A stretch of 64,000 nt of DNA from Isoetes taiwanensis (Eukaryota > Streptophyta > Lycopodiopsida > Isoetales > Isoetaceae): positions 20,203,018-20,267,017 of the forward strand of contig JAJEKV010000020.1 of NCBI GenBank assembly GCA_021234155.1, written 5' to 3'. Below the pieces are notes generated by a model. The model was not told the DNA's origin. It made no database searches and saw nothing but the letters and a program-made list of their open reading frames with translations. Shown one piece after another: positions 1-64,000 of the stretch. The position numbers and the translations under genes are program-made. The first letter of the stretch is position 1. Every line of letters starts with the position of its first letter.

Positions 1-1180
1 GGCTCTATACACTCTACAACTACAACGAAGAAAAAGAAGGCACCATAAATATGCATGTGACTCCCAAATGAAATGTGAAGGTGACATTGTTTTCTATGTT
101 TCATGCTTCATGTTTCTTTCCTCTCATGGTTCTTACCCCTTGCCACCACATCTAACCCTTTGTAATACTTCCTTAGGCATGTATTCCTTCAAGAAAGATC
201 TCTGCTTGCATCGCTAGACCATTTGCTGTGTTGCTAGCATTCTTGCAAATAGTACTGTTGTGCAGAGGATCTTTAAACACTTCTGCAAACCCCATCCCTA
301 GTCTCAAGCCTACCCTACTAAACACTTCACAACTAAAGAGGAAAGATAAATTCAAACATCTAACTAAACATTTTCCACTATTGCACCATCGCTTAGAGTA
401 GTCTCCCCATATACTTATGTATATTTGGTACAAGAACAAAAGAGAATCATCTGGCACTATTGTTTGACTTTCTCGAGCAATTATCTTGTATCCCAAGTGG
501 ACAACAATATACAAGCAAAGTCATCGGAGTTGGAAAACTGGAGCCTTGCACCAACTCACGAACTTAAGGACTACTGCAAGGAATCCATATGTGTAGTTTG
601 CACTAATTTTAAGTGCAAAGCACCTTTCAGTTCATGTCTTAATGATCGTATCAAAATCACCCCAACAATGCCCCATCACGGTAAATGTCGGACGTGGGCA
701 TGTTATAGCCAGCCTTAAATGGCAAAAAATCCGTTGTCCACAAAAACGCAGTGTATTTTTTTTTGGGCATGGCTATAACATATCAAAGACACGGATATAC
801 CACGGATATGCCCGTGGCTATAGCATGACGGCGTCCGATATATACGGCGCTCCAACAATGCCATGTGCTCGTCAATAATGAAAATCTTTAGTAACATGGA
901 TTGATAATGTCATCACATAGCCCTATCACATAGCATTTGAATTACAATACCTTCTAAATGCCATTGTATAACCCCATCACATAACACTAAAATTCACGCC
1001 CTTTCCCTATCGCACCTCTAAATGTATAGCTTGCACTAAGCACTAAGCAACTTTTTGTTCATATCTTAACAAACAAACTCCAAAAGACAATCATGTCAAA
1101 ATAAGTCTCGTCAAATGCAACTACTCTATCCCCGCCTTAACCTTCACCCCAACCTTGCATTTCTGCTAGTTATGGTTTTT
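1..1180. other. No gene recognised
   Basis: AT-rich sequence with only short open frames, none resembling a known family. No repeat or RNA gene is evident apart from the R1 copy that begins at 1181. Confidence 0.5.
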
Positions 1181-1356
1181 GGGTTGCCCCTAAGGGGGCA
1201 AACCCTTGTTTATGTGGGCTTGTGGCATATTCTAGGTATGTACTAGAATATGCTTAAAATATGCTGGTGACTGCTAAAAACCTAGTGTTCCCTGTAAATT
1301 GGCGGTCAGGTGTATTCTGGATGGACGATGTTTCAACCGGGTAACTGGTAACTGGC
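1181..1356 (+). repeat. Dispersed repeat R1, copy 1
   Basis: First of four similar ~120-176-bp blocks (others at 7411, 13481 and 26433). It opens with a short inverted repeat (GGGTTGCCCCTAAGG then GGGGGCAAACCC). It then has a run containing GGCATATTCTAGGTAT, ACTGCTAAAAACC and TAAATTGGCGGTC, and ends with CAACCGGGTAACTGG. Copies differ by many substitutions, so the family is old. No clear A/B box, poly(A) tail or flanking duplication was seen, so SINE versus MITE cannot be decided. Confidence 0.75.
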
Positions 1357-2117
1357 TTCTCGCTGCGGGATGCGCCGTTAAAGGAAGACAAAATGGAGCT
1401 AGGAGTTGCAGCGATGGTGGAACAGTGGACATTTTAGGTGTAGGTGCAAGTAAGGATGTGCTGGAGTTTGAATACACCCCGGTCGTGGCTCACCTTCCGA
1501 AGCTTGGCCAACTACATCGGCTAAACTAGTCCTTCCCTTGGCAACGACTGAAATTGGATGAATTAGACTGAAATCTATGGCACAAACCAGCTGTTTCTTA
1601 CCAAACACCCCGTTTCCGAGATCTAGCAACATATTTTCAGCCAAAAATTGACAAGATGGTGGAAGAAGCAGCAATATGGGTTCCAAGCTGCAGCCATGGA
1701 AGATTAACGTAGCATGCATCAACCAAAATATCACAAAATTAAAATGCCCAGAACCTGTACTGGAGGCTTCAGATGTTGATATGAAGAGTAACTCATTGCA
1801 AGATTATATCCAGGTGCCATTTCGATTACCTTGAAATAGTTTTTGTGTTTCATTTAGCGTATGTGATCATGTTTGGGGCTAGGTAAATGCTTTTTTCAAA
1901 GAAAAACATGGAAAAATTTGTGTACTAAGGAGGCTAATCTTGGCGATGCCCTTTTTCTTTGATTTCGCCAAAGAATAGCGAGGTTCAGCTCTTCGGGGTT
2001 TGGGAGTTACGTGGTTTCGAAGTCTTGGGCTGGGAGATTCTGATATATACTATACCACCTTATAAATACATCTTTAATCTAAAGCTACTGGGCTTCTCTA
2101 AGGTCTGCAGATTTAAG
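1357..2117. other. No gene recognised
   Basis: No coding similarity or structured repeat was seen between the R1 copy and the peroxidase relic. Confidence 0.45.
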
Positions 2118-3165
<1,048 letters not shown>

Positions 3166-4897
3166 TGAGATCAGGGCACAGTGCCCCACTGTCAATAGTA
3201 AGAGCTCTTTAGAAGTTGTTCTGATTGTTTATCTACTTTGTGTTGTATTAGCTCATCTACATTTAGCAAAAGTAATTCAACATTCAATAGATAGTTAATT
3301 GCTTCCGCATCCACGAACATAGTAGTTCCCTCCATTGTCTTGGCTCACTTGGAATGGGGCTGTCTGGTCTATATATGCCGGGAAAAGGCCCATCCTGAAA
3401 AGCTTCCATGGGGAAAAGGTTATACGTATTGGTGTTAATGCGGTCCATTTGCTGATCATAATTTGATGATAGCATGATCCTCTAGCATGGGCTGCATGGC
3501 CTTCAGTATTATTACAGATACACACCCAGGATTTTTTTTTGGTTATAAGGAATGCTTGAACATTGTGCTCAAAGTCTTTAAGCTATTAATGTTAAGGTTA
3601 CTCTGTCATAATGTCTTCAAACATCTACTAATGACCCATTTCTATAGGCTCATTGGATGTTCTTCTAATATTTTAGCACCATGTTTTGTGTAGATGAAGT
3701 ATCAAGCTCGATTTATTCCCTACAAGGGAAAAGTGATTGGGGATCGTTTGTATATAACTGCGGTACAGTTAATCTACTTGCCTCTTCTCTTAATATTAAT
3801 TTGAAATTATAGCGTTTAGTTGTCTAGATTATGATATCCTGCATACACCTCATGTCTCTCTTGGAATGAACTGTAGTTTTTGTCTCCTGAAAAACTATGG
3901 ACTGGAATCTGGTGATATGCCTTTGAAGCTACTTTTACAGAATCGGTCGGAATTTGACACGTTATAAGTGGGATCCTTTAAAGTCCGAGGTCTCTAGGAG
4001 ACACTTATGTTGCAAAGGCGACATATCCCTGATTTAACATAACAGATTGATCTCTATAGTCACTATTTTGACCTAATCCCCATTGTTGTTTAAGAAGTAT
4101 GAATGGCCTGTCGCATTCTTATTTTCTTTAGATTTTAAATCTGTCATTGTGTCACAACATTGTGTACGTGCATCCAATGTCATATGGATTTTATATTCCA
4201 TATTTTATGCATCTAGTACGTTTGAAGTTATAGGCACCCTACTTACTCTTCTAAAACCTGCTGCAACTACAATCAGACTTCCTTGGGCTATAGCTGAAAG
4301 AGCCTTGAATGAGATTGTGTTTCATAGATTTTGTCTGTCAAACTGGTCTCCATCCTGAAAGTTCCAAATGTAGGATCATGATAAGAGGCAGATCATGTTC
4401 ATCATAGAAGCATTTGTTGTGGATTGGAGGCCTGTGAGCTTGGAGGTTATTTTGACTGATTATACAGGCTGTGTAGATATTGTTGTCCTATGAGTGTTTT
4501 ATGTGTGTTTTATATATTCAGTCCAGCAAAGAGATGCAACAAGTGACAAAATCTGACGGCCAGGAACAGAGATAGACACGAGGGGGACATTCTGCGTTGA
4601 TTTGTGCGAACAAAAGAAAAAACACACACAAAAATAAAAAAGAACTTACAGACCTTGGCAGAGGCAAGCAGAATAGCAGAGCTTTTAACACACATAATAT
4701 ATCTTTTTCAGTGGTAAGATATCTATGTGTAGAGCTCAAAGGGATTCATCTTCTGACTTCTTTATGCCAGAATTTGCTCTTAACTTCAAATCTTGCTTTC
4801 ATGATATTTTTACCAGAGAATGCTAATGCTAATTATATTTGTAACTCCTAAAGCTTGCTGGATTTATAATGGTTTTACGGGGCAGGGCCCAATCTGC
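3166..4897. other. No gene recognised
   Basis: Short open frames only. No protein family, RNA gene or repeat with a second copy in the window was recognised. Confidence 0.45.
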
Positions 4898-5035
4898 AGG
4901 GGAGTGCGTCTATTGGATCATGAGCAGGTAACTGAGAAGGGTCTTGGCTTTGAAGTTTTTGTTAGGAGGGCCCTTGTGGATATGTATAGCAAGTGAAGCA
5001 TCGATGAGAGAGAGTGAGTTTTGCAAACTGGCACA
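4898..5035 (+). pseudogene. PPR-protein fragment
   Basis: Pentatricopeptide-repeat proteins bind organellar RNA in plants. Reading from about 4919, the frame gives HEQVTEKGLGFEVFV then ALVDMYSK, stop, SIDERE, stop. This matches the common plant PPR pattern H.Q....G...V.V..ALVDMY.KCGSI..AR. The Cys codon after YSK has become TGA and a second stop follows eight residues later. Only about one repeat is left, with no neighbouring repeats in any frame, so it is a relic. Confidence 0.72.
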
Positions 5036-7410
5036 AGTATCAAGACCTAGAGTGCAGATGGTCTAGTCCCTCACATTATTAGGTAAGATTTAAAGTAATT
5101 ACATTGTCACAGCTAATGCTTCTGTACCCTGGTGGCTTCAGCATATTATTGATGCCACAGTTTGCCACTCTGTTCCCCTCTTTTCTTCCTTGCCTCTGCT
5201 TCCTTCCATTTTTCTTCCTTTTAGTTTATTTGTAGCAAAGACTGGATCTTGCAGGCTAAAGGAGGTGGCATGCTCTTTCAAAATGGTCATTTCGATTCAA
5301 AAACCTTTGCATTGCTAGGGTTCATTATGAAACTATTTTGGGCGATCATGTGCAAGGGCGGAAAAGCAAATCATTTTGCTTTACCATCTACTCAAGGATG
5401 CCTTTCAGGTGGAGTCCGCTTCTTCAGCCCTTGATAGAAGTATCCTTCTAGAGATTTGACTGCCATGACTTCTGGGTTACATAATGCACAACTATATTAA
5501 CAAAACTGTGGAGACATTTATTGCCTCAACAGGAATGACTTGTCCAATAGACTTTGCATATGCTATTGACAAGAGAAAGTATAAGACTCCATGGCTTAAA
5601 TTTGGGGCATGGTATTTATTTTCTTTTTATAAAATTAGGTTGCCGTATTGGGAAGTACTTGCAGATTTGTGTAATTGTGTCATGGAAGGCACACCAGGCA
5701 GCTTCCTTCAGAATTGCTATCATCTAATAAAGATTTGTTATTTGGTCTTTTGACCATCCACATGTCAAACTAATCTGGCAAGAAATAGGTCAACATGGTA
5801 TATATGTCCAGTCTTTGTATAGTTGTCATATTACGTTGACCCGATATGTTGTGTTTGCTATATGTTATGTTTCTTCGATGCATTAAAAATTTTGCACTTG
5901 AATTTGCCTGGGATGAGGCGGACACAATTTGGCAATGAACCAAGATATAAAAAATGCTAGTAGACATTTGGATTCAACCTTCATAATCATTTAACAATGA
6001 ACCATGCTTATTAGGATTGCTTTGCATTCTTTGGTATATTGAGAACCAGAGCATCACCCATGTTCTATTTGCTCAGTTTGTTTGATTGTTAAGAATATTT
6101 TCATCATGTTTTTCAATTGGAAAAAAGAATTGATACATCAAGTATTCGTCAACAGATGATCTCACCAAATGTAAATACATTTATCGGGGAAAGAGTATGT
6201 TGTCCAAGCAATCTTTGTACATCTTTTTCCAATCTTTGAATACAAGGATACGGTTTTGCAATCATTTTAGTAGTTTGTAAATCTGGCCGAGTTGATATTC
6301 ATACTTCTTTACCTCTCCGCAAACTAAAAGCTCTCTGTTTTTAAATGACATCTCATGCAATGTAGTAGAGCCTTTTACCTTTGGTCAGATGCTTGTAATG
6401 GTGATGAAGCAACGGGGAAGGAAGAGGGCAAGCTATAGCTTGTCATTTTAACTCTTATGTATTACCACATAACGATAGTTAAATGTCCTAAAATTCTTTC
6501 TTAGAGACAACCAGAAATTCATTCTTTTATTTTTTTTAAACTAAGCACAGGAATATTACCGATTGCCCTCCCTTATTAGATTCGTTTTATTTAATTTCTT
6601 GTATGTCTTTCTTCCATCTTGCAACGCACTGTGCGACAAGTGTGATCTTATGTATTACCATCTCAGACTCAGGCTCGATGTATTTTCTACATTGTGATCA
6701 ACATGCATTATAAACATTTAAAGGATATACGAGATTTTAATGTCACATGCGGTAAATATTTAAAAGACATACGAGATTGTGACGAAGAAATCACCATGCA
6801 GTTTGAGACTATGACTATCATATTGGAACCTAAACACATTTCTAAAGTTTTTGATGTTTCCAAATTCTCTATGTATCTATTGTGGCAATTGTGGAAGACC
6901 TTCGTTGTGCATTTTCACACCCTGGTAACCCTAAGCATGAAGCAAACTTCAACGAAAATAGGGTCTAGAGAGATCTTGAGCATAAAATAAAATATCTACA
7001 TATCCTTTGCATGCTTCTTCTGCATAAAGTAACCAGAGATTTTTTTGATATAAGTATCTTTTAGCCTTCATTAAAATCTATCTTCCCTTCATGCGCCACC
7101 ACCTCCGCCACTGCCTCGGCATCTAGACGCTCCTGCACTAGCCTCCCAAGCAGTAAACACCCGGCTCCAACTTCCTTCCGGGCTCTAGTCCAGCCAGCAT
7201 CCCCATCCAGATTCATATAGTTTTCTTCGTCTTACCTGGAGCCAATTCCAGCGCATAATTCTGTTATAGAGCCAATTCAATGGCATCCGCTACTTTTGAG
7301 ACGTGAAATAAAGCCTTGTGCAAAAAAAAATATTGTGTCTACTTGAGCAAATGTTTCCCTTTATCGCGCCTTCTGTACTTTGAGTTGTATTATCCTCCCA
7401 AAAAAAAAAA
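5036..7410. other. No gene recognised; one poly(A)-tail-like end
   Basis: No gene was recognised. At 7307 an AATAAA hexamer is followed within 10 bases by an A-run (7322-7330). That resembles the 3' end of a retroposed transcript, but the sequence upstream was not identified. Confidence 0.4.
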
Positions 7411-7530
7411 AGGTCTTATGGGTTTGTGGCATATTCTAGGTATATGCCAGTATATGCCCAGAATATGCCAATAATTGCTCCAAACCTATTATCGACTGTA
7501 AACTATCTGTGGCCCTTGTTGCTGGGCAGC
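7411..7530 (+). repeat. Dispersed repeat R1, copy 2 (5'-truncated)
   Basis: Matches the R1 core (GTGGCATATTCTAGGTATAT, TTGCTCCAAACC, CTGTAAACT) but lacks the opening inverted repeat and is divergent at the 3' end. It begins directly after an A-run (7397-7408). Confidence 0.68.
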
Positions 7531-8380
7531 CACTCTGGAAACGCTTTAGATTTTGAGTCTGTGATTTAGTAGATAAACCGGCTAACCGGTGCTTGGTCCT
7601 CGCTTTAGATCTTGGGCCTGTGATTTAGTGGATGAAGAGCGAAATAATACCCAGATTTTTTTGGGCTCGAATATGGGAATGCATGCAGATTTGAAATCGA
7701 TAGAATGTCCCAAGAACAAAAGGAAAGAGTTTGCCTTCAAAACCAAGCTGCAGGGATTTTTGATTACAGCACAAGAGTAGACAGTGAACAGTGCTTGCCG
7801 CAGTACCTGAGCCTTTGATCCTGCTCATCTTATCCTGAAAGAACACATTCGAAGCTATTTGAGTGATGAGGAGTTTGTACAGACAATTAATGTAGTGAAT
7901 GAGATCCTCCGTAAGTAAATTTTTTGCCATTGTATCTGTGTTTTTTGCAATGGAAGTCGTGAGCAAGGACGATCTCAATAAAAAAAATAGTAGAACGGGT
8001 AAAAACTGAACACCATATATACTTTAGGTGATACTCTTCACCATTCAGTAGTTTCAACAAATGTTTTTGTGCTTATTTTTGTACATACATAGGCAGCTAA
8101 GCACACATTCATTGTAATATTGAGATATGTTTTTCAAACCGTTGCAAACTTATACATTGTGATGGAGTATTTAAATGGAGCTGACCTCTTCTATCATCTC
8201 AAGGTACTTTTGACAACTTTTATTGAATGAAATAAAAATGATTTGCCATACAAGTCGAGATTTACTGGCAAATTCATGAGCCAATGTGTAGGTGATAAAT
8301 GTCTTGTGTTGTAGAAACCAAACATTTTTTGGGGCATGCCTTTTGAAGGTTGATGCTTCATATATGATCTTGCTGATATA
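7531..8380. other. No gene recognised
   Basis: Anonymous AT-rich DNA with short open frames only. Confidence 0.45.
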
Positions 8381-9387
8381 TTCTAGAATGGGACTCGCAA
8401 GAAACCAACAAACCGCCGAGATAGGCTTCTCATTCATCTCGTGATTTTCTACAATGGTGGTGGGCCGGTGGGTGGGTAGCACACATGCGAACTACCCACG
8501 AAAAATAAAGGGAAAATCCAATTATATCATTTGGACCCCAAAACAAATACAATGCTAATAGATGAGTGGCTGATGTACCTGCCGAAAGCTTATCACCGGG
8601 ATTAAAAAACCCCGCCCTTTCGGGTTTTCGAGGAAAAACCCTAGTGATAAGCCTTCGGCAAGGGGCTTAGACAAACGTAAGGCATAGAATCGCTCCCAAA
8701 ACCCCCGCATGGAGAAGTCGAAACAGATGCTCGCCAACTTTGTCCCGCACATCACCAACACAACAAACGAGAAAACATACCAGAGAATAGCATCACCCAG
8801 CGGGTGGAAAAACATGATAAACAGAACTTGTACAAAATATAATAAACAAAGAAGGGGGGGAGGGTGGGTTCAAAGAGAATAAGAGGAAGCGCCGATGAGT
8901 CGTGGATGCAGAAATGCGCCTAAAATAGCGAACTCCCAACCAAAACGGGCATGCGCCGCCCGCATGCATGCATGACATGCATGCTCGTCCCATTCTAGAA
9001 TGGCGATCCGATGGCTCGGATCGATGCGATTCTAGAATGGGACTCGCAAGAAACCAACAAACCGCCCGACTACCAGAGAACTTCCTGACAAACTAGGATC
9101 GAGGACGAAGGTCACAGGACGAGGCCAAAGGCCGGAAAAGGATAGCATGAAAGATACGCCAAATTGGCTAAGCCAGGCAGGAAGAAGCCCCTCCCCTGCC
9201 TGGAAACAATTCAAAGAGAATAAGGTACTGCTGAGAGAAGAGGAAGCGCCGATGAGTCGTGGATGCAGAAATGCGCCTGAAATAGCAAACTCCCAACCAA
9301 AACGGGCATGCGCCGACCGCATGCATGCATGACATGCATGCTCGTCCCATTCTAGAATGGCGATCCGATGGCTCGGATCGATGCGAT
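8381..9387. repeat. Two-unit complex direct repeat
   Basis: Two units start with the same 37-bp block (TTCTAGAATGGGACTCGCAA...) at 8381 and 9029, and end with the same ~165-bp block at 8871-9030 and 9212-9387. The middles differ, and the second unit has a ~13-bp insertion in the end block. Each end block contains ATGCATGC-rich palindromic sequence, the palindrome CATTCTAGAATG and a perfect stem-loop CGATCCGA-TGGC-TCGGATCG. The junction at 9029 re-uses TTCTAGAAT, so the units are arranged head to tail. Confidence 0.8.
8580..8660. repeat. Small foldback element FB1, copy 1
   Basis: Outer arms 8580-8596 and 8644-8660 are inverted repeats (16 of 17 bases pair). They enclose a 47-base core starting CGGGATTAAAAAACCCC that can itself pair with a later GGTTTT run. 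A related core occurs at 24,240-24,290, where the arms have an unrelated sequence. Confidence 0.7.
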
Positions 9388-10560
9388 CCCATGCTGTAGT
9401 GCTTAGTTTGTCTTTGTGTATTAAAGGTATTCATTATTTTATTGACTTTATTATTTTGTTCTACCTTCACTGTAAAGGATAAAGGCGATGTAGCTGGCTT
9501 CAGAATCATCTTGCTAGGGACGTGGTGGATAGCTACCAGCAAAGGACGGTTCGTTTTAAAAATGTATATTTTTCTGTGTAATATGTACATGATAGAAAAG
9601 TTTGTGCAAATGTTATATTTATTCAAGTTTAATGTTTAGTTAATGCAGATCTGATCTAAAGGTCAAAGATGAGGCTTTGAAACAGATTGGTTATTTCATT
9701 AGGTACTTTATCATGCTTTATAATTTTGGTAACTCTGGAGGGACGATTATCTTCCTCTTTCTAGCGACTCTTAAATTGCGCAAGGAAAAAATAAAAATGT
9801 AAATAAATCAATGAAATAGTTAAAAAGTATTCTGGTATATGTGTGCTTGTTCTAAAAGCTAAACTGGAAGAAATTTGACAATAATCCACATGATCACGTA
9901 TTCAAAAAACATATAATCTAAATTTATTGCATAAACACCATATGTATTGTTTCGAAAGTCTAAAATAGGTCAACTTGAAAGTTCCAAAGACAACCTACTC
10001 TTGCTCTATACAACAAAAAAAGTTACATGCACTTCTTATTTTCAAAAACATCACATCATATGATTGAGAACATCTTTCGCATTTACACATGAAGCTATTT
10101 TCATATCATTCCATTCCATGAAATTATGACTTGTCTAAATATACTAATACATAGTTTGCATATCTACAGTAGTACATACACATGCTCAGAAATAAAGCGA
10201 AGAAGTAGTGCCTCTAGTTGTTACAAAAAACCATATGCTATGAAGGACGTTGTGATAACAAAAAATGTGTGGCTAACACAAACATTACATACCCTCTTTA
10301 GTACTCAAAATGAACTGGGTATGCACTTCCATTCCTAGTTCTTTCCGACTCTCCTATACGTTGCCACTCGCCCAACAACATTATAGACAAAGACATAAAA
10401 CACGTTCAGACATTTCTAGAACATCCAAGTACTTAATTACATACACAACTCGATCGAGCGAGACTTGTAGATGGGCTTCTAGATGAATGTAGGGGATCTA
10501 CAAACTGATTATAAGAACATGGTAGGGGTCTACTTTAATTTAAATATTGAGTCGATATAT
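9388..10560. other. No gene recognised
   Basis: No coding similarity or duplicated structure was recognised. Confidence 0.45.
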
Positions 10561-10579
10561 ATGATGGGGGTTTGACGTA

Positions 10580-10665
10580 GAAATTTTGATTCCACACGGT
10601 TTGATTTAAGCCACTTTACCCACAGAAAACTAAGGGCAACCCTCCGTGCGCAGCACCTTGTTTCT
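10580..10665 (+). repeat. Short dispersed repeat R2, copy 1
   Basis: Core GGGCAACCCTCCGTGCG.AGCACCTTGTTT at 10,634-10,665. It is preceded by GGTTTGATTTAAGCCACTT, which matches the upstream part of the copy at 17.1 kb. The third copy at 41.2 kb shares mainly the core. Confidence 0.65.
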
Positions 10666-10694
10666 TTTCTTTAGGGTTTAAGTGCCAAAAAAGA

Positions 10695-10900
10695 ATGGAT
10701 CCGGCAGTCGCATCTCTGGCTATAGTGACCACAAAACTTTTTGCTCAGCGCCCAGCGTTGCTGCATCTCAGCAATGGATCCGGCGGCCGCATCTCTGGCT
10801 ATGGCGACCACAAAACCTTTTGCTCAGCGCCCAATGTTGCTGCATCTCAGCAATGGATCCGGCGGCTGCATCTCTGGCTATGGTTCCAGCAGGTAGAAAC
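10695..10900 (+). repeat. 79-bp tandem repeat, about 2.6 copies
   Basis: The block starting ATGGATCCGGC recurs at 10,695, 10,774 and 10,853, an exact 79-base period with a few substitutions. The third copy stops after about 40 bases. Because 79 is not a multiple of 3, each copy is read in a different frame in any through-running ORF. Confidence 0.88.
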
Positions 10901-12300
10901 GACACCATAGGTAAGAATTCTGGCCGACCCTTTTTGTTGAACGTGGCTTATCACAGATCCAAAGACTCATATATACTTTCCATTTTTCATTCTTTCTCTT
11001 TGCAGGAAGTCTTTTTATTCTGTGCAAATTCAATCTGTCTTTTGTGATTCCAAATTGTTCGATATAAAGTTCCGCAATTTGTTCTAGCACCCAATGACGT
11101 GAAAAAGGTCTCTGATCTTGCTACTCATGACCATGGCCAGATCTATAAGCTATTTGTTTTGTGCTTTTTATTGTATTTTGCTGGCAGTTACCTTATTGAT
11201 CTAAAAGCTGACAAACGTTTTTAACTACTTTACTGATGTTGACTTGGATTTGTAGATGAAAGCTTTGTATAGCACGATGAGTGGATGGATAGATGTTGCT
11301 GGATGGTTTCTATGTTAGACACTTACAGCACCACAAATGACAAGCCAGCCCCTTCATTTTCTGCTTCGATAGCTGCTAAATTGTGGTGGTTGCACAGTAT
11401 TTAGGTATTTATTGTTTTTGTTTCTACAGTGATTGTTAAATAAAGTTACACTAAGGAGATTTGTCGGTGGTTGCACTGTATTTAGGTGTTTATTGTTTAT
11501 CTTCAATAATTTTTCTGTTGTAAGAAGATATGATGAGGTGTGCTTATCCTTACACAGTGTGTTTGTCTGATTGGCAGTAAAAATGGACATCTTAAAAGGT
11601 CCAGAGAATATCCAAGATTTTTTCATATGCTTGGAAATGTCCCTTGCAGCAATTGGTCAGTGTTCCATATTTAAAGAGTATGCAGAAGCTAATATTGGTG
11701 GCTCTTCTATCCTGCATGGCAGCGTTGCATGTCAGATAGTGTTCAGGTCTAATTTCGACCAAAAGTTTACTTTTCTACTACCTGGGAATAATCATATGCT
11801 GACAAATGTTCTATTTCTGCAGGTTTGGACCAACATATTTGTTCTTTACAGCAATAGTGGTGATGAAGCACCAAAGAAGTATCGTGTGGACTTTTGTGTC
11901 TGTTTGTAAAGAAATACTCTGCATCGGAATAAGAAGATGTTTGGAGCTGGCAAAGTTGATGAAACGTATGCTGCTGAGCTCTTTTCCTTGGATGCTAGAA
12001 AATTAGGTGATTTAGGGCATGTGAGATTCATTGTTCTATGACTCAAGTCTTTCAAGTTTACAGTCATATGATATGTCACCTTTAGTTAGAAGTTAGATTC
12101 TAATCTGATAGTCAATGTTTTCTGCTGCTAAGCGAGATAGCTCAGAAGAATGATGTGCTTGAAACAAGCTTTCTGGCTTCAAACAGAAGAAAATCCTCTC
12201 ATGGTGTTGTGATGGACGAGACAACATTCATGAAGAATATTAAGGGTTTGTGCAGCGGTGATGTTAATGGGCTCACCAGGTTACAATGATTGTGTTTTTG
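10901..12300 (+). other. Exon-like fragments of an unrecognised gene
   Basis: Several short frames look protein-like but belong to no family I recognise: 11,571-11,740 (with GPENIQDFF and EYAEANIGG), 11,822-11,909, 11,927-12,042 (KVDETYAAELFSLDARKLG) and about 12,140-12,290 (NDVLETSFLAS, VVMDETTFMKNIKGL). They are all on the + strand, separated by stops or intron-sized gaps. This could be a degenerate or poorly resolved multi-exon gene. A direct repeat (GTGGTTGCAC.GTATTTAGGT) at 11,386 and 11,469 lies just upstream. Confidence 0.3.
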
Positions 12301-12654
12301 CTTACCTTCTTGGCACGTGTTCCCATCAACTTATTTCTCATGTCCCTTTACAACAGAAGGTAAAATTTGCCATGTGACTGGAGTCTAGATTTTGATCCAA
12401 ATATATTTCATTTTTTATTTTCACATGAGATCACACAATTACAATAAAAAATAATTACCTTAAAAGGCCCTCGATTTCTACAATGAACAGTGGTTTATAA
12501 AAGAATAAATTCATTTCATTGGCTTTGCTGACCTACAATCACTTCACTGTTTTAACCTCAACTCCAGCTAGAAAACCAATGCCTAATAGCAGAACAAGTG
12601 CATATGAAAGAAGGCAAACTAGAGTCATTAAAGCAGCATGAATCAACATGTTAC

Positions 12655-12820
12655 AGAGAAGCAACAATTAATAGGGTGCAACTTCTTGGGAAGCTTGCAT
12701 ACATATTAAAGAAGCAACAATTAGTAGGGTTTGCAACTTCTTGGGAAGCTTGCATGCATATTATAAGTTATGACATGTTAATTGTTGTGTTATAAGTTAT
12801 GACATGGTAATTGTTGTTGT
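12655..12820 (+). repeat. Short tandem duplications
   Basis: A ~55-base block (AGAAGCAACAATTA.TAGGGT.GCAACTTCTTGGG) is present twice (about 12,657 and 12,711). It is followed by a ~27-base block (TATAAGTTATGACATG.TAATTGTTGT) also present twice. Local slippage-type duplication; no gene. Confidence 0.75.
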
Positions 12821-13480
12821 GGTACTTTAATGTTCTGCCATAATATGAATGTGGGTATAGTTCCCATTGTTTTGCAATGTACTTTTTGTCATTGGTTCAA
12901 AAAAAAACTTTGCTTCTATAGTTATCACAGTTATTCAAGAAAATCCATTAAGCCCATCCTTCATCTTTTTCAAGTAGGCGTATATATATTCAAGAAAATC
13001 CAATGTTTCATATTTAATTGGAAAGAGTTATGAACACAAGTTTCGTATTTTATTTGAACACACAATTAACATCCAAGTATTTTTAAAGATATCTCTAATA
13101 AAAGAGCAAAGTACTTTTAAAGATAACTATAGATAAAGGTGCAATACACAATGAACAAGCCCTCTAAGGTCACACTAAATAACACAACAAATGCAATGCT
13201 TCCAAAAGTTTACATGATGTTCACAACTCATCCATAGCCATAACACATCCACATTCATGTACAAGCAGCAAGAGACCATGACTATATGAGATTTAGTAAA
13301 CACCATCAACAACCTATAGACATGGCCACTTGCAATCTACATGTTTCCAAAATGATCCAATGGCCCAGAAGTTGTTCTACGCAAATAGACAAGTTCCCAA
13401 CATTTATAGGTTCCCAAAATATGCCCAGCAACGCTGGGCACCGTTACTAGTCTATCTATTAAGCAAATAGGTAGCTTTTA
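12821..13480. other. No gene recognised
   Basis: Anonymous AT-rich DNA. Confidence 0.45.
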
Positions 13481-13650
13481 GGCTAGGCAAACCTCAAAAT
13501 TGTTTATGCGGGTTTTTGGCATATCCTACGTATATACTGAAATATACCTAGAATATGCTAGTGACTGCTCAAAACCCACTGTTCGTTGTAAACTGGCGGT
13601 CACCTTCGTTGTGGATGGCGGATGCTCCAACCGGGTAACTGGCAGGGCCC
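13481..13650 (+). repeat. Dispersed repeat R1, copy 3
   Basis: Shares TTTGGCATATCCTA.GTATATAC, TGACTGCTCAAAACCCA, GTAAACTGGCGGTCA and CCAACCGGGTAACTGGCAGGG with the other copies. The opening inverted repeat has decayed. Confidence 0.75.
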
Positions 13651-13959
13651 TGGGCTTACGGGTCCGATAGATGCGGTGGGTGCAGCTAATCCCACCGCAT
13701 CACTGTAGAAGATCGATGTTCACTCCAGCTATAAAAGGCATCCACTGCTCGTTAGTTGGAAGAGCATTTTTCGAACATATCTAAATGCAAATAACACAGA
13801 TCAGAAAGGGATAATTTAGAAGCAAAGTAATAATCACAAAGCCCTTGTTTCAGTGGTGAACATACTCGTTTCAAAGAAACCTTGTACAAATAATGCATTC
13901 AGACATGCCTTCCAGCAGTGTTTTCCGGCCTGCAGAAGTTAAATCCACTCTCATCAGAA

Positions 13960-15060
13960 GATCAGGGGCAAGTCTCTCTTCAGCGTTTTACAGAGTATTC
14001 TGGTGCCTATACAAAGTCGGACTCCATTGCCCATTGCACAGACAAAAGTAATGTGCCAGAGTAGATATGTTTAACACAAATCTCAGGGATAGCTCCAGCC
14101 ATATTGGGGAAAAAAGGGAGAAGATTCTGGGCTCAGCTACAAAGATCATTTCCGTCCTGCTTGATTTCCGACGCCCTTACAGCTACAAATGCAGCTCTTT
14201 TGACAAGGCTAACAGAAGTATGATCAAACCTTCTGTGTTAATGCCAGAGTTTTTCGCCCATAGCTAAAGATCTAAATAATAGAAGGGGTGAGTCAGAGAT
14301 CTTCAGTCAAGAAGGTTAACAAATGAGTAGAAGCAGAAATATACCTTATTTGCAAGCGCCGGACTCCATCGCCCTTAGGTCTAGAGCTCTGTCGTTTAAC
14401 CTTGCCGGATATGAAGATTCAGATTTATAGGGAAGCTGTTCATGCATGAAGACATGCAAAGAGCTGAACGTACATGCAAAGATCCAACAAATGCAGATGC
14501 ATGGAGCGGAATGTCATTCAGAGATAGCGCCATAGCCAGAAACTTGAATCGCCAGAACCAACAAAAGCTCAGTACATGACTTTCTTCAGCAAATGCAAGT
14601 AATCCGGCGCCTATACAGGTAAAACATAAGGGTCTCATCAGGGATATCCATGCAACAAGAGTTCTTGAAGCGTGAATCTACCTTTTTTGAGAGCGCTGAC
14701 TCCATCGCATATTGCTCAGTAAGAAGCATGACAAAAAGGCTTTATCAGCAATATTTTGCTTGGTAATCCGGCGGCTGTGCAGTTGCAAATGAAAAGGTCT
14801 TTATTACTTCATATGAAAAGACTAATAGAAGAGCAAATCTACCTTCTGAGTAAGCGCCGAACTTCGTCGCCCATAGTCAATGATCTCTGTTGGAAAATCA
14901 AGCCAGATATGGAGCCGCAGATTTATAGCGAAGTAAGGCATGCATTTAGACATGCAAATGGCCGGAATAGTCATGCAAGATCGAAGACATGCAGTTGCAT
15001 AGAGGGGATGGGTAATCGGAAGACAACACCATAGCTGGAGCTTCGGCTTGGATTGCACAG
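13960..15060 (+). repeat. Degenerate tandem repeat block, ~480-bp period
   Basis: Motifs recur along the block: GCGCCGGACTCCATCGCCC-like strings at about 14,015, 14,355, 14,690 and 14,855, and TCCGGCG-type strings followed by ..TATACAG or ..TGTGCAG near 14,599 and 14,766. Two longer parallel stretches (about 14,410-14,520 and 14,910-15,000) share CAGATTTATAG.GAAG, CATGCA....GACATGCAAA and GGAAT.GTCAT. Divergence is high. The origin (satellite or decayed gene duplication) is not visible. Confidence 0.55.
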
Positions 15061-15942
15061 GAGTGGGCATGGTCACCATGGCTATGGCGCTTCAGCTAAG
15101 GCGTAAGAAAAATGCTTAAGGCCCAGAATCGATCATTACCCAGACTGTCGGAATAGAACAGTTCAGTTTTTTGCCAGAATCGTACTGCCAACTGGTCGTC
15201 CGTTATGTTTTTCGTATGGTCAGACAGAGATAGGTGCAATCTGACAGTCTGGCAAGACTCTTATCATATATGTCTCTTTCTCAGTGACTCATATATGATG
15301 GACATGATATCATAAAGTGATGCCTGCTCTCTACATCCCCAGAATTACATAATCGGCATAGTCTACCTGATCTACTGGTTTCAGACTTTGTTCTTATCCT
15401 GGAGGTTTAATAGCATCAATAGCTCCACTTTTTACTGATCAATAACAAAATTTAGAATTGGAATTCATTTCTAGCCTGATTAACAGAAATCCTACTAGAT
15501 TCAGGATCCAATCCCAGGTTCTTAACTGCCCTGATCTTAAGTATAAGGGTTTGCTGGTGGGCATATATTTTTGAAGGAAAATACTGATTTGTTTTGGACA
15601 GTTATAAGTTTTTTGTTTGGAGGCAATAATATAAATTACAATAACTATTACCTTGTGTTCTACAAATTTACAATATAGTGAGGAATATAACTCTTGCCTT
15701 TTGTAATTTGTATTGGAAGGCAATATTCTGGTAATTTTTTAGAGGAAAAGGATTTTCCGGTTACATGGAAAAAAATCCGTCAAATGTAAATTAAGTAAGG
15801 CATTTTTGCTGGTTAGCTATCATGCTATTTTCGAGCCCTGTTGTGGTGATAACTTTTTAAGGTAAGGCTTCCATTTGAAACAAGGTTAGGTTTCCATATG
15901 AAGTGAAGTTATCTTTTTGACCTTAGGGTTGCTGACATGTAT
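15061..15942. other. No gene recognised
   Basis: No coding similarity or repeat was seen. Confidence 0.45.
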
Positions 15943-16185
15943 TCTTTTGGCAAGGTGGACGTATGAGCCCCCTAGCCATTTTTTCCAATTTCCTTCCCTA
16001 GTGGTTACTGTGTTGTTAAAAATCCTTCTTGCCTTGTTGGGTTAAGGGGATCAATTCCTACCTTGTTGGGTTAAGGGGATCAATTCCTACATTCAGGGAC
16101 TTCAAGTTAGTGGTTCGATCCCTCGTGAGGTATTCGGTCCCCCCTTGGTGGGGTGGTTAACCTTAATTGTAATTTTTTGTATCCC
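15943..16185 (+). mobile_element. tRNA-like SINE unit, copy A
   Basis: Contains a B-box-like GGTTCGATCCC at 16,112. Upstream is a ~27-base segment (TTGGGTTAAGGGGATCAATTCC) present twice in tandem, close to an A box. The 5' part (GGTGGACGTATGAGCCCCC...) parallels the start of the next two units. SINEs are non-autonomous retroelements transcribed by RNA polymerase III from such boxes. Confidence 0.55.
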
Positions 16186-16389
16186 TTTGTTCATGGTGGT
16201 GGTACGAGTTCCCCCATGACTGTTTTGTCTCTTTTTTTTCCTTTTTCTTGTTGCCTTGCCTTGGTGGTTATGGTGCTTAGCTTAGGGGCTTGCCTCTAGG
16301 CTAGTGATCCTAGGTTCAATCCCTTTATATGTATGATGATTCGCTTAGTGGAGCTAAGAATCCCCGAAGTGTGATGTGTTTCTTTTGTT
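16186..16389 (+). mobile_element. tRNA-like SINE unit, copy B
   Basis: A box TAGCTTAGGGG (16,278-16,288) and B box GGTTCAATCCC (16,313-16,323) match the polymerase III consensus with tRNA-like spacing (~35 bases). A T-rich 5' leader (TGTCTCTTTTTTTTCC) and a downstream GCTTAGTGGAGC stem resemble the flanking units. Confidence 0.62.
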
Positions 16390-16560
16390 TGGTGGAGGCT
16401 CTTATCTGGCCTTGTTCCTTTTTACCTATCTTGTAGCCCTCTCTTCTTGGTAGTGGGGCATGGTTAAGGGGCAAGCTCCAAGGCATGTGATCAAGGGTTC
16501 AATCCCTTCACATAGTCTTTGCAATTCAGAACCACTTTAGTGGAAGGAACTCGAGTTTAG
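16390..16560 (+). mobile_element. tRNA-like SINE unit, copy C
   Basis: A box TGGTTAAGGGG (16,461-16,471) and B box GGTTCAATCCC (16,496-16,506) with the same order and spacing as copy B. It ends in CCACTTTAGTGG, comparable with CGCTTAGTGGAGC in copy B. Head-to-tail with copy B. Confidence 0.62.
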
Positions 16561-16718
16561 CCATCCATTACATTCCTATTATGACAAAAAGGACAACTCA
16601 TGATTGCCAACTTTAGAACCACCCACAAAATGTGACACTTTAGCGGAAGGAACTCGAATTTAGCCATCCATTACATTCCTATTATGACAAAAAAGACAAC
16701 TCATGATTGCCAACTTTA
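16533..16718 (+). repeat. ~83-bp direct duplication
   Basis: CACTTTAG.GGAAGGAACTCGA through CATGATTGCCAACTTTAG is present at 16,533-16,615 and 16,635-16,718 with about three differences. The pair is separated by 19 bases. It duplicates the tail of SINE copy C. Confidence 0.88.
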
Positions 16719-17084
16719 GTTGCATTCTCAACTATGGACGTTCATACTAGGTTCGATCTTTAAATGTTTCAAATTGACAAAAAATTGGCAATAGCAGTTG
16801 GACATCTCTACTTGCTATCTTTGAAACCTATGTTATGTACACTTAGAAAGGTAGTGTTTTGATCGATTTGTTGAAGTAGATCATCATGCTGTAGGATATA
16901 TCCTGCATGTGAAGGCAGCCTGATAGAAACATATTTGTTCTTTTCACTGCGTATCTTCAACACCCGATAACGTTTGCACCAAGTATTATATACATGAGTG
17001 CCTTTGCACTGGGCCGAAACAAAGAAATATTCGCGATGGTCTTGGCCATTGCGATAAATTTCTTGTAGATTTAAATATTGATTG

Positions 17085-17175
17085 TGAAAACATGACTTTA
17101 TGGTATGATTTAAACCACTTCACCCTCATGAAAATGGAGGGCAACCCTCCGTGCGTAGCACCTTGTTTTAATAAG
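17085..17175 (+). repeat. Short dispersed repeat R2, copy 2
   Basis: Core GGGCAACCCTCCGTGCG at 17,139, with the same upstream context as the copy at 10.6 kb (TATGATTTAAACCACTTCACCC versus TTTGATTTAAGCCACTTTACCC). Confidence 0.65.
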
Positions 17176-19220
17176 TTTTACAACAATTTTAGGGTTGTAA
17201 TTCATGTTGAGTGGAGATTTTCTAAGATGCCATTCAGTTACCTCCGCAAACCAATCGAATCAATTCAATTCCATTCTTTTTTTGAAAATCTATTTTCATG
17301 GGTTTTTCGATGAGCTGAGTTAATCCACCGCCTCAACATATGGTCAAAATATTAGAGGCATCTTCAAAGTGCAGACACGAGTTCTTCAAGGTGCAAAGAC
17401 GACTTCTTCTGCTGCGAATTTTGCAGGCCTGCAAATGCACTTGCATCCATAAAATTTGAAGCGCTTAGGTATCTATGGAGTTCTCTTGGTTTATCTTTGG
17501 TCCGGATTTGTGAAAAAGCTCTATCACATAGGGGAGGGTGCCCCACTAATCTCGCACTTAAAGTTTAAACCTCTATAAGTAGTGATTTATGCATCAAACC
17601 AACACAAATGAGGCATTATTGGAAAGATCAGATCCTAAGCTTTCTGGATCAAAATTTTAGTCCATTTGGATAAGTTGACAGGAAGTTACAAGGTGTTGAA
17701 GTTGGGTCCCTTGCCTGCCCACCTCCCCACACCAAATGCCCAGTCATTGTGCACGAAGTGCCCATTGATTGCTTCTAATGAATCTGGAAGAGACAGCAAG
17801 CACTAATCCACGTGTCAACTTGATATTGGTGGAGAAAGTTACACACAGTTGCAGGGCATGCACAAAACAGGGGGATATGGCTGCGGGGTCAGTGGGCAAG
17901 AGTGTGGAATTGAGCCGCGCAATAGCTGGGCAACCTCCCCTATCTCTGAAACAAGATTGCTTTCATTTTCTGCAATCCTTTGCTAGCCCTTTGCTTGAAT
18001 CAGGCATAGCTTCCTTGAGTTTTAATCATATGAATATGAAATATGAAGTGCCAAAATCAATTTGTCTTAGCTTTGTGAATTCCTACAAAAAAATATAAAA
18101 ATGCATATCTCTATTGTAAACCCTGCAAACAATCTCAACATTAGTTTGAATTGGCCGAGCTCTTCATCTCCAACAATTCTGATTCTCCCTGCTCACTCTA
18201 TGATTTTTGGCGCCTCAAAAGTTTCTCACTGCTCTCTATGATTTGGCGCCTCGGAATTATGTACAGGTAAATGCAGCAGGTCCTTCTTTGGGCAATGAGC
18301 ATCAATGATCCCAGAGTTTTTAACATATTATCACATGTTGGTGAACCTTTCCTATAGAACCTTTCCTGTTTATTACCATTGAGTGTCTACTACCGGGAGT
18401 TCGTGCTTATTTTAACAACACAGCATGTCATAGAAACTACGTTCTTTTGAGTTCTTTTGTTTCTGTACAGTTTATTTTGCATGGTTTTCGCTAAACTTTG
18501 TTCAAATATACATTACCTCTATATTCTCCTCATCATTATTGTTTATAATTTCTATTATTCCAATACCACTCCGCATGATCTTTATCCTTTGGTACATTTT
18601 GTGTTAGTACAAATAAGCTTTCATATGTTGAAACTGCTTTTGCGATTGCTGATACGAATACAAAATCTTATGGCAAAACAGTAATCACTGAGTAAGATTA
18701 ACAAGCAAAAGATAACTCAAATAACAAAGTCTAGCCTTCAAGGCTAAGCAAGAGAATTGCAGAGAAAGACTTAGTTTTGGAAGTAATTGGCTTAAAGTAG
18801 GAAGCAATTTTGACACTAGAGCATCCGCTCAACAATAACACAAATTCAAAGGGAAGAATTAATTGTAAGAAAGACTTGGATAGGATTTGGGTTAACCTCC
18901 AAAAGAATTGATAGACTCCTCTATCTTATTCCACACAAAGAGATATCAACAATAAATTCCACAAAGATATGTCGCAGATTAAGAGAGGGGGAAAAGCTGG
19001 GTTCAAGAAATCAATGGCAATCCTTGATTTTCTAGTGTCAGATTGGCCGAATTTGCAGTCTGTCGGCCTCGTTGTCGAGTTTAGTAGCTGAGGCCCTGCC
19101 ACAGGTCGATAAGGCATCGTTGATGTCGGAGTTACAGAGATATTGGGAGCTGTCCAGCCTTTGATGCCTTACCGCTACCGCCCTTATATAAGGACAATCG
19201 GATTTTTTCTCAAGGCTCTA
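17176..19220. other. No gene recognised
   Basis: Only short frames without family resemblance. No structured repeat was seen. Confidence 0.45.
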
Positions 19221-19345
19221 TGCCTTATATTAGGCCCTTTTTCCATGGCACCTCTGTCTTATATTTTGCTTAATATTATTGGGCCACGTAAGATAATAAG
19301 TCACCATAGTTTTTCCATGACACAATTTAAGACATGTCTTAAATG
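19221..19345 (+). repeat. MITE-like repeat end, copy 1
   Basis: Begins TTA-GGCCCTTTTTCCATGG and reaches a palindrome TTTAAGACATGTCTTAAA (19,328-19,345). A similar start and inner ACATGTCTTAAA are found inverted at 22.1-22.3 kb. The other terminus was not located. Confidence 0.45.
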
Positions 19346-19721
19346 GGTTCCGTACAAGTTGAGTGGAGCATTTTATTCCGGGGGAAACCCCCCGCCACAA
19401 AATAAGGTATGCATTTCTATTCTATCACAGGGCTGCTCTGCCGGATCTTTAGGGTGTCATAAAAAAGAGTAAACAGAGGAGAAGCAGCCATTACCGGAAT
19501 GGATCGTCAGCCTGGCCATGGAATGGATCGTCGACTTGCAGACCTTCAGCTGATTGAATCGTCGGGAACGGAATGGAAAAGGCCAAAGGAAAACGTAGTC
19601 ACTGTTGTAAGACATGCATCTATCAGAAAGAGAGAATGGAGGTTTATTGGTGTCCAAAGCCGGAGCCTTGTATTTTAAGATTTTAACTGCGTTTGCTGCC
19701 TACAATCATGGAAAACAGAAG

Positions 19722-19793
19722 TTATTCACACGGGGGGTTGAATATGCCTATCCAACAGCTCTCGCTGCCCTACGTCACCCCCCGTGTGAATAA
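19722..19793. repeat. Foldback element with 16-bp perfect arms
   Basis: TTATTCACACGGGGGG (19,722-19,737) is exactly complementary in reverse to 19,778-19,793, with a 40-base loop. A hairpin of this size with perfect arms suggests a recently formed or inserted inverted repeat. No second copy was seen. Confidence 0.75.
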
Positions 19794-20205
19794 GCACCCA
19801 AACCAAAGGGGGTTTAAGGGGGATTTTAATTTAAATATGTTGGACCCAATGGTTGTGTTAATTAATGTTAAAGGTACTTATGTATTAGTTGTTATACAAA
19901 AAAAAATTTTGGGCCCTTCGGGCCCTAAAAAAGCCATTTCGTCTCATTGTAATATGTTGAACTAATATGTAATATTTACAATTTAAAAAAAAAAAGAATT
20001 GTTAATAATCCCCTTTGGTAATAACTAGTAATTTTAACAATAACCAAGCAATAATATGAGTAATACGAGTAATAATATGAATATGTAATATGGTAGATAT
20101 TGTGAGGAAGGGTTCCATTTTAATTTTCCAAGGTTAAAGGATTTTGAACAAAAATAGATAAGGAAACAATGTTTTTTACCACACTTTTGGAATTAGGGCA
20201 GCGTT
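19794..20205. other. No gene; AT-rich low complexity
   Basis: Contains a short hairpin GGGCCCTTCGGGCCC near 19,910 and AT-rich TAATA-type low complexity. No gene. Confidence 0.45.
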
Positions 20206-20314
20206 AGGTTTCAACATTCGACATGGCAGCTGCTAGGGTTTCAACATTCGAAATGGCAGCTGCATGCTTCAGACTAGGGTTTCAACATTCGAGATGGCAG
20301 GTGCATGCTTCAGG
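20206..20314 (+). repeat. Three-copy tandem repeat
   Basis: AGGGTTTCAACATTCGA.ATG followed by GCAG.TGC occurs three times (20,206; 20,235; 20,276). The second and third copies also share TGCATGCTTCAG. Confidence 0.82.
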
Positions 20315-22084
20315 ACATGGTTCTGAGTGCCGGATTTGACTGCGGTGTTGGCAGAGCATGGGGTAGAGACGATTCTATAGCAGATCCAAACTGGTGGATC
20401 GATTTTTGAAGCCACAAAGTGAATGTACATAATAACAATACGTCTCTGATAGCATTGGAATGCATTGGATGCAAGCTCGGAAGGTTTATTCTCAAAGATA
20501 TTTGTGCCATTGTTCCAACTTGCCTAATTTTGATTCTTTGCTTACATGTATTCAACAAAGCTTGAGATGCCGCAAATGCCCATAATCTGTGATTCATTCG
20601 TTTTTTTGTTTCCACATGGACTTTCTATAGAACACTGGTCATGCAAACATCTGATCCCATCTGATCTCATGGTACACTGCCATCTGATCTCATGGTACAC
20701 TGCTGCTTATGTCCACCCATTCAATTTGAGGCTTTTTCTACAAGGATGTTGATATCCTCTCTTCCACAGTGACCTCCCTAATGCCGCATGTAATCTGTTT
20801 TATACAAGGACATGAAAATATAATGTGCATGGAGAGCAGCTGTGTAGGATTTCTGGCATGGCTAGAATGCAAGGTAGTGGAGGAAATTCTATTAGCGGAA
20901 GGGATTCCATTAACATGCCTACAAAAGGGTTCATATACAGCACAAAAGGATGAGAAGGTTCATGCCAACAGAAGAGGATATGGCATAGCTGCGTATGAAT
21001 ACTTTGCTCGAATTCGAAACTAGATGGAAAACAGAGCAACACATACCTGCAAGTAGAAGGAAAGACCAATATCTTTGCCGTTTGGGTCACAGAAAAGTTT
21101 TCTGAAAACTACTTAACCGACAGTTGTTTCGATCTGTCGCCTTTGTCACTTCCATACTTGCAGACTCAACTCTTCTACGGTACGGTGCTCCAACAAAACC
21201 CTCATAAAAACCGTTGGCCATACCCATGAGCTCTGCTCGCGCGCTGGCTTCTGTGTAAGCACAAAGGAGGCAAGGCAAGTTTTCTAGCTGCAATGAACTG
21301 TGCCGGAAAAATTGAGATTGCCCTATATTCAAGTCTCTGCATTCAAACAACAAAATAAAACTCTAAAATATGTGACTCAAACTTTGCATGCCAAAAAAAA
21401 AAAACGGGTAAAATTAAAAAAAGGAAAAAAAAACTCTGCCCCTAAAATAAAAAGAGGGCTTTTGTTGTGAGCCCTTGGATGTTGGACCATTGAAAAAAAA
21501 AAAGCTAAATCAACGGCTAAGAAATGGTGCACTCTAGATGTACGCATTAGTACATCTATTCGAATACGCCATGAAATCTTAGGCAAACCTTTGTGAAAAG
21601 CGTACAAAAACACAAAAAAAACCCCCTGTTATTATGCTACATATATTCATGAGCTTGGCTTGAAACAGGGGAAAGCAAGGCATGGAAAACAGAACTTATT
21701 CATGAGCTTGGCTCGAAACAGGGGAAAACAGCTTGATTCGGCCGAAGAAATCACAGTTAAGAAATTGTTTACAACCACATAAGACTTTGATCGGCTTTAC
21801 AGATCCCCTGCACTGCCACGACTAGCATTAGCATAAATGAAAGCAAACTAAAAAAGGAGAAGAAGAAGGGGCACGATGGCTGTTTCTTACATCCAACCCA
21901 TGCAACATAGAAGGGGCACGATGGCTGTTTACCTATTCCAGTTACCTGTTTACCTGTTCGTCAGTGCAATAGATGGGTTTCATCAATGGTTCTTTATTTG
22001 AAACAGCTTGCATGCATCAAGAAATGGTTCTGCGAAAGTGAAATTGTGTCTATGAAAAAAACATGCAAGAAAACTGCAGAGTAG
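20315..22084. other. No gene; small local duplications
   Basis: No gene was recognised. Local duplications: ATCTGATCTCATGGTACACTG twice (about 20,660-20,702); CATGAGCTTGGCT.GAAACAGG twice (about 21,650 and 21,700); GAAGGGGCACGATGGCTGTTT twice (about 21,865 and 21,910). Confidence 0.5.
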
Positions 22085-22262
22085 TGGAAAATCATATTTT
22101 ATGAGACACGTCTTTTATTATAAGCTACTTCTTATAATGGAGCCGTGGAAGAGTATTTTTTTTAAGACATGTCGCAAATGACATGGCACCTCAAATGGTG
22201 TCTTATAGTTATAAGACAGCCATATTTTAAGCCAACCGTGGAAAAAGGGCCTTAGTTAAAAG
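22085..22262 (-). repeat. MITE-like repeat end, copy 2
   Basis: Read on the - strand it begins TAA-GGCCCTTTTTCCACGG and contains GACATGTCTTAAA, matching copy 1 at 19.2 kb. A TTA/TAA site next to a GGCC.. terminus fits Tourist-type (PIF/Harbinger) MITEs, but only one terminus can be seen. Confidence 0.45.
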
Positions 22263-24220
22263 AAAGGCCTTTGCCTTTTATTAAATGCCAACTTTGGCTT
22301 TTATTATCCACACTAACTATTATTTTAACATAGAGGCTTGGTTGAAGGATTAGCATAAATATTTCTGTTTTTCTTTCTCTTTCTCTTGCTCCACACAGCC
22401 ACTCCTCCGAGCAGCACCATATCAATTGTTTTTATCTGTGCTTATTCACTTATGGCAGCTCCTTATGCTTCCAGATCTACAAAAATTACATCCATTCTTT
22501 TAAAAAATTACCATATATCTTGAGTTTCTTCATATTTCATTTGTTTCAATTTCTTCTGTAATATTTCTAGCTGGAAAAAAGATTTTACCTCATCCCTATC
22601 CATTAGATATATACACATTTGTTTTGGGCTCATCTTTTTTAACTTGAGTAGAATATTAAGTCCGATTCTACTAGTAATTATACCTTTTGCTCTAATGATC
22701 TTTGTATCAATTGATTTCAGAAATGTTAGAGGTACCTTTGCTAGAAGAACTTGCAACCGATCTCTTTCCTTCAATCCTTCACTTGCATTGTCACTTCCTA
22801 TATGAATCAATTCCCATAGGCCTTTTCGTGCAAGATGTTCTAGTTCGTTTCTTTCCAAACTTAAAATCTAGATCCACCCTTATATAGTTCAGCTCCCTTA
22901 GCAATGATGCTGGGAACCTTGTTGACATATTGACTATGGCTTTGATATTGCTGTTAGAAAGATAGGTGAGCTAAAGAGCAATGAAATTGAATTGCGTAAG
23001 GTTTTTCTAGGCAAACCAAGCACCTTCAAATATTAAACATTTAATATCCAATGGTTCAATAAATTTACTCAGTGCACTGCTCACTCAACGCAATGTAGCT
23101 AAAAAATAACGACTATGCACAATGACGGCCATGTTCACAAGCATGATTCCATCATCCTCTAAGCATCTCTAACCTCCTTCTTATCCAATATCGGCTCCTA
23201 CCGAGATTGCAAAATAGTTGCTAACTTCTATTTTCAAAAAAACTGCATCCTTGCTTCTTTCTTTCCTTTTGCAGTACCATTACCATGATGATTATATTAA
23301 ATTCTAATACAACCCTTACACAACTTGATTGAGGGCATTTGTGGACGGGCTTGTAGTGGCCCTATAGCAGTTTGTAGATGAAGGTCTGTTCAAATTTATG
23401 AAACTATTTATAAAAATAGGATAAGGGGTCTGGCTGAATTTAGATAATTCATTGTACAACTATGGTAGAGGATATGGAGGAATTCCTAGAATCCAATGTA
23501 CATATATGGTAGGGGGTATATCTAGAGATTCTAAGAAATTCCATATACGGGGATTTTTTTCTAGGTTTTTAACTATATAAGGGTTTTTTTCTTTAATCCT
23601 ATGCACGTAGATGTCATATAGACTTTACATTCGCTGCCCCACCCCCCCCCCCCCCCCCAACACCTGGGGCCCCCTCCTTTGGCCTACACATCCAGACTTA
23701 GAAGGTTAAAAACAATTAGGAAATAATCTGCAACATACCGTATGTTTTGACGAATTTTACCAGATACCTTTGAGTTTTGATACATTTCTGACCCTTGGGC
23801 AACATTCAAAATATTTTGTATATTTTGAAATTGTTCAAGTGCCCTTAAGATTTATGTTAATTCTCCAAATGTCTTGTTAATTTTTCAAATGTCTTTAAGC
23901 CGCATAACATGACATTTTTCCAAATTTAAAATATTTCAAAATTTACTAAATAACTTAGGATTTAACAAAATAATCCAAATGCCCTTAAAGAAATAAGCAA
24001 TTGAGACACTTCATTGATTTTGTCTGAGATGTAGATTGATGATCGCTGAGAGCGAAATAGATGGAGCAGAAGACAATTCAATGCTTTCTATGAGGACTGC
24101 AAATATAAATATGTGATTCACCAAAAAGGCACCATCGATATCTGTTGAAGAAGGAACAGAAATAGAATAGATTTTTTAACGTCCATGGAGACCAATAGGT
24201 CATGGGACCCATACAATGGG
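22263..24220. other. No recognised gene; poly-C run
   Basis: A 116-codon open frame on the - strand (22,508-22,858) is Lys/Leu-rich and matches nothing I know. A run of 17 C lies at 23,642-23,658. Confidence 0.4.
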
Positions 24221-24307
24221 CTAGTACAATCATTACTACTAGGATTAAAAAACCCCTGCCTCGAAAGGTTTTTAAGGGAAAAACCTTTGCAGTAATGATG
24301 ATACTAG
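24221..24307. repeat. Small foldback element FB1, copy 2
   Basis: Outer arms 24,221-24,237 and 24,291-24,307 pair at 15 of 17 positions. The core contains AGGATTAAAAAACCCC.GCC and GG.AAAAACC, shared with the copy at 8580-8660. The arms of the two copies are unrelated in sequence. Confidence 0.7.
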
Positions 24308-24324
24308 ACAATCAGAGATAATGA

Positions 24325-25012
24325 CTACTGAGGGCTCAGTAATTGACGACGTTCATCTAGAACCTCAAGTATGTATAATGCCAAGTCATGCACAGATGGT
24401 GCTCTGAGAAGTTGTGGAAGAGTGGAATGCAAGGTCAAAAAATGATTCTGGACTATCTCAAAAGCAGGGCAACTCAGAAGAGTATGGTTTTCATCTTCAA
24501 TAACTTGTAACTGGCAACAGGCACATAGTCTCGCTTCTCGCGGCAATTGCGGCCGCTCCCATCTATCTGTCTCAATCCGTAGCCTGTGGGACCCCGTGCG
24601 AATTGATGCAATAGCTACAAGCTTGTTCCTGGACAATGAAGCAAGCAAATAAGCTTGGAGCCCTGGTGCCAAGGTGGGATTTATGTGTGCATGATAATGA
24701 CCAGTTTTCACTTGGGCCAAGGTAACTGCATCCCATATCTTTTGAGAAAAACGACCATTGAGATATTGTTGCAAAAGCTTAGGATCATAACTGGCGAGCA
24801 TCAGGCAGTGCTCTGGTTGCACAGCCCAACGGGCAAACCATGTAGTGCAAATGCTCTTTCCAACATCGTTTCAAACGCTGAGGAGATTCAGCCATGGCAA
24901 GTGCAAGAACAGGATACCTATCATCATCCATGTGGTGCACCTTGCAGATATAGTGGAGATGGCGCTTCATGGCAGAATGTTCTATCTCTTGTAAAAGAAT
25001 AGCATAAGGCAC
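24325..25012 (-). mobile_element. LINE 3'-end (ORF2 C-terminus) fragment, lineage 1
   Basis: LINE ORF2 proteins end in a region downstream of reverse transcriptase with a Cys/His cluster. On the - strand, 25,012-24,785 gives a frame with HYICKVHHMDDDRYP and WKEHLHY. After a frame slip near 24,810-24,825 it continues as 24,822-24,325 with ASIRTGSHRLRIETDRWERP, CACCQ, EDENHTLLSCPAF. The pattern RTG.H.LRIE..RW.......R.C..C.....EDE.H.L..CP is typical of this tail. The reverse-transcriptase part is absent, so it is a truncated fragment, as LINE insertions often are. It ends at a stop codon at 24,325. Confidence 0.75.
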
Positions 25013-25334
25013 CGAATAAAATACGAATAACTGGAGGGCATTTGATGAAAGTTAAATTCTACATAGGGATATAGCATTGCAGAAAATTATCAAAACTCTA
25101 GTGAAAATCGTCAAAATATTAGAGGGTATTTTGTAGTTTTTTCCTAGAATTTATGGATTTCTTGTCAAGCCACTGCACCTACACCTAATTTCAGCCATGC
25201 ACCACCTGCACCCTAAGCCACCCCTAAATAGTAACAAATTACCTTCTTTCTTTTTTCCTTCCCTTTTTTTTTTTTTGGTATTCTCACGCCATTATAGAAC
25301 CCCAGGCCACGAAAGATGTTCACATCAAAATATT
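25013..25334. other. Spacer between two LINE fragments
   Basis: No gene. Contains a T-rich run (25,262-25,276). Confidence 0.45.
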
Positions 25335-25890
25335 TTAAGGTTGCCAAACAAAAGGCCTACTCTCGTCAAGAGTACCCATATTTACAAACAGATCTACCAT
25401 TTCAGTCATCTCCTTCCAAACATCCTTTATGTAAGAACTCAAAGTATTTGGTGGGAGAGACAAAGAGTTCAAGCAAAGTAGAACATCATATACCATATTT
25501 ATCCCTGATGTATCCATAAGCTGGACACTCTAAAAATGTATGATGTTCAATTATACCTTAGGATGAAGACAGCTTGGGCAACAATGCTCGTGCCTTGGTA
25601 TATCATACCATCTACCAGTCTCAACATGAAGGTAATGAGAAAATCAAGATTCGATTATGCCAATTAATATTCGACAGTAAATATGGTTGCTGCTCTTTGT
25701 AGTCTGCCATTGGGTTAATTTCAATCTTATAGAGGTGTTTTTTGACCTCGGTATCATCAATACTCCATATCTTCTCCAAAACCTTAGGCATGATGTACTC
25801 TTTAATGTCTTCTAATTTTGTGGAGCTCAGCCACAAATACAACCAGATAACATTCTTAAAACAACAAGATCTCTCTCTTACAATGAACAA
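25335..25890 (-). mobile_element. LINE 3'-end fragment, lineage 2
   Basis: On the - strand, pieces in different frames give PYLLSNINWHNRI (about 25,650-25,700), then ETGRWYDIPRHEHCCPSC (about 25,570-25,625), then EHHTFLECPAYGYIRDKYG (about 25,500-25,560). This is the same Cys/His tail as the neighbouring fragment but clearly a different lineage. At least two frame slips show it is dead. Both fragments have the same orientation. Confidence 0.65.
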
Positions 25891-26432
25891 ATAGACATAA
25901 TTTCTGAACTCAAATACATAATACCAGCCCCGTTTTCCCTGTCAGAAAGGAAAAGGAAGTACTCAAGGACGAAAATCTAGAAATCTCAGTCCTTGGCAAC
26001 AACCGCTCTTCCAGAAATCTCTCTGGATCTCCTGTGCAGCGTGGTGTGTGCCGTTTCTTGCTTTTTCCTCTTCTTAAAAGCTCCACAAATTCGTTGGGCT
26101 CTATGTCTATGGTGGATTCGACATCCATTATAGCTCTGTTTCAGATTATGCCAAATCCTCATGTATCCAAATGATTCTTCCTGTTCTTTCCCCTCCAGCT
26201 CAAATCCTCCTACACAGTTCTTGCCAGCATAGGTCTAGGTCAAGAATGCAAAAACGAAATGGTGAAACAAAGGTCTTCGTCTATGGAAATGGAATATTGG
26301 ACAAAGGCTTAGGTTAGAACAAAAATGTAAGAACTGAAATGAATGATACAAGGTTTTGAAATGTTGGTGCAAACAGAAATGAGGGATAAAATATGCAATT
26401 TCGAAGATAGGCCTTTCTTTTCTTTTCTTTTT
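25891..26432. other. No gene recognised
   Basis: No coding similarity. A T-rich run sits just before the R1 copy. Confidence 0.45.
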
Positions 26433-26608
26433 TGGGTTGCCCCTAGGGGGGCAAACCCTTGTTTATGTGGGCTTTTGGCATATCCTAGGTATATGCTAGA
26501 ATATCCCTAGGATACGCTGATGACCGCTCCAAACCCATTGTCGCATGTAAACTGGCGGTCTTGTGGGTTCTGGATTGTGAATGTTGCAACCGGGTAACTG
26601 GCAGGGCA
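26433..26608 (+). repeat. Dispersed repeat R1, copy 4
   Basis: Best-preserved copy together with copy 1. Both share the opening GGGTTGCCCCTA.GGGGGC inverted repeat and CTTGTTTATGTGGGCTT, and end with CAACCGGGTAACTGG. It follows a T-rich tract (26,411-26,432). Confidence 0.78.
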
Positions 26609-26673
26609 GGAGAAGCTCCAATCTGATGCTGCTGGACCTTTACTGTTATTGGATGGATCATGTTGCCGTTCTA

Positions 26674-26757
26674 TTCGGGACAAGGGCAAGAATGGGCATT
26701 CGGGACAAGGGCAAGAAAGAGCAAGGATGGACATTTGGGACAAGGGCAAGAATGGGT
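26674..26757 (+). repeat. Three-copy minisatellite
   Basis: GGGACAAGGGCAAGAA repeats three times with spacing of about 24 and 35 bases. Confidence 0.82.
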
Positions 26758-27984
26758 TTTCCAGCACCGATGGTGGAATAGGTACGATAGCCCTTTCAAT
26801 TCAGTACGAAAGTTTTAGATTTGCATTTTGTTGCAATTTGGATGCTTCTGATTTCTGCCGGATCAAATCCTACAGGAGTATTGCCTGGTAGGTTGGATCT
26901 GTGGAGGCAAAACATACAGGCTATGTAACAGAATGGCCATCGGAGAAAATCTATAATCCGCCATAGCTGGGAGTTCCACAACCCAACTCCAACTCATCAG
27001 TACATAAGTGGCCAGCTTGGGGATGAATGTCGGCGAAAATAATACAGAAGGTTAATAGTTTTGTTGCTGGATCCCTGCCTTTTGCATGACAAGATCGTGG
27101 ATGGATGCTTCTGCTCCTGTAAGTATAGTTTTCCTTCTTGGCAATTTCATTGGGGAATTCTCAGTTGCAGAATTGCTGTAAATACGATCAGTATATGCAA
27201 ATAAAACATATTCATTCGTTTCTCTTTCTCAACGCAATAATATACATATCACCCTTCTTTGTTTTGCTATATGAAGCTTTTGCTTATTTACCAGTTACCA
27301 GCAAAGGTTCGTTGGAGCATAAGATGCTTAAATATCTGTAAAACTAAGAGATTTAAGAAAATTAGATATGAGAAGAGATGGCCATCTGATGGTAAGTTTT
27401 ATAACTTGGCCATCTGAGGGCAATTTTTATACCCAAGTTTTATGGTAACCTAAATGTGGATGTGCTTCATCGATGCAGCATTTACCACAGTAAGTGTTTG
27501 CCATGGGGCTAAATAGAGAACCCAGTCTATTATTGACTTCAAATTTTAGTGCTGGATAGTGTCTATCCAAAATGCTTGCAACAGGAGATTCTTTTGCACG
27601 TTGATTAGCTTGGCCTCTTATTTAATTGACCTTGAAGCAGCCTACCTTTGATTTTGCGTATGTAGTGTTTGTTCTACTGGGATGCTATGAGGATTTTCAA
27701 ATTAGCATCTTGACTGTTTTATGTCATGTCTGCAGAATGTACTGCCGTATGGTTACCAAGACACACTGGCAGCTTTCATGAAGCCTGTGGAGAACCTTTC
27801 GTTCAATTTTGTCTCCAAAATGAAATGGCACAAATGCATTTCATGAAGATTATGCACTAGATTAAAGACCCATCATTGTGTGTGGTAGGTCTATGTTCTC
27901 TTCATTATCTAAATATATGCTTATTAGGGAAATGGATGAAGTTATGACTTTGCATTGCTGAAGTGTAAGACTGAAAGTTTCTGG
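26758..27984. other. No gene recognised
   Basis: Anonymous DNA up to the target-site duplication of the large transposon. Confidence 0.45.
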
Positions 27985-27988
27985 TAAT

Positions 27989-28010
27989 GGGTAAAAGCAC
28001 GCTGTGGTGT
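27989..28010 (+). repeat. Left terminal inverted repeat
   Basis: 22 bases, GGGTAAAAGCACGCTGTGG then TGT, preceded by TAAT. It pairs with 37,907-37,928 except for one position (A versus G at base 6). Confidence 0.88.
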
Positions 28011-28217
28011 ATCAAAAATGTGCATTTTGACGCCACATTTTGGCACCACCTTTGTGGTAGAATCGGGTGGTGCATACCGAAGCGGAGATTGCGGGAGTGC
28101 GAATTAATGAGCATCGATTATTTTGAATTTTATGCCACGTCATTGTCCACCTTTTTGAATTAAGAAAGAATCACCTCTTCCTCTGTTTTTTTGCCGCTTC
28201 TTGCCGATTGAACCCTA

Positions 28218-30830
28218 ATGGAGTCAGAATTGAACGCCACTGGTTACACGATGAAATCTCTCCTCAAACAAGAGATTGTGCCCCACGAAGATCTAAAGAA
28301 GCTTTGGGGTGACAGAGTTCCAAATAAATCTGGCTACAGGTATTTTCCCCCAAATGTTTTGTTCAAACTGCAAAAATTAAGGCATATGTTTTCTTGTACA
28401 GGTTGAAGAATCTGAGCAATGAACAATACAAAGAGTTCATGCAAATTTACAAAAGAATTACAGGGAAGCCACATACATGGGGCGGAATGGCTCCTGGAAC
28501 CTGGGCAGTGGCTTATTATCTGCATATAAAGGGGGAGGCTGTTAATTGGAAGAGCTTCTCGGATTATTATAAAACTCTCGATGAGAAAGCAGAGGCCAGT
28601 TCTTCTAGACCCAAGAGAAAGCATAGGCAAATCCAACCTGACGAGGAGGAAAATAGTAAAAGTGACAGGGATGATGAAGATGATAGGGAAAAAACCAAAT
28701 CAGGTTCCTCTAGACCACACATTCAATCTGAACTCACAATCAAAACAGAAAAGCAGAGCAATGTTCTGAGACCAAAACATGTTCAATTATTAGTTGTGTT
28801 ACAACAGAAAAAAAATCTCAAGCTTGATCTAGTTGTTTCTATCAACACAGAAAAGGTAACATCAAATCCACTTCAAGAATCAGGTATGTCTACTACCATT
28901 TTGCATCATGTTGGCTGTATTGTCATGTTGTGTCTCTATGATGCCATCGTGGGGCATTTTGCAATGGATGCCGAAATAGATGAGGTATGTGTGGTGGTGG
29001 TGAGTTGTTGGCATCCACCATGTCCCACACCACACCCCACGATCTCCCACCACTACACTCTACCATCTCCCACCGCCACACTCCCACACCACACCACCAC
29101 CACCACACACCACCACCATCACCACACTCCTCCACCACCACCACCACTCCACCACCACCACCACATTCCACCACCACCACACTCCACCACCACCACACCA
29201 CACCACCGTGACTCCACCATGTCCCACACCACAATCCACCACCACCACACTCCACCACAACCACACCACACCCCACCACCACACCCCACACTCCACCACC
29301 ACCACACCACACCCCACCACCACACCCCATCACCACACTCCACCATGTCCCACACCACACTCCACCACCACCACCACCACCAAACCCCACCACCACACCT
29401 CACCACCACCACACACACCACCACCACCACCACCACACACACCACCACCACCACCACCACCCCACCACCACCACCACACACACCACCACCACCACCACAT
29501 CGTGTTGTGTGGTGTGTACTGTGCAGCGTATGTTGTGTGGTGTGTGGTATGTGGTGGTATGTAGAGACTACCTTGTGTTGTGTGGTGTGTGATTGTGGTT
29601 TTCCATCAGTACGTGGCTTACTATTTTAGGAGGCTGACATATACGTAGTGTTTTGTTTTGCAGACTATGGCAGACTTGTGAAGGAATGGTTGGCTGCAAC
29701 ATCAGCTAGGTTTGATAGATGCAAGCAACGATTGCAAGCAAACGAGGATAGGAAAAATGATATCAAAAGAAAGATTGAGTTGATGGAGCATAAAGCATCA
29801 GAAATTAGAGCTGATTTGCACAGATGGCAATCAATCATGACAGCAAATCCGAAAGCAGCAGAGGGTGTTTGGGTTGTAAGCGAACTAAATGATGAAGAGC
29901 TAAATGGTACAGTGTTGCCTGGGCTGAAACAATTAAATAAGGAATTAACAGAAACTGAAATTGAGCTAAAGGCATGTGAAGACTTACTGCTGGAGCTGCT
30001 ACCTCGAATGCAAAGATTTGAGATTTTTTCTGAGCGTAGTAGTCATGACACTCCTTTAGATCCTGCACTTCCAATGCTTCCTGAGGCAGAAGAAGAGGGT
30101 GATGAAGGTTGTCCATTTTGTGGACGTTGTCTGAAATGGGAGGGTAAAATGTTGCCAGTTGTGATAGCAGAATGCAGTCACCAGTATCACATTCCATGTC
30201 TATCACACCATTTGAGGTAAATATTATCATCTCTAACCCTCGTCTAAAGACTCTATTGATTTTGGTTTTGCAGACACTCTAGAACCTGCTGCAGCCCCAG
30301 TTGTGGCCACATTATGACTGAGACATTTTGGTGTTCGAGTGGTACCACAAGAACCAATAGACACAAGTAAGTCCTTTTGCTGGCTTAGTCTCTTTTGCTT
30401 GTCCTGTTTATTGTATCTAAAGTGCCCCCTGGGATGAGATCGCTCGCTCATTTTAGGGGGCACTTTAGATATATATAAACAGGAACATCGAAAAGAGAGT
30501 AAAAAGCCTGGTGCGTGACCCTCTTGAATGGTTGTCAACTCACCAGGCTTGACATTGTTCGCTGCAAACAATATAGATTCGCTGCAAACAAGTGCCTTAA
30601 CTAATGTTTACTGATGTTGTCACAGGTCTACTGACTTAGTGTTTGCAGAATTGCAGAAATTTGAGACCAAGGATATCCAACAGTTATCCACGCCTCGATC
30701 AGTTATGAGACTGCAAGATACCTCCCGGTTGTACCTAGAATTCACCCCATTTGATACTCCTAAGTCAATCCCAGCTGCTGACGGCGTGGAGACTCCAAAA
30801 CGAAATTTGGATAGTCAACTGAATGCAAGC
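28218..30830 (+). CDS. Spliced RING-type zinc-finger protein inside the transposon
   Basis: Five exons with canonical GT-AG borders keep one frame: 28,218-28,339; 28,402-28,883; 29,664-30,216; 30,274-30,366; 30,626-30,830. Exon 1 starts MESELNATGY. Exon 2 has WGGMAPGTWAVAYYLHIKG, then an acidic Lys/Arg-rich, probably nuclear, linker. Exon 3 is helical and charged (coiled-coil-like, about residues 205-330). It ends with CPFCGRC.......ECSHQYHIPCLSHHLR, and exon 4 adds TCCSPSCG. Together these give a C..C / C.H..H..C / C...C pattern typical of RING or RING-like E3 ubiquitin-ligase domains. Intron 2 is filled by a CAC-rich tract. The frame stops at TGA (30,834) just past exon 5, unless a splice leads into the FCP1-like exon. 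No donor and acceptor pair that keeps frame was found there. Function in the element is unknown; a captured host gene is plausible. Confidence 0.62.
28990..29505 (+). repeat. CAC/CCA-rich tract inside an intron
   Basis: About 500 bases of (CAC)n, (CCA)n and CACAC variants lie within intron 2 of the RING-type gene. The sense strand is pyrimidine-A rich. GTG-rich sequence follows immediately (29,503-29,600: GTTGTGTGGTGTG...), so the strand bias flips at the end and a large hairpin is possible. Long protein-like frames through this tract (His/Pro/Thr runs) are artefacts of the repeat. Confidence 0.9.
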
Positions 30831-30911
30831 GTATGAAGCGGCACCGATGCCACATACATGATTTATTTTTGTATTTTTTACGTGGTCTTCCCGATTTCAA
30901 TTATGTTGCAG

Positions 30912-31854
30912 AGATAAATGCTACTGCAACTGGAAGCCATGACGAAGAGATTCCTAGTGCATCTGATTTAGGGGGGAAAATTAATTCCCTTGAGATTCAT
31001 TCTGTACGGGGTCCTTCACCAGAAAAAAGTTTTGGTGCTGAATATGAGCCAAATGCGGATGCAGGTGATGAAGTTGACAAAGAAACCCCGGATCCTGGAC
31101 AAGATGCAGACTGCTCAACGAGTCCAATACAACCTCAACCAACAAAAACCAAGAGGTTAACTGAAATTCTCCTTGTTCTGGATTTTAATGGGGTTTTAGG
31201 CAAGTTTTATGACTTGAAAGAGAGGATCCCTACATCGGCCGAGCCAGAAGTAACCATCCAGAAATTGAACCATCAAAAGTTCGCAGTTTCCAGGCCTGGA
31301 TTTCAAGAGTTCTTAGAATGGTGTTTTTCAAAATTTGAGATTGCATTGTGGTCCAGCATGGCTAAGAGTAAAGTTCGCAGTTTCCAGGCCTGGATTTCAA
31401 GAGTTCTTAGAATGGTGTTTTTCAAAATTTGAGATTGCATTGTGGTCTAGCATGGCTAAGAGTAATGTTGACTTGTTGACGAGAAAGTTGCTGCAGGAAT
31501 ATAAGGGCAGATTTCTTTTTACTTGAAATTAGGATGACTGCACCAACACAAAATTAAAAGTGGTTAATAAGCCAATTTTCCTTAAGGATCTGTCCAAAGT
31601 GTACCAGAAATTTTGGAGATACCAGGTGACAAACACATTGTTGATAGATGACAGCAGATATAAGGGTTACGCCAACCAAAGAACACAATGATATGTCCAA
31701 ATAGTTTTGCTCCGACGGGTTGGATTCCAATTTCCTTTTGGAGCAACTCAAACCATGGTGGAGGGACTTACGGCTGCGAGAAAGTGTGCCGGCTTATGTG
31801 AAGGAACATCAAATGTGGAACATGTGGGATTCTCAAGAGTCAAGAATCGCATGA
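30912..31854 (+). pseudogene. FCP1/NIF-type phosphatase-like gene, broken
   Basis: FCP1/NIF (HAD-superfamily) phosphatases remove phosphate from proteins such as the RNA polymerase II tail. After an acceptor-like TTGCAG (ending 30,911) the frame has an acidic linker, then EILLVLDFNGVLGKFYDL (about 31,165-31,220). This is the motif-1 region, with DxN in place of DxD, as in a plant subgroup. SRPGFQEFLEWCFSKFEIALWSSM follows in the HAD fold. A 94-bp tandem duplication (31,277-31,464) breaks the frame. Two stops then replace residues where related proteins have W..Q (31,522-31,533). NTLLIDDSRYKGYANQ (about 31,638-31,685) is the later Asp motif. A last frame slip leads to AYVKEHQMWNMWDSQESRIA and a stop at 31,854. 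Confidence 0.68.
31277..31464 (+). repeat. 94-bp tandem duplication in the phosphatase exon
   Basis: 31,277-31,370 and 31,371-31,464 are nearly identical (one C/T change seen, in GTCCAGC versus GTCTAGC). The unit starts AAGTTCGCAGTTTCC. Length 94 is not divisible by 3, so the duplication shifts the reading frame. The near-identity points to a recent event. Confidence 0.92.
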
Positions 31855-31959
31855 AAATGCTTTCGACAAGTATTTTCATAAATGAATCTTGTAAAACTCT
31901 TTGAAAGTCAATATAAGTAAAAAAAAATCTATGATATGTGTTGTACTTTTTCAATTTAA

Positions 31960-32899
31960 AATATTTGAATGGAATGTGAGCAAATGTTCTCGTGTGTGTT
32001 TAGAACTAGAGATGATAGAGCTTCGGCAGTCCCTGACTATCTAAAGCCAAATACACATCCGGAAGTGGTCTTTGAGTGGAACTGGAATCTGTCGTGATTA
32101 GCTCCACCGACATCAAAATTTTGGAAGCTGATACGCAGTGGTTCAATGATCAATTGATCCTCCTCTTCTCAAGGTGATACTTTCATCTGATTTGTGATCA
32201 TCAAGATTGTGCCAGATGATATGCATATGTTTGTAGATACATGGAATACTACTTGATTCTCCAAGGAATGAGCCATCCCTTTCATTTCTTTGACCCTCTT
32301 TTTCACTCAACATTGTCCAAGGACACAAATAGTTACAAAGCAATAAGGAAACATGTGAATCGGATAAGTGCCGATTACATGTTTTTGCCCCGCTTGTGAT
32401 GGACATCATGGACGTTTTTTCGATTGTAAAACGCGTGTCTCGCCTGAGATATAAACTAGGGATATATCACTTTGATAGCTCGGGCTTGCATGGCGAATGA
32501 CATATTGAGAGGTTAGTGCTTGCTCATTGCATTTCTTTGTTGTGGCACAATGACAACAAACTTTGAGTGCGGGGTTCCTCGGAATTGCTTGGACACAATA
32601 ATTTCAGCTTTATAACCTCGGATGTTGTGAAAATTTCCAGAACGCCTCTTCAAACCGATGGTCATTCATGTGGCCCTGCCGTATGTTCGTTTATGTACAA
32701 ATTTGTGAGGGGGTACTTAAAAGGAGTGAATATATTGTTGCCTGATCTAGTAAGTCAACTTAAATGCAGTGCAGACAAACCAAACGGTTATTGACAAAGT
32801 GTGGTTAACTACGGAGGTTGTGGACATTTCAGACCAAGATCTAGTTGATGTTAGAGTGTTCATGCTTGAAGTTTTAAGATTAGAAGCAACAAAAGTTTG
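31960..32899 (+). pseudogene. Ulp1-like (C48) cysteine protease remnant
   Basis: Ulp1-family proteases cleave SUMO or similar tags and are carried by several plant transposon types. On the + strand in shifting frames: FEWNWNL and TQWFNDQLILLFS (32,130-32,175), like the W..D..I start of the fold; EYYLILQGMSHPFHFFDPLF (about 32,243-32,300); RLRYKLGIYHFDSSGLHGE (about 32,440-32,498), the strand before the catalytic Asp; and TPLQTDGHSCGPAVCSFMY (about 32,643-32,700), the oxyanion Gln and catalytic Cys motif Q..G..CG. The end reads VVDISDQDLVDVRVFMLEVLRLEA up to a stop at about 32,899. Several stops and slips show decay. It lies downstream of the phosphatase frame, same strand. Confidence 0.65.
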
Positions 32900-33189
32900 A
32901 ACCGAGAGGAACATATGTATTGGGAAATATGTAGGTGCATGAGTCACCTCGTACTTAAATCATTGTATATCTTTCTTATGTACATAATTGTTATTGTAAC
33001 CTCGATTCATTTCAATGAAAATTCATATTCAATTCATCTCACAAACAAAGGAATCAAGTGTTTTGTAAGAATTCAAATCTTCAAAAGAAATCAAGACAAA
33101 CTCATTTTCACAATTTGAAGCACAAGACTTCACATGAGTTTGAAAACTACTGAGAATGGTTTTACATTTCATCATCATCGAAAAGAACC

Positions 33190-34960
33190 CGGGTAAATTA
33201 CGTAAAATTTTCTCCTCATCTAAAGGATCCATCTATATCTGATCTGTTTTTGGCGTTTAGTTGGTGGCATGTGAAGTCCGATTGCACAGTCGTGTTGTGA
33301 ATACTATGCCTAAAGCGTCTTTGCGCAAAGATCATAGGCGGCCGGTTGATCTTGCGCCCTTCTTGTAATACATACATTCTATGACACTATCACCGGTGAG
33401 GTACCATGTTCCATTGAGTTGGAAGTCTTTCTCCACTATCCATTTTGGTTTTGTGCACATCGAGAATCCAAAATTCAGAACCCTCATCATTCCTTTTGAA
33501 CAACGACAAACAAAATTATCACCAACTCTAAGTGCCTCTGCTAACATCGTGGGATTGGAGGAGAACAAGGACTCTTTGGATTTACTGATCCTCAATGTCA
33601 AGATGCACATTGGAGGATGGTACAATAACTTGAAGTTTTCAATCATCAGCGTAGTGCTTGTTCACTAACTGTCCCACATGCCATCCAAGCGGTAGGAGCT
33701 TGAAGCATGAAAGTTCCCTCGTGTGCAACCGCCGCGGGGAGATTGAGGATTGAATGCATGTACACAATGGATGCGCCTAGTGTCCAAAATCCTTTTACGC
33801 ACCCCATGCTTTCTTTCTATCTATATCCTCCACCTTGACTTCCCAAAAGAACCTTTTTTATATTCTTCCTCTTCTTGGTTTTCAGATGTGTTCATCCACT
33901 CGGATGTTCCACAAGTAAACATCTCTTCGGCAACTTCTACCACTTCATGAGCATTACCCAATTTTATGTCTTTGTATTTTTAATTGCGCTTGTCTTAACC
34001 ATCTCTTCAACTCGGCGGACTTTGCCATCGTGTTCACCTTTCCGTGGTTAGAACCAAAAAAATTCCACATCATATAGACATCGATTGTCGTTTGTGTACC
34101 TAGCCATAAAGTAAAATGGTCTAGAAGCCTTGAATTGAGATCTTCGCACCATCCGAAAACATATAATGTCCTGTTTGGAACCCCTTCCTTTACGCTCCGG
34201 ATATTTGTGGTGCTTCATGAGCGGTGTTGCCCGAACAAAATATCGTGTTCCCTATCATCGATACATAGTAATGTGTTTCCTTGATAATCTCATGCGCCGC
34301 CGAGTCATCTTGATATGTTATTTGAACCAAAATGGTAATCGGTTATTGACCCGGCGCGATCGGCGCACCTCCTCTTGTTTCTTGAATGTATAGTTTCTCG
34401 CAAAATCCACTACCGAGAGACATGCATCTGGGGGGAGATTCTCGAAGCTCCTTAAACTATTTTACACGCCATTGGTTTTTGAAATTATGCGGTGGAAAGA
34501 TTTTTAGGCGCTCTTTCGGTTTATCCGAAGCTCCTTGGGTTACGTCTCATTGTCTTGATGAGTGGGTCTCCTACGAGAACTTCGAGGCGTTGTCTTTTTC
34601 ATAGTCAATGTACTCCCATTTCACTTTCCTTCGCCACTTCCTTCCATGGGACAGTGCGAAACTTCTTGATTCCACACGACTCACAATTTCCAAGGATGCA
34701 CGCCTTCTTGTGAAACTCATCTAATTCACTCTTTGGACACAATATAGATCTCCACAAGCTTCTGTACTTGCAATTTTATCTTTGGTGTGCCCTGCATTGA
34801 CCAAGTTCATGTGATCTACAAACATCGCAGTGCAAGTGCAATTCTTCGGATGTTTGGTTCTCATCCCATTGAGTCCATCCACTAGCATTTGCATCCTCCG
34901 TCTTTGAATGCAAAGCAACTATTGAAGTCCTTCAATTTCACAACAAACCGTGGTTTTAGC
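33190..34960 (-). pseudogene. Transposase-like gene, catalytic part (decayed)
   Basis: Read on the - strand from about 34,920 downward, fragments in changing frames give: CTAMFVDHMNLVNAGHTKDK (about 34,780-34,840); LDEFHKKACILGNCESCGIK (about 34,660-34,720), with a C..C pair; CIDDREHDILFGQH (about 34,220-34,275); YMMWNFFGSNHGKVN (about 34,025-34,078); FFWEVKVEDID (about 33,830-33,863); and VGDNFVCRC (about 33,500-33,530). From memory, the order CxxC, DD.EHD..F.QH, WNFF...HGKG, YFWEV resembles a family of uncharacterised transposon-borne proteins in non-seed plants and animals. The Repbase class is not recalled with certainty. Placement opposite the + strand gene set and close to one terminus fits a transposase role. 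Confidence 0.5.
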
Positions 34961-35053
34961 TTCTCAAAAGCTCTAAGACGAATCTTAATTTCGGATGTTG
35001 GTCGTAAACCTCTTGAACAATAGGCTGCATGAAATGAACACTAAACTGTTGGG

Positions 35054-35870
35054 ATGTGTATACCACACCAAACCATGCACCATACCATGCCCCACACTCA
35101 TCATATTCACTTAAGCGAGCACCTTAGTCTGTGTACATTACCACACACCACACCACACCCCACCACACACCATACCATTCACCACACACCATACACCAAA
35201 TGGTGGAGTGTGGAGTGGTGGTGGAGTGTGGTGGTGGTGGAGGTGGTGGTGCTTGGGTGGTGGTGGTGGATTGTGGTGGTGGGGGGTGGTGGAGTGGTGT
35301 GTGGTGGTGGTGGGGTGTGGTGGTGGGGGTGGTGGTGGAGTGGTGTGTGGCGTGGTGGTGGGGGGTGGTGGTGGGGGTGGTGGTGGAGTGGTGTGTGGTG
35401 TGGTGGTGGGGGTGGTGGTGGTGGTGGTGTGTGTAGTGGTGTGTGGTGCTATGATGTGGTGTGGTGGAGTGTGGTGGTGGGGTGTGGTGGTGGGTGGTGG
35501 TGTGTGGTGGAGTGTGGTGGTGGTGGAGTGTGGTGGGGGGGTGTAGTGGTGGTGGTGTGGTGTGGTGTTGTGGATTGTGGTGTGATGTGGTGGTGGTGGA
35601 GTGTGGTGGTGGTGGTGGAGGGGTGTGGCGTGGGATGTGGTGGGATGTGTGTGCATGTGGTGGTAATGTGGTGGTCGCAAAGATGTGGTGGTAGTCTATG
35701 GTGGTGGGATAGATGGGGTGTGGTGGGGTAAGAGGGGAGAATAAATAAAATTGAATCCACACATATCATACACACCCACATGACACCATGGACATAACGC
35801 AACCCACACCACACCACACCACACCACACCACACCACACCACACCACACCATCACGACACCACACATCAC
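35054..35870. repeat. Strand-switching CAC/GTG microsatellite
   Basis: CAC-rich on the + strand to about 35,197, then GTG-rich (35,200-35,720), then CAC-rich again (about 35,790-35,870). The last part includes a clean (ACACC)n pentamer array at about 35,803-35,850. The switch at about 35,190-35,215 (ACACCAAATGGTGGAGTGTG) is itself an inverted repeat. It lies between the catalytic and N-terminal exon regions of the - strand transposase-like gene, so it is probably intronic. Its main body is CAC-rich on that gene's sense strand, mirroring the tract in the + strand gene. Confidence 0.9.
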
Positions 35871-36049
35871 ATCACATCACTTTTATCCTATTTCGTCTGA
35901 CATAAAAAATCTGCCTAGCCTGCTCTCATAAACACTTCTGAAATTCGTACACCCTGATAATAATTACATTCCTCTTCTAATCATTAGAAAAGGATCGGGT
36001 CCTAAATCCTCGTTCCTACGTCTGATTTTTGGCGTTTCATTCCCAATTC

Positions 36050-36570
36050 AAGCCAAATAGAAACAGGTTCATTAAGGCAACATGGTAGGATCCATGTTGA
36101 GAGATCACTACGGCTATTGTAGGGTGACCGAGGAGGGCATTTAGGCACATGTTAAACAGGGGCTCGTGATCAATCTCTCAAGGTGGATATGCCTAAATCC
36201 ACCTTCTTTGCTGATTTGAATCCAACCTAAAGGCATACAACAGACCGGATTTGGGCCTTCAATGGCTATGCTTGGAGTCGATTGATTGGGAGAGCTCTTA
36301 GACAAGGTCCATCAGCTTATGTTACATGCTGCTGCAAGGGCAGTTGGTATATTTGTTCTCTGTCACTTGTCCGCTCGACTCTGCTTGCGCGGGTTTTCTT
36401 GGCGAGAATTGCGTACTTACCACCCGAGGAGGATCACGGGAAGCAGCGGCAAACCTCATCTGTTAAATTTGGGATGACTGCAGAAAGCTTAGATGCTTTA
36501 GTGCAGAAAACAATAATTTTGGATGCACCAGTTCTCGAGCCAGTCATACCAGCATTTCCTGTTGCTTAGG
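36050..36570 (+). other. Unassigned coding-like stretch inside the transposon
   Basis: Overlapping + strand frames (36,060-36,170; 36,282-36,569) read as protein-like, with LDKVHQLMLHAAARAVGIFVL and AESLDALVQKTIILDAPVLEPV, but in different frames. No family is recognised. It may be a captured gene fragment or a part of the element lost from recognition. Confidence 0.3.
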
Positions 36571-36955
36571 ATCATGCATGTAAATTTAGTTCTCGGGTAC
36601 AGAGCTTTCAATGGAAAGCCAAATTTTGTAAAGCCAAATTTTGTAAGATCCTTTTTTTAATATATATCATACTTTCCAACAGAGTTTGCTTGAATCGACA
36701 AAAAAATTGTCTTTATTCAACAAAAATTTGTACCTCGGGATCGGAGTTAGTTATAGCTCAAATATTTTTAGACTGCATACACACACCCAAAAAGGAGTAC
36801 TCAATTTGTCATGTTCTAATAATATTCTAAACATTAAACATTGCATTTTAGGACTAGAGTCAACTACACACAATTCACATCTTCGCATCAAGATACACCA
36901 TAATCACTATACAACACAATAACCACCACATGCACCACCACACTAAGCACCATAA

Positions 36956-37660
36956 CTAAGAAAACATGAATAACAGAAATAAACTAACCTGTGAGTTCTC
37001 AATCCAAAATTTTTGAATCTTTTCTATATGTTCATCTGAAATTGCATCGAATCTTTTAGCCCTCTTGTAAGAAACCCATTTCCCACCATTGTGTCGATCT
37101 CTTCCCTCTTTTTTCTTTGCTTTTTTTGCGGGTTTCTTGGGTGAACACCTAATACCTTTCAAGATCTCATTTGGCTGATTTTGTCACTTGTTTGAGAATG
37201 CACTTGCGGCGTGTGTGACATTATTGCAAAGGCGGCTATTATTCTTGGCTGCTAGGCGGTCATTGCTGGTAGAGAGTTTGACGGTCTCCGCATGGAGTCC
37301 CAGAGGCTCCTTATAGCGATGCTCTTGGCTTCCGGATCCTTTAATTCTTCACCTATGAATTTTTCCAATGTTTTATCCCTCAAAAATCAAGTAAAAATTT
37401 CTTTCTTCGTGCTATCCTCCATTCTTTTGGTCCGTTTTATGGAAAGGCGTTAGCAAATTAAGGACAATACTGGCGTTCTTTGCTTGCACTTCTTGATGAA
37501 CCGGATCATACGCCAATTCACGCAAGCTCAATTTTTCTTCTCTTCTTCTTTTCCTCTGGCGTCTTTTCTTCAATATTTCTTGTTCCTTGGTTCTTCTTCG
37601 TTTTCTTTTGTCTGAAATGCCGGTTTGTGTACAGATTACCTCATTGACATCCATATCCAC
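36956..37660 (-). pseudogene. Transposase-like gene, N-terminal exons
   Basis: On the - strand a frame starting MDVNEVICTQTGIS (about 37,655) runs to a stop at 37,412. It has a strongly basic stretch (KRKRRRTKEQEI, KKRRQRKRRREEK), probably a nuclear-localisation or DNA-binding segment. After a frame-broken gap, 37,162-36,990 gives GIRCSPKKPAKKAKKKEGRD, KWVSYKRAKRFDAISDEHIEKIQKFWIENSQ. A donor-like GT lies close to the end. These are read as upstream exons of the transposase-like gene at 33.2-35.0 kb, because they share strand and lie between it and the right terminus. This is inference. Confidence 0.45.
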
Positions 37661-37906
37661 AATGGATTGGAGCTCGCAGCAGGGAGGGAGCCAAAGAACA
37701 GGACGTAGGCAAAGAACAGGAAGGGGCCAAAGAATAGGAATTTGAATTTGAATTTTAGTTTTTGAAATTAGAATTTCCCCCACAGCTGAGCGGGACTCTA
37801 TTTTTAAATACCGGCAGCTGAGCGGTGCCATAATTATACTTTTATACCACAAAAGTGGTGGATGCAACGCCACATTTTGGGGGGACAGGGGGACAGCCGA
37901 ATTGGA

Positions 37907-37928
37907 ACACCACAGCGTGCTTCTACCC
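37907..37928 (-). repeat. Right terminal inverted repeat
   Basis: Reverse complement reads GGGTAGAAGCACGCTGTGG then TGT. Followed by TAAT (37,929-37,932), the same four bases that precede the left end. Confidence 0.88.
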
Positions 37929-37932
37929 TAAT

Positions 37933-39250
37933 GTCATTGAATGTGTTGTTTAAGTTATTCTAGCATTTGAGTGTAGGCATGATCCAACGTACATTTATTG
38001 CGTTACAATTGAGCATATACTTTTGCTATATGCAGGAGCAGCTAGTGGACATTATTAAGCAACTATTAATAGGATTTTGGCATCCTGCATTCTGTATTAC
38101 CTAAGCTACAATGGTATTCGCATTTCCAATGTTGTTCCTTCTACTTATTTTAGATTCTTTGCTCTTCTAGAGCTTCACCCTCGTGCGTCTATTTCAGGTA
38201 ATTTTGCTGGAGCTTTTACTATTTGGAGCTTTGTTGTATTTTAGAGTTAAAGCCGTTCTATTGAACTCGGAAGTCTGATGGAGGGATTTTGTGAGTTCGT
38301 TAGATAGACTCCATTTTAATGCTGCTTCTTTTATGAAAAATGCAAAGTAGAGCAATGTTTTCGCATGCAGGTTCATTTTGCGCTGTAGTGTTCAGCAGAG
38401 CCTTATTCTTTTTTTTGGGAGGGGGGCCATAGCAATTGCAATTCTGCGTCTTAAATTGTCTTGAGCTTGATTGTTCCTCCCATGGTAAAATCGTCTGAAT
38501 ATCTTTGCCTGGATGGTTTGTCTCATCAATAAGAAGCCTCTCATAAGCAATTGTATTGGCCAGGGCTTCTCTCAAGTTTTTCTGTCTGAGCTTGAACTTG
38601 CTGGCATATTTCAGATCCTTGAAAATGAGAGTGTGCTTTCCATTTTGTTGATTTGAATGTCTCTTTTTGAATTTATCGCTAGAATCTCAGCTTTTTGAGT
38701 GAGTCTAGATCATTGCAACGTTGTTTGGGATTTGTCTAGATGTAGTTCAATTTACACTTGTTGTATTGAATCATTGTCCTTGCCTACTACACTTTGCGGA
38801 GTTGTGCAACTTTCGGGTGAGATTTTCCATATATGTAATATGCATCTCTCTTATTATTTTAAATTGCAAGAAGTTATTTCATTCGCTCATTACTGTCTAG
38901 CAAAAGCAGCCTACGATCTTGGTAGTTCCTTTGATGGAACTTTAGCAGGTGTGCAAAGCAATTTTGTTTGCTTGACCTTCAGCCAGAGGAAGATTAGGAG
39001 ATAGAAGAAGAGGAGTCAGCACAACAAGAACTCCCCTAGTCTATGCTAAAAACACATTCTCTCTATTTATGCAAACGTTGGTAGAGAATTTTAATGGTAG
39101 ATTAAATCCTACTGAGAGGCCACGATCAACAAGTTCTTTGTGTGAGGATGGTCTTGAATCATAAACTTTATGGAACTATGGTCGTTTCATGCAAACTGAA
39201 CCATCCATGTGAACAGTAGCATAAAAAAGATGTTTGCATTGCACAGTGCA
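37933..39250. other. No gene recognised
   Basis: Short open frames only. No second copies within the window. Confidence 0.45.
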
Positions 39251-39254
39251 ATGA

Positions 39255-40090
39255 TTAGCTCGGTACCTTGGAGAAGAATATGAGCTTGAGAGCATACTTC
39301 ATTTTCATCTTAAATTCAATGCGTTCTTCGAGAGGATATCTCCAAGCAACAAAATCAGGGGGGATGGATTCCGCCTCAAAATTTCGAGGCGGCGCACAAG
39401 CGGCGGAGCCGTGAGTGCTCCACCGAGGCTGGCGCGGCCGCCGAAAAGTTTTTCGGTGGAATCTCGACTGCCTGAAAATATGAAACGTAATGAACATTTG
39501 CTTCAAGTTAAGTTTTTGGAACGGCCATGGCGGAGCATGAACGGCTATGGCGGAGGAATGTCTAAGAACAAGGCTCTTCTCTGGCATTTTCTTCACAACT
39601 CTTTTGTTTAAAGAAGGAGATGCTGCAGTGGTCGGTGGAGCCATCCATTTCCAGGTTCCCAATCCGGCAAATACGAGCTTCAAGGGCTGCGCTATGCTTT
39701 CCCAGGCCGAGTCAAGCAGTATCATGAAAGAACGGATAATGTACAGAGCGAAAATGGGAAGATCATGCCATGTGAGCAATTACGACTAAGATTTGGTTCC
39801 GACTCATTATTGGCCCTTACTTGAACCAAACTACGAGAAAAGTTGTCGAATTTGTCCCAACAAGAAGCAATCAAGAAGCTCAAGGCATGAAAAGCAGGAG
39901 CTGGAAGAGATTTCTAACGTCTGGATGCTTGATCCAAGTCTGGCAGGTGCCATTATCCGCACAAGGAACTCATTCTCCAGTAAACAGAGCAGGGCTCTTC
40001 ATAGTGGCTGCCGTAATGCTGGGCTTCACCGGTGCAAAAGAAAATTCCACAAGGCGCCGGGGGCGATATTGCGCGTGATAAAATAGACAT
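39255..40090 (+). other. Unrecognised ORF cluster, coding status uncertain
   Basis: GC content rises locally (39,360-39,420). Both strands hold open frames: - strand 39,779-39,255 (174 codons) and + strand 39,547-39,789 (with EGDAAVVGGAIHFQVPNPAN), 39,793-40,086 and 39,821-40,078. None matches a known family. An inverted repeat CCGCCTC..AATTT..GAGGCGG lies at about 39,370-39,391. The + strand frame through 39,600-39,760 looks the most protein-like. The alternative is a chance opening in GC-richer DNA. Confidence 0.25.
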
Positions 40091-40500
40091 AATTTACAGT
40101 AATTTGAAGCAAACGTTTATTACGAGATTATATCTGTATCTTAGTGAAGTTCTAAAGTTTAGTCCTATTTATATTCCAGTCAATAATTTGAAGAGACTTA
40201 TCTATCATATTCCGACCGAGCTGTTGGAACTCAAAATGATCCGGTAAAAAGATAAGGCGTGATTTATATCTCTTACTCTATCTCTTACCCTCTCTCTAAT
40301 TTGCAGGTTTGCTGTGCAAGTATATTTTTCCATCTGTATTATTAGAATTGAAAGTTGCGGAACAATAGATCAATGTTGTAAAAGCAAACTATGCCATGAT
40401 TGTTTCCTTTTCCATAGTTCTTTTCCTCCCACAAAAAGGAAAAGGAAAAGAAAAGAAAAGAAAGATAAAGGGAAGGAAGGGAAGGGAAGAGATAAGGAAA

Positions 40501-40549
<49 letters not shown>

Positions 40550-41200
40550 AGCAAGAACACATTAGAAGGCTTTAACAAGGTAAGACGTTAGGGTTTTATT
40601 TTGACTTGGTGTCGTCAGTCAAGAATTGGTGGCTAATTTTCTAAACATATGTAATTGAGTTTCTAATTTTTTCTTTTCTTTTTTCGTGTTCTCCGCCGCA
40701 ATCTAAATGAAGGTTGGGGAGCCACGTTTGCGGGTAAATGAAAGAAGAGATCTCCGCCGTAGATACCACCGCCATAGCTGGGCTTTCAAGAAACATATGC
40801 TGCCGAAGAAGGTATTGCAGAGCTCTTTCGTGGATTCACTGCGTCAGCTAGGGTGGCTCTTTAGTCGGAACTACGAAAGGATTATTTTTCTGTTGCCTCC
40901 TTTTGTTTTCAACCCACCATGCAGGATCTTGACCTCACTACCTACTGCTGATTGTATAAAAATCCAATCAAGCATTGACATTTCAAAATCCAATCAAGTA
41001 GTTCTCTTCAAACAATTCAGGAACTTTCAACTTGAACTAATTCTAGAGGTGACCTATGACATCACGAGATCCATCAATTGACCCCCTCCAAAAAAAAAAG
41101 ATGTCGTCCAATCGAGCCTGTTAGCCTTTACAACTTCACCATCTGCCTTTAAATAAACCTGCTTCTTTGAATTTCAACACGAAACTATAAAACAAATAAC
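40091..41200. other. No gene; simple-sequence tract
   Basis: Contains (AC)n-A25-(AG)n at about 40,500-40,548 and a purine-rich AAGGAAAGG tract before it. No gene was recognised. Confidence 0.5.
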
Positions 41201-41262
41201 ATGCAAACACACCCTCGGGGCACTTGAGGGCAACCCTCCGTGTGCAAGCACCTTGTTTCTAA
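41201..41262 (+). repeat. Short dispersed repeat R2, copy 3
   Basis: GGGCAACCCTCCGTGTG.AAGCACCTTGTTT at 41,228, preceded by ACACCCTC as in copy 2. Same orientation as the other two. Confidence 0.65.
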
Positions 41263-41316
41263 TTGCTCCTTCTCTTTTCTTCCCCCTTTTTTTCTTTTTT
41301 ATTGCCCAAGTTTTAT

Positions 41317-41440
41317 GGGCAACGGCTAGAACAGAGATAAATGGCAAGCAAAACAAGAAGTGTACAGAGATAATAGATGGGCAATGGCTAGAATAGAGAT
41401 AAATGGCAAGCAAAGCGAGAAGTGCACATAGATAATAGAT
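41317..41440 (+). repeat. 62-bp tandem duplication
   Basis: GGGCAA.GGCTAGAA.AGAGAT at 41,317 and again at 41,379, continuing through AAATGGCAAGCAAA and TAATAGATGG with a few differences. Confidence 0.85.
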
Positions 41441-41879
41441 GGAAAAGAGCTAGGGATATGAATGATAATGGGTGAAATGGATCTAAAGATGTGGCAACTG
41501 TGACAAGGATGGCGAAGTGGATGCGGATGCTGACTGCACCATGCAAGAGTCTTCAAGTTTTCTAAAAATTCATCCAAAAAATCGTGAACATTGCACCAAC
41601 TTGTGATGCCTTAATCGATGTAGCATGCTGAGTTGGTACTCTGTAACCCATAACTTAATTTGCTCATAGTTATTCCTTCAGCAAAATTCCCCATTTGACC
41701 CTTATGTCTGCAACACATTTCTGCAAGTATAGTTGTTGTGCTCAAATGTAGTAAAGATGCTGGAAGCAAGGAAATGCTATGGTGGTGGAGTACGATAGAG
41801 AAATGCATGAACAAATGCAAGTGGAGATGGTATTACTTATGCAAAAATAAGATAAGCCCTAATTAAATGCAATGAAGTT
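41441..41879. other. No gene recognised
   Basis: May contain the gypsy 3' LTR, but no matching 5' copy was found, so no LTR is called. Confidence 0.35.
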
Positions 41880-41989
41880 GTTGGCACCAAAAAGGTGGCC
41901 AACATTTTTGCCCCAAAAGAAGGGCTGGTCCCCTCAACCCTAAGGCCAATAGGGCTTCAACTAACTGTCATTTATCAGGCTGGGCAAAA

Positions 41990-42905
41990 AGATGTCGTCC
42001 AAGTTTTTGGGAGTGTAAATATGGTGTCCTGATACACTGTCAATTATATAAGGTCCATTCCAGGAAGACGTAAACTTCTTCTTAGCTTTCTCTCGCACCT
42101 TACTCTACTTGAGTACAAGGTCCCCTGATTTGAAATAGTTGTGGGACCATGCTTCTTTCAGAAGTGAACTTGGTCCCTGTTCTTCTTCAGCTGAATAGCC
42201 AAATGTGCATGGTATCTATGTTCATCAAGCTGCTCTAACTCGTCCAGTCTGTCCTGCACATATGCGACATGCCCCAACTCTTGTGCAGCAGCAATTCTTA
42301 AAGAAGGGACCTCCATCTCATAAGGCACTGCTTCATGGCCATAAACCAACTGAAAAGCACCTTTCTCATGTGTCCTGTACGCCAAAGGGCAGCCTGTAAA
42401 TATGTATGCCAATCATGACCATGCTCAAAAATCACCTTAGTGATGATGTGTATCAATTGCTTGTTGGTACTTTCTGCCTGGCCATTGCCCTGGGGTAATA
42501 AGAGCTTGAAAAGACGTGTCTCAGTTTGATCTTGTTGATTAATTCCTGCATCAGCTCGTTCATAAAATGAGAACCCCTATCACTTAATCAATACAAGAGG
42601 GATACCATATCTGCAACATACTTATTGATACACAAAAGTACAAACCACTTGAGCTGTTGCAGCCTTTGCTGGAATTGCCTCAGCCCACTTAGTGAAGTAA
42701 TCTGTGGCCATAAGGATGTATTGGTGTCCAGAGAATGACATCGGGATTGGGCCTATGAAATCTAACCTCCAAGTGTGGACGGGTCCAAAAATAGGAACAA
42801 TGGCTAAGTCTGCAAAGTTGGCTCATTTGGGTTGATGAAATTGGTAGGCTTGGCATCTTAGGTATGATTATGGGCGTCCTTGAATAAGGTGGGCCAATAA
42901 TAGTC
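41990..42905 (-). pseudogene. gypsy integrase core remnant
   Basis: Integrase inserts the cDNA copy into the host genome. On the - strand: VHTWRLDFIGPIPMSFSGHQYILMATDYFTKWAEAIP (about 42,660-42,770), which holds the first catalytic Asp in the D.IGP context; YGIPLVLI near 42,590; NGQAEST.K.L (about 42,455-42,490), the catalytic Glu context; and FQLVYGHEAVPYEMEVPSLR within 42,300-42,370, the C-terminal G..A..P..M motif. Several frame shifts and stops. Confidence 0.75.
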
Positions 42906-42908
42906 TGC

Positions 42909-43637
42909 TCACAAGATTCTCTTGGTTGTAGCTTGCCTAGCGAAGTGAGCTGAACAAGCACCATTATGACACATCTCCAACACATATTGTTGTTCCTCTT
43001 TGCTTAAACACATCTGGAGTACCCCATCAGCACTTCTACGACAAAGTATACCATCAACAAGCAAGAATTGAGATAGCTTCCACTTTATTCTTCTCTGTTC
43101 TGGGCCTATGAAATGATCTGGCAAGTCTAATCCATGTAATAAGTATATGTAGAACAACATCCATGAGTCTTGGATGAATATGCAAGCCGAGCTTTCAGCC
43201 ACCTCTTCTGGAATGATGTCCTCCTCCATGAGAGCATACGGCAAATACCCACTTGGATTGCTGAGAGTGTGAGCTGATTTAATTGCAAAGTCAAATTGTG
43301 CCAGGTAAGACATCCACTTTTGATGCTTAGCCTTCTTAAGGCTCTTCCCTGATATCAGTGGCATGGGATTCTTTTTCATGATGATTTCAGTGTGCTCCTT
43401 ACGTAGAAGGTGCTCATGCCTATGAAATAAGAACACCAATGCACAAGCATACCTTTCTAGTACAGGATATCTGTTCTCCACATCTGAAAATTGCCTCTCG
43501 GAGTAGCAAATTATATCATATCCCTTCGTCTCATTCTTTTGACATAAAGCAACCCTGATGGCCCACTTAGTTACTGTGACAAATGCATTGTAAGGACGAC
43601 CGTCTTGTGATGGCACTAAAACTGTAACACTTGTCAT
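42909..43637 (-). pseudogene. gypsy RNase H and integrase zinc-binding region
   Basis: A 242-codon open frame. The first part (KWAIRVALCQK, YSERQFSDVENRYPVLERYACALVF) is the connection/RNase H-like domain that follows reverse transcriptase in gypsy elements. LSNPSGYLPYALM corresponds to the usual N..AD.LSR end, degraded. The second part (FLLVDGILCRRSADGVLQMCL, then CHNGACSAHF) is the start of the integrase HHCC zinc-binding domain. It continues in another frame into the integrase core. Confidence 0.78.
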
Positions 43638-43704
43638 GATCTGCAGTAATTTATCAAAAGCATCTTGGCATTTTAGTTACTGTGACAAATGCACCGGTGT
43701 ACTT

Positions 43705-44616
43705 TTACTTTGCCCCTTTAAGAGCTTCCCAACACAGGTAAGCTTGGTAATTGGACCCATTAAATGTGAAAATTTTGGAATATGTATCTGTTTTGGGCAC
43801 AGATAGCTTATGAATGATTTCGATCTTCTTACTTGAAATTTGTATCCCTCTGGTTGAAACATAGTGCCCCAAAAGCACTCTTCCGTCACGAAAGAACTGG
43901 CACTTAGCTGGATTAAGACATACTTGGGATGCTCTGCTTAAGGTCAGCACTTCCTCCAACTATTTTAAGTGAACCGCACGTTTGTTAGCCAAGCATAAAT
44001 TGTCAAGGAAGATGCCTAAACCTTGCTGGAGCATGCTGCGATATGTCACTGCCATACACCTCTGAAATGTGGCAGGAGCGTTCATTAAGCCAAAGGGCAT
44101 CACATTCATGGCATAGGTGCCCCAAGGCGTGATGAATGCAGTTTTTGGCCTATCTTTCGGACAAATAGAGATTTGGTTAAAACTGTTAAAGCCATCCATG
44201 AATGAAAATACCTCCTGCGTAGCCGCTTGATAAAGTATCTCTTCTTGGAATGGTAAGGGGTAATGATCCTTCAAAGTGGCCTTGTTCAAGTCTTGATAGT
44301 TCACACATACTCTGATCTTCTTGTTCGTTTTTAGCACAGGGACAATACATGATACCCACATCGGATTTTCAATCTCATATATAAAACCAACCTGCAACAA
44401 TTTGTCAAGCTCTTCTTTCACCATATTGAGCAGGTGCGGGTTAATCCTCCTCAGCTTGTGCTTGACCGGCATCACTTCTTCTTTTTTATTGATATGGAAC
44501 TCACAAACCTTTGGAGGTATTCCTTTTAGCTCCCCATAGTCCCAAGCAAAATAGTCTGCAAACTTGTTAAACATTTTGGTCAGCTTTGATTTTTCTTTCT
44601 CGCAGCCATTCTCCAA
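43705..44616 (-). pseudogene. gypsy reverse transcriptase
   Basis: Two adjoining frames (44,616-43,960 and 43,959-43,705). Visible motifs: FADYFAWDYGELKGI; INPHLLNMVKEELDKLL.VGFI; RVCVNYQDLNKATLKDHYPLP; FSFMDGFNSFNQI; KTAFITPWGTYAMNVMPFGLMNAPATFQR. The catalytic box reads FLDNL where active elements have Y.DD, so the second Asp is lost. The thumb region continues with CQFFRDGRVLLGHYVSTRGI. A stop between the two frames also breaks it. Confidence 0.88.
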
Positions 44617-44753
44617 TCTTTAAAGTTCTCTCCTTCCCATTCTTCACAACTGTAATCTCAGACAATTTATTGGCACTTCAGTAGATATAGTAAAAATTTC
44701 GCATATGTGTTGTCCAGAGCCCTGTGGCAGCTCATCTTCTCTCACCACTCCCT

Positions 44754-45452
44754 TCACACAAAAGCTTCCATAATGATCTTTTTACATAAAGCATCAGCTT
44801 CTGTGTTATGTGTTCTTGCCATATGAGAAATTCTAACCTCTTTGAATCTGCTTAATAATGAGAGTGTCTCTTTACATGGCTCCTGCAAATGAGCGTACTT
44901 AACTTGATAAAGCTGCAAAGATTGGTTGCACACCAGCTCTGAGTCTCCCTGAACCTGCAAGACTTCAATCTCTTGGTCCAAAGCTAAGCGTAATCCTGTT
45001 ATCAAGGCTGCATATTCTACCATATTATTTGTGCACAAGGGAATGGATTGGCCATGTGTTAGGATAAGCTCACCCTTAGGTCCTCTTATAACAACACCGA
45101 TTGAGGCTAAGCCTAATTTCTTTGACATACCTGCTGGTGGGCCCAATTCATTAAATATACTATAATTTCCAGCACTCACCTCTGCAACAACATCTTCAAC
45201 TTCAGCTATGTATACAGGTGTCTCCATCATTTTTCCCACCCTTTTTGCATAAATTGTAGCCTTGTTTTGACCATCCGAAATCGTGCATTCACCTTTTCTC
45301 CATATTGATCTAGCATCTACTGCAGTTAGCCATGTCCTACCTAACAGCAAATCATAAGAACAAGCATGTTGTATTGGATCGGCAAAGGCTATGACCATAA
45401 AGTTGGCTTTTGTTCTCAGACCCTGGACATCTAGTTTGCCATTTTCCACCAT
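44754..45452 (-). pseudogene. Protease end plus additional (archaeal-type) RNase H
   Basis: The frame begins with the end of the aspartic-protease region (YDLLLGRTWLTAVDA). It then holds a second RNase H: GLASIGVVIRGPKGELIL; TNNMVEYAALITGLRLAL, with the catalytic Glu; QVQGDSELVCNQ, with the catalytic Asp; and RTHNTEADALCKK, the last acidic site. The first catalytic Asp position appears as Asn (FNELG). Such an extra RNase H marks the Tat group of plant gypsy elements. In the versions I know best it follows the normal RNase H; here it lies before reverse transcriptase. Confidence 0.78.
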
Positions 45453-45454
45453 CC

Positions 45455-46560
45455 CTATTGGACTGACAGACTGCTGGTTGAACCTTTTATGATCAGAGAT
45501 GAAGTTGAAGTGATGTGCAAGCCTAACAACATGATATGATGGGGCATGACATTGACTCCTGACCCTCCATCTACAATAACATTTGACACTTCAAAGTCCC
45601 CTACATAAGCTGAGCAAGGTAAGACATCTGGATCTTCAAATTTTGCTTCACTAACTAATAAAATATGATCGTTGGGTGATTCTACATCAATTAACTGCAA
45701 AAACCCCTGTTTGTAGGAAGGCGATGCTCTAAACAAGGTCAACAGATCTATACTTACCTTGGTAGATTTAAGAAGGTGTTCTACTTGTGAGCTTGGAGTC
45801 AAAGCTGAGATTTTTGGGACCGGAACTGGTGGCAACCTCTCCCTTGCTTTAAGTAGCTCATTTGTTTGATCAAGTGGCTGTTTCCCTTTGTCTGCTTGCA
45901 ATCTCTTTATTGCTAGAACAGACGTTATATCTGGTTCACAGGTCTCAATCATGCAAGAACTTGCCTCAATTGCTTTTTCCTTTCCCCCGATTTGATCAAA
46001 TGCCTTTACTTGGCAGAACTTATCATCATGCCCTGTTAGACCACAATATGTGCATACAGGACATTCCTTACCAAAGTGGCCACTCTTAGTACATCTTGGA
46101 CATGGTCTTCTCCAACATGTTTCCTCTGTGTGACCGATCCTATTGCAGAGCTTGCATGCCATGCTTGATGCTGTGGACATATTTATCATGTTTTTCTGCA
46201 TCTCTTCCATCATTTTTTTTATCTGCTCCCCAAACTGTTCTTGTTGTTTTGTGAGCTGTAATTGCAAGTCCTTCTGCTGCTTCTTCAGATCCTCTTTTGC
46301 TCTATCTCAAGTCTGCTACCTCCTTTTTCTCACTTTTCTCTGCCCTGACTGCATAAACAAAAGCATTCTCATGCATAATAAAATGCTCATACCATAGTTT
46401 GGCCTTCCCCTTCATACATTTTTTAAACATAAAAATCTTATCTCCTCACCTCCTGCCGTGTAATTCATAATAGTCTTCAAAATTGTGCAAGAACGCAGTT
46501 GGGTTCCACGAACCATCAAAAGCTAGAGGAGCTGGTGTAAAGGGAGCTAGCAGCATTCCA
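45455..46560 (-). pseudogene. gypsy gag (3' part) and protease
   Basis: On the - strand: FDGSWNPTAFLHNFEDYYELHG (about 46,455-46,530) and MFKKCMKGKAKLWYEHFI (about 46,380-46,435) are gag capsid motifs. The open frame 46,267-45,455 carries a Gln-rich coiled segment and then zinc knuckles (CKLCNRIGHTEETC, CPRCTKSGHFGKEC, CTYCGLTGHDDKFC). It ends with an aspartic-protease site in which VIVDGGSGVNVMP stands where D[ST]G is expected. The missing S/T suggests an inactive protease or drift. Confidence 0.82.
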
Positions 46561-46586
46561 AGTTCATCACTACAAGAGAAGGGGTC

Positions 46587-47060
46587 TGTGTCAAATTTTG
46601 GCCTAGAATGGCAATTCAAATTTTTTCAATAGCTGACGCTATAGGTGTCAAAGCTCACTGACACAAATACAACAGTGAGAACGTCATATATAACGTCAGC
46701 AAGTATGTCATCTGTAGTGTCAGTACCCACGTCACCCATAATGCCATATATAGTGTCACCTGTGAAGTCGAATATAGTGTCACTTATAAAGTCAACTATA
46801 GCGTAAAGCATTTCATCAACTATTATGTCACCAATAATGTCGACCGTAATGTCACCATCAACGTCAGTTTTAGGGTCGTCTATAGAATCACGTGTAGCAT
46901 CATCTATTGTTGCACACATAACGTCACGTGTAAAGTCAATGATAATGCCACTCATAATGTTAATTATTTTGTCATAATTAAAGCCATACATATTGTCATC
47001 TCTAGTGCCAATTTTTATGCCACCCAAAAAGTCATAAATAATGCCATCTGTCCCTCAATA
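46587..47060. repeat. CACTA left subterminal repeats
   Basis: Short motifs of the type A(C/T)GTCA and TAGTGTCA, often followed by TATA, recur roughly every 14-30 bases (e.g. TATAGTGTCAC, TAACGTCAGC). In this superfamily, subterminal repeats are bound by the TNPA-type protein. Confidence 0.8.
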
Positions 47061-47269
47061 TCAATGTTATTTGTTGCTCCATTGTAGAAGATTGCCATGT
47101 ATAATGGCGCTACCTATGGCACTGTCACTTGCTTCAATTATTTCAATTGATGTTTTCCATTTGTAACCCATTGAAAGGCAATTGTATTGTATCAAATGAC
47201 TCACATTTATCAGTACCTATTGAAATTCTTTAATTGAATTATTTTCTTGCTTTTTAAGTTTGACGCAAA

Positions 47270-48521
47270 AGATTTTGCTGGAAAAGGCCCCACGAAATGC
47301 ATATTCAGGGCAAAGGAAGCTTTTAAGAAGGTGTGTATGCTCTGAAATTATACTTTATTGGGAAAATTGTTAAAATGCCTTTCTATTTTGTTGTATTTAT
47401 CGAAATGCCTCCTGACCCTCCTCTTCCTCCAAGTTCTCTTGCATCTGGTTCTCATCAATGGTGCACAAAGGGTCATCGAGGATTGCTTGATAGGCTGTAA
47501 TTTTCTGACACCAGAATCAGGGGGCTGCGCAGTAACACCAAACCAAGGATTTACTTCATACTCTTCTTTCCCAACCCTTGCTTGTTCTTCATTAACTACT
47601 TCATCCCCTCAGGAGGGCTTCAAGCTCTTGGCTGTCCTCCTGAAAGCTTGTACAGCATATGGAACCAGAACTGCATCATATACCATAGACGGAATGCAAA
47701 TATTTGGAGAAGATTTAGCATGCACTTCCAATGGCCACGCATGCTGGACATCATAGTACCATAAAGATGCATATGTTGGATTTATTATCTGATGTTGAGC
47801 ATATGCAATGCCAAGCTCTTTACGTGCAGATGGATTCTGAAAAACAGACACTTCATTTATATGATCTAAAGGGTATTTTCAACATTTTTCCTATTGTATT
47901 ATAAGTACTTCTTTTATTACATGTTATCAAGTAACTAAATAATACTTATAATAGGTTTGAGATGTTCTTATCCATTTTCTTGTTTTCTTATAGAATGATG
48001 GAGCAGGCACTTCAAAGGACAATTTAAATGTGGAAGTGACTAATTCCTTGAGCGATTTGCTAGTGTTGATGCTCCAAGCATTGTGTCAAATTCAGATTCA
48101 TACGACATAGACATCATGGGGCTATTTGACGAAAAGGTTTTTTATACTTTGAAATGCATTTACTTTTAAGAAACAACTCGTTTTTTTTCTTATATAGTAT
48201 TCTGACTTGTAGGAAAACGATCTAAGTGATCACGTCTATAATGATAAATATGGTAATGCTGATCCAAATAATCCAGGAAGTGGAAACACAAATACGTCTT
48301 CTAGTTGTGGATCTTCAAGTAGTAGCTCATCTGCTACTAGCAGCTCATCAGAAAGTGATGATGAGAAGGATGGAAGTGATAGTAGTGATGCGGCAGACTT
48401 AGGGACAAGACCAAGAACACCACCTCCGAAGAAAAAAACAGTGCATGATGTTTGTAAAAGCATCTATGGTAGGCGAGGGGAACCAGAACCGACAGTACCT
48501 GAACAATTTATAAAAACTTAA
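47270..48521 (+). CDS. CACTA-borne Ser-rich acidic protein (spliced, damaged)
   Basis: Exon-like blocks on the + strand: about 47,260-47,331 (DFAGKGPTKCIFRAKEAFKK, donor GTGTG); 47,995-48,138 (NDGAGTSKDNLNVE, then, after a one-base slip, SVDAPSIVSNSDSYDIDIMGLFDEK); 48,213-48,521 (ENDLSDHVYNDKYGN, a long Ser run, ESDDEKDGSD, PRTPPPKKKTVHDVCKSIYG) ending at TAA. No known domain. Ser-rich and acidic with a basic patch, so possibly nuclear. It faces the - strand gene tail to tail. The slip in the middle exon suggests damage. Confidence 0.45.
47350..47860. other. Unassigned ORFs in CACTA
   Basis: Open frames on both strands (+ 47,358-47,756; - 47,851-47,609) lie in the intron-sized gap of the Ser-rich gene. 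The - strand frame (ARKELGIAYAQHQIINPTYASLWYYDVQ) looks protein-like but is not recognised. Confidence 0.25.
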
Positions 48522-48689
48522 GCACATTGAGTTTGATTTTGTTGTTGCTATTTGCTATGATCTTGTATTTGATTTATAAGACGATAACTAATGTATTGCT
48601 TATTTTGGAGTTATAATATTAATCAATATATTTTACTCAATAGCATTATGGATCCATCATTTATAATGAACTCAATGGAATGCTATATA

Positions 48690-50604
48690 CAGTGTCCTTA
48701 CCTTTACTTCAGAAACCTCTTGCGTTTTAATCCACTTCTTAAACCCACCTGCATTTTTTATCACTTCTAGTTGCATGGTAGTAGGGTATCCACGATAATG
48801 CTTGAACTAAATTAGTAATGCACACAATAATTAGAACATAAAATAGCCCACATATGTGGGCAACCATTTAAAAAAGGTAGCTTGCACAAATCTGCAGGGG
48901 TTCAAAAGAGCATAGTCTACATCGCACAAGAGAACTAGGTACAGAGCTGGGGAACCAACCTGCTTAAATGCCTGCTTAGTGAACAGAAAAAGTTACTGAC
49001 AGCATGGACAGAGGATTTGGGGAAAGAGCGAAATGGAATTACATGAATCGACCTGAGACCACACGGCTGTCTGCATTCAGAACTAGACATAACTATAAAT
49101 GCAAGTTGAGCGAAGCAAAAGAAGAGGACAGCAAAAGAGGAGGACATTTTATGGCTGTAGTTACTTGACATGAAGCAAGACTAGTATGTTACAGTAAAAC
49201 ATTAACATATTAAGAAGTTGAAGGACATATGTGAACTTGAAGAATCCTCTAACTTTAACATTGAAATGAATGCAAAAATAACAACAACTTACAAATTCAG
49301 CTTTAATGGAATCTAATCCCCCTGAACCGGTTGTATTCTTTATCTTTCTTGCAGCAGCCGCATTCTTCTTATCCTTATTTTCCTTCTTACTATCCTCTAA
49401 AAATATTCCCATACCTTGTCGTTCTTGCAATCTTGAGGTTTCCTCATTCTTGGATTTTCTCGTGCTTGTTTCCTCATTTTATATCTATAACAAGGCATCA
49501 CATGTTTTAGAAAGCAAAATATAAAAATGACGATGAAAGTCAAGAATGTTTACCTGTAATCATTCCATTTCTTGCTGAGCCTTCCTAAGACCCAACGGCT
49601 AGAAAAACCCGTGCCATAGTCACTTTTCAAAGCATGAATGACTTTTTCTTTATGGGCTCTTTTTACCAAGGGCCACGGTTGATGTATGTCATGGCAATGA
49701 AGTCTGACAAGTTCCATGGCGGATCTCATAAATTTTTTTCCTTCCTCATCCATATGTATCTGCCCTCCTTCATAAACACAGACCTGGTGCAATGCAAGAA
49801 GGTATTAGAAATGAGATCTGAAGACCAACACTATTATAGTTAATCCATGCACTAGTATTATAGACACAAGCATGAAATAAAAATATGATGCAAGTTAGCT
49901 TAAGAATCTCTATATTCACTACTTAGTCACTGCCATGGTCTCGTCAATCCAACTATCTGACGAAATAGATATTAGAATCAAGTGTTAGAACAAGAAGAAC
50001 CCATAAAACCAGCAGTATGGCTATGGATTAAAGGGGCAAAAAGCTCTGCTACAAGGTAACAGAAAATCAGGGGCAGGAATTAGAGGGAATGAGGAAAAGA
50101 AAAATACTGCTAGATCCTGGAAGAAGGAGGCATGACAGATCAGATCTTGAACACCAAATATTGCCTAACAATATGTCAGAATATGTAGATCAGGTCTTGA
50201 ACAACAATGCTGAAATTACATATCAAATATTGAGCAAATATAACAGTAAAATATGCACTAGCCTTTTCTTTGGATAAGAATCTAAAGGTAACAGACTTGG
50301 CCCTGTGTCCACATGGGTCTTCCTCGTCACTGCCTTCATCGGCTACTTCATGGTTGTCATTACTGAGGTCTCTTCTTTTGGTTTCGTGCTCTGAACTCTT
50401 ACGACTGGAGAACGATGCATCTGACTTCCTACCGCTTTTACATATGCTCCCACTCTTACAAGCACTAGGAGAATCATCAGCCGCTCCCATCATAATGTTG
50501 CTTGCCCTTTTCCTAATTCCTGGACTTAATAATTGGGACAAGAAAGCAATTCTTTCCAGAATCTGCTGCTGGCTCAATGCATCATCTGCATGATTAGAAC
50601 CCAA
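48690..50604 (-). CDS. CACTA Transposase_24-like (TNPA/Ptta-type) gene, damaged
   Basis: Likely the accessory protein that binds subterminal repeats. Exon-like blocks on the - strand: 50,604 to about 50,265, starting MGSNHADDALSQQQILERIAF and rich in Ser and charged residues (DEGSDEEDP); 49,792-49,552 (EGKKFMRSAMELVRLHCHDIHQ, then SSRWVLGRLSKKWNDYR, donor GTAAAC); about 49,470-49,280 (ERQGMGIFLEDSKKE, AAAARKIKNTTGSGG); and about 48,800-48,690 (QLEVIKNAGGFKKWIKTQE). The order W..V..L.K.W..YR then K..NTTGS.. matches the Transposase_24 pattern (..N......H..GS..F). It is on the opposite strand to the TNP2 gene, and its first exon starts just left of the truncated TNP2 coding. Confidence 0.5.
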
Positions 50605-50639
50605 GTCATGATTATAACTTATTTCAAATTAGGCAAGTA

Positions 50640-52142
50640 TCAAGTGAAAAATATGGATGTATATCTAGAGCCACTCATCGAAGAGTTGCAAATACTATGG
50701 AAAGGGATCCAAATGCATGATATAACTAGGTCGCCTCAGGCATTTACCTTTCGTGCTATATGTTGTTTCACCATTCATGACTACCCAGGATTTGGCTATG
50801 CATCAGGTGTGTTATACATATTATAAATTTGTATTCTAGGCTATATCCTTTGATGATTGTATAGTTTTTCTCATCTTTCATTTCTTAATGCATAGGTTTG
50901 CAAACAAGTGGAAAGTTTGGATGTCCTTCATGTGGAGTCGAGTTGCCATCTTATCGCTCGAAGCACTTATATAAGCAAATATACCGTGGCCATAAAAAAT
51001 ATTTGCCACCTGCACATCACATGCGTGGACGTATAAACACTGGAAAACCAAGAAGAAGAACTCCCAAGGATTGGTTAGATACTTGGGTAGAAGCTCGTAC
51101 ATCCCAAAATTTGACTGATGATAGTTTGGTGGTTGCACCCCCTGGTATGAAACGACTTTCCATTTTCTATAGCCTTGAGTACTGGTCACAGCTAAAAATT
51201 GCACACTTGCTCGACCCCATGCATATCTTTAAAAATGTCGGCCACTCATTATGGAGACATTTAATTGGTGATTGTGATACTTTGGCCAGTAGAAATGATT
51301 TGAAGGATCAAAACATAATGCCGCAATTATGGCCACCACAAAATGGACGGAAGTGCAAAAGTGCACCTTGGGTACTAAGCAAGAAAGAGGAGAACCAAGT
51401 CAAACAGGTTATATCTAGTATGAGAACACCCACGGGTTATGCTGCATCCTTGCGCAAGGCATTCACCAGAGATGGTGAGCTTAAGGGATTGAAGACACAC
51501 GATTGGCACAAGTTTCTACAAGTAAGTATTGAATTCCTTTTGTAAATATATAAAATTGCATTTAGTTTTTACATACATTTTGCATTTGTTGCATCATGCT
51601 CGACAATGCATTATAATTCAATTTTGATACCAATATTTGCTTTTTATTTTAGCATGTTCTACCATGTGCGATAGATAAATGCCTGACACCAAAAATACGA
51701 GATGTCATTTATCGGTTGGGAAAGTTTGCAAGGTACAAAACCTATGACTTGTTAGTTCATTATGTGAAATTGTATTAATAGCAATATTATGTGTCACAGG
51801 TGGGTTTCCTTAAAGGAAATTAATGTGTCTGATATACCAAAAATGGAGGTTGAAGTTGTTGAATTATTATGCATCTTAGAGCGAGATTTTCCTACCAGTT
51901 TTTTTGATCTTCAAGTACATCTTTTGATACATCTCCCAGAGGGGATTCGCTTGCTTGGGCCAGCTCCTGGACGTTGGATGTTCTTTTTGGAATGGTATAT
52001 GAAAGTTTTAAAAGGTTTTGTTCGTCAAATGGCTAGACCAGAAGGATGTATGGCAGAAGGGCATTTGGTGCAAGAGATCCTTTTCTTCATGACTGATGCC
52101 ACCACATCAATACAAGGGGATGCTCCACATATATGGAAGAAA
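50640..52142 (+). pseudogene. CACTA TNP2/DUF4218 transposase, 5' missing and LINE-interrupted
   Basis: TNP2 is the CACTA transposase that cuts at the termini. Exons on the + strand: about 50,640-50,803 (MDVYLEPLIEELQILW, AFTFRAICCFTIHDYPGFGYASG, donor GTGTG); 50,896-51,521 (GLQTSGKFGCPSCGVELPSYRSKHLY, GHKKYLPPAHHMR, FYSLEYWSQLKIAHLLDPMHIFKNV); 51,651-51,733 (HVLPCAIDKCLTPKIRDVIYRLGKFAR); 51,800-52,142 (VVELLCILERDFPTSFFDLQVHLLIHL, GRWMFFLEWYMKVLKGFVRQMARPEGCMAEG), the DUF4218 region. The N-terminal part that normally carries the helper domain is absent upstream. A LINE begins at about 52,145, cutting off the C-terminus. Confidence 0.85.
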
Positions 52143-52560
52143 GAGCTTGCCCCAGATTTTTGCTCACAAGGAAAATTTCTTCCATAGCTAACTGCCCGGT
52201 CTACATTATGGACTGGAATCCCCTCTATATCCCGGGCAATTTTTCTGGTGTTGCCACTACTACTTGGGTCTCCTGCCCAAACCTTCCCCCAAAATTCTGG
52301 ACTCATAATCACCTTACTGCTATAGGAGGCTGTCTGGGGGAAGTTGTCGATATTTCTATCCCTCAAACCGACTTCCCCTCTATCTGCATTTTGAAAGAAA
52401 TTGAATCTGGAGAAATTCATTGGTACCAGGATTGATGAAGACATCTTTCTAGATGTTGTAATCAAGTATTCCAAAATTCCTGTCATAAAGGAATATAAGG
52501 AAGATAAAGCTCCCCTCGATAAAGGAAAGGCTCCAATGTACTGACCTAAAAAAGGTTTGG
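52143..52560 (+). pseudogene. LINE ORF1 remnant (DUF4283-like)
   Basis: RFLLTRKISSIANCPVYIMD, then WNPLYIPGNFSGVATTTWVS, then CPNLPPKFWTHNHLTAIGGCLGEVVDI follows the plant LINE ORF1 pattern W.P.F.P......VWV.LP.LP...W....L..IG...G. This domain is part of the RNA-binding ORF1 protein. Only its second half is present because of the 5' truncation, and later frames are broken. Confidence 0.72.
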
Positions 52561-52969
52561 GTTGGAAAAAGCCCTAAAGAGTAAGAAAGAGGGAGATCTG
52601 CGGTGAGTGGGGAAACCAAGCAAACAAAAGAATGATAATCCTATAAACATCATTCCTCTTATGATCTCACATTGCTAATAAGGTGAATAACATTGAAAAT
52701 ATCAAGGCAAATAATGTGATCATCGAGGAGATTGAAGAGATGAAGGATGACAAAGCTTTAGTTATATGTAAGAAGTTTTGGAAGAAATTCACTATGTTTA
52801 TGATAGTGACCATTCGGAGCAAACACTTCCTAGAGCGGGGGGATTGAAAGGGACCTAGATAAAGAAGATGAAAAAAGGCTCTTGGGAACTGGTCACATCA
52901 AGCGAAAAAAAAGAGAAATAAAAACAAACCTTTGAAGTCTCAAGGAGAAGTTCAAGGGTCGAGAAAAAA

Positions 52970-53840
52970 ACTGATTTTTATGGATATTAACTTTAGATGT
53001 GTATCTTGGAATCTCCAAGGTATTAATTCAAATGTCAAACGAGATAGGCTAAAAGTTTGCATTTCATCCATTAATCTTCGACATGATTTTTTTTTCGGGA
53101 ACATAAGCTTCATGATGATGATTTTGAGAGACTTATAGCTAACACCCTTCCTCCTAGTTTTAGACTTTGGGCTATTAGGGCAAATAATAATTTCTGAGGT
53201 ATTTCTATAGCTTGGAAAAGCAGTTTAAATATATCCAACATTCAGATGATGCATGGCAACTGTGGGAGATGGCAAATTCTCCATGGAGATCTCGGAACCA
53301 AAAGGTTTGCCTTGGTCAATATCTATGCTCATAATCAGCCTGGTGAGAGAAGTCCCATGTGGAATATAATCAGAAATAGCTTAGCTAATATCCCTTATGA
53401 TAACCGCATTCTTCTTTGGTGATTTTAACATGGTTACTCATGATTTTATGAGGAGTACTAACTTTAGACCTCTCCTCAACCAAGAGCTGAGAATTCTTGG
53501 GGGCACCTTATCTCCATGCATGATCTTAAACTGGCTAGAACTCAACCAAATACTTTTAGCTGGTTTAATCAGAGAATTGATGACCCTATCCACTGCCTTC
53601 ATGACCGTTTCTATGTCAGTGAGAACCTTTGGAACCAATGTGATAGGGTTTCCAATCTAAATGGCTTTACTATCTCTGATCACTTTCCCCAGTTGCTGGA
53701 AATAAGAGGAGACACCTCAAATGCCAAGAGAAAATCCTACTTCAAGTTAAATGTCTCTCTTCTTGATCAGACTACCTTTCTTCATGAATTTGAACAGGTT
53801 TATAGGAAGACCCTAAACCTAGAGATCGGTTAGGATGGAT
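52970..53840 (+). pseudogene. LINE endonuclease (APE-type) remnant
   Basis: Fragments in shifting frames: FRCVSWNLQGINSNVKRDRL (52,988), the N-terminal SWN..G motif; GDFNMV (about 53,416), the catalytic D.N motif; and NTFSWFNQRIDDPIHCLHDRFYVS (about 53,545), matching the (F/Y)TW....S.LDR motif. Stops and slips between them show inactivity. The normal role is to nick target DNA to prime reverse transcription. Confidence 0.78.
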
Positions 53841-54205
53841 GGAATGGTGGGTGAAAAGCGCCAAAATATAAAAAGCGGCTCAAAATCAGGGGCAAGCAAA
53901 TTTATAATCAAGAAAAGCAAGACGATGGATTTGAGAACTCAACTCCAAGCAAACTCCCTTGGATCAGCAAAGAGAATATAAAAATTCAAGTTGAGAGAGA
54001 AGAACTCAAAATTGCTAAAGGTTGGAAGCTAAAAGCAAAAAATCGGGGAACTTAAGGATGATGAGAGGAGTAATTCAAGTATTTCTTCATCAAAGCTAAA
54101 GGGAGGGCTAAGAGAAATCAGATCTATAGTGTAAAGGTCAATGGCAATCCCATCTCTGAGGACAATGATCTTAAACAAGCTGCTACAGATCACTTTAAGA
54201 GAATA

Positions 54206-55720
54206 ATGGGAACCTCTCCTACTACTATGGAAGAGAATATTGACAATTTCATTCAGATTCAGAGATCCATCCAAGATGAGCAGAATGAAAGCATGAATGC
54301 TCCTTTTACCAATGAAGAATTGTGGGCAAATGTTTCAGGTATGGAAAATGGTAAGACTCCGGGTCCTGATGGCCTCCCAGTGGAATTTTTTAAAAAAACT
54401 TGGAATATTATTGGAAATGAGGTTACTAATGTGTGTAATGAGTTTTTAATTCTCAGGAATCTAGACTGCAGAATCAATACCAGCTTTATCTCCTTGATCC
54501 CTAAAATAGATGAACCTGAAACTTTCTCTGATTTCAGACCCATATCCCTCACCAATGTTATTTACAAAATCATCTCTGCTACCATAGCCTCTAGACTGAA
54601 ACCTATTCTGGATCTTACCATCTCCAATACCCAAAGTGCTTACCTAAAGGATAGGTCCATTCTAGATAATGTAGCCACAGCTATCATTGGCATGCATTGG
54701 GCTAAAGAAACTAAACAGGACATTGCCCTGCTCAAACTGGATATTACTAAGGCTTTTGACACGGTCAGCTGGAGTTTCCTCTTCAAATGTTGTCAAAAGA
54801 TGGGGTTCTCCCAGGAAGTGATAAGTATTTTTCAAGCCATCCTTTACAACTCAAGATCCTCGGTTCTGATCAATGGAGAATGCAGCCCTTTCTTTGAGAT
54901 AAAGAGAGGCGTCAAGCAAGGTTGCCCTCTCGCCCCTTTTCTTTTTCTTATAATCATGGAAGCCTTGAATTGTGCTTTCAAAAAAGCTGACCAGGAGAAG
55001 AGAATTGTGGGACTTAAACTTCCTGATAATCAAGAGGCATGTTTTTTCCTTAATGCTCACTTTGCAGATGACACTTTTCTCTTTGTCACTATGGAAGAAA
55101 GATCCATCACAAACACCCAAATTGTTCTCCAAGACTTTGGTAATTGCTCGGGATGTAAGATCAACCCTCTCAAATCCAAACTCATTGCAAGAAATCAGGT
55201 AAAAGGGCAGCAAACTGCCCAAACCCTTGGCTGTGAGTATCTCTCCCCAATTACTAATAAATCTAAAATCTTGGGTATTCCTTTTGCTTTAAGGACTAAT
55301 GCTAGTAATCTTTGGGGGGATATTATTGAGAAGTTCCACAGAAAGGCTGATCTCTTAAACAGTAAATATCTGTCCAAAAATGGAAGAGCTATCTTAGCCA
55401 ACTCGGTCATTTCTTCTTCTCATGTTTACCAGTCTTCTATCCTCTTAGCTTCTAAAAAGGTCACTTCTAAACTCCAAGGCATTTTAGGTAGATTTATTGC
55501 TAGTGGGGGTAGCAACAGAACCTGGGTTCCAGTTTCCATGAAAGAATGTATGAAGAAAAGGAAGCATGGTGGTCTTGGAGTTTTGGATATTGAGAAACAA
55601 GGGCTGGCCCCGGCGATAAATACATTTATAGAGCTGGCCATGATGAGATTAATCACCACGTGTCAAAGCTTATTGATCATTACCTTGCTAAGTGTAAACC
55701 CTTTGGGTGGAGAAATGTGA
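54206..55720 (+). CDS. LINE reverse transcriptase, long intact stretch
   Basis: A 504-codon open frame with the full non-LTR reverse transcriptase motif series: GKTPGPDGLPVEFFKKTW; SFISLIPKIDEPETFSDFRPISLTNVIYKII; LDITKAFDTVSW, with the first catalytic Asp; RGVKQGCPLAPFLF; and FADDTFLF (about 55,061), the catalytic Y/FADD box intact. Thumb motifs follow (SKILGIPF, KNGRAILANSVISS, CMKKRKHGGLGVLD). The frame shifts near 55,660, where 55,660-56,301 continues. The catalytic core is intact but endonuclease and ORF1 are broken, so the copy is not autonomous. Confidence 0.92.
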   Translation: MGTSPTTMEENIDNFIQIQRSIQDEQNESMNAPFTNEELWANVSGMENGKTPGPDGLPVEFFKKTWNIIGNEVTNVCNEFLILRNLDCRINTSFISLIPKIDEPETFSDFRPISLTNVIYKIISATIASRLKPILDLTISNTQSAYLKDRSILDNVATAIIGMHWAKETKQDIALLKLDITKAFDTVSWSFLFKCCQKMGFSQEVISIFQAILYNSRSSVLINGECSPFFEIKRGVKQGCPLAPFLFLIIMEALNCAFKKADQEKRIVGLKLPDNQEACFFLNAHFADDTFLFVTMEERSITNTQIVLQDFGNCSGCKINPLKSKLIARNQVKGQQTAQTLGCEYLSPITNKSKILGIPFALRTNASNLWGDIIEKFHRKADLLNSKYLSKNGRAILANSVISSSHVYQSSILLASKKVTSKLQGILGRFIASGGSNRTWVPVSMKECMKKRKHGGLGVLDIEKQGLAPAINTFIELAMMRLITTCQSLLIITLLSVNPLGGEM

Positions 55721-56661
55721 ACATGCACCTCCCTGAAAGCTTATTCTTTGATTTCAAGGTTCCTAATAATACCCCCGGAATCATTAAAAAGTGGATTAGA
55801 GCATGGAAAGCAGTTAGCAGGATGTATTCTTGGAAGGAGGGCCTTTCTAAGGATCAAACAATTTTTTGGAACCCCTCTCTAATTCTAAATAACCCTGACA
55901 TCTGCTTGGCTATGCATTTTCCTATTCAGTGCAAAAAATGGTCAGATAGAGGCATCACTCACATTTCTCATCTGTTTAATGATGTGGGCTTTATAGAATT
56001 TCAAAATTCAGTTCTTGCAGACATGGGTGAAGATCATGAGAGACTCTACCAAGCCATAAGGAGTTGCCTTAATGAAGGAGTGTGGCATAACCAAGAAACC
56101 CAATGGCATGTTCATGGTAACACAGGTTACAGGGTTAAAAATGCTTACAGATTCCTGACAAGGAGCTACACCATCTCCATTCATACCAAATGGGAGATCA
56201 CTGAGGAGAGATGTATAGCAAATCTAAAATTCATGTGGAACTCTCCTATTAACCCCAAAATCAAGGCCTTTTTATGTGGCAACTTCGGCATAAGGCTTTA
56301 GCCACCAATGTAAAAAAAGATTTAGATTAAACATGGTGCTTCTAACTTATGTGAGAGATGTTTCTGTGAAGCTGAAGATGAAAGTCATTTGTTCAAGAAC
56401 TGTTTATGGGCCGAGTGGGTACTTGAGCTAGTCTGGCCGAGGGAATTCCAAATTCCCAACCCTTTGTCCTCTACCCCCTCGGTTGAAATCCTCTTTCCTA
56501 ATGATCCTCGAGGATTTTGGAGAATCTACATTCTACTACGGAGGATCCGGAAAGCAAGGAACTCAATCATTTTTGACCAAGAGATTATCCGGCCGATTGC
56601 GGTGATCAAGCAAACCAAATATGATATCTCTTGGATAAGAGAGATTTTCTCAATTCACTAA
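55660..56661 (+). pseudogene. LINE ORF2 C-terminal part with zf-RVT-like motif
   Basis: Frame 55,660-56,301 follows reverse transcriptase (INPKIKAFLCGNFGIRL corresponds to P.KI..F.W....). After a slip, ANLCERCFCEAEDESHLFKNC (about 56,335-56,400) forms the C..C......H..F.C zinc motif of plant L1 elements. Frame 56,389-56,661 continues with RKARNSIIFDQEI. Confidence 0.8.
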
Positions 56662-56689
56662 CGTCTTCTTTTTTTTTGATCCAGTAGGT

Positions 56690-57000
56690 AATATTCTCAT
56701 TGCACAAAAGAAGAATTGGAATCGGATTAATCTGGGGTAAATTCCATGTGGTTGGATGGACCAATTGAGCCACACCAACAAATTTTACCATGGTGATCAT
56801 TGTCGTTGTATTGTTCAGGCATTCAAAGTCCGGGCCTTGAGGAGAGGACTCATTTGTGAAGCAATAGACCACTCGTGTCGTTTTAATCCTTCTAAATGTG
56901 GGTCATGTAGTCAGATTGCGCTCTCATTCATTCATCTCTGCTACCAAAGGCATGGGTAGAAAGGACAAAAGAAAAGTTGGAGAAGCATCTGGATCTGCTA
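56690..57000 (+). pseudogene. LINE RNase H remnant
   Basis: Fragments such as FDPVGNILIAQKKNW (about 56,677), and QAFKVRALRRGLICEAIDHSCR, with ALRRGL preceding the helix of plant LINE RNase H (A...ALR.GL..A). Weak but in the right place, just before the poly(A) tail. Confidence 0.55.
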
Positions 57001-57251
57001 AACCAGAAATCTGAAATCAGACTTATCATAGAACTATATATTAGATCATCTCAGTTTTAAGTTTTTTTTTTAAGTCTTATATGACTATGGATGTAGTATC
57101 TAAGTTTTAGATTTTTTCCAGAATCTAAAAGATAGATCGAATGGGTTAATCACTTCCCAAGATAAAAAAAGTTGACTTTTTGTACTCATATATACATATG
57201 TATTTCTATGTATAACTTATTAATACAAATATAGCCTTCAATCAAAAAAAA

Positions 57252-57519
57252 AGATTGATTTTATATATAATAGTAACTAGCGATGTTTTCTTGCAATTGT
57301 GATGATACACCATTATGCAATCTTACACTATAGCTTATACCATAGAATTGCAATGTTGGACTAACATAGTTATTGACCTTCCATAATGAATCGAATAGTA
57401 ATATCAAGGCAATATGTTACAATTATTGATGCAAGTACAAACATTACTTGTAACAAGCAAACAAGACTATGTACTAATAAATTAATGGAGGAGTTGTTGA
57501 AAATGTTGCATCTTCAGTC
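57252..57519. other. CACTA sequence right of the LINE, non-coding
   Basis: AT-rich and without recognisable coding. Confidence 0.45.
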
Positions 57520-58021
57520 ATATTATTACTATAACACTCATAATGTCACTACTTGAATCGAGATAGCACGTCACACAATTGATGGGACAATATCTAACAA
57601 TATTGGTGATGCAAATAGTAACGTCTATTGTGGCATATACTATGGCTACACAAACATTGACGGAATTTGTGAGACTAAAGCTGCTATTATATCTGTTGCT
57701 AATAACACCACTTATAGTGTCAGTAATGGATACTGACACTAATAATGATGCTATATATGCAACAACTGGTGACACTATAAGTAGTGGACACTGACACTAA
57801 TAGTGATGCTATATGTGTAGCAATTGGTGACACTATAGTTGATGCTAATAACAACATTTATTGTGTCATAACAAAGTTACTGACACTACCAATGACACAA
57901 TAAGTGAGGCTATAGGTGACAAACATTGTGGCACCTATAGTATCACTTCTTTATAAATGTCATCAATAATGGCATAGTGTATATTTTTCAAAGTTTGGGT
58001 GACGTTTTGGTGACACTAATT
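57520..58021. repeat. CACTA right subterminal repeats
   Basis: Repeated TGACACTA(A/T), GTGACACTATA and GCTATAT.TG units, the same type as at the left end. Includes a ~55-base near-duplication (57,735 and 57,791: CTGACACTAATA.TGATGCTATAT). Confidence 0.8.
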
Positions 58022-58040
58022 GACCCCTTCTCTTGTAGTG

Positions 58041-58430
58041 CATGAGGATGGAGCCCTGCATTCCCTTGCCCTGCATCTGCATTTTCTTGCCTTGCATCCT
58101 CTAGAGGTGGACCTTGGTTAGTGGCAAATTGACTGTCTGCCAATTCTTCTTCAATCCTTCTTACCATCCTTTATTGCTTCAATCCTTCTTACCATCCTTC
58201 AATCCTTCTAGCAAATAGAACAATATTCCAGGGAGAATCTCGGTAGGAACTCCAATATGATGGCCCCTAGCCTGGATCTTGAGGCAATCACGTGTGTTGG
58301 AGATGACGATCTAGACCCAAGTCACTGGTGGGCAGTGATTATACCCAAAGCATCCTTTGAGCAGCTAGTTGATATGGTAGCACTGAGGTTTTGAGATGCA
58401 GAAGGAAATTGTTTCAAGAAGAATGATTAA
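58041..58430 (-). mobile_element. Ty3/gypsy 5' portion (start of gag)
   Basis: Read on the - strand, RRIEEELADSQFATNQGPPLED and NADAGQGNAGLHPHE run up to the CACTA insertion site and continue beyond it at 46,564 in LGMLLAPFTPAPLAFDGSWN. This is the upstream half of the interrupted gag. A 12-base tandem (ATCCTTCTTACC / AATCCTTC) lies at 58,150-58,210. The tRNA primer site and 5' LTR were not identified. Confidence 0.7.
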
Positions 58431-58710
58431 GGTTTAGCAACTTGGAGAAAGGATCACTCTTTTAGTAAGAATAGCAAGAAGATAATGTTGGTAAATGAAA
58501 GTCTCTTTTTTTTCCTTTTCCTCGAAAGAGAAGGATTATGCTGGATAATAAAGCAATATGTAGATAAGCTTAGGGGATAAACAAATCGAAATGGTTCAGA
58601 TACAGCAGATAACTAACAGCAGGTCACGTTTTAAGCAAAGTATGTAACAAATGATATGTTTTTTTTATTTTGGATGGAATAACAACTACTTCACTTTGTA
58701 AGTTAGGCAA
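58431..58710. other. No gene recognised
   Basis: Possibly gypsy leader or LTR, but unproven. Confidence 0.35.
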
Positions 58711-58797
58711 TTATGCAGAAAAACTACAACAAACAGAAAGATCAGAATGCACTTTTGATGCAACAACAACTATACTTGCATTAGTTGGCTCTCCCAA

Positions 58798-59037
58798 TTG
58801 ATCAATCAGATCATGGAATTCCTCAAATACATCTTCATCAGAAGGCCATCCGGTTACAGTGGTCGCCAGGTTACTCCACCCGAAATTGAAAAGCATATCG
58901 AGGCTGGAGCTGTTTGTTCTATGCGGGTTCTAGAATGGGTTGATCGAGCTTACCCAGATCAGGAGCGTCTTCTAGAAATGAAGATATATGCCATGGAGAA
59001 CGACCTGCATATAGAGCTGAGGATGCCCCCCGCTTGA
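58798..59037 (+). CDS. Small hypothetical protein (or last exon)
   Basis: 79 codons, MINQIMEFLKYIFIRRPSGY to stop at 59,035-59,037, with EIEKHIEAGAVCSMRVLEWVDRAYPDQERLLEMKIYAMENDL. Charged, helix-prone, free of low complexity and reads like a genuine C-terminal exon. No family recognised. The opposite strand is also open (58,896-58,711, EEFHDLIDQLGEPTNASIVV), so strand is uncertain. No clear promoter or splice acceptor decides the start. Confidence 0.3.
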   Translation: MINQIMEFLKYIFIRRPSGYSGRQVTPPEIEKHIEAGAVCSMRVLEWVDRAYPDQERLLEMKIYAMENDLHIELRMPPA

Positions 59038-59040
59038 AGA

Positions 59041-59424
59041 TCAAGCCTGCTGCCAGCCCTTTTTAGTTTATAGATTTGTGTTTTTTAATCCCGAGTTTCA
59101 CTTGTATATTTTGCAATAGTCCTTGTGACTATTTTTGTAAAGCTTCCTCAGGGACATGCCCTTTTTTAAGAAATGCTTTTTACTTACCTGAAAGGTGATG
59201 ATTAATGACAGACCTCCTCTTCTATACAACTGTTGTGACTATTTTTGTGGTTTAACTGTTCTCTTAGTTTCCACTGTTCTTTTACTTAACTGAACTGTTC
59301 TATTCTTTTCTGTTACTGTTACTTTTTTTTTACTGTTTTCAACTTCAAATGCACACAAGTACTTGTATGTACAGACAAGAATCTCACACAAGGACAGGAA
59401 TTTCCTGTAACAAGCCACTTGGAA
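59041..59424. other. No gene recognised
   Basis: T-rich low-complexity stretch with ACTGTT repeats around 59,240-59,340. Confidence 0.45.
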
Positions 59425-60110
59425 ATCATGCAAACCCTGTTTGATATTATCAATTGCATCTTGAAATCGTGAAAGTACTCGGAAGTACAGACTTAAGAAT
59501 CATGAAAACCATGTTTAAAATTTAACTTGCAACTTGAATTTGGCACTAGTATTAGGAAGTACAGGCTTAAGAATCATGTAAACCCTGTTCAATATTTAAC
59601 TTGAATTTGGCACTTGAATTTGGAAGTACAGATATAAGAAACATGTTTGGTATTTAGTTTGACCTGAATCATGCAAGACTTGTTTAGTGTTTAACCTGTT
59701 TAGTAAAACTTCTATATTACTTGCAATTTGAAATCAATATCAGGTTTAGTACTCAGGTTTTGTAGGATATTCTGGAATCATAAACTTAGAATCATAAACT
59801 TGAACTTGGAAGTACAGACTTGAGAATCATGTGAAACTTAACTTGCAATTGGTATAAGACATGCAACATGAATCTGGCACAAGTATTTGGAAGTAGAGAC
59901 ATAAGAATCATGTTTGGTATTTAGTTTCCAATTGGTATAATAGTCATGCAACTCGAATTTAGCACGTGTTTGCAATAACAGACCTGAATCATACAAGACT
60001 TGTTTAGTATTTAACCTGTTTAGTAAAACTTGTATATTACTTGCAATTCGAGATCAATATCAGTTTTAGTGCTCAGGTTTTGTAGGATATTCTGGAATCA
60101 TAAACTTAGA
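59425..60110 (+). repeat. Higher-order degenerate tandem repeat
   Basis: Units around GGAAGTACAG.CTTAAGAATCATG and TTTAACTTG.AACTTGAATTTGGCAC recur every 70-100 bases. A 130-base block beginning GACCTGAATCAT.CAAGACTT is present at 59,661-59,790 and 59,981-60,110 (offset 320) with few differences. Confidence 0.82.
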
Positions 60111-60357
60111 ACATATTCTTATCTTCAGTTTGCTGGAATCATGGTTGACTGGATACAAACAAGCAAGAGAAATCAGAAAACTTGGTGACTAAAACCAAGC
60201 TGAAAGCTTGCTAATTTCATGAAGAAAACCTACTGATATAACTATACAATTACTTTGCTGACCTGCATTTTAGAGTATCAGGATTTGAACCTAATTTAAA
60301 CCAGTATTCTCAACCTTTTTTTTTTGTTGCACTATAGTGACAGAAAATACATCACAT
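60111..60357. other. Downstream flank of the next gene
   Basis: No structure recognised beyond a T/A-rich run (60,319-60,328). Confidence 0.4.
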
Positions 60358-61871
60358 TCAACATGAACAGCCATCTACTCTACCATTATCCAAGATTACA
60401 ATGCTAAGAGTGCTTGGGGGCTTGCAGCCCTTGCATTGCACGATAGATTCACGATGAAAGCCAATCTTCTTACCATCCAAATAGAACTGAAAATCACCAT
60501 AACAGCAAAATGACTCCACTAGCTTCCTGCACTCAAATAATGTCCAATCTTCCTCCACATTAAAAGTTATGTCACCCATACCCGTACAAGATATTGAGAA
60601 CTCCATTGAATTTGAAGTAGCCTGGTGATCTTCCACCGCCTTCCATTCCCAATGATTTTGTTCCCAAATGCGTCGTCTTCTCTCCACAAAGTAATTTGCA
60701 TAAAATATCTGCTTGGTGATACTGTACCTGCAGTAGCAAGTGCCAAAGATTTTAGACAATCAAGGACTAAAGTGAATCAAGCAACATACCTGAACACTAC
60801 TGTGTCCCATGCAACTGAGGTTTCAGTCAGTTGCCCTCCACTTTCATGCTGCCTACTTTTCTTGTTACTTGGCAGCAGCAAGTCTAATGCTTCGGATGAT
60901 GGTTTGCTGACCGTGTATGTTACTGGTGCCATGCTAATCGTCTCGTGCTTGAAAAAGAAAGCAAAGGCAGCAATTGGTAGAAATACTTTGAATGCACATC
61001 TTACCCCACCCCTTTCTGTTAGTGTTCTAAAGAATTCAGCTCCAATACATTCTTGATATGTTGTTGCAAGACTCCTGTCATAAAAGTCAGCACCAATTTG
61101 CTTCAAATCCGGCTCTCCAATCTCGGCCAGCTTACCAATACCTGCACGAGAGACCATGTAATGATACTTGTGAAAGAAAATACCTCGGGCTCTCAAGCTG
61201 GATGCAGAATCCTGAAAAATCAACTGGCCAAGCTTGTGATGATACACTTCAAACACACTAGTAATGCTGCAGGCAGAAACTTTGTCAGTGTAATCCGAAG
61301 AACAAATTGTGTTGGCTTCAAGATCCGGCCTTCTAGAAATTTTCTTGTTGGCCAAATCAGAGCTAGTATACCCATGTTCCACAATGACCTCCTTCACCTT
61401 ACTGCCTCCTGAACCAAATACAATTCCTTTTACACGGGCTTTCCAGTGGGCATTGACATCCTTTATTCTGGCTTTACTGCGTGAGTACCTGTGGATCTAG
61501 GACGGAGGTAACCCAGCAGCCAACAAAAACAACAAAATCAAGCCATTCTCCATTGGCATCCTTGACATTGTGAAGGATTACTGTTCTTACTTCATACCGG
61601 CCTTCATATCGATTGCCCATACTGCATGAATGCCAAAAAACAAGAAGTTAGTTTTAGAGAAATTTGAAATGCCGGATCAATACCTTACCATGTGAGAGCT
61701 AATCACTGGCCCTGTTATTGAAAAACAATTTGGTAGTTCAGAACCGAAAGGGTATCTCCAGTAAATCCGTGCTTGAGACCCGATTTGGAGCAGCTTCTGT
61801 GCCTCACAATTGTTCTTCCTATGCTTCCCACACCAGCTCCAACCCGCCAACATAGAATTCAAAAGCAGCAA
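60358..61871 (-). CDS. Spliced hypothetical protein, unknown family
   Basis: Best host-gene candidate. Exons on the - strand: 61,871-61,684 (start MLLLNSMLAGW, LLQIGSQARIYWRYPFGSELP), donor GTATTG; 61,621 to about 61,497 (MGNRYEGRYEVRTVILHNVK, EWLDFVVFVGCWVTSVL); about 61,496-60,790 (KARIKDVNAHWKARVKGIVFGSGG, KLGQLIFQDSASSLRARGIFF, YDRSLATTYQECIGAEFF); 60,727-60,358 (YSITKQIFYANYFVERRRRIWE, MEFSISCTGMGDITFNVEED, ending VDGCSC, stop). Junctions 1-2 and 3-4 keep frame with GT-AG borders. Between the second and third blocks the frame changes by one base near 61,497 with no room for an intron, so either the copy has a frameshift or the exon model there is wrong. The last ~80 residues (TLFECRKLVESF, FQFYLDGKKIGF) suggest a small beta-grasp-like domain. 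This is a guess. Confidence 0.55.
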
Positions 61872-62579
61872 CCAAAATTAACTGCACGTAAGTAAATGAC
61901 CTCCAATCTCCATTGGGAAATGCTCTCCCTTGGGAGAAGGGACCCTATCTAAAATCGACACGTGGCAGCCAAAGCTAACTAGGCATGGCAGGCATGTATG
62001 GATTAAGAACAAAGTCACTCATTTGTGATTGGATAGAGAAAAAATCTAATGTGGAATTTCTCTATTTTCATAAAGGGCCCATTGGAGACCCCACACTTTC
62101 TCTAATGTAATTCACTACAAGCTGAGCCCTTAAGGTTTGCGTCCAACATAGACCACCAATTTGAAGCTGGCAGCCTATCAGCCCACAATTATGTGGCTTA
62201 TCAGAATCAAGGCTCCACTACGCTGCCACTCCGTGCACACGTTAAAACCTTCTCTTTAATGTAGGATTCACGTGAGTCTTTAAATTTGCAGCAGCAAGGG
62301 ATATGGGTGTGACTAGCAGCGCAGCAACCCTCTAGCTGCAACAGTGCCCAAGATGCAGCGGAGCTACTTCAAAATCTGCAGTGCTACTTAAAAGTTTGCA
62401 ACGCTGCCCAAGATGTCACGCCCTCTTGCAGCTGACATTTTTTCCTTTCTGTTCATGTGAATCTTCCATAAATCGTCATGCCAAATCCCTTATACGTATT
62501 CATCTCCCTTTGCTTCAAGCCTCCCTTTACTTTTGCCCTTTGGTCTCTTCCAATTCTCCCACCGTTTGTTTTTGTATAT
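61872..62579. promoter_or_regulatory. Upstream region of the - strand gene, with a G-box
   Basis: ACACGTGGCA (about 61,959-61,968), a G-box/ABRE-type CACGTG core, lies about 90 bases upstream of the ATG. Plant bZIP and bHLH factors bind such cores. A TATA box was not assigned with confidence. Confidence 0.35.
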
Positions 62580-62681
62580 AAGAATCACCTCTTACTTGTG
62601 ATTCTGGCGTGGATGTGCTGTCGATGTTGTTAGGCGGAGGCGGCGCTGACACACCAGAATCAGAGGTAAGAGGTGATTCTT
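62580..62681. repeat. Foldback element with ~32-bp arms
   Basis: AAGAATCACCTCTTAC (62,580-62,595) pairs perfectly with 62,666-62,681. After a 3-base mismatch on each side, TGATTCTGG pairs with CCAGAATCA. The loop is about 40 bases and GC-richer (GGCGGAGGCGGCG). Confidence 0.78.
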
Positions 62682-64000
62682 AAAACGTGAAATCAAAGGT
62701 AGCAACAATTCAACGAAGTGAAATCTGACAGAATGCGAAGTGAATCGGCCAGAATCCAAGGTGAAAGCTCCAGAATGTGGAGTTAAAAGTTAGAATCTTC
62801 GGCTGAAAGAAGAATGCAAGAAGAATGCTGCAGTAAAAATTTGCTCATCGTTGCTTGAAATTTTCTTTAACATTCTTCAAAAGAATAAGTGACATGTGGC
62901 GAGGCGTGATTGATGGACGCGGCTGAATTGCTGCTACCCTGATTTTATGTATCAGACTTGTCCACGTGGCAAGGCCACTTGGCAGCATCCCTCGGAATCT
63001 AAATCGGCAGAAGCCGATTGCCATCCAGTGCCTGATAATTCGTGGCTCAGCCATGATGGTGACTGCCCTGCTATTAGGGGTGCTCGCCCCTCTATTTTAT
63101 GTTATTTCGTACCATTGATTTATAGGTACATAAATCTTGACTTATAATAGTCTAGTTCTCCAACTAAATCAATGTCTATGTCAATACCACAATCACAAGA
63201 ACAAGGCAATGTCGTCCCCTAGTATGCAACCATTAAATATTTCACGGCATCCCCATACCATGGAAATATTATGTTGCCCCAGATCAAACATGCATGTTCA
63301 CTTTTACAAAATGGTCTACAAATTTGGACGTAACACCCATTTAAGTAGCTCAACAATAAACCCAATGGTATCATGTGATTTACCATTCTCCATCCCTTTT
63401 TAAGCATTTTTAACATCTGAAATATCAAACAGAGAACCATTGCATTTACCCATATATGCCATTGGCTTGCAATTGTAGGGGTATAAAAAGCTCGGTTACC
63501 CATTGTGCCAAATCTGCTTGGAAGAACTCTCCCACATCCGCATGGGATTTTAGTTTTCTTCAAAACTTTTTTGGATCTGTCTCTATCTCAGCAATCATGT
63601 TTTTATGATGTTCTCTAAGCCAACCCCTTTTCTTTTTCTTTTTTTAACTTTTTATGGGCTTTCTTAGCCATAGCCTTATCAGAATCATCTACCTATGACA
63701 CTAACACCGTTTTGTAATTTATTCTTAAGTTTGAGCTTTGAGTTCTAACAGGACAAAGCTAATGTGCAATTCGGTTCGAATAGACACCAGTGGAACGTAT
63801 GGCATCTCCGCGGGAATTGATTAGGCTCCTATTATCGTCTTCCATGTATTGTGATCAGAACTTCAAAAAGACGAAAATACATTCTCAGAGAGCAGGAAAG
63901 AAGCAATATCTTTCCACTCTTTCATTTTCTATATACGCCTTCTTTTCTGTTGATTGTTATTTCCATGGAGGAGCTGTAGCAGAGGCTTCCTTTCGTTTTG
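62682..64000. other. No gene recognised
   Basis: A second CACGTGGCA (about 62,964) is present. Open frames on both strands (e.g. - strand 63,563-63,219) match no known family. Confidence 0.4.

What the first reader, a model, noticed from the sequence alone, without database searches (positions are those of the whole stretch)
27989..37928. Unclassified 9.9-kb DNA transposon with RING, FCP1-like and Ulp1-like genes
Seen: 22-bp termini (one mismatch), TAAT on both sides, and coding for a RING-type domain, a FCP1/NIF phosphatase-like domain, a C48 protease and a decayed transposase-like gene facing the other way. Known: Ulp1-like proteases ride on some MULE, CACTA and KDZ-type elements, but those have 9-, 3- and 8-bp duplications. 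A ubiquitin-type finger together with a phosphatase and a SUMO-type protease in one element would be an unusual set of protein-modification genes. Inference: a distinct lineage or a strong gene-capturing member of a poorly described one.
Basis: partly seen in the sequence, partly recalled or inferred. Interest (0 to 1): 0.85.

Follow-up and report, generated by a model that had tools for sequence, protein, structure and literature searches.

The report
Transposon with conserved phosphatase-like, RING, protease gene
This is one dead copy of a jumping gene that is present in many copies in a plant genome (very probably the quillwort Isoetes taiwanensis); beside its transposase it carries coding sequence for a RING-like finger, an altered phosphatase-like domain and a SUMO-type protease, and related phosphatase-like domains are found next to distantly related transposases too, which suggests that they help such elements to move.

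Summary
Window 27989-37928 is a complete DNA transposon copy: 22-bp ends with one mismatch, TAAT on both sides, six uninterrupted paralogous sites. The family is large: 383 exact ends, none for the reversed control; 4-bp target duplications of variable sequence in 14 of 15 listed pairs, and in 15 of 16 of a second subfamily. The transposase is on the minus strand in two exons, with three aspartates invariant in 17 aligned proteins and no relative in Pfam or PDB. Best fit is Sola (DDD, 4-bp duplications); membership could not be tested by sequence. The plus-strand genes are not fresh captures: subfamily D25 has the same series in the same order. FCP1-like domains lie convergent to related transposases at 27 of 150 listed places, all 27 among the 96 weaker ones, none among the 54 stronger (cut-off set afterwards). 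Six FCP1-like domains read have D-x-N-G, a seventh has lost the first D too; four host-type genes have D-x-D-x-T. Three have dN/dS 0.22-0.30. Reading: a Sola-like cut-and-paste element with a selected helper; its function is inferred. My ten literature searches found no description of it.

The parts
27989..37928 (.). whole transposon copy, 9.94 kb
27985..27988 (.). target-site duplication TAAT, left
37929..37932 (.). target-site duplication TAAT, right
27989..28010 (+). left terminal inverted repeat, 22 bp
37907..37928 (-). right terminal inverted repeat, 22 bp, one mismatch to the left
28218..28340 (+). helper gene exon 1 (unknown N-terminal domain)
28403..28783 (+). helper gene exon 2 (unknown N-terminal domain; related stretch in subfamily D25 and in distant relative T2)
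28970..29530 (+). CAC-rich minisatellite in the intron between exons 2 and 3
29663..30217 (+). helper gene exon 3: charged stretch, probably helical, and first part of the RING-like finger (CPFC...CSHQYHIPC)
30275..30371 (+). helper gene exon 4: last part of the RING-like finger; matched in two overlapping frames in this copy
30627..30833 (+). helper gene exon 5
30914..31875 (+). FCP1/NIF-like exon, motif LVLDFNGVL (D-x-N); 94-bp tandem duplication at 31276-31469 in this copy
32011..32174 (+). Ulp1/C48 protease exon a
32238..32515 (+). Ulp1/C48 protease exon b (His and Asp region; broken in this copy)
32582..32767 (+). Ulp1/C48 protease exon c (TPLQTDGHSCGPAVC)
32817..32939 (+). Ulp1/C48 gene, possible last exon
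33165..35048 (-). transposase core exon (family blocks VVDFAENY, SDGA.SQFK, GKGEHDG); several frameshifts in this copy, near-open in L013-L017
35050..35870 (-). CAC-rich minisatellite (GTG-rich on +) in the transposase intron
36986..37654 (-). transposase N-terminal exon, basic, weak HTH_3 match (E 0.009, below cut-off)

Best explanation
A decayed copy of an abundant cut-and-paste (class II) transposon of a Sola-like lineage. SHOWN: defined ends, 4-bp duplications with uninterrupted paralogous sites, many copies, a transposase conserved in related lineages with three invariant aspartates, and convergent coding stretches whose domains (N-terminal domain, RING-like finger, FCP1-like D-x-N domain, Ulp1 protease) recur in part or whole with related transposases. 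INFERRED: the transposase binds the ends through its basic N-terminal exon, cuts by an RNase-H-type DDD centre and joins 4 bp apart; the helper is read as one spliced multi-domain protein; its Ulp1 and RING parts remove or add SUMO/ubiquitin on the transposase or on host silencing factors, and the FCP1-like part binds phosphorylated targets (for example the RNA polymerase II tail) rather than hydrolysing them, so that the element stays expressed.
For: Ends, copies, duplications, uninterrupted sites. Transposase: nearly open frames in L013, 632-aa core plus 247-aa N exon with a few stops; stop-free frames of 629 and 620 aa in relatives L024 and L025; D235, D319 and D360 (L024 numbering) invariant in an alignment of 17; dN/dS 0.07-0.18 in all 9 pairs that are 69-77% identical. 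Helper: NIF 1.6e-16 and C48 5.3e-9; same series and order in D25; D25's helper region aligns with two copies of its subfamily, L038 and L039, at 87-92%; L040 and L041 have an open FCP1-like frame directly convergent with a related transposase; 27 of 150 listed NIF places have a convergent transposase hit within 5 kb, all among the 96 at 80.4 bits or less, none among 54 stronger (chance expectation 0.04); 5 of 52 listed C48 places have a convergent T2-type transposase within 5 kb (chance 0.05). D-x-N-G in family 1 and L040-L044, D-x-D-x-T in four of four host-type genes read; dN/dS 0.22-0.30 for the three pairs among L041, L043, L044.
Against: The selection test inside the window's own family is inconclusive, changes look largely neutral, and it did not run for the transposase core. 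Three close transposase pairs (94-98% identical) have dN/dS 0.35, 0.45 and 0.97, and 16 of 28 pairs are saturated. The set is not fixed: T2 has the N-terminal domain, a RING-like stretch and C48 but no FCP1 match; L040 and L041 have no Ulp1 between FCP1 and transposase (upstream parts not fetched); two of three diverged loci (D63, D64) show no helper part in the stretch fetched, and L017 only the end of FCP1 and Ulp1. L038 and L039 keep the helper region but lack the transposase core. The one D25 copy reads F-Y-Y-N-G, so the first aspartate is lost there too, and no such motif was found in L038 and L039. L042 and L044 were not shown to lie beside a transposase. The 80.5-bit split was set after seeing the list, and the 27 places are mostly of two related kinds, so not 27 independent events. 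The RING finger is below every Pfam cut-off. A single spliced protein rests on splice-like joints in a majority reading, without transcripts. No structure could be predicted.
Confidence: 0.8

Rival explanations
1. A member of a known superfamily other than Sola with 4-bp duplications (Ginger, Kolobok, piggyBac, Chapaev or Academ) that picked up passengers.
For: Ginger1 elements make 4-bp duplications and many of their transposases carry Ulp1 (PMC2836005, passages).
Against: Duplications are not TTAA, CCGG or CCGT specific; ends are GGGT, not TGTNR; no integrase or transposase model among the Pfam matches listed up to E 10, a range where the filters drop most weak matches. Chapaev and Academ were not tested by sequence.
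Confidence: 0.12
2. Captured host gene fragments in a gene-trapping lineage; the helper genes have no role in transposition.
For: Within the window's family the coding parts decay almost neutrally; domain sets differ between lineages; two copies keep the helper region without transposase core.
Against: Same domain order in a subfamily with about 60% identical transposase core; convergent FCP1-like frames with diverged transposases at 27 of 150 listed places; dN/dS 0.22-0.30; D-x-N motif unlike the four host genes read.
Confidence: 0.12
3. A virus-like or very large composite element rather than a simple cut-and-paste transposon.
For: Several accessory domains; length near 10 kb.
Against: No polymerase, capsid or integrase among the matches of the pieces scanned; no relative confirmed in viral contigs; 9-10 kb unit with short ends and uninterrupted paralogous sites.
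Confidence: 0.02

Closest known systems
Sola superfamily (Sola1, Physcomitrella)
   Same: 4-bp duplications, DDD-type transposase, variable ends, mostly 2-9 kb and some over 15 kb, known from a moss (PMC10741241 and PMC9033089, passages)
   Different: The passages read mention no helper with RING, FCP1 or Ulp1 domains.
Ginger1
   Same: 4-bp duplications; Ulp1 domain on many elements (PMC2836005, passages)
   Different: Integrase-like transposase fused to Ulp1 or OTU, TGTNR ends, CCGG/CCGT targets; here the protease is coded convergent to the transposase, ends are GGGT, targets vary
Mutator-like elements carrying Ulp1
   Same: Ulp1 protease carried by a plant DNA transposon (stated in PMC2836005, passages)
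   Different: MULE duplications are 7-12 bp (PMC10741241, passages); no FCP1-like or RING-like part in the passages read
FCP1/SCP (NIF) phosphatases of the host
   Same: PF03031 domain over cut-off
   Different: Second aspartate of D-x-D-x-T is asparagine in the six FCP1-like domains read with an intact first D, and in D25 with that D lost; four host-type genes read keep D-x-D-x-T

Membership tests
Sola | 4-bp target-site duplications | tested here: met
   12 of 12 copies with both ends found, of 13; 14 of 15 and 15 of 16 listed pairs
Sola | DDD transposase | tested here: inconclusive
   D235, D319, D360 invariant in 17 aligned proteins; the residue two before the third D is E or T.
Sola | transposase sequence related to Sola1, Sola2 or Sola3 | not testable with these tools
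   no Sola sequence available; no transposase match in Pfam, none in PDB
Ginger | Gypsy-integrase-like transposase and TGTNR ends | tested here: not met
   no integrase among listed matches up to E 10; ends GGGT
Ginger | 4-bp duplication, CCGG/CCGT in Ginger1 | tested here: not met
   length fits, sequence varies
Kolobok / piggyBac | TTAA-specific duplication | tested here: not met
   TTAA in 2 of 15 listed pairs only
Mutator (MULE) | duplication of 7-12 bp | tested here: not met
   4 bp, no 5-bp match in 31 pairs
CACTA (EnSpm) | 3-bp duplication and CACTA ends (recalled) | tested here: not met
   4 bp, GGGT ends
KDZ / hAT | 8-bp duplication (recalled) | tested here: not met
   4 bp
Active FCP1/SCP phosphatase | D-x-D-x-T/V motif (recalled) | tested here: not met
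   D-x-N-G in family 1 and L040-L044; F-Y-Y-N-G in D25
RING finger | Pfam RING model over cut-off | tested here: not met
   best E 0.0079 (window frame), 0.012 (family reading); CPFC, C-x-H-x2-H-x2-C and CC-x3-C kept between family 1 and D25
Ulp1 / peptidase C48 | PF02902 over cut-off | tested here: met
   36.7 bits against 20.7 in the family reading; 29.0 in relative T2, on a piece joined from two stretches

The most novel reading that the evidence does not exclude
An undescribed clade (or sister group) of Sola-like DNA transposons whose frequent partner is a phosphatase-fold protein with the second catalytic aspartate replaced by asparagine, joined in some branches to a RING-like finger and a SUMO protease: a transposon-owned toolkit that reads or edits host phospho-, ubiquitin- and SUMO-signals, perhaps at RNA polymerase II, to escape silencing.
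Probability: 0.35. Interest if true: 0.8.

Novelty: new variant of a known kind. Interest (0 to 1): 0.62.

Why it matters
Ulp1 proteases on transposons are known, but why they are there is open. Here the protease, a RING-like finger and an FCP1-like domain occur as separable parts with transposases of one lineage, so which part matters can be asked by comparing branches that lack one. A phosphatase-like partner kept by selection on DNA transposons would be a new kind of helper, and the lineage is abundant in a plant genome (probably a lycophyte) where open transposase frames still exist.

Tried and rejected
Structure prediction of the transposase: tool switched off, not tried again. Relatives in viral contigs and in bacterial and archaeal genomes: none confirmed, one scan each. 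PDB by sequence with the A1 profile: none. Pfam and NCBIfam for the transposase: only sub-threshold matches to unrelated models, or none. Rfam on the window: none. Within-family selection test: inconclusive, and not run for the transposase core, whose frame pattern was not found. Literature: ten searches; I read listings, and passages of six papers, and saw no transposon with FCP1 or NIF domains; Yuan and Wessler 2011 and Bao et al. 2009 are not held. Considered and rejected: ends matching by chance (control); a non-transposon gene cluster; Ginger, Kolobok/piggyBac, MULE, CACTA, KDZ (membership table). The end of T2 (GGGTAGAAGCATG) was found on one side only. On checking I found that L038 and L039, which I had taken for complete relatives, lack the transposase core.
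Full report
WHERE IT IS. The window lies in G000, 1,658,258,908 bases in 1110 contigs. The published Isoetes taiwanensis assembly has 1658.30 Mb in 204 scaffolds and 909 contigs (PMC8566536, passages). I infer the organism from this size alone; no sequence was compared.

THE ELEMENT IS REAL. The ends and TAAT duplications are as reported. The 21-bp end pattern occurs 383 times exactly and its reversed control never. Searches with the left and right 300 bases return 40 scored places each (529 and 509 candidates), with borders 0-7 and 0-11 bases from those predicted. Twelve copies were fetched; with the window, 12 of 13 have both ends by exact pattern and all 12 have identical 4-bp duplications. 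Among the places listed (a part of 310; the pattern asks for a non-G at its first base) 15 pairs of facing ends lie within 30 kb; 14 have a 4-bp match, 1 of 15 matches in a 3-bp and none in a 5-bp register. Duplications are TTAA, CATG, ACGT, TGAT, ATGC and others, so TAAT is not a target rule. The joined flanks with a single TAAT match six places in full or nearly so, the best at 99% over 357 of 357 bases: paralogous uninterrupted sites. The insertion fits a precise 4-bp event.

THE FAMILY. Thirteen copies are 78-97% identical to their majority, twelve of them 94-97%, L002 78%. A second subfamily with ends GGGTGAAAGCATGTTGTAGTG has 431 matches (same kind of non-G restriction); of 16 listed pairs 15 have 4-bp duplications. 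A more distant relative, T2, begins GGGTAGAAGCATG on the one side found. The transposase search listed 100 matches from 87 scored of 12,452 candidates; such counts are rough.

TRANSPOSASE. In the window it is broken by frameshifts. In L013 the N-terminal exon (247 aa) and the core exon (632 aa) are nearly open, with a few stops. The N exon is basic with a sub-threshold helix-turn-helix match (E 0.009). Relatives in the same genome have stop-free frames (L024 629 aa, L025 620 aa). The alignment A1 of 17 proteins has invariant D235, D319 and D360 (L024 numbering) in the blocks VVDFAENYT, SDGCAAQ and GKGEHDG; position 358 is E or T, so the third acid is most likely the D. This fits a DDD transposase; that is inference, since no model could be made. 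No transposase relative was found in Pfam, NCBIfam or PDB and none was confirmed in viral or prokaryotic contigs. Pairs 69-77% identical have dN/dS 0.07-0.18 (9 of 9); the three pairs at 94-98% have 0.35, 0.45 and 0.97; 16 of 28 pairs are dS-saturated.

HELPER GENE. Family-level majority reading gives, on the plus strand: an unknown N-terminal domain (exons 1-2), an exon ending in CPFC...CSHQYHIPC, continued by CC-x3-C (RING-like), a linker exon, an FCP1/NIF exon and Ulp1 exons. GT...AG joints fit at three introns and a GT donor at a fourth; an in-frame joint links linker and FCP1; a joint from FCP1 to Ulp1 (DK|DDRAS) is possible, so one protein is plausible but unproved. NIF E 1.6e-16, C48 E 5.3e-9, best RING model 0.012 and below cut-off. 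The FCP1 motif is LVLDFNGVL.

IT IS NOT A FRESH CAPTURE. D25, whose transposase core is 63% identical (N exon 41%), has the N-terminal domain 40-45%, the RING-bearing exon 33%, FCP1 38-46% and Ulp1 23-32% identical, in the same order and convergent to the transposase. L038 and L039, two copies of that subfamily with end patterns, align with D25 through the helper region at 87-92% and give protein matches to the N-terminal domain and FCP1, L039 also to the RING-like part, neither to Ulp1 at E 1e-3; both keep the transposase N exon but lack its core, so they are non-autonomous copies that kept the helper region. D63 and D64 (core 62 and 59% identical) showed no helper part in the stretch fetched. 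T2, transposase 36% identical, has the N-terminal domain (27%, E 7e-6), a sub-threshold RING-like stretch and C48 (E 1.2e-6), and no FCP1 match.

FCP1-LIKE DOMAINS ACROSS THE GENOME. PF03031 gave 151 matches from 3263 candidates (150 scored); 150 listed places were typed into. Two further transposase searches with diverged relatives listed 151 and 150 places; 186 of these 301, those on shared contigs, were typed in. Convergent transposase within 5 kb: 27 of 150 NIF places, 23 of the 27 at 1.9-2.3 kb; one more place has another orientation. All 27 are among the 96 places at 80.4 bits or less, none among the 54 stronger; the split at 80.5 bits was set after seeing the list. Chance expectation is 0.04. 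Both lists are truncated, so 27 is a lower bound, but the places are mostly of two related kinds and not independent events. L040 and L041 show an open FCP1-like frame (297 and 268 aa including upstream open codons) running head-on into a related transposase, without Ulp1 between. The motif is DVNGVL, DLNGVL, DMNGVL, DLNGAL, DLNGVL in L040-L044 and DFNGVL in family 1; the one D25 copy reads FYYNGVL, with the first aspartate lost, and no such motif was found in L038 or L039. Of L040-L044, a neighbouring transposase is shown for L040, L041 and L043, not for L042 and L044. Four stronger, host-type genes read DLDET, DLDQT, DLDQT and DLDHT (L045-L048). Among L041, L043 and L044 (61-68% identical) dN/dS is 0.22-0.30; L040-L042 gives 0.41; the other six FCP1 pairs are saturated. 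For C48, 5 of 52 listed places (150 scored of 800 candidates) have a convergent T2-type transposase within 5 kb; chance 0.05.

AGAINST. Inside family 1, changes are near-neutral in most exons tested; shared transitions give N/S ratios 0.41-1.09 with small counts, shared transversions up to 1.9; the transposase core was not analysed. Domain sets differ between branches. I cannot exclude that the FCP1-like domain came from a host D-x-N relative; that such plant genes exist is something I recall, not something tested.

HOW IT LIKELY WORKS. Ends, transposase and 4-bp duplications imply excision and 4-bp staggered joining. The helper's role is inferred: Ulp1 and RING parts suggest SUMO/ubiquitin editing, the D-x-N domain suggests binding without, or with slowed, phosphatase chemistry. 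That L038 and L039 kept the helper region while losing the transposase core would fit a helper acting in cis or a passenger without role; two copies cannot decide.

RELATION TO KNOWN KINDS. Sola is described as DDD with 4-bp duplications and ends of 11-1124 bp, present in Physcomitrella and seemingly not common in flowering plants (PMC10741241, passages; PMC9033089, passages). Membership by sequence is untested. Ginger1 carries Ulp1 or OTU on an integrase-like transposase with TGTNR ends and CCGG/CCGT targets (PMC2836005, passages); not met here.

Noticed in passing
28970-29530 and 35050-35870: Both genes of the element have a long intron filled with CAC-rich minisatellite, in the same sense relative to each gene; the transposase introns of D25 and D63 also look repetitive in translation.
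   Followed up: partly
31276-31469: 94-bp tandem duplication inside the FCP1 exon; split alignments suggest that the other copies aligned lack it, not tested separately.
   Followed up: partly
about 30415-30475: Short inverted repeat CTAAAGTGCCCCCT...AGGGGGCACTTTAG, looks like a small hairpin element inserted between exons 4 and 5.
   Followed up: no
36315-36567: Plus-strand stretch inside the large transposase intron that is open in the majority reading of 13 copies; no explanation.
   Followed up: no
G000:C907:40535749 and 40537547: Two same-strand ends 1.8 kb apart with identical 12-base flanks: a local duplication of an element end.
   Followed up: no
27800-27988 and 37933-38100: The insertion site is itself repeated: six near-identical uninterrupted places, four of them within 61 kb on C1048.
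   Followed up: partly
L038 and L039: Two copies of the second subfamily that keep the helper region and the transposase N exon but lack the transposase core.
   Followed up: partly
42909-46267 and 54206-56301: Fragments that look like a Gypsy-type LTR element (minus strand) and a LINE reverse transcriptase (plus strand), named from the translated frames, no search made.
   Followed up: no
50898-51545: Frame resembling a CACTA (En/Spm) transposase, by recall only.
   Followed up: no
L041: Related transposase core with a lysine- and glutamate-rich insertion between two conserved blocks.
   Followed up: no
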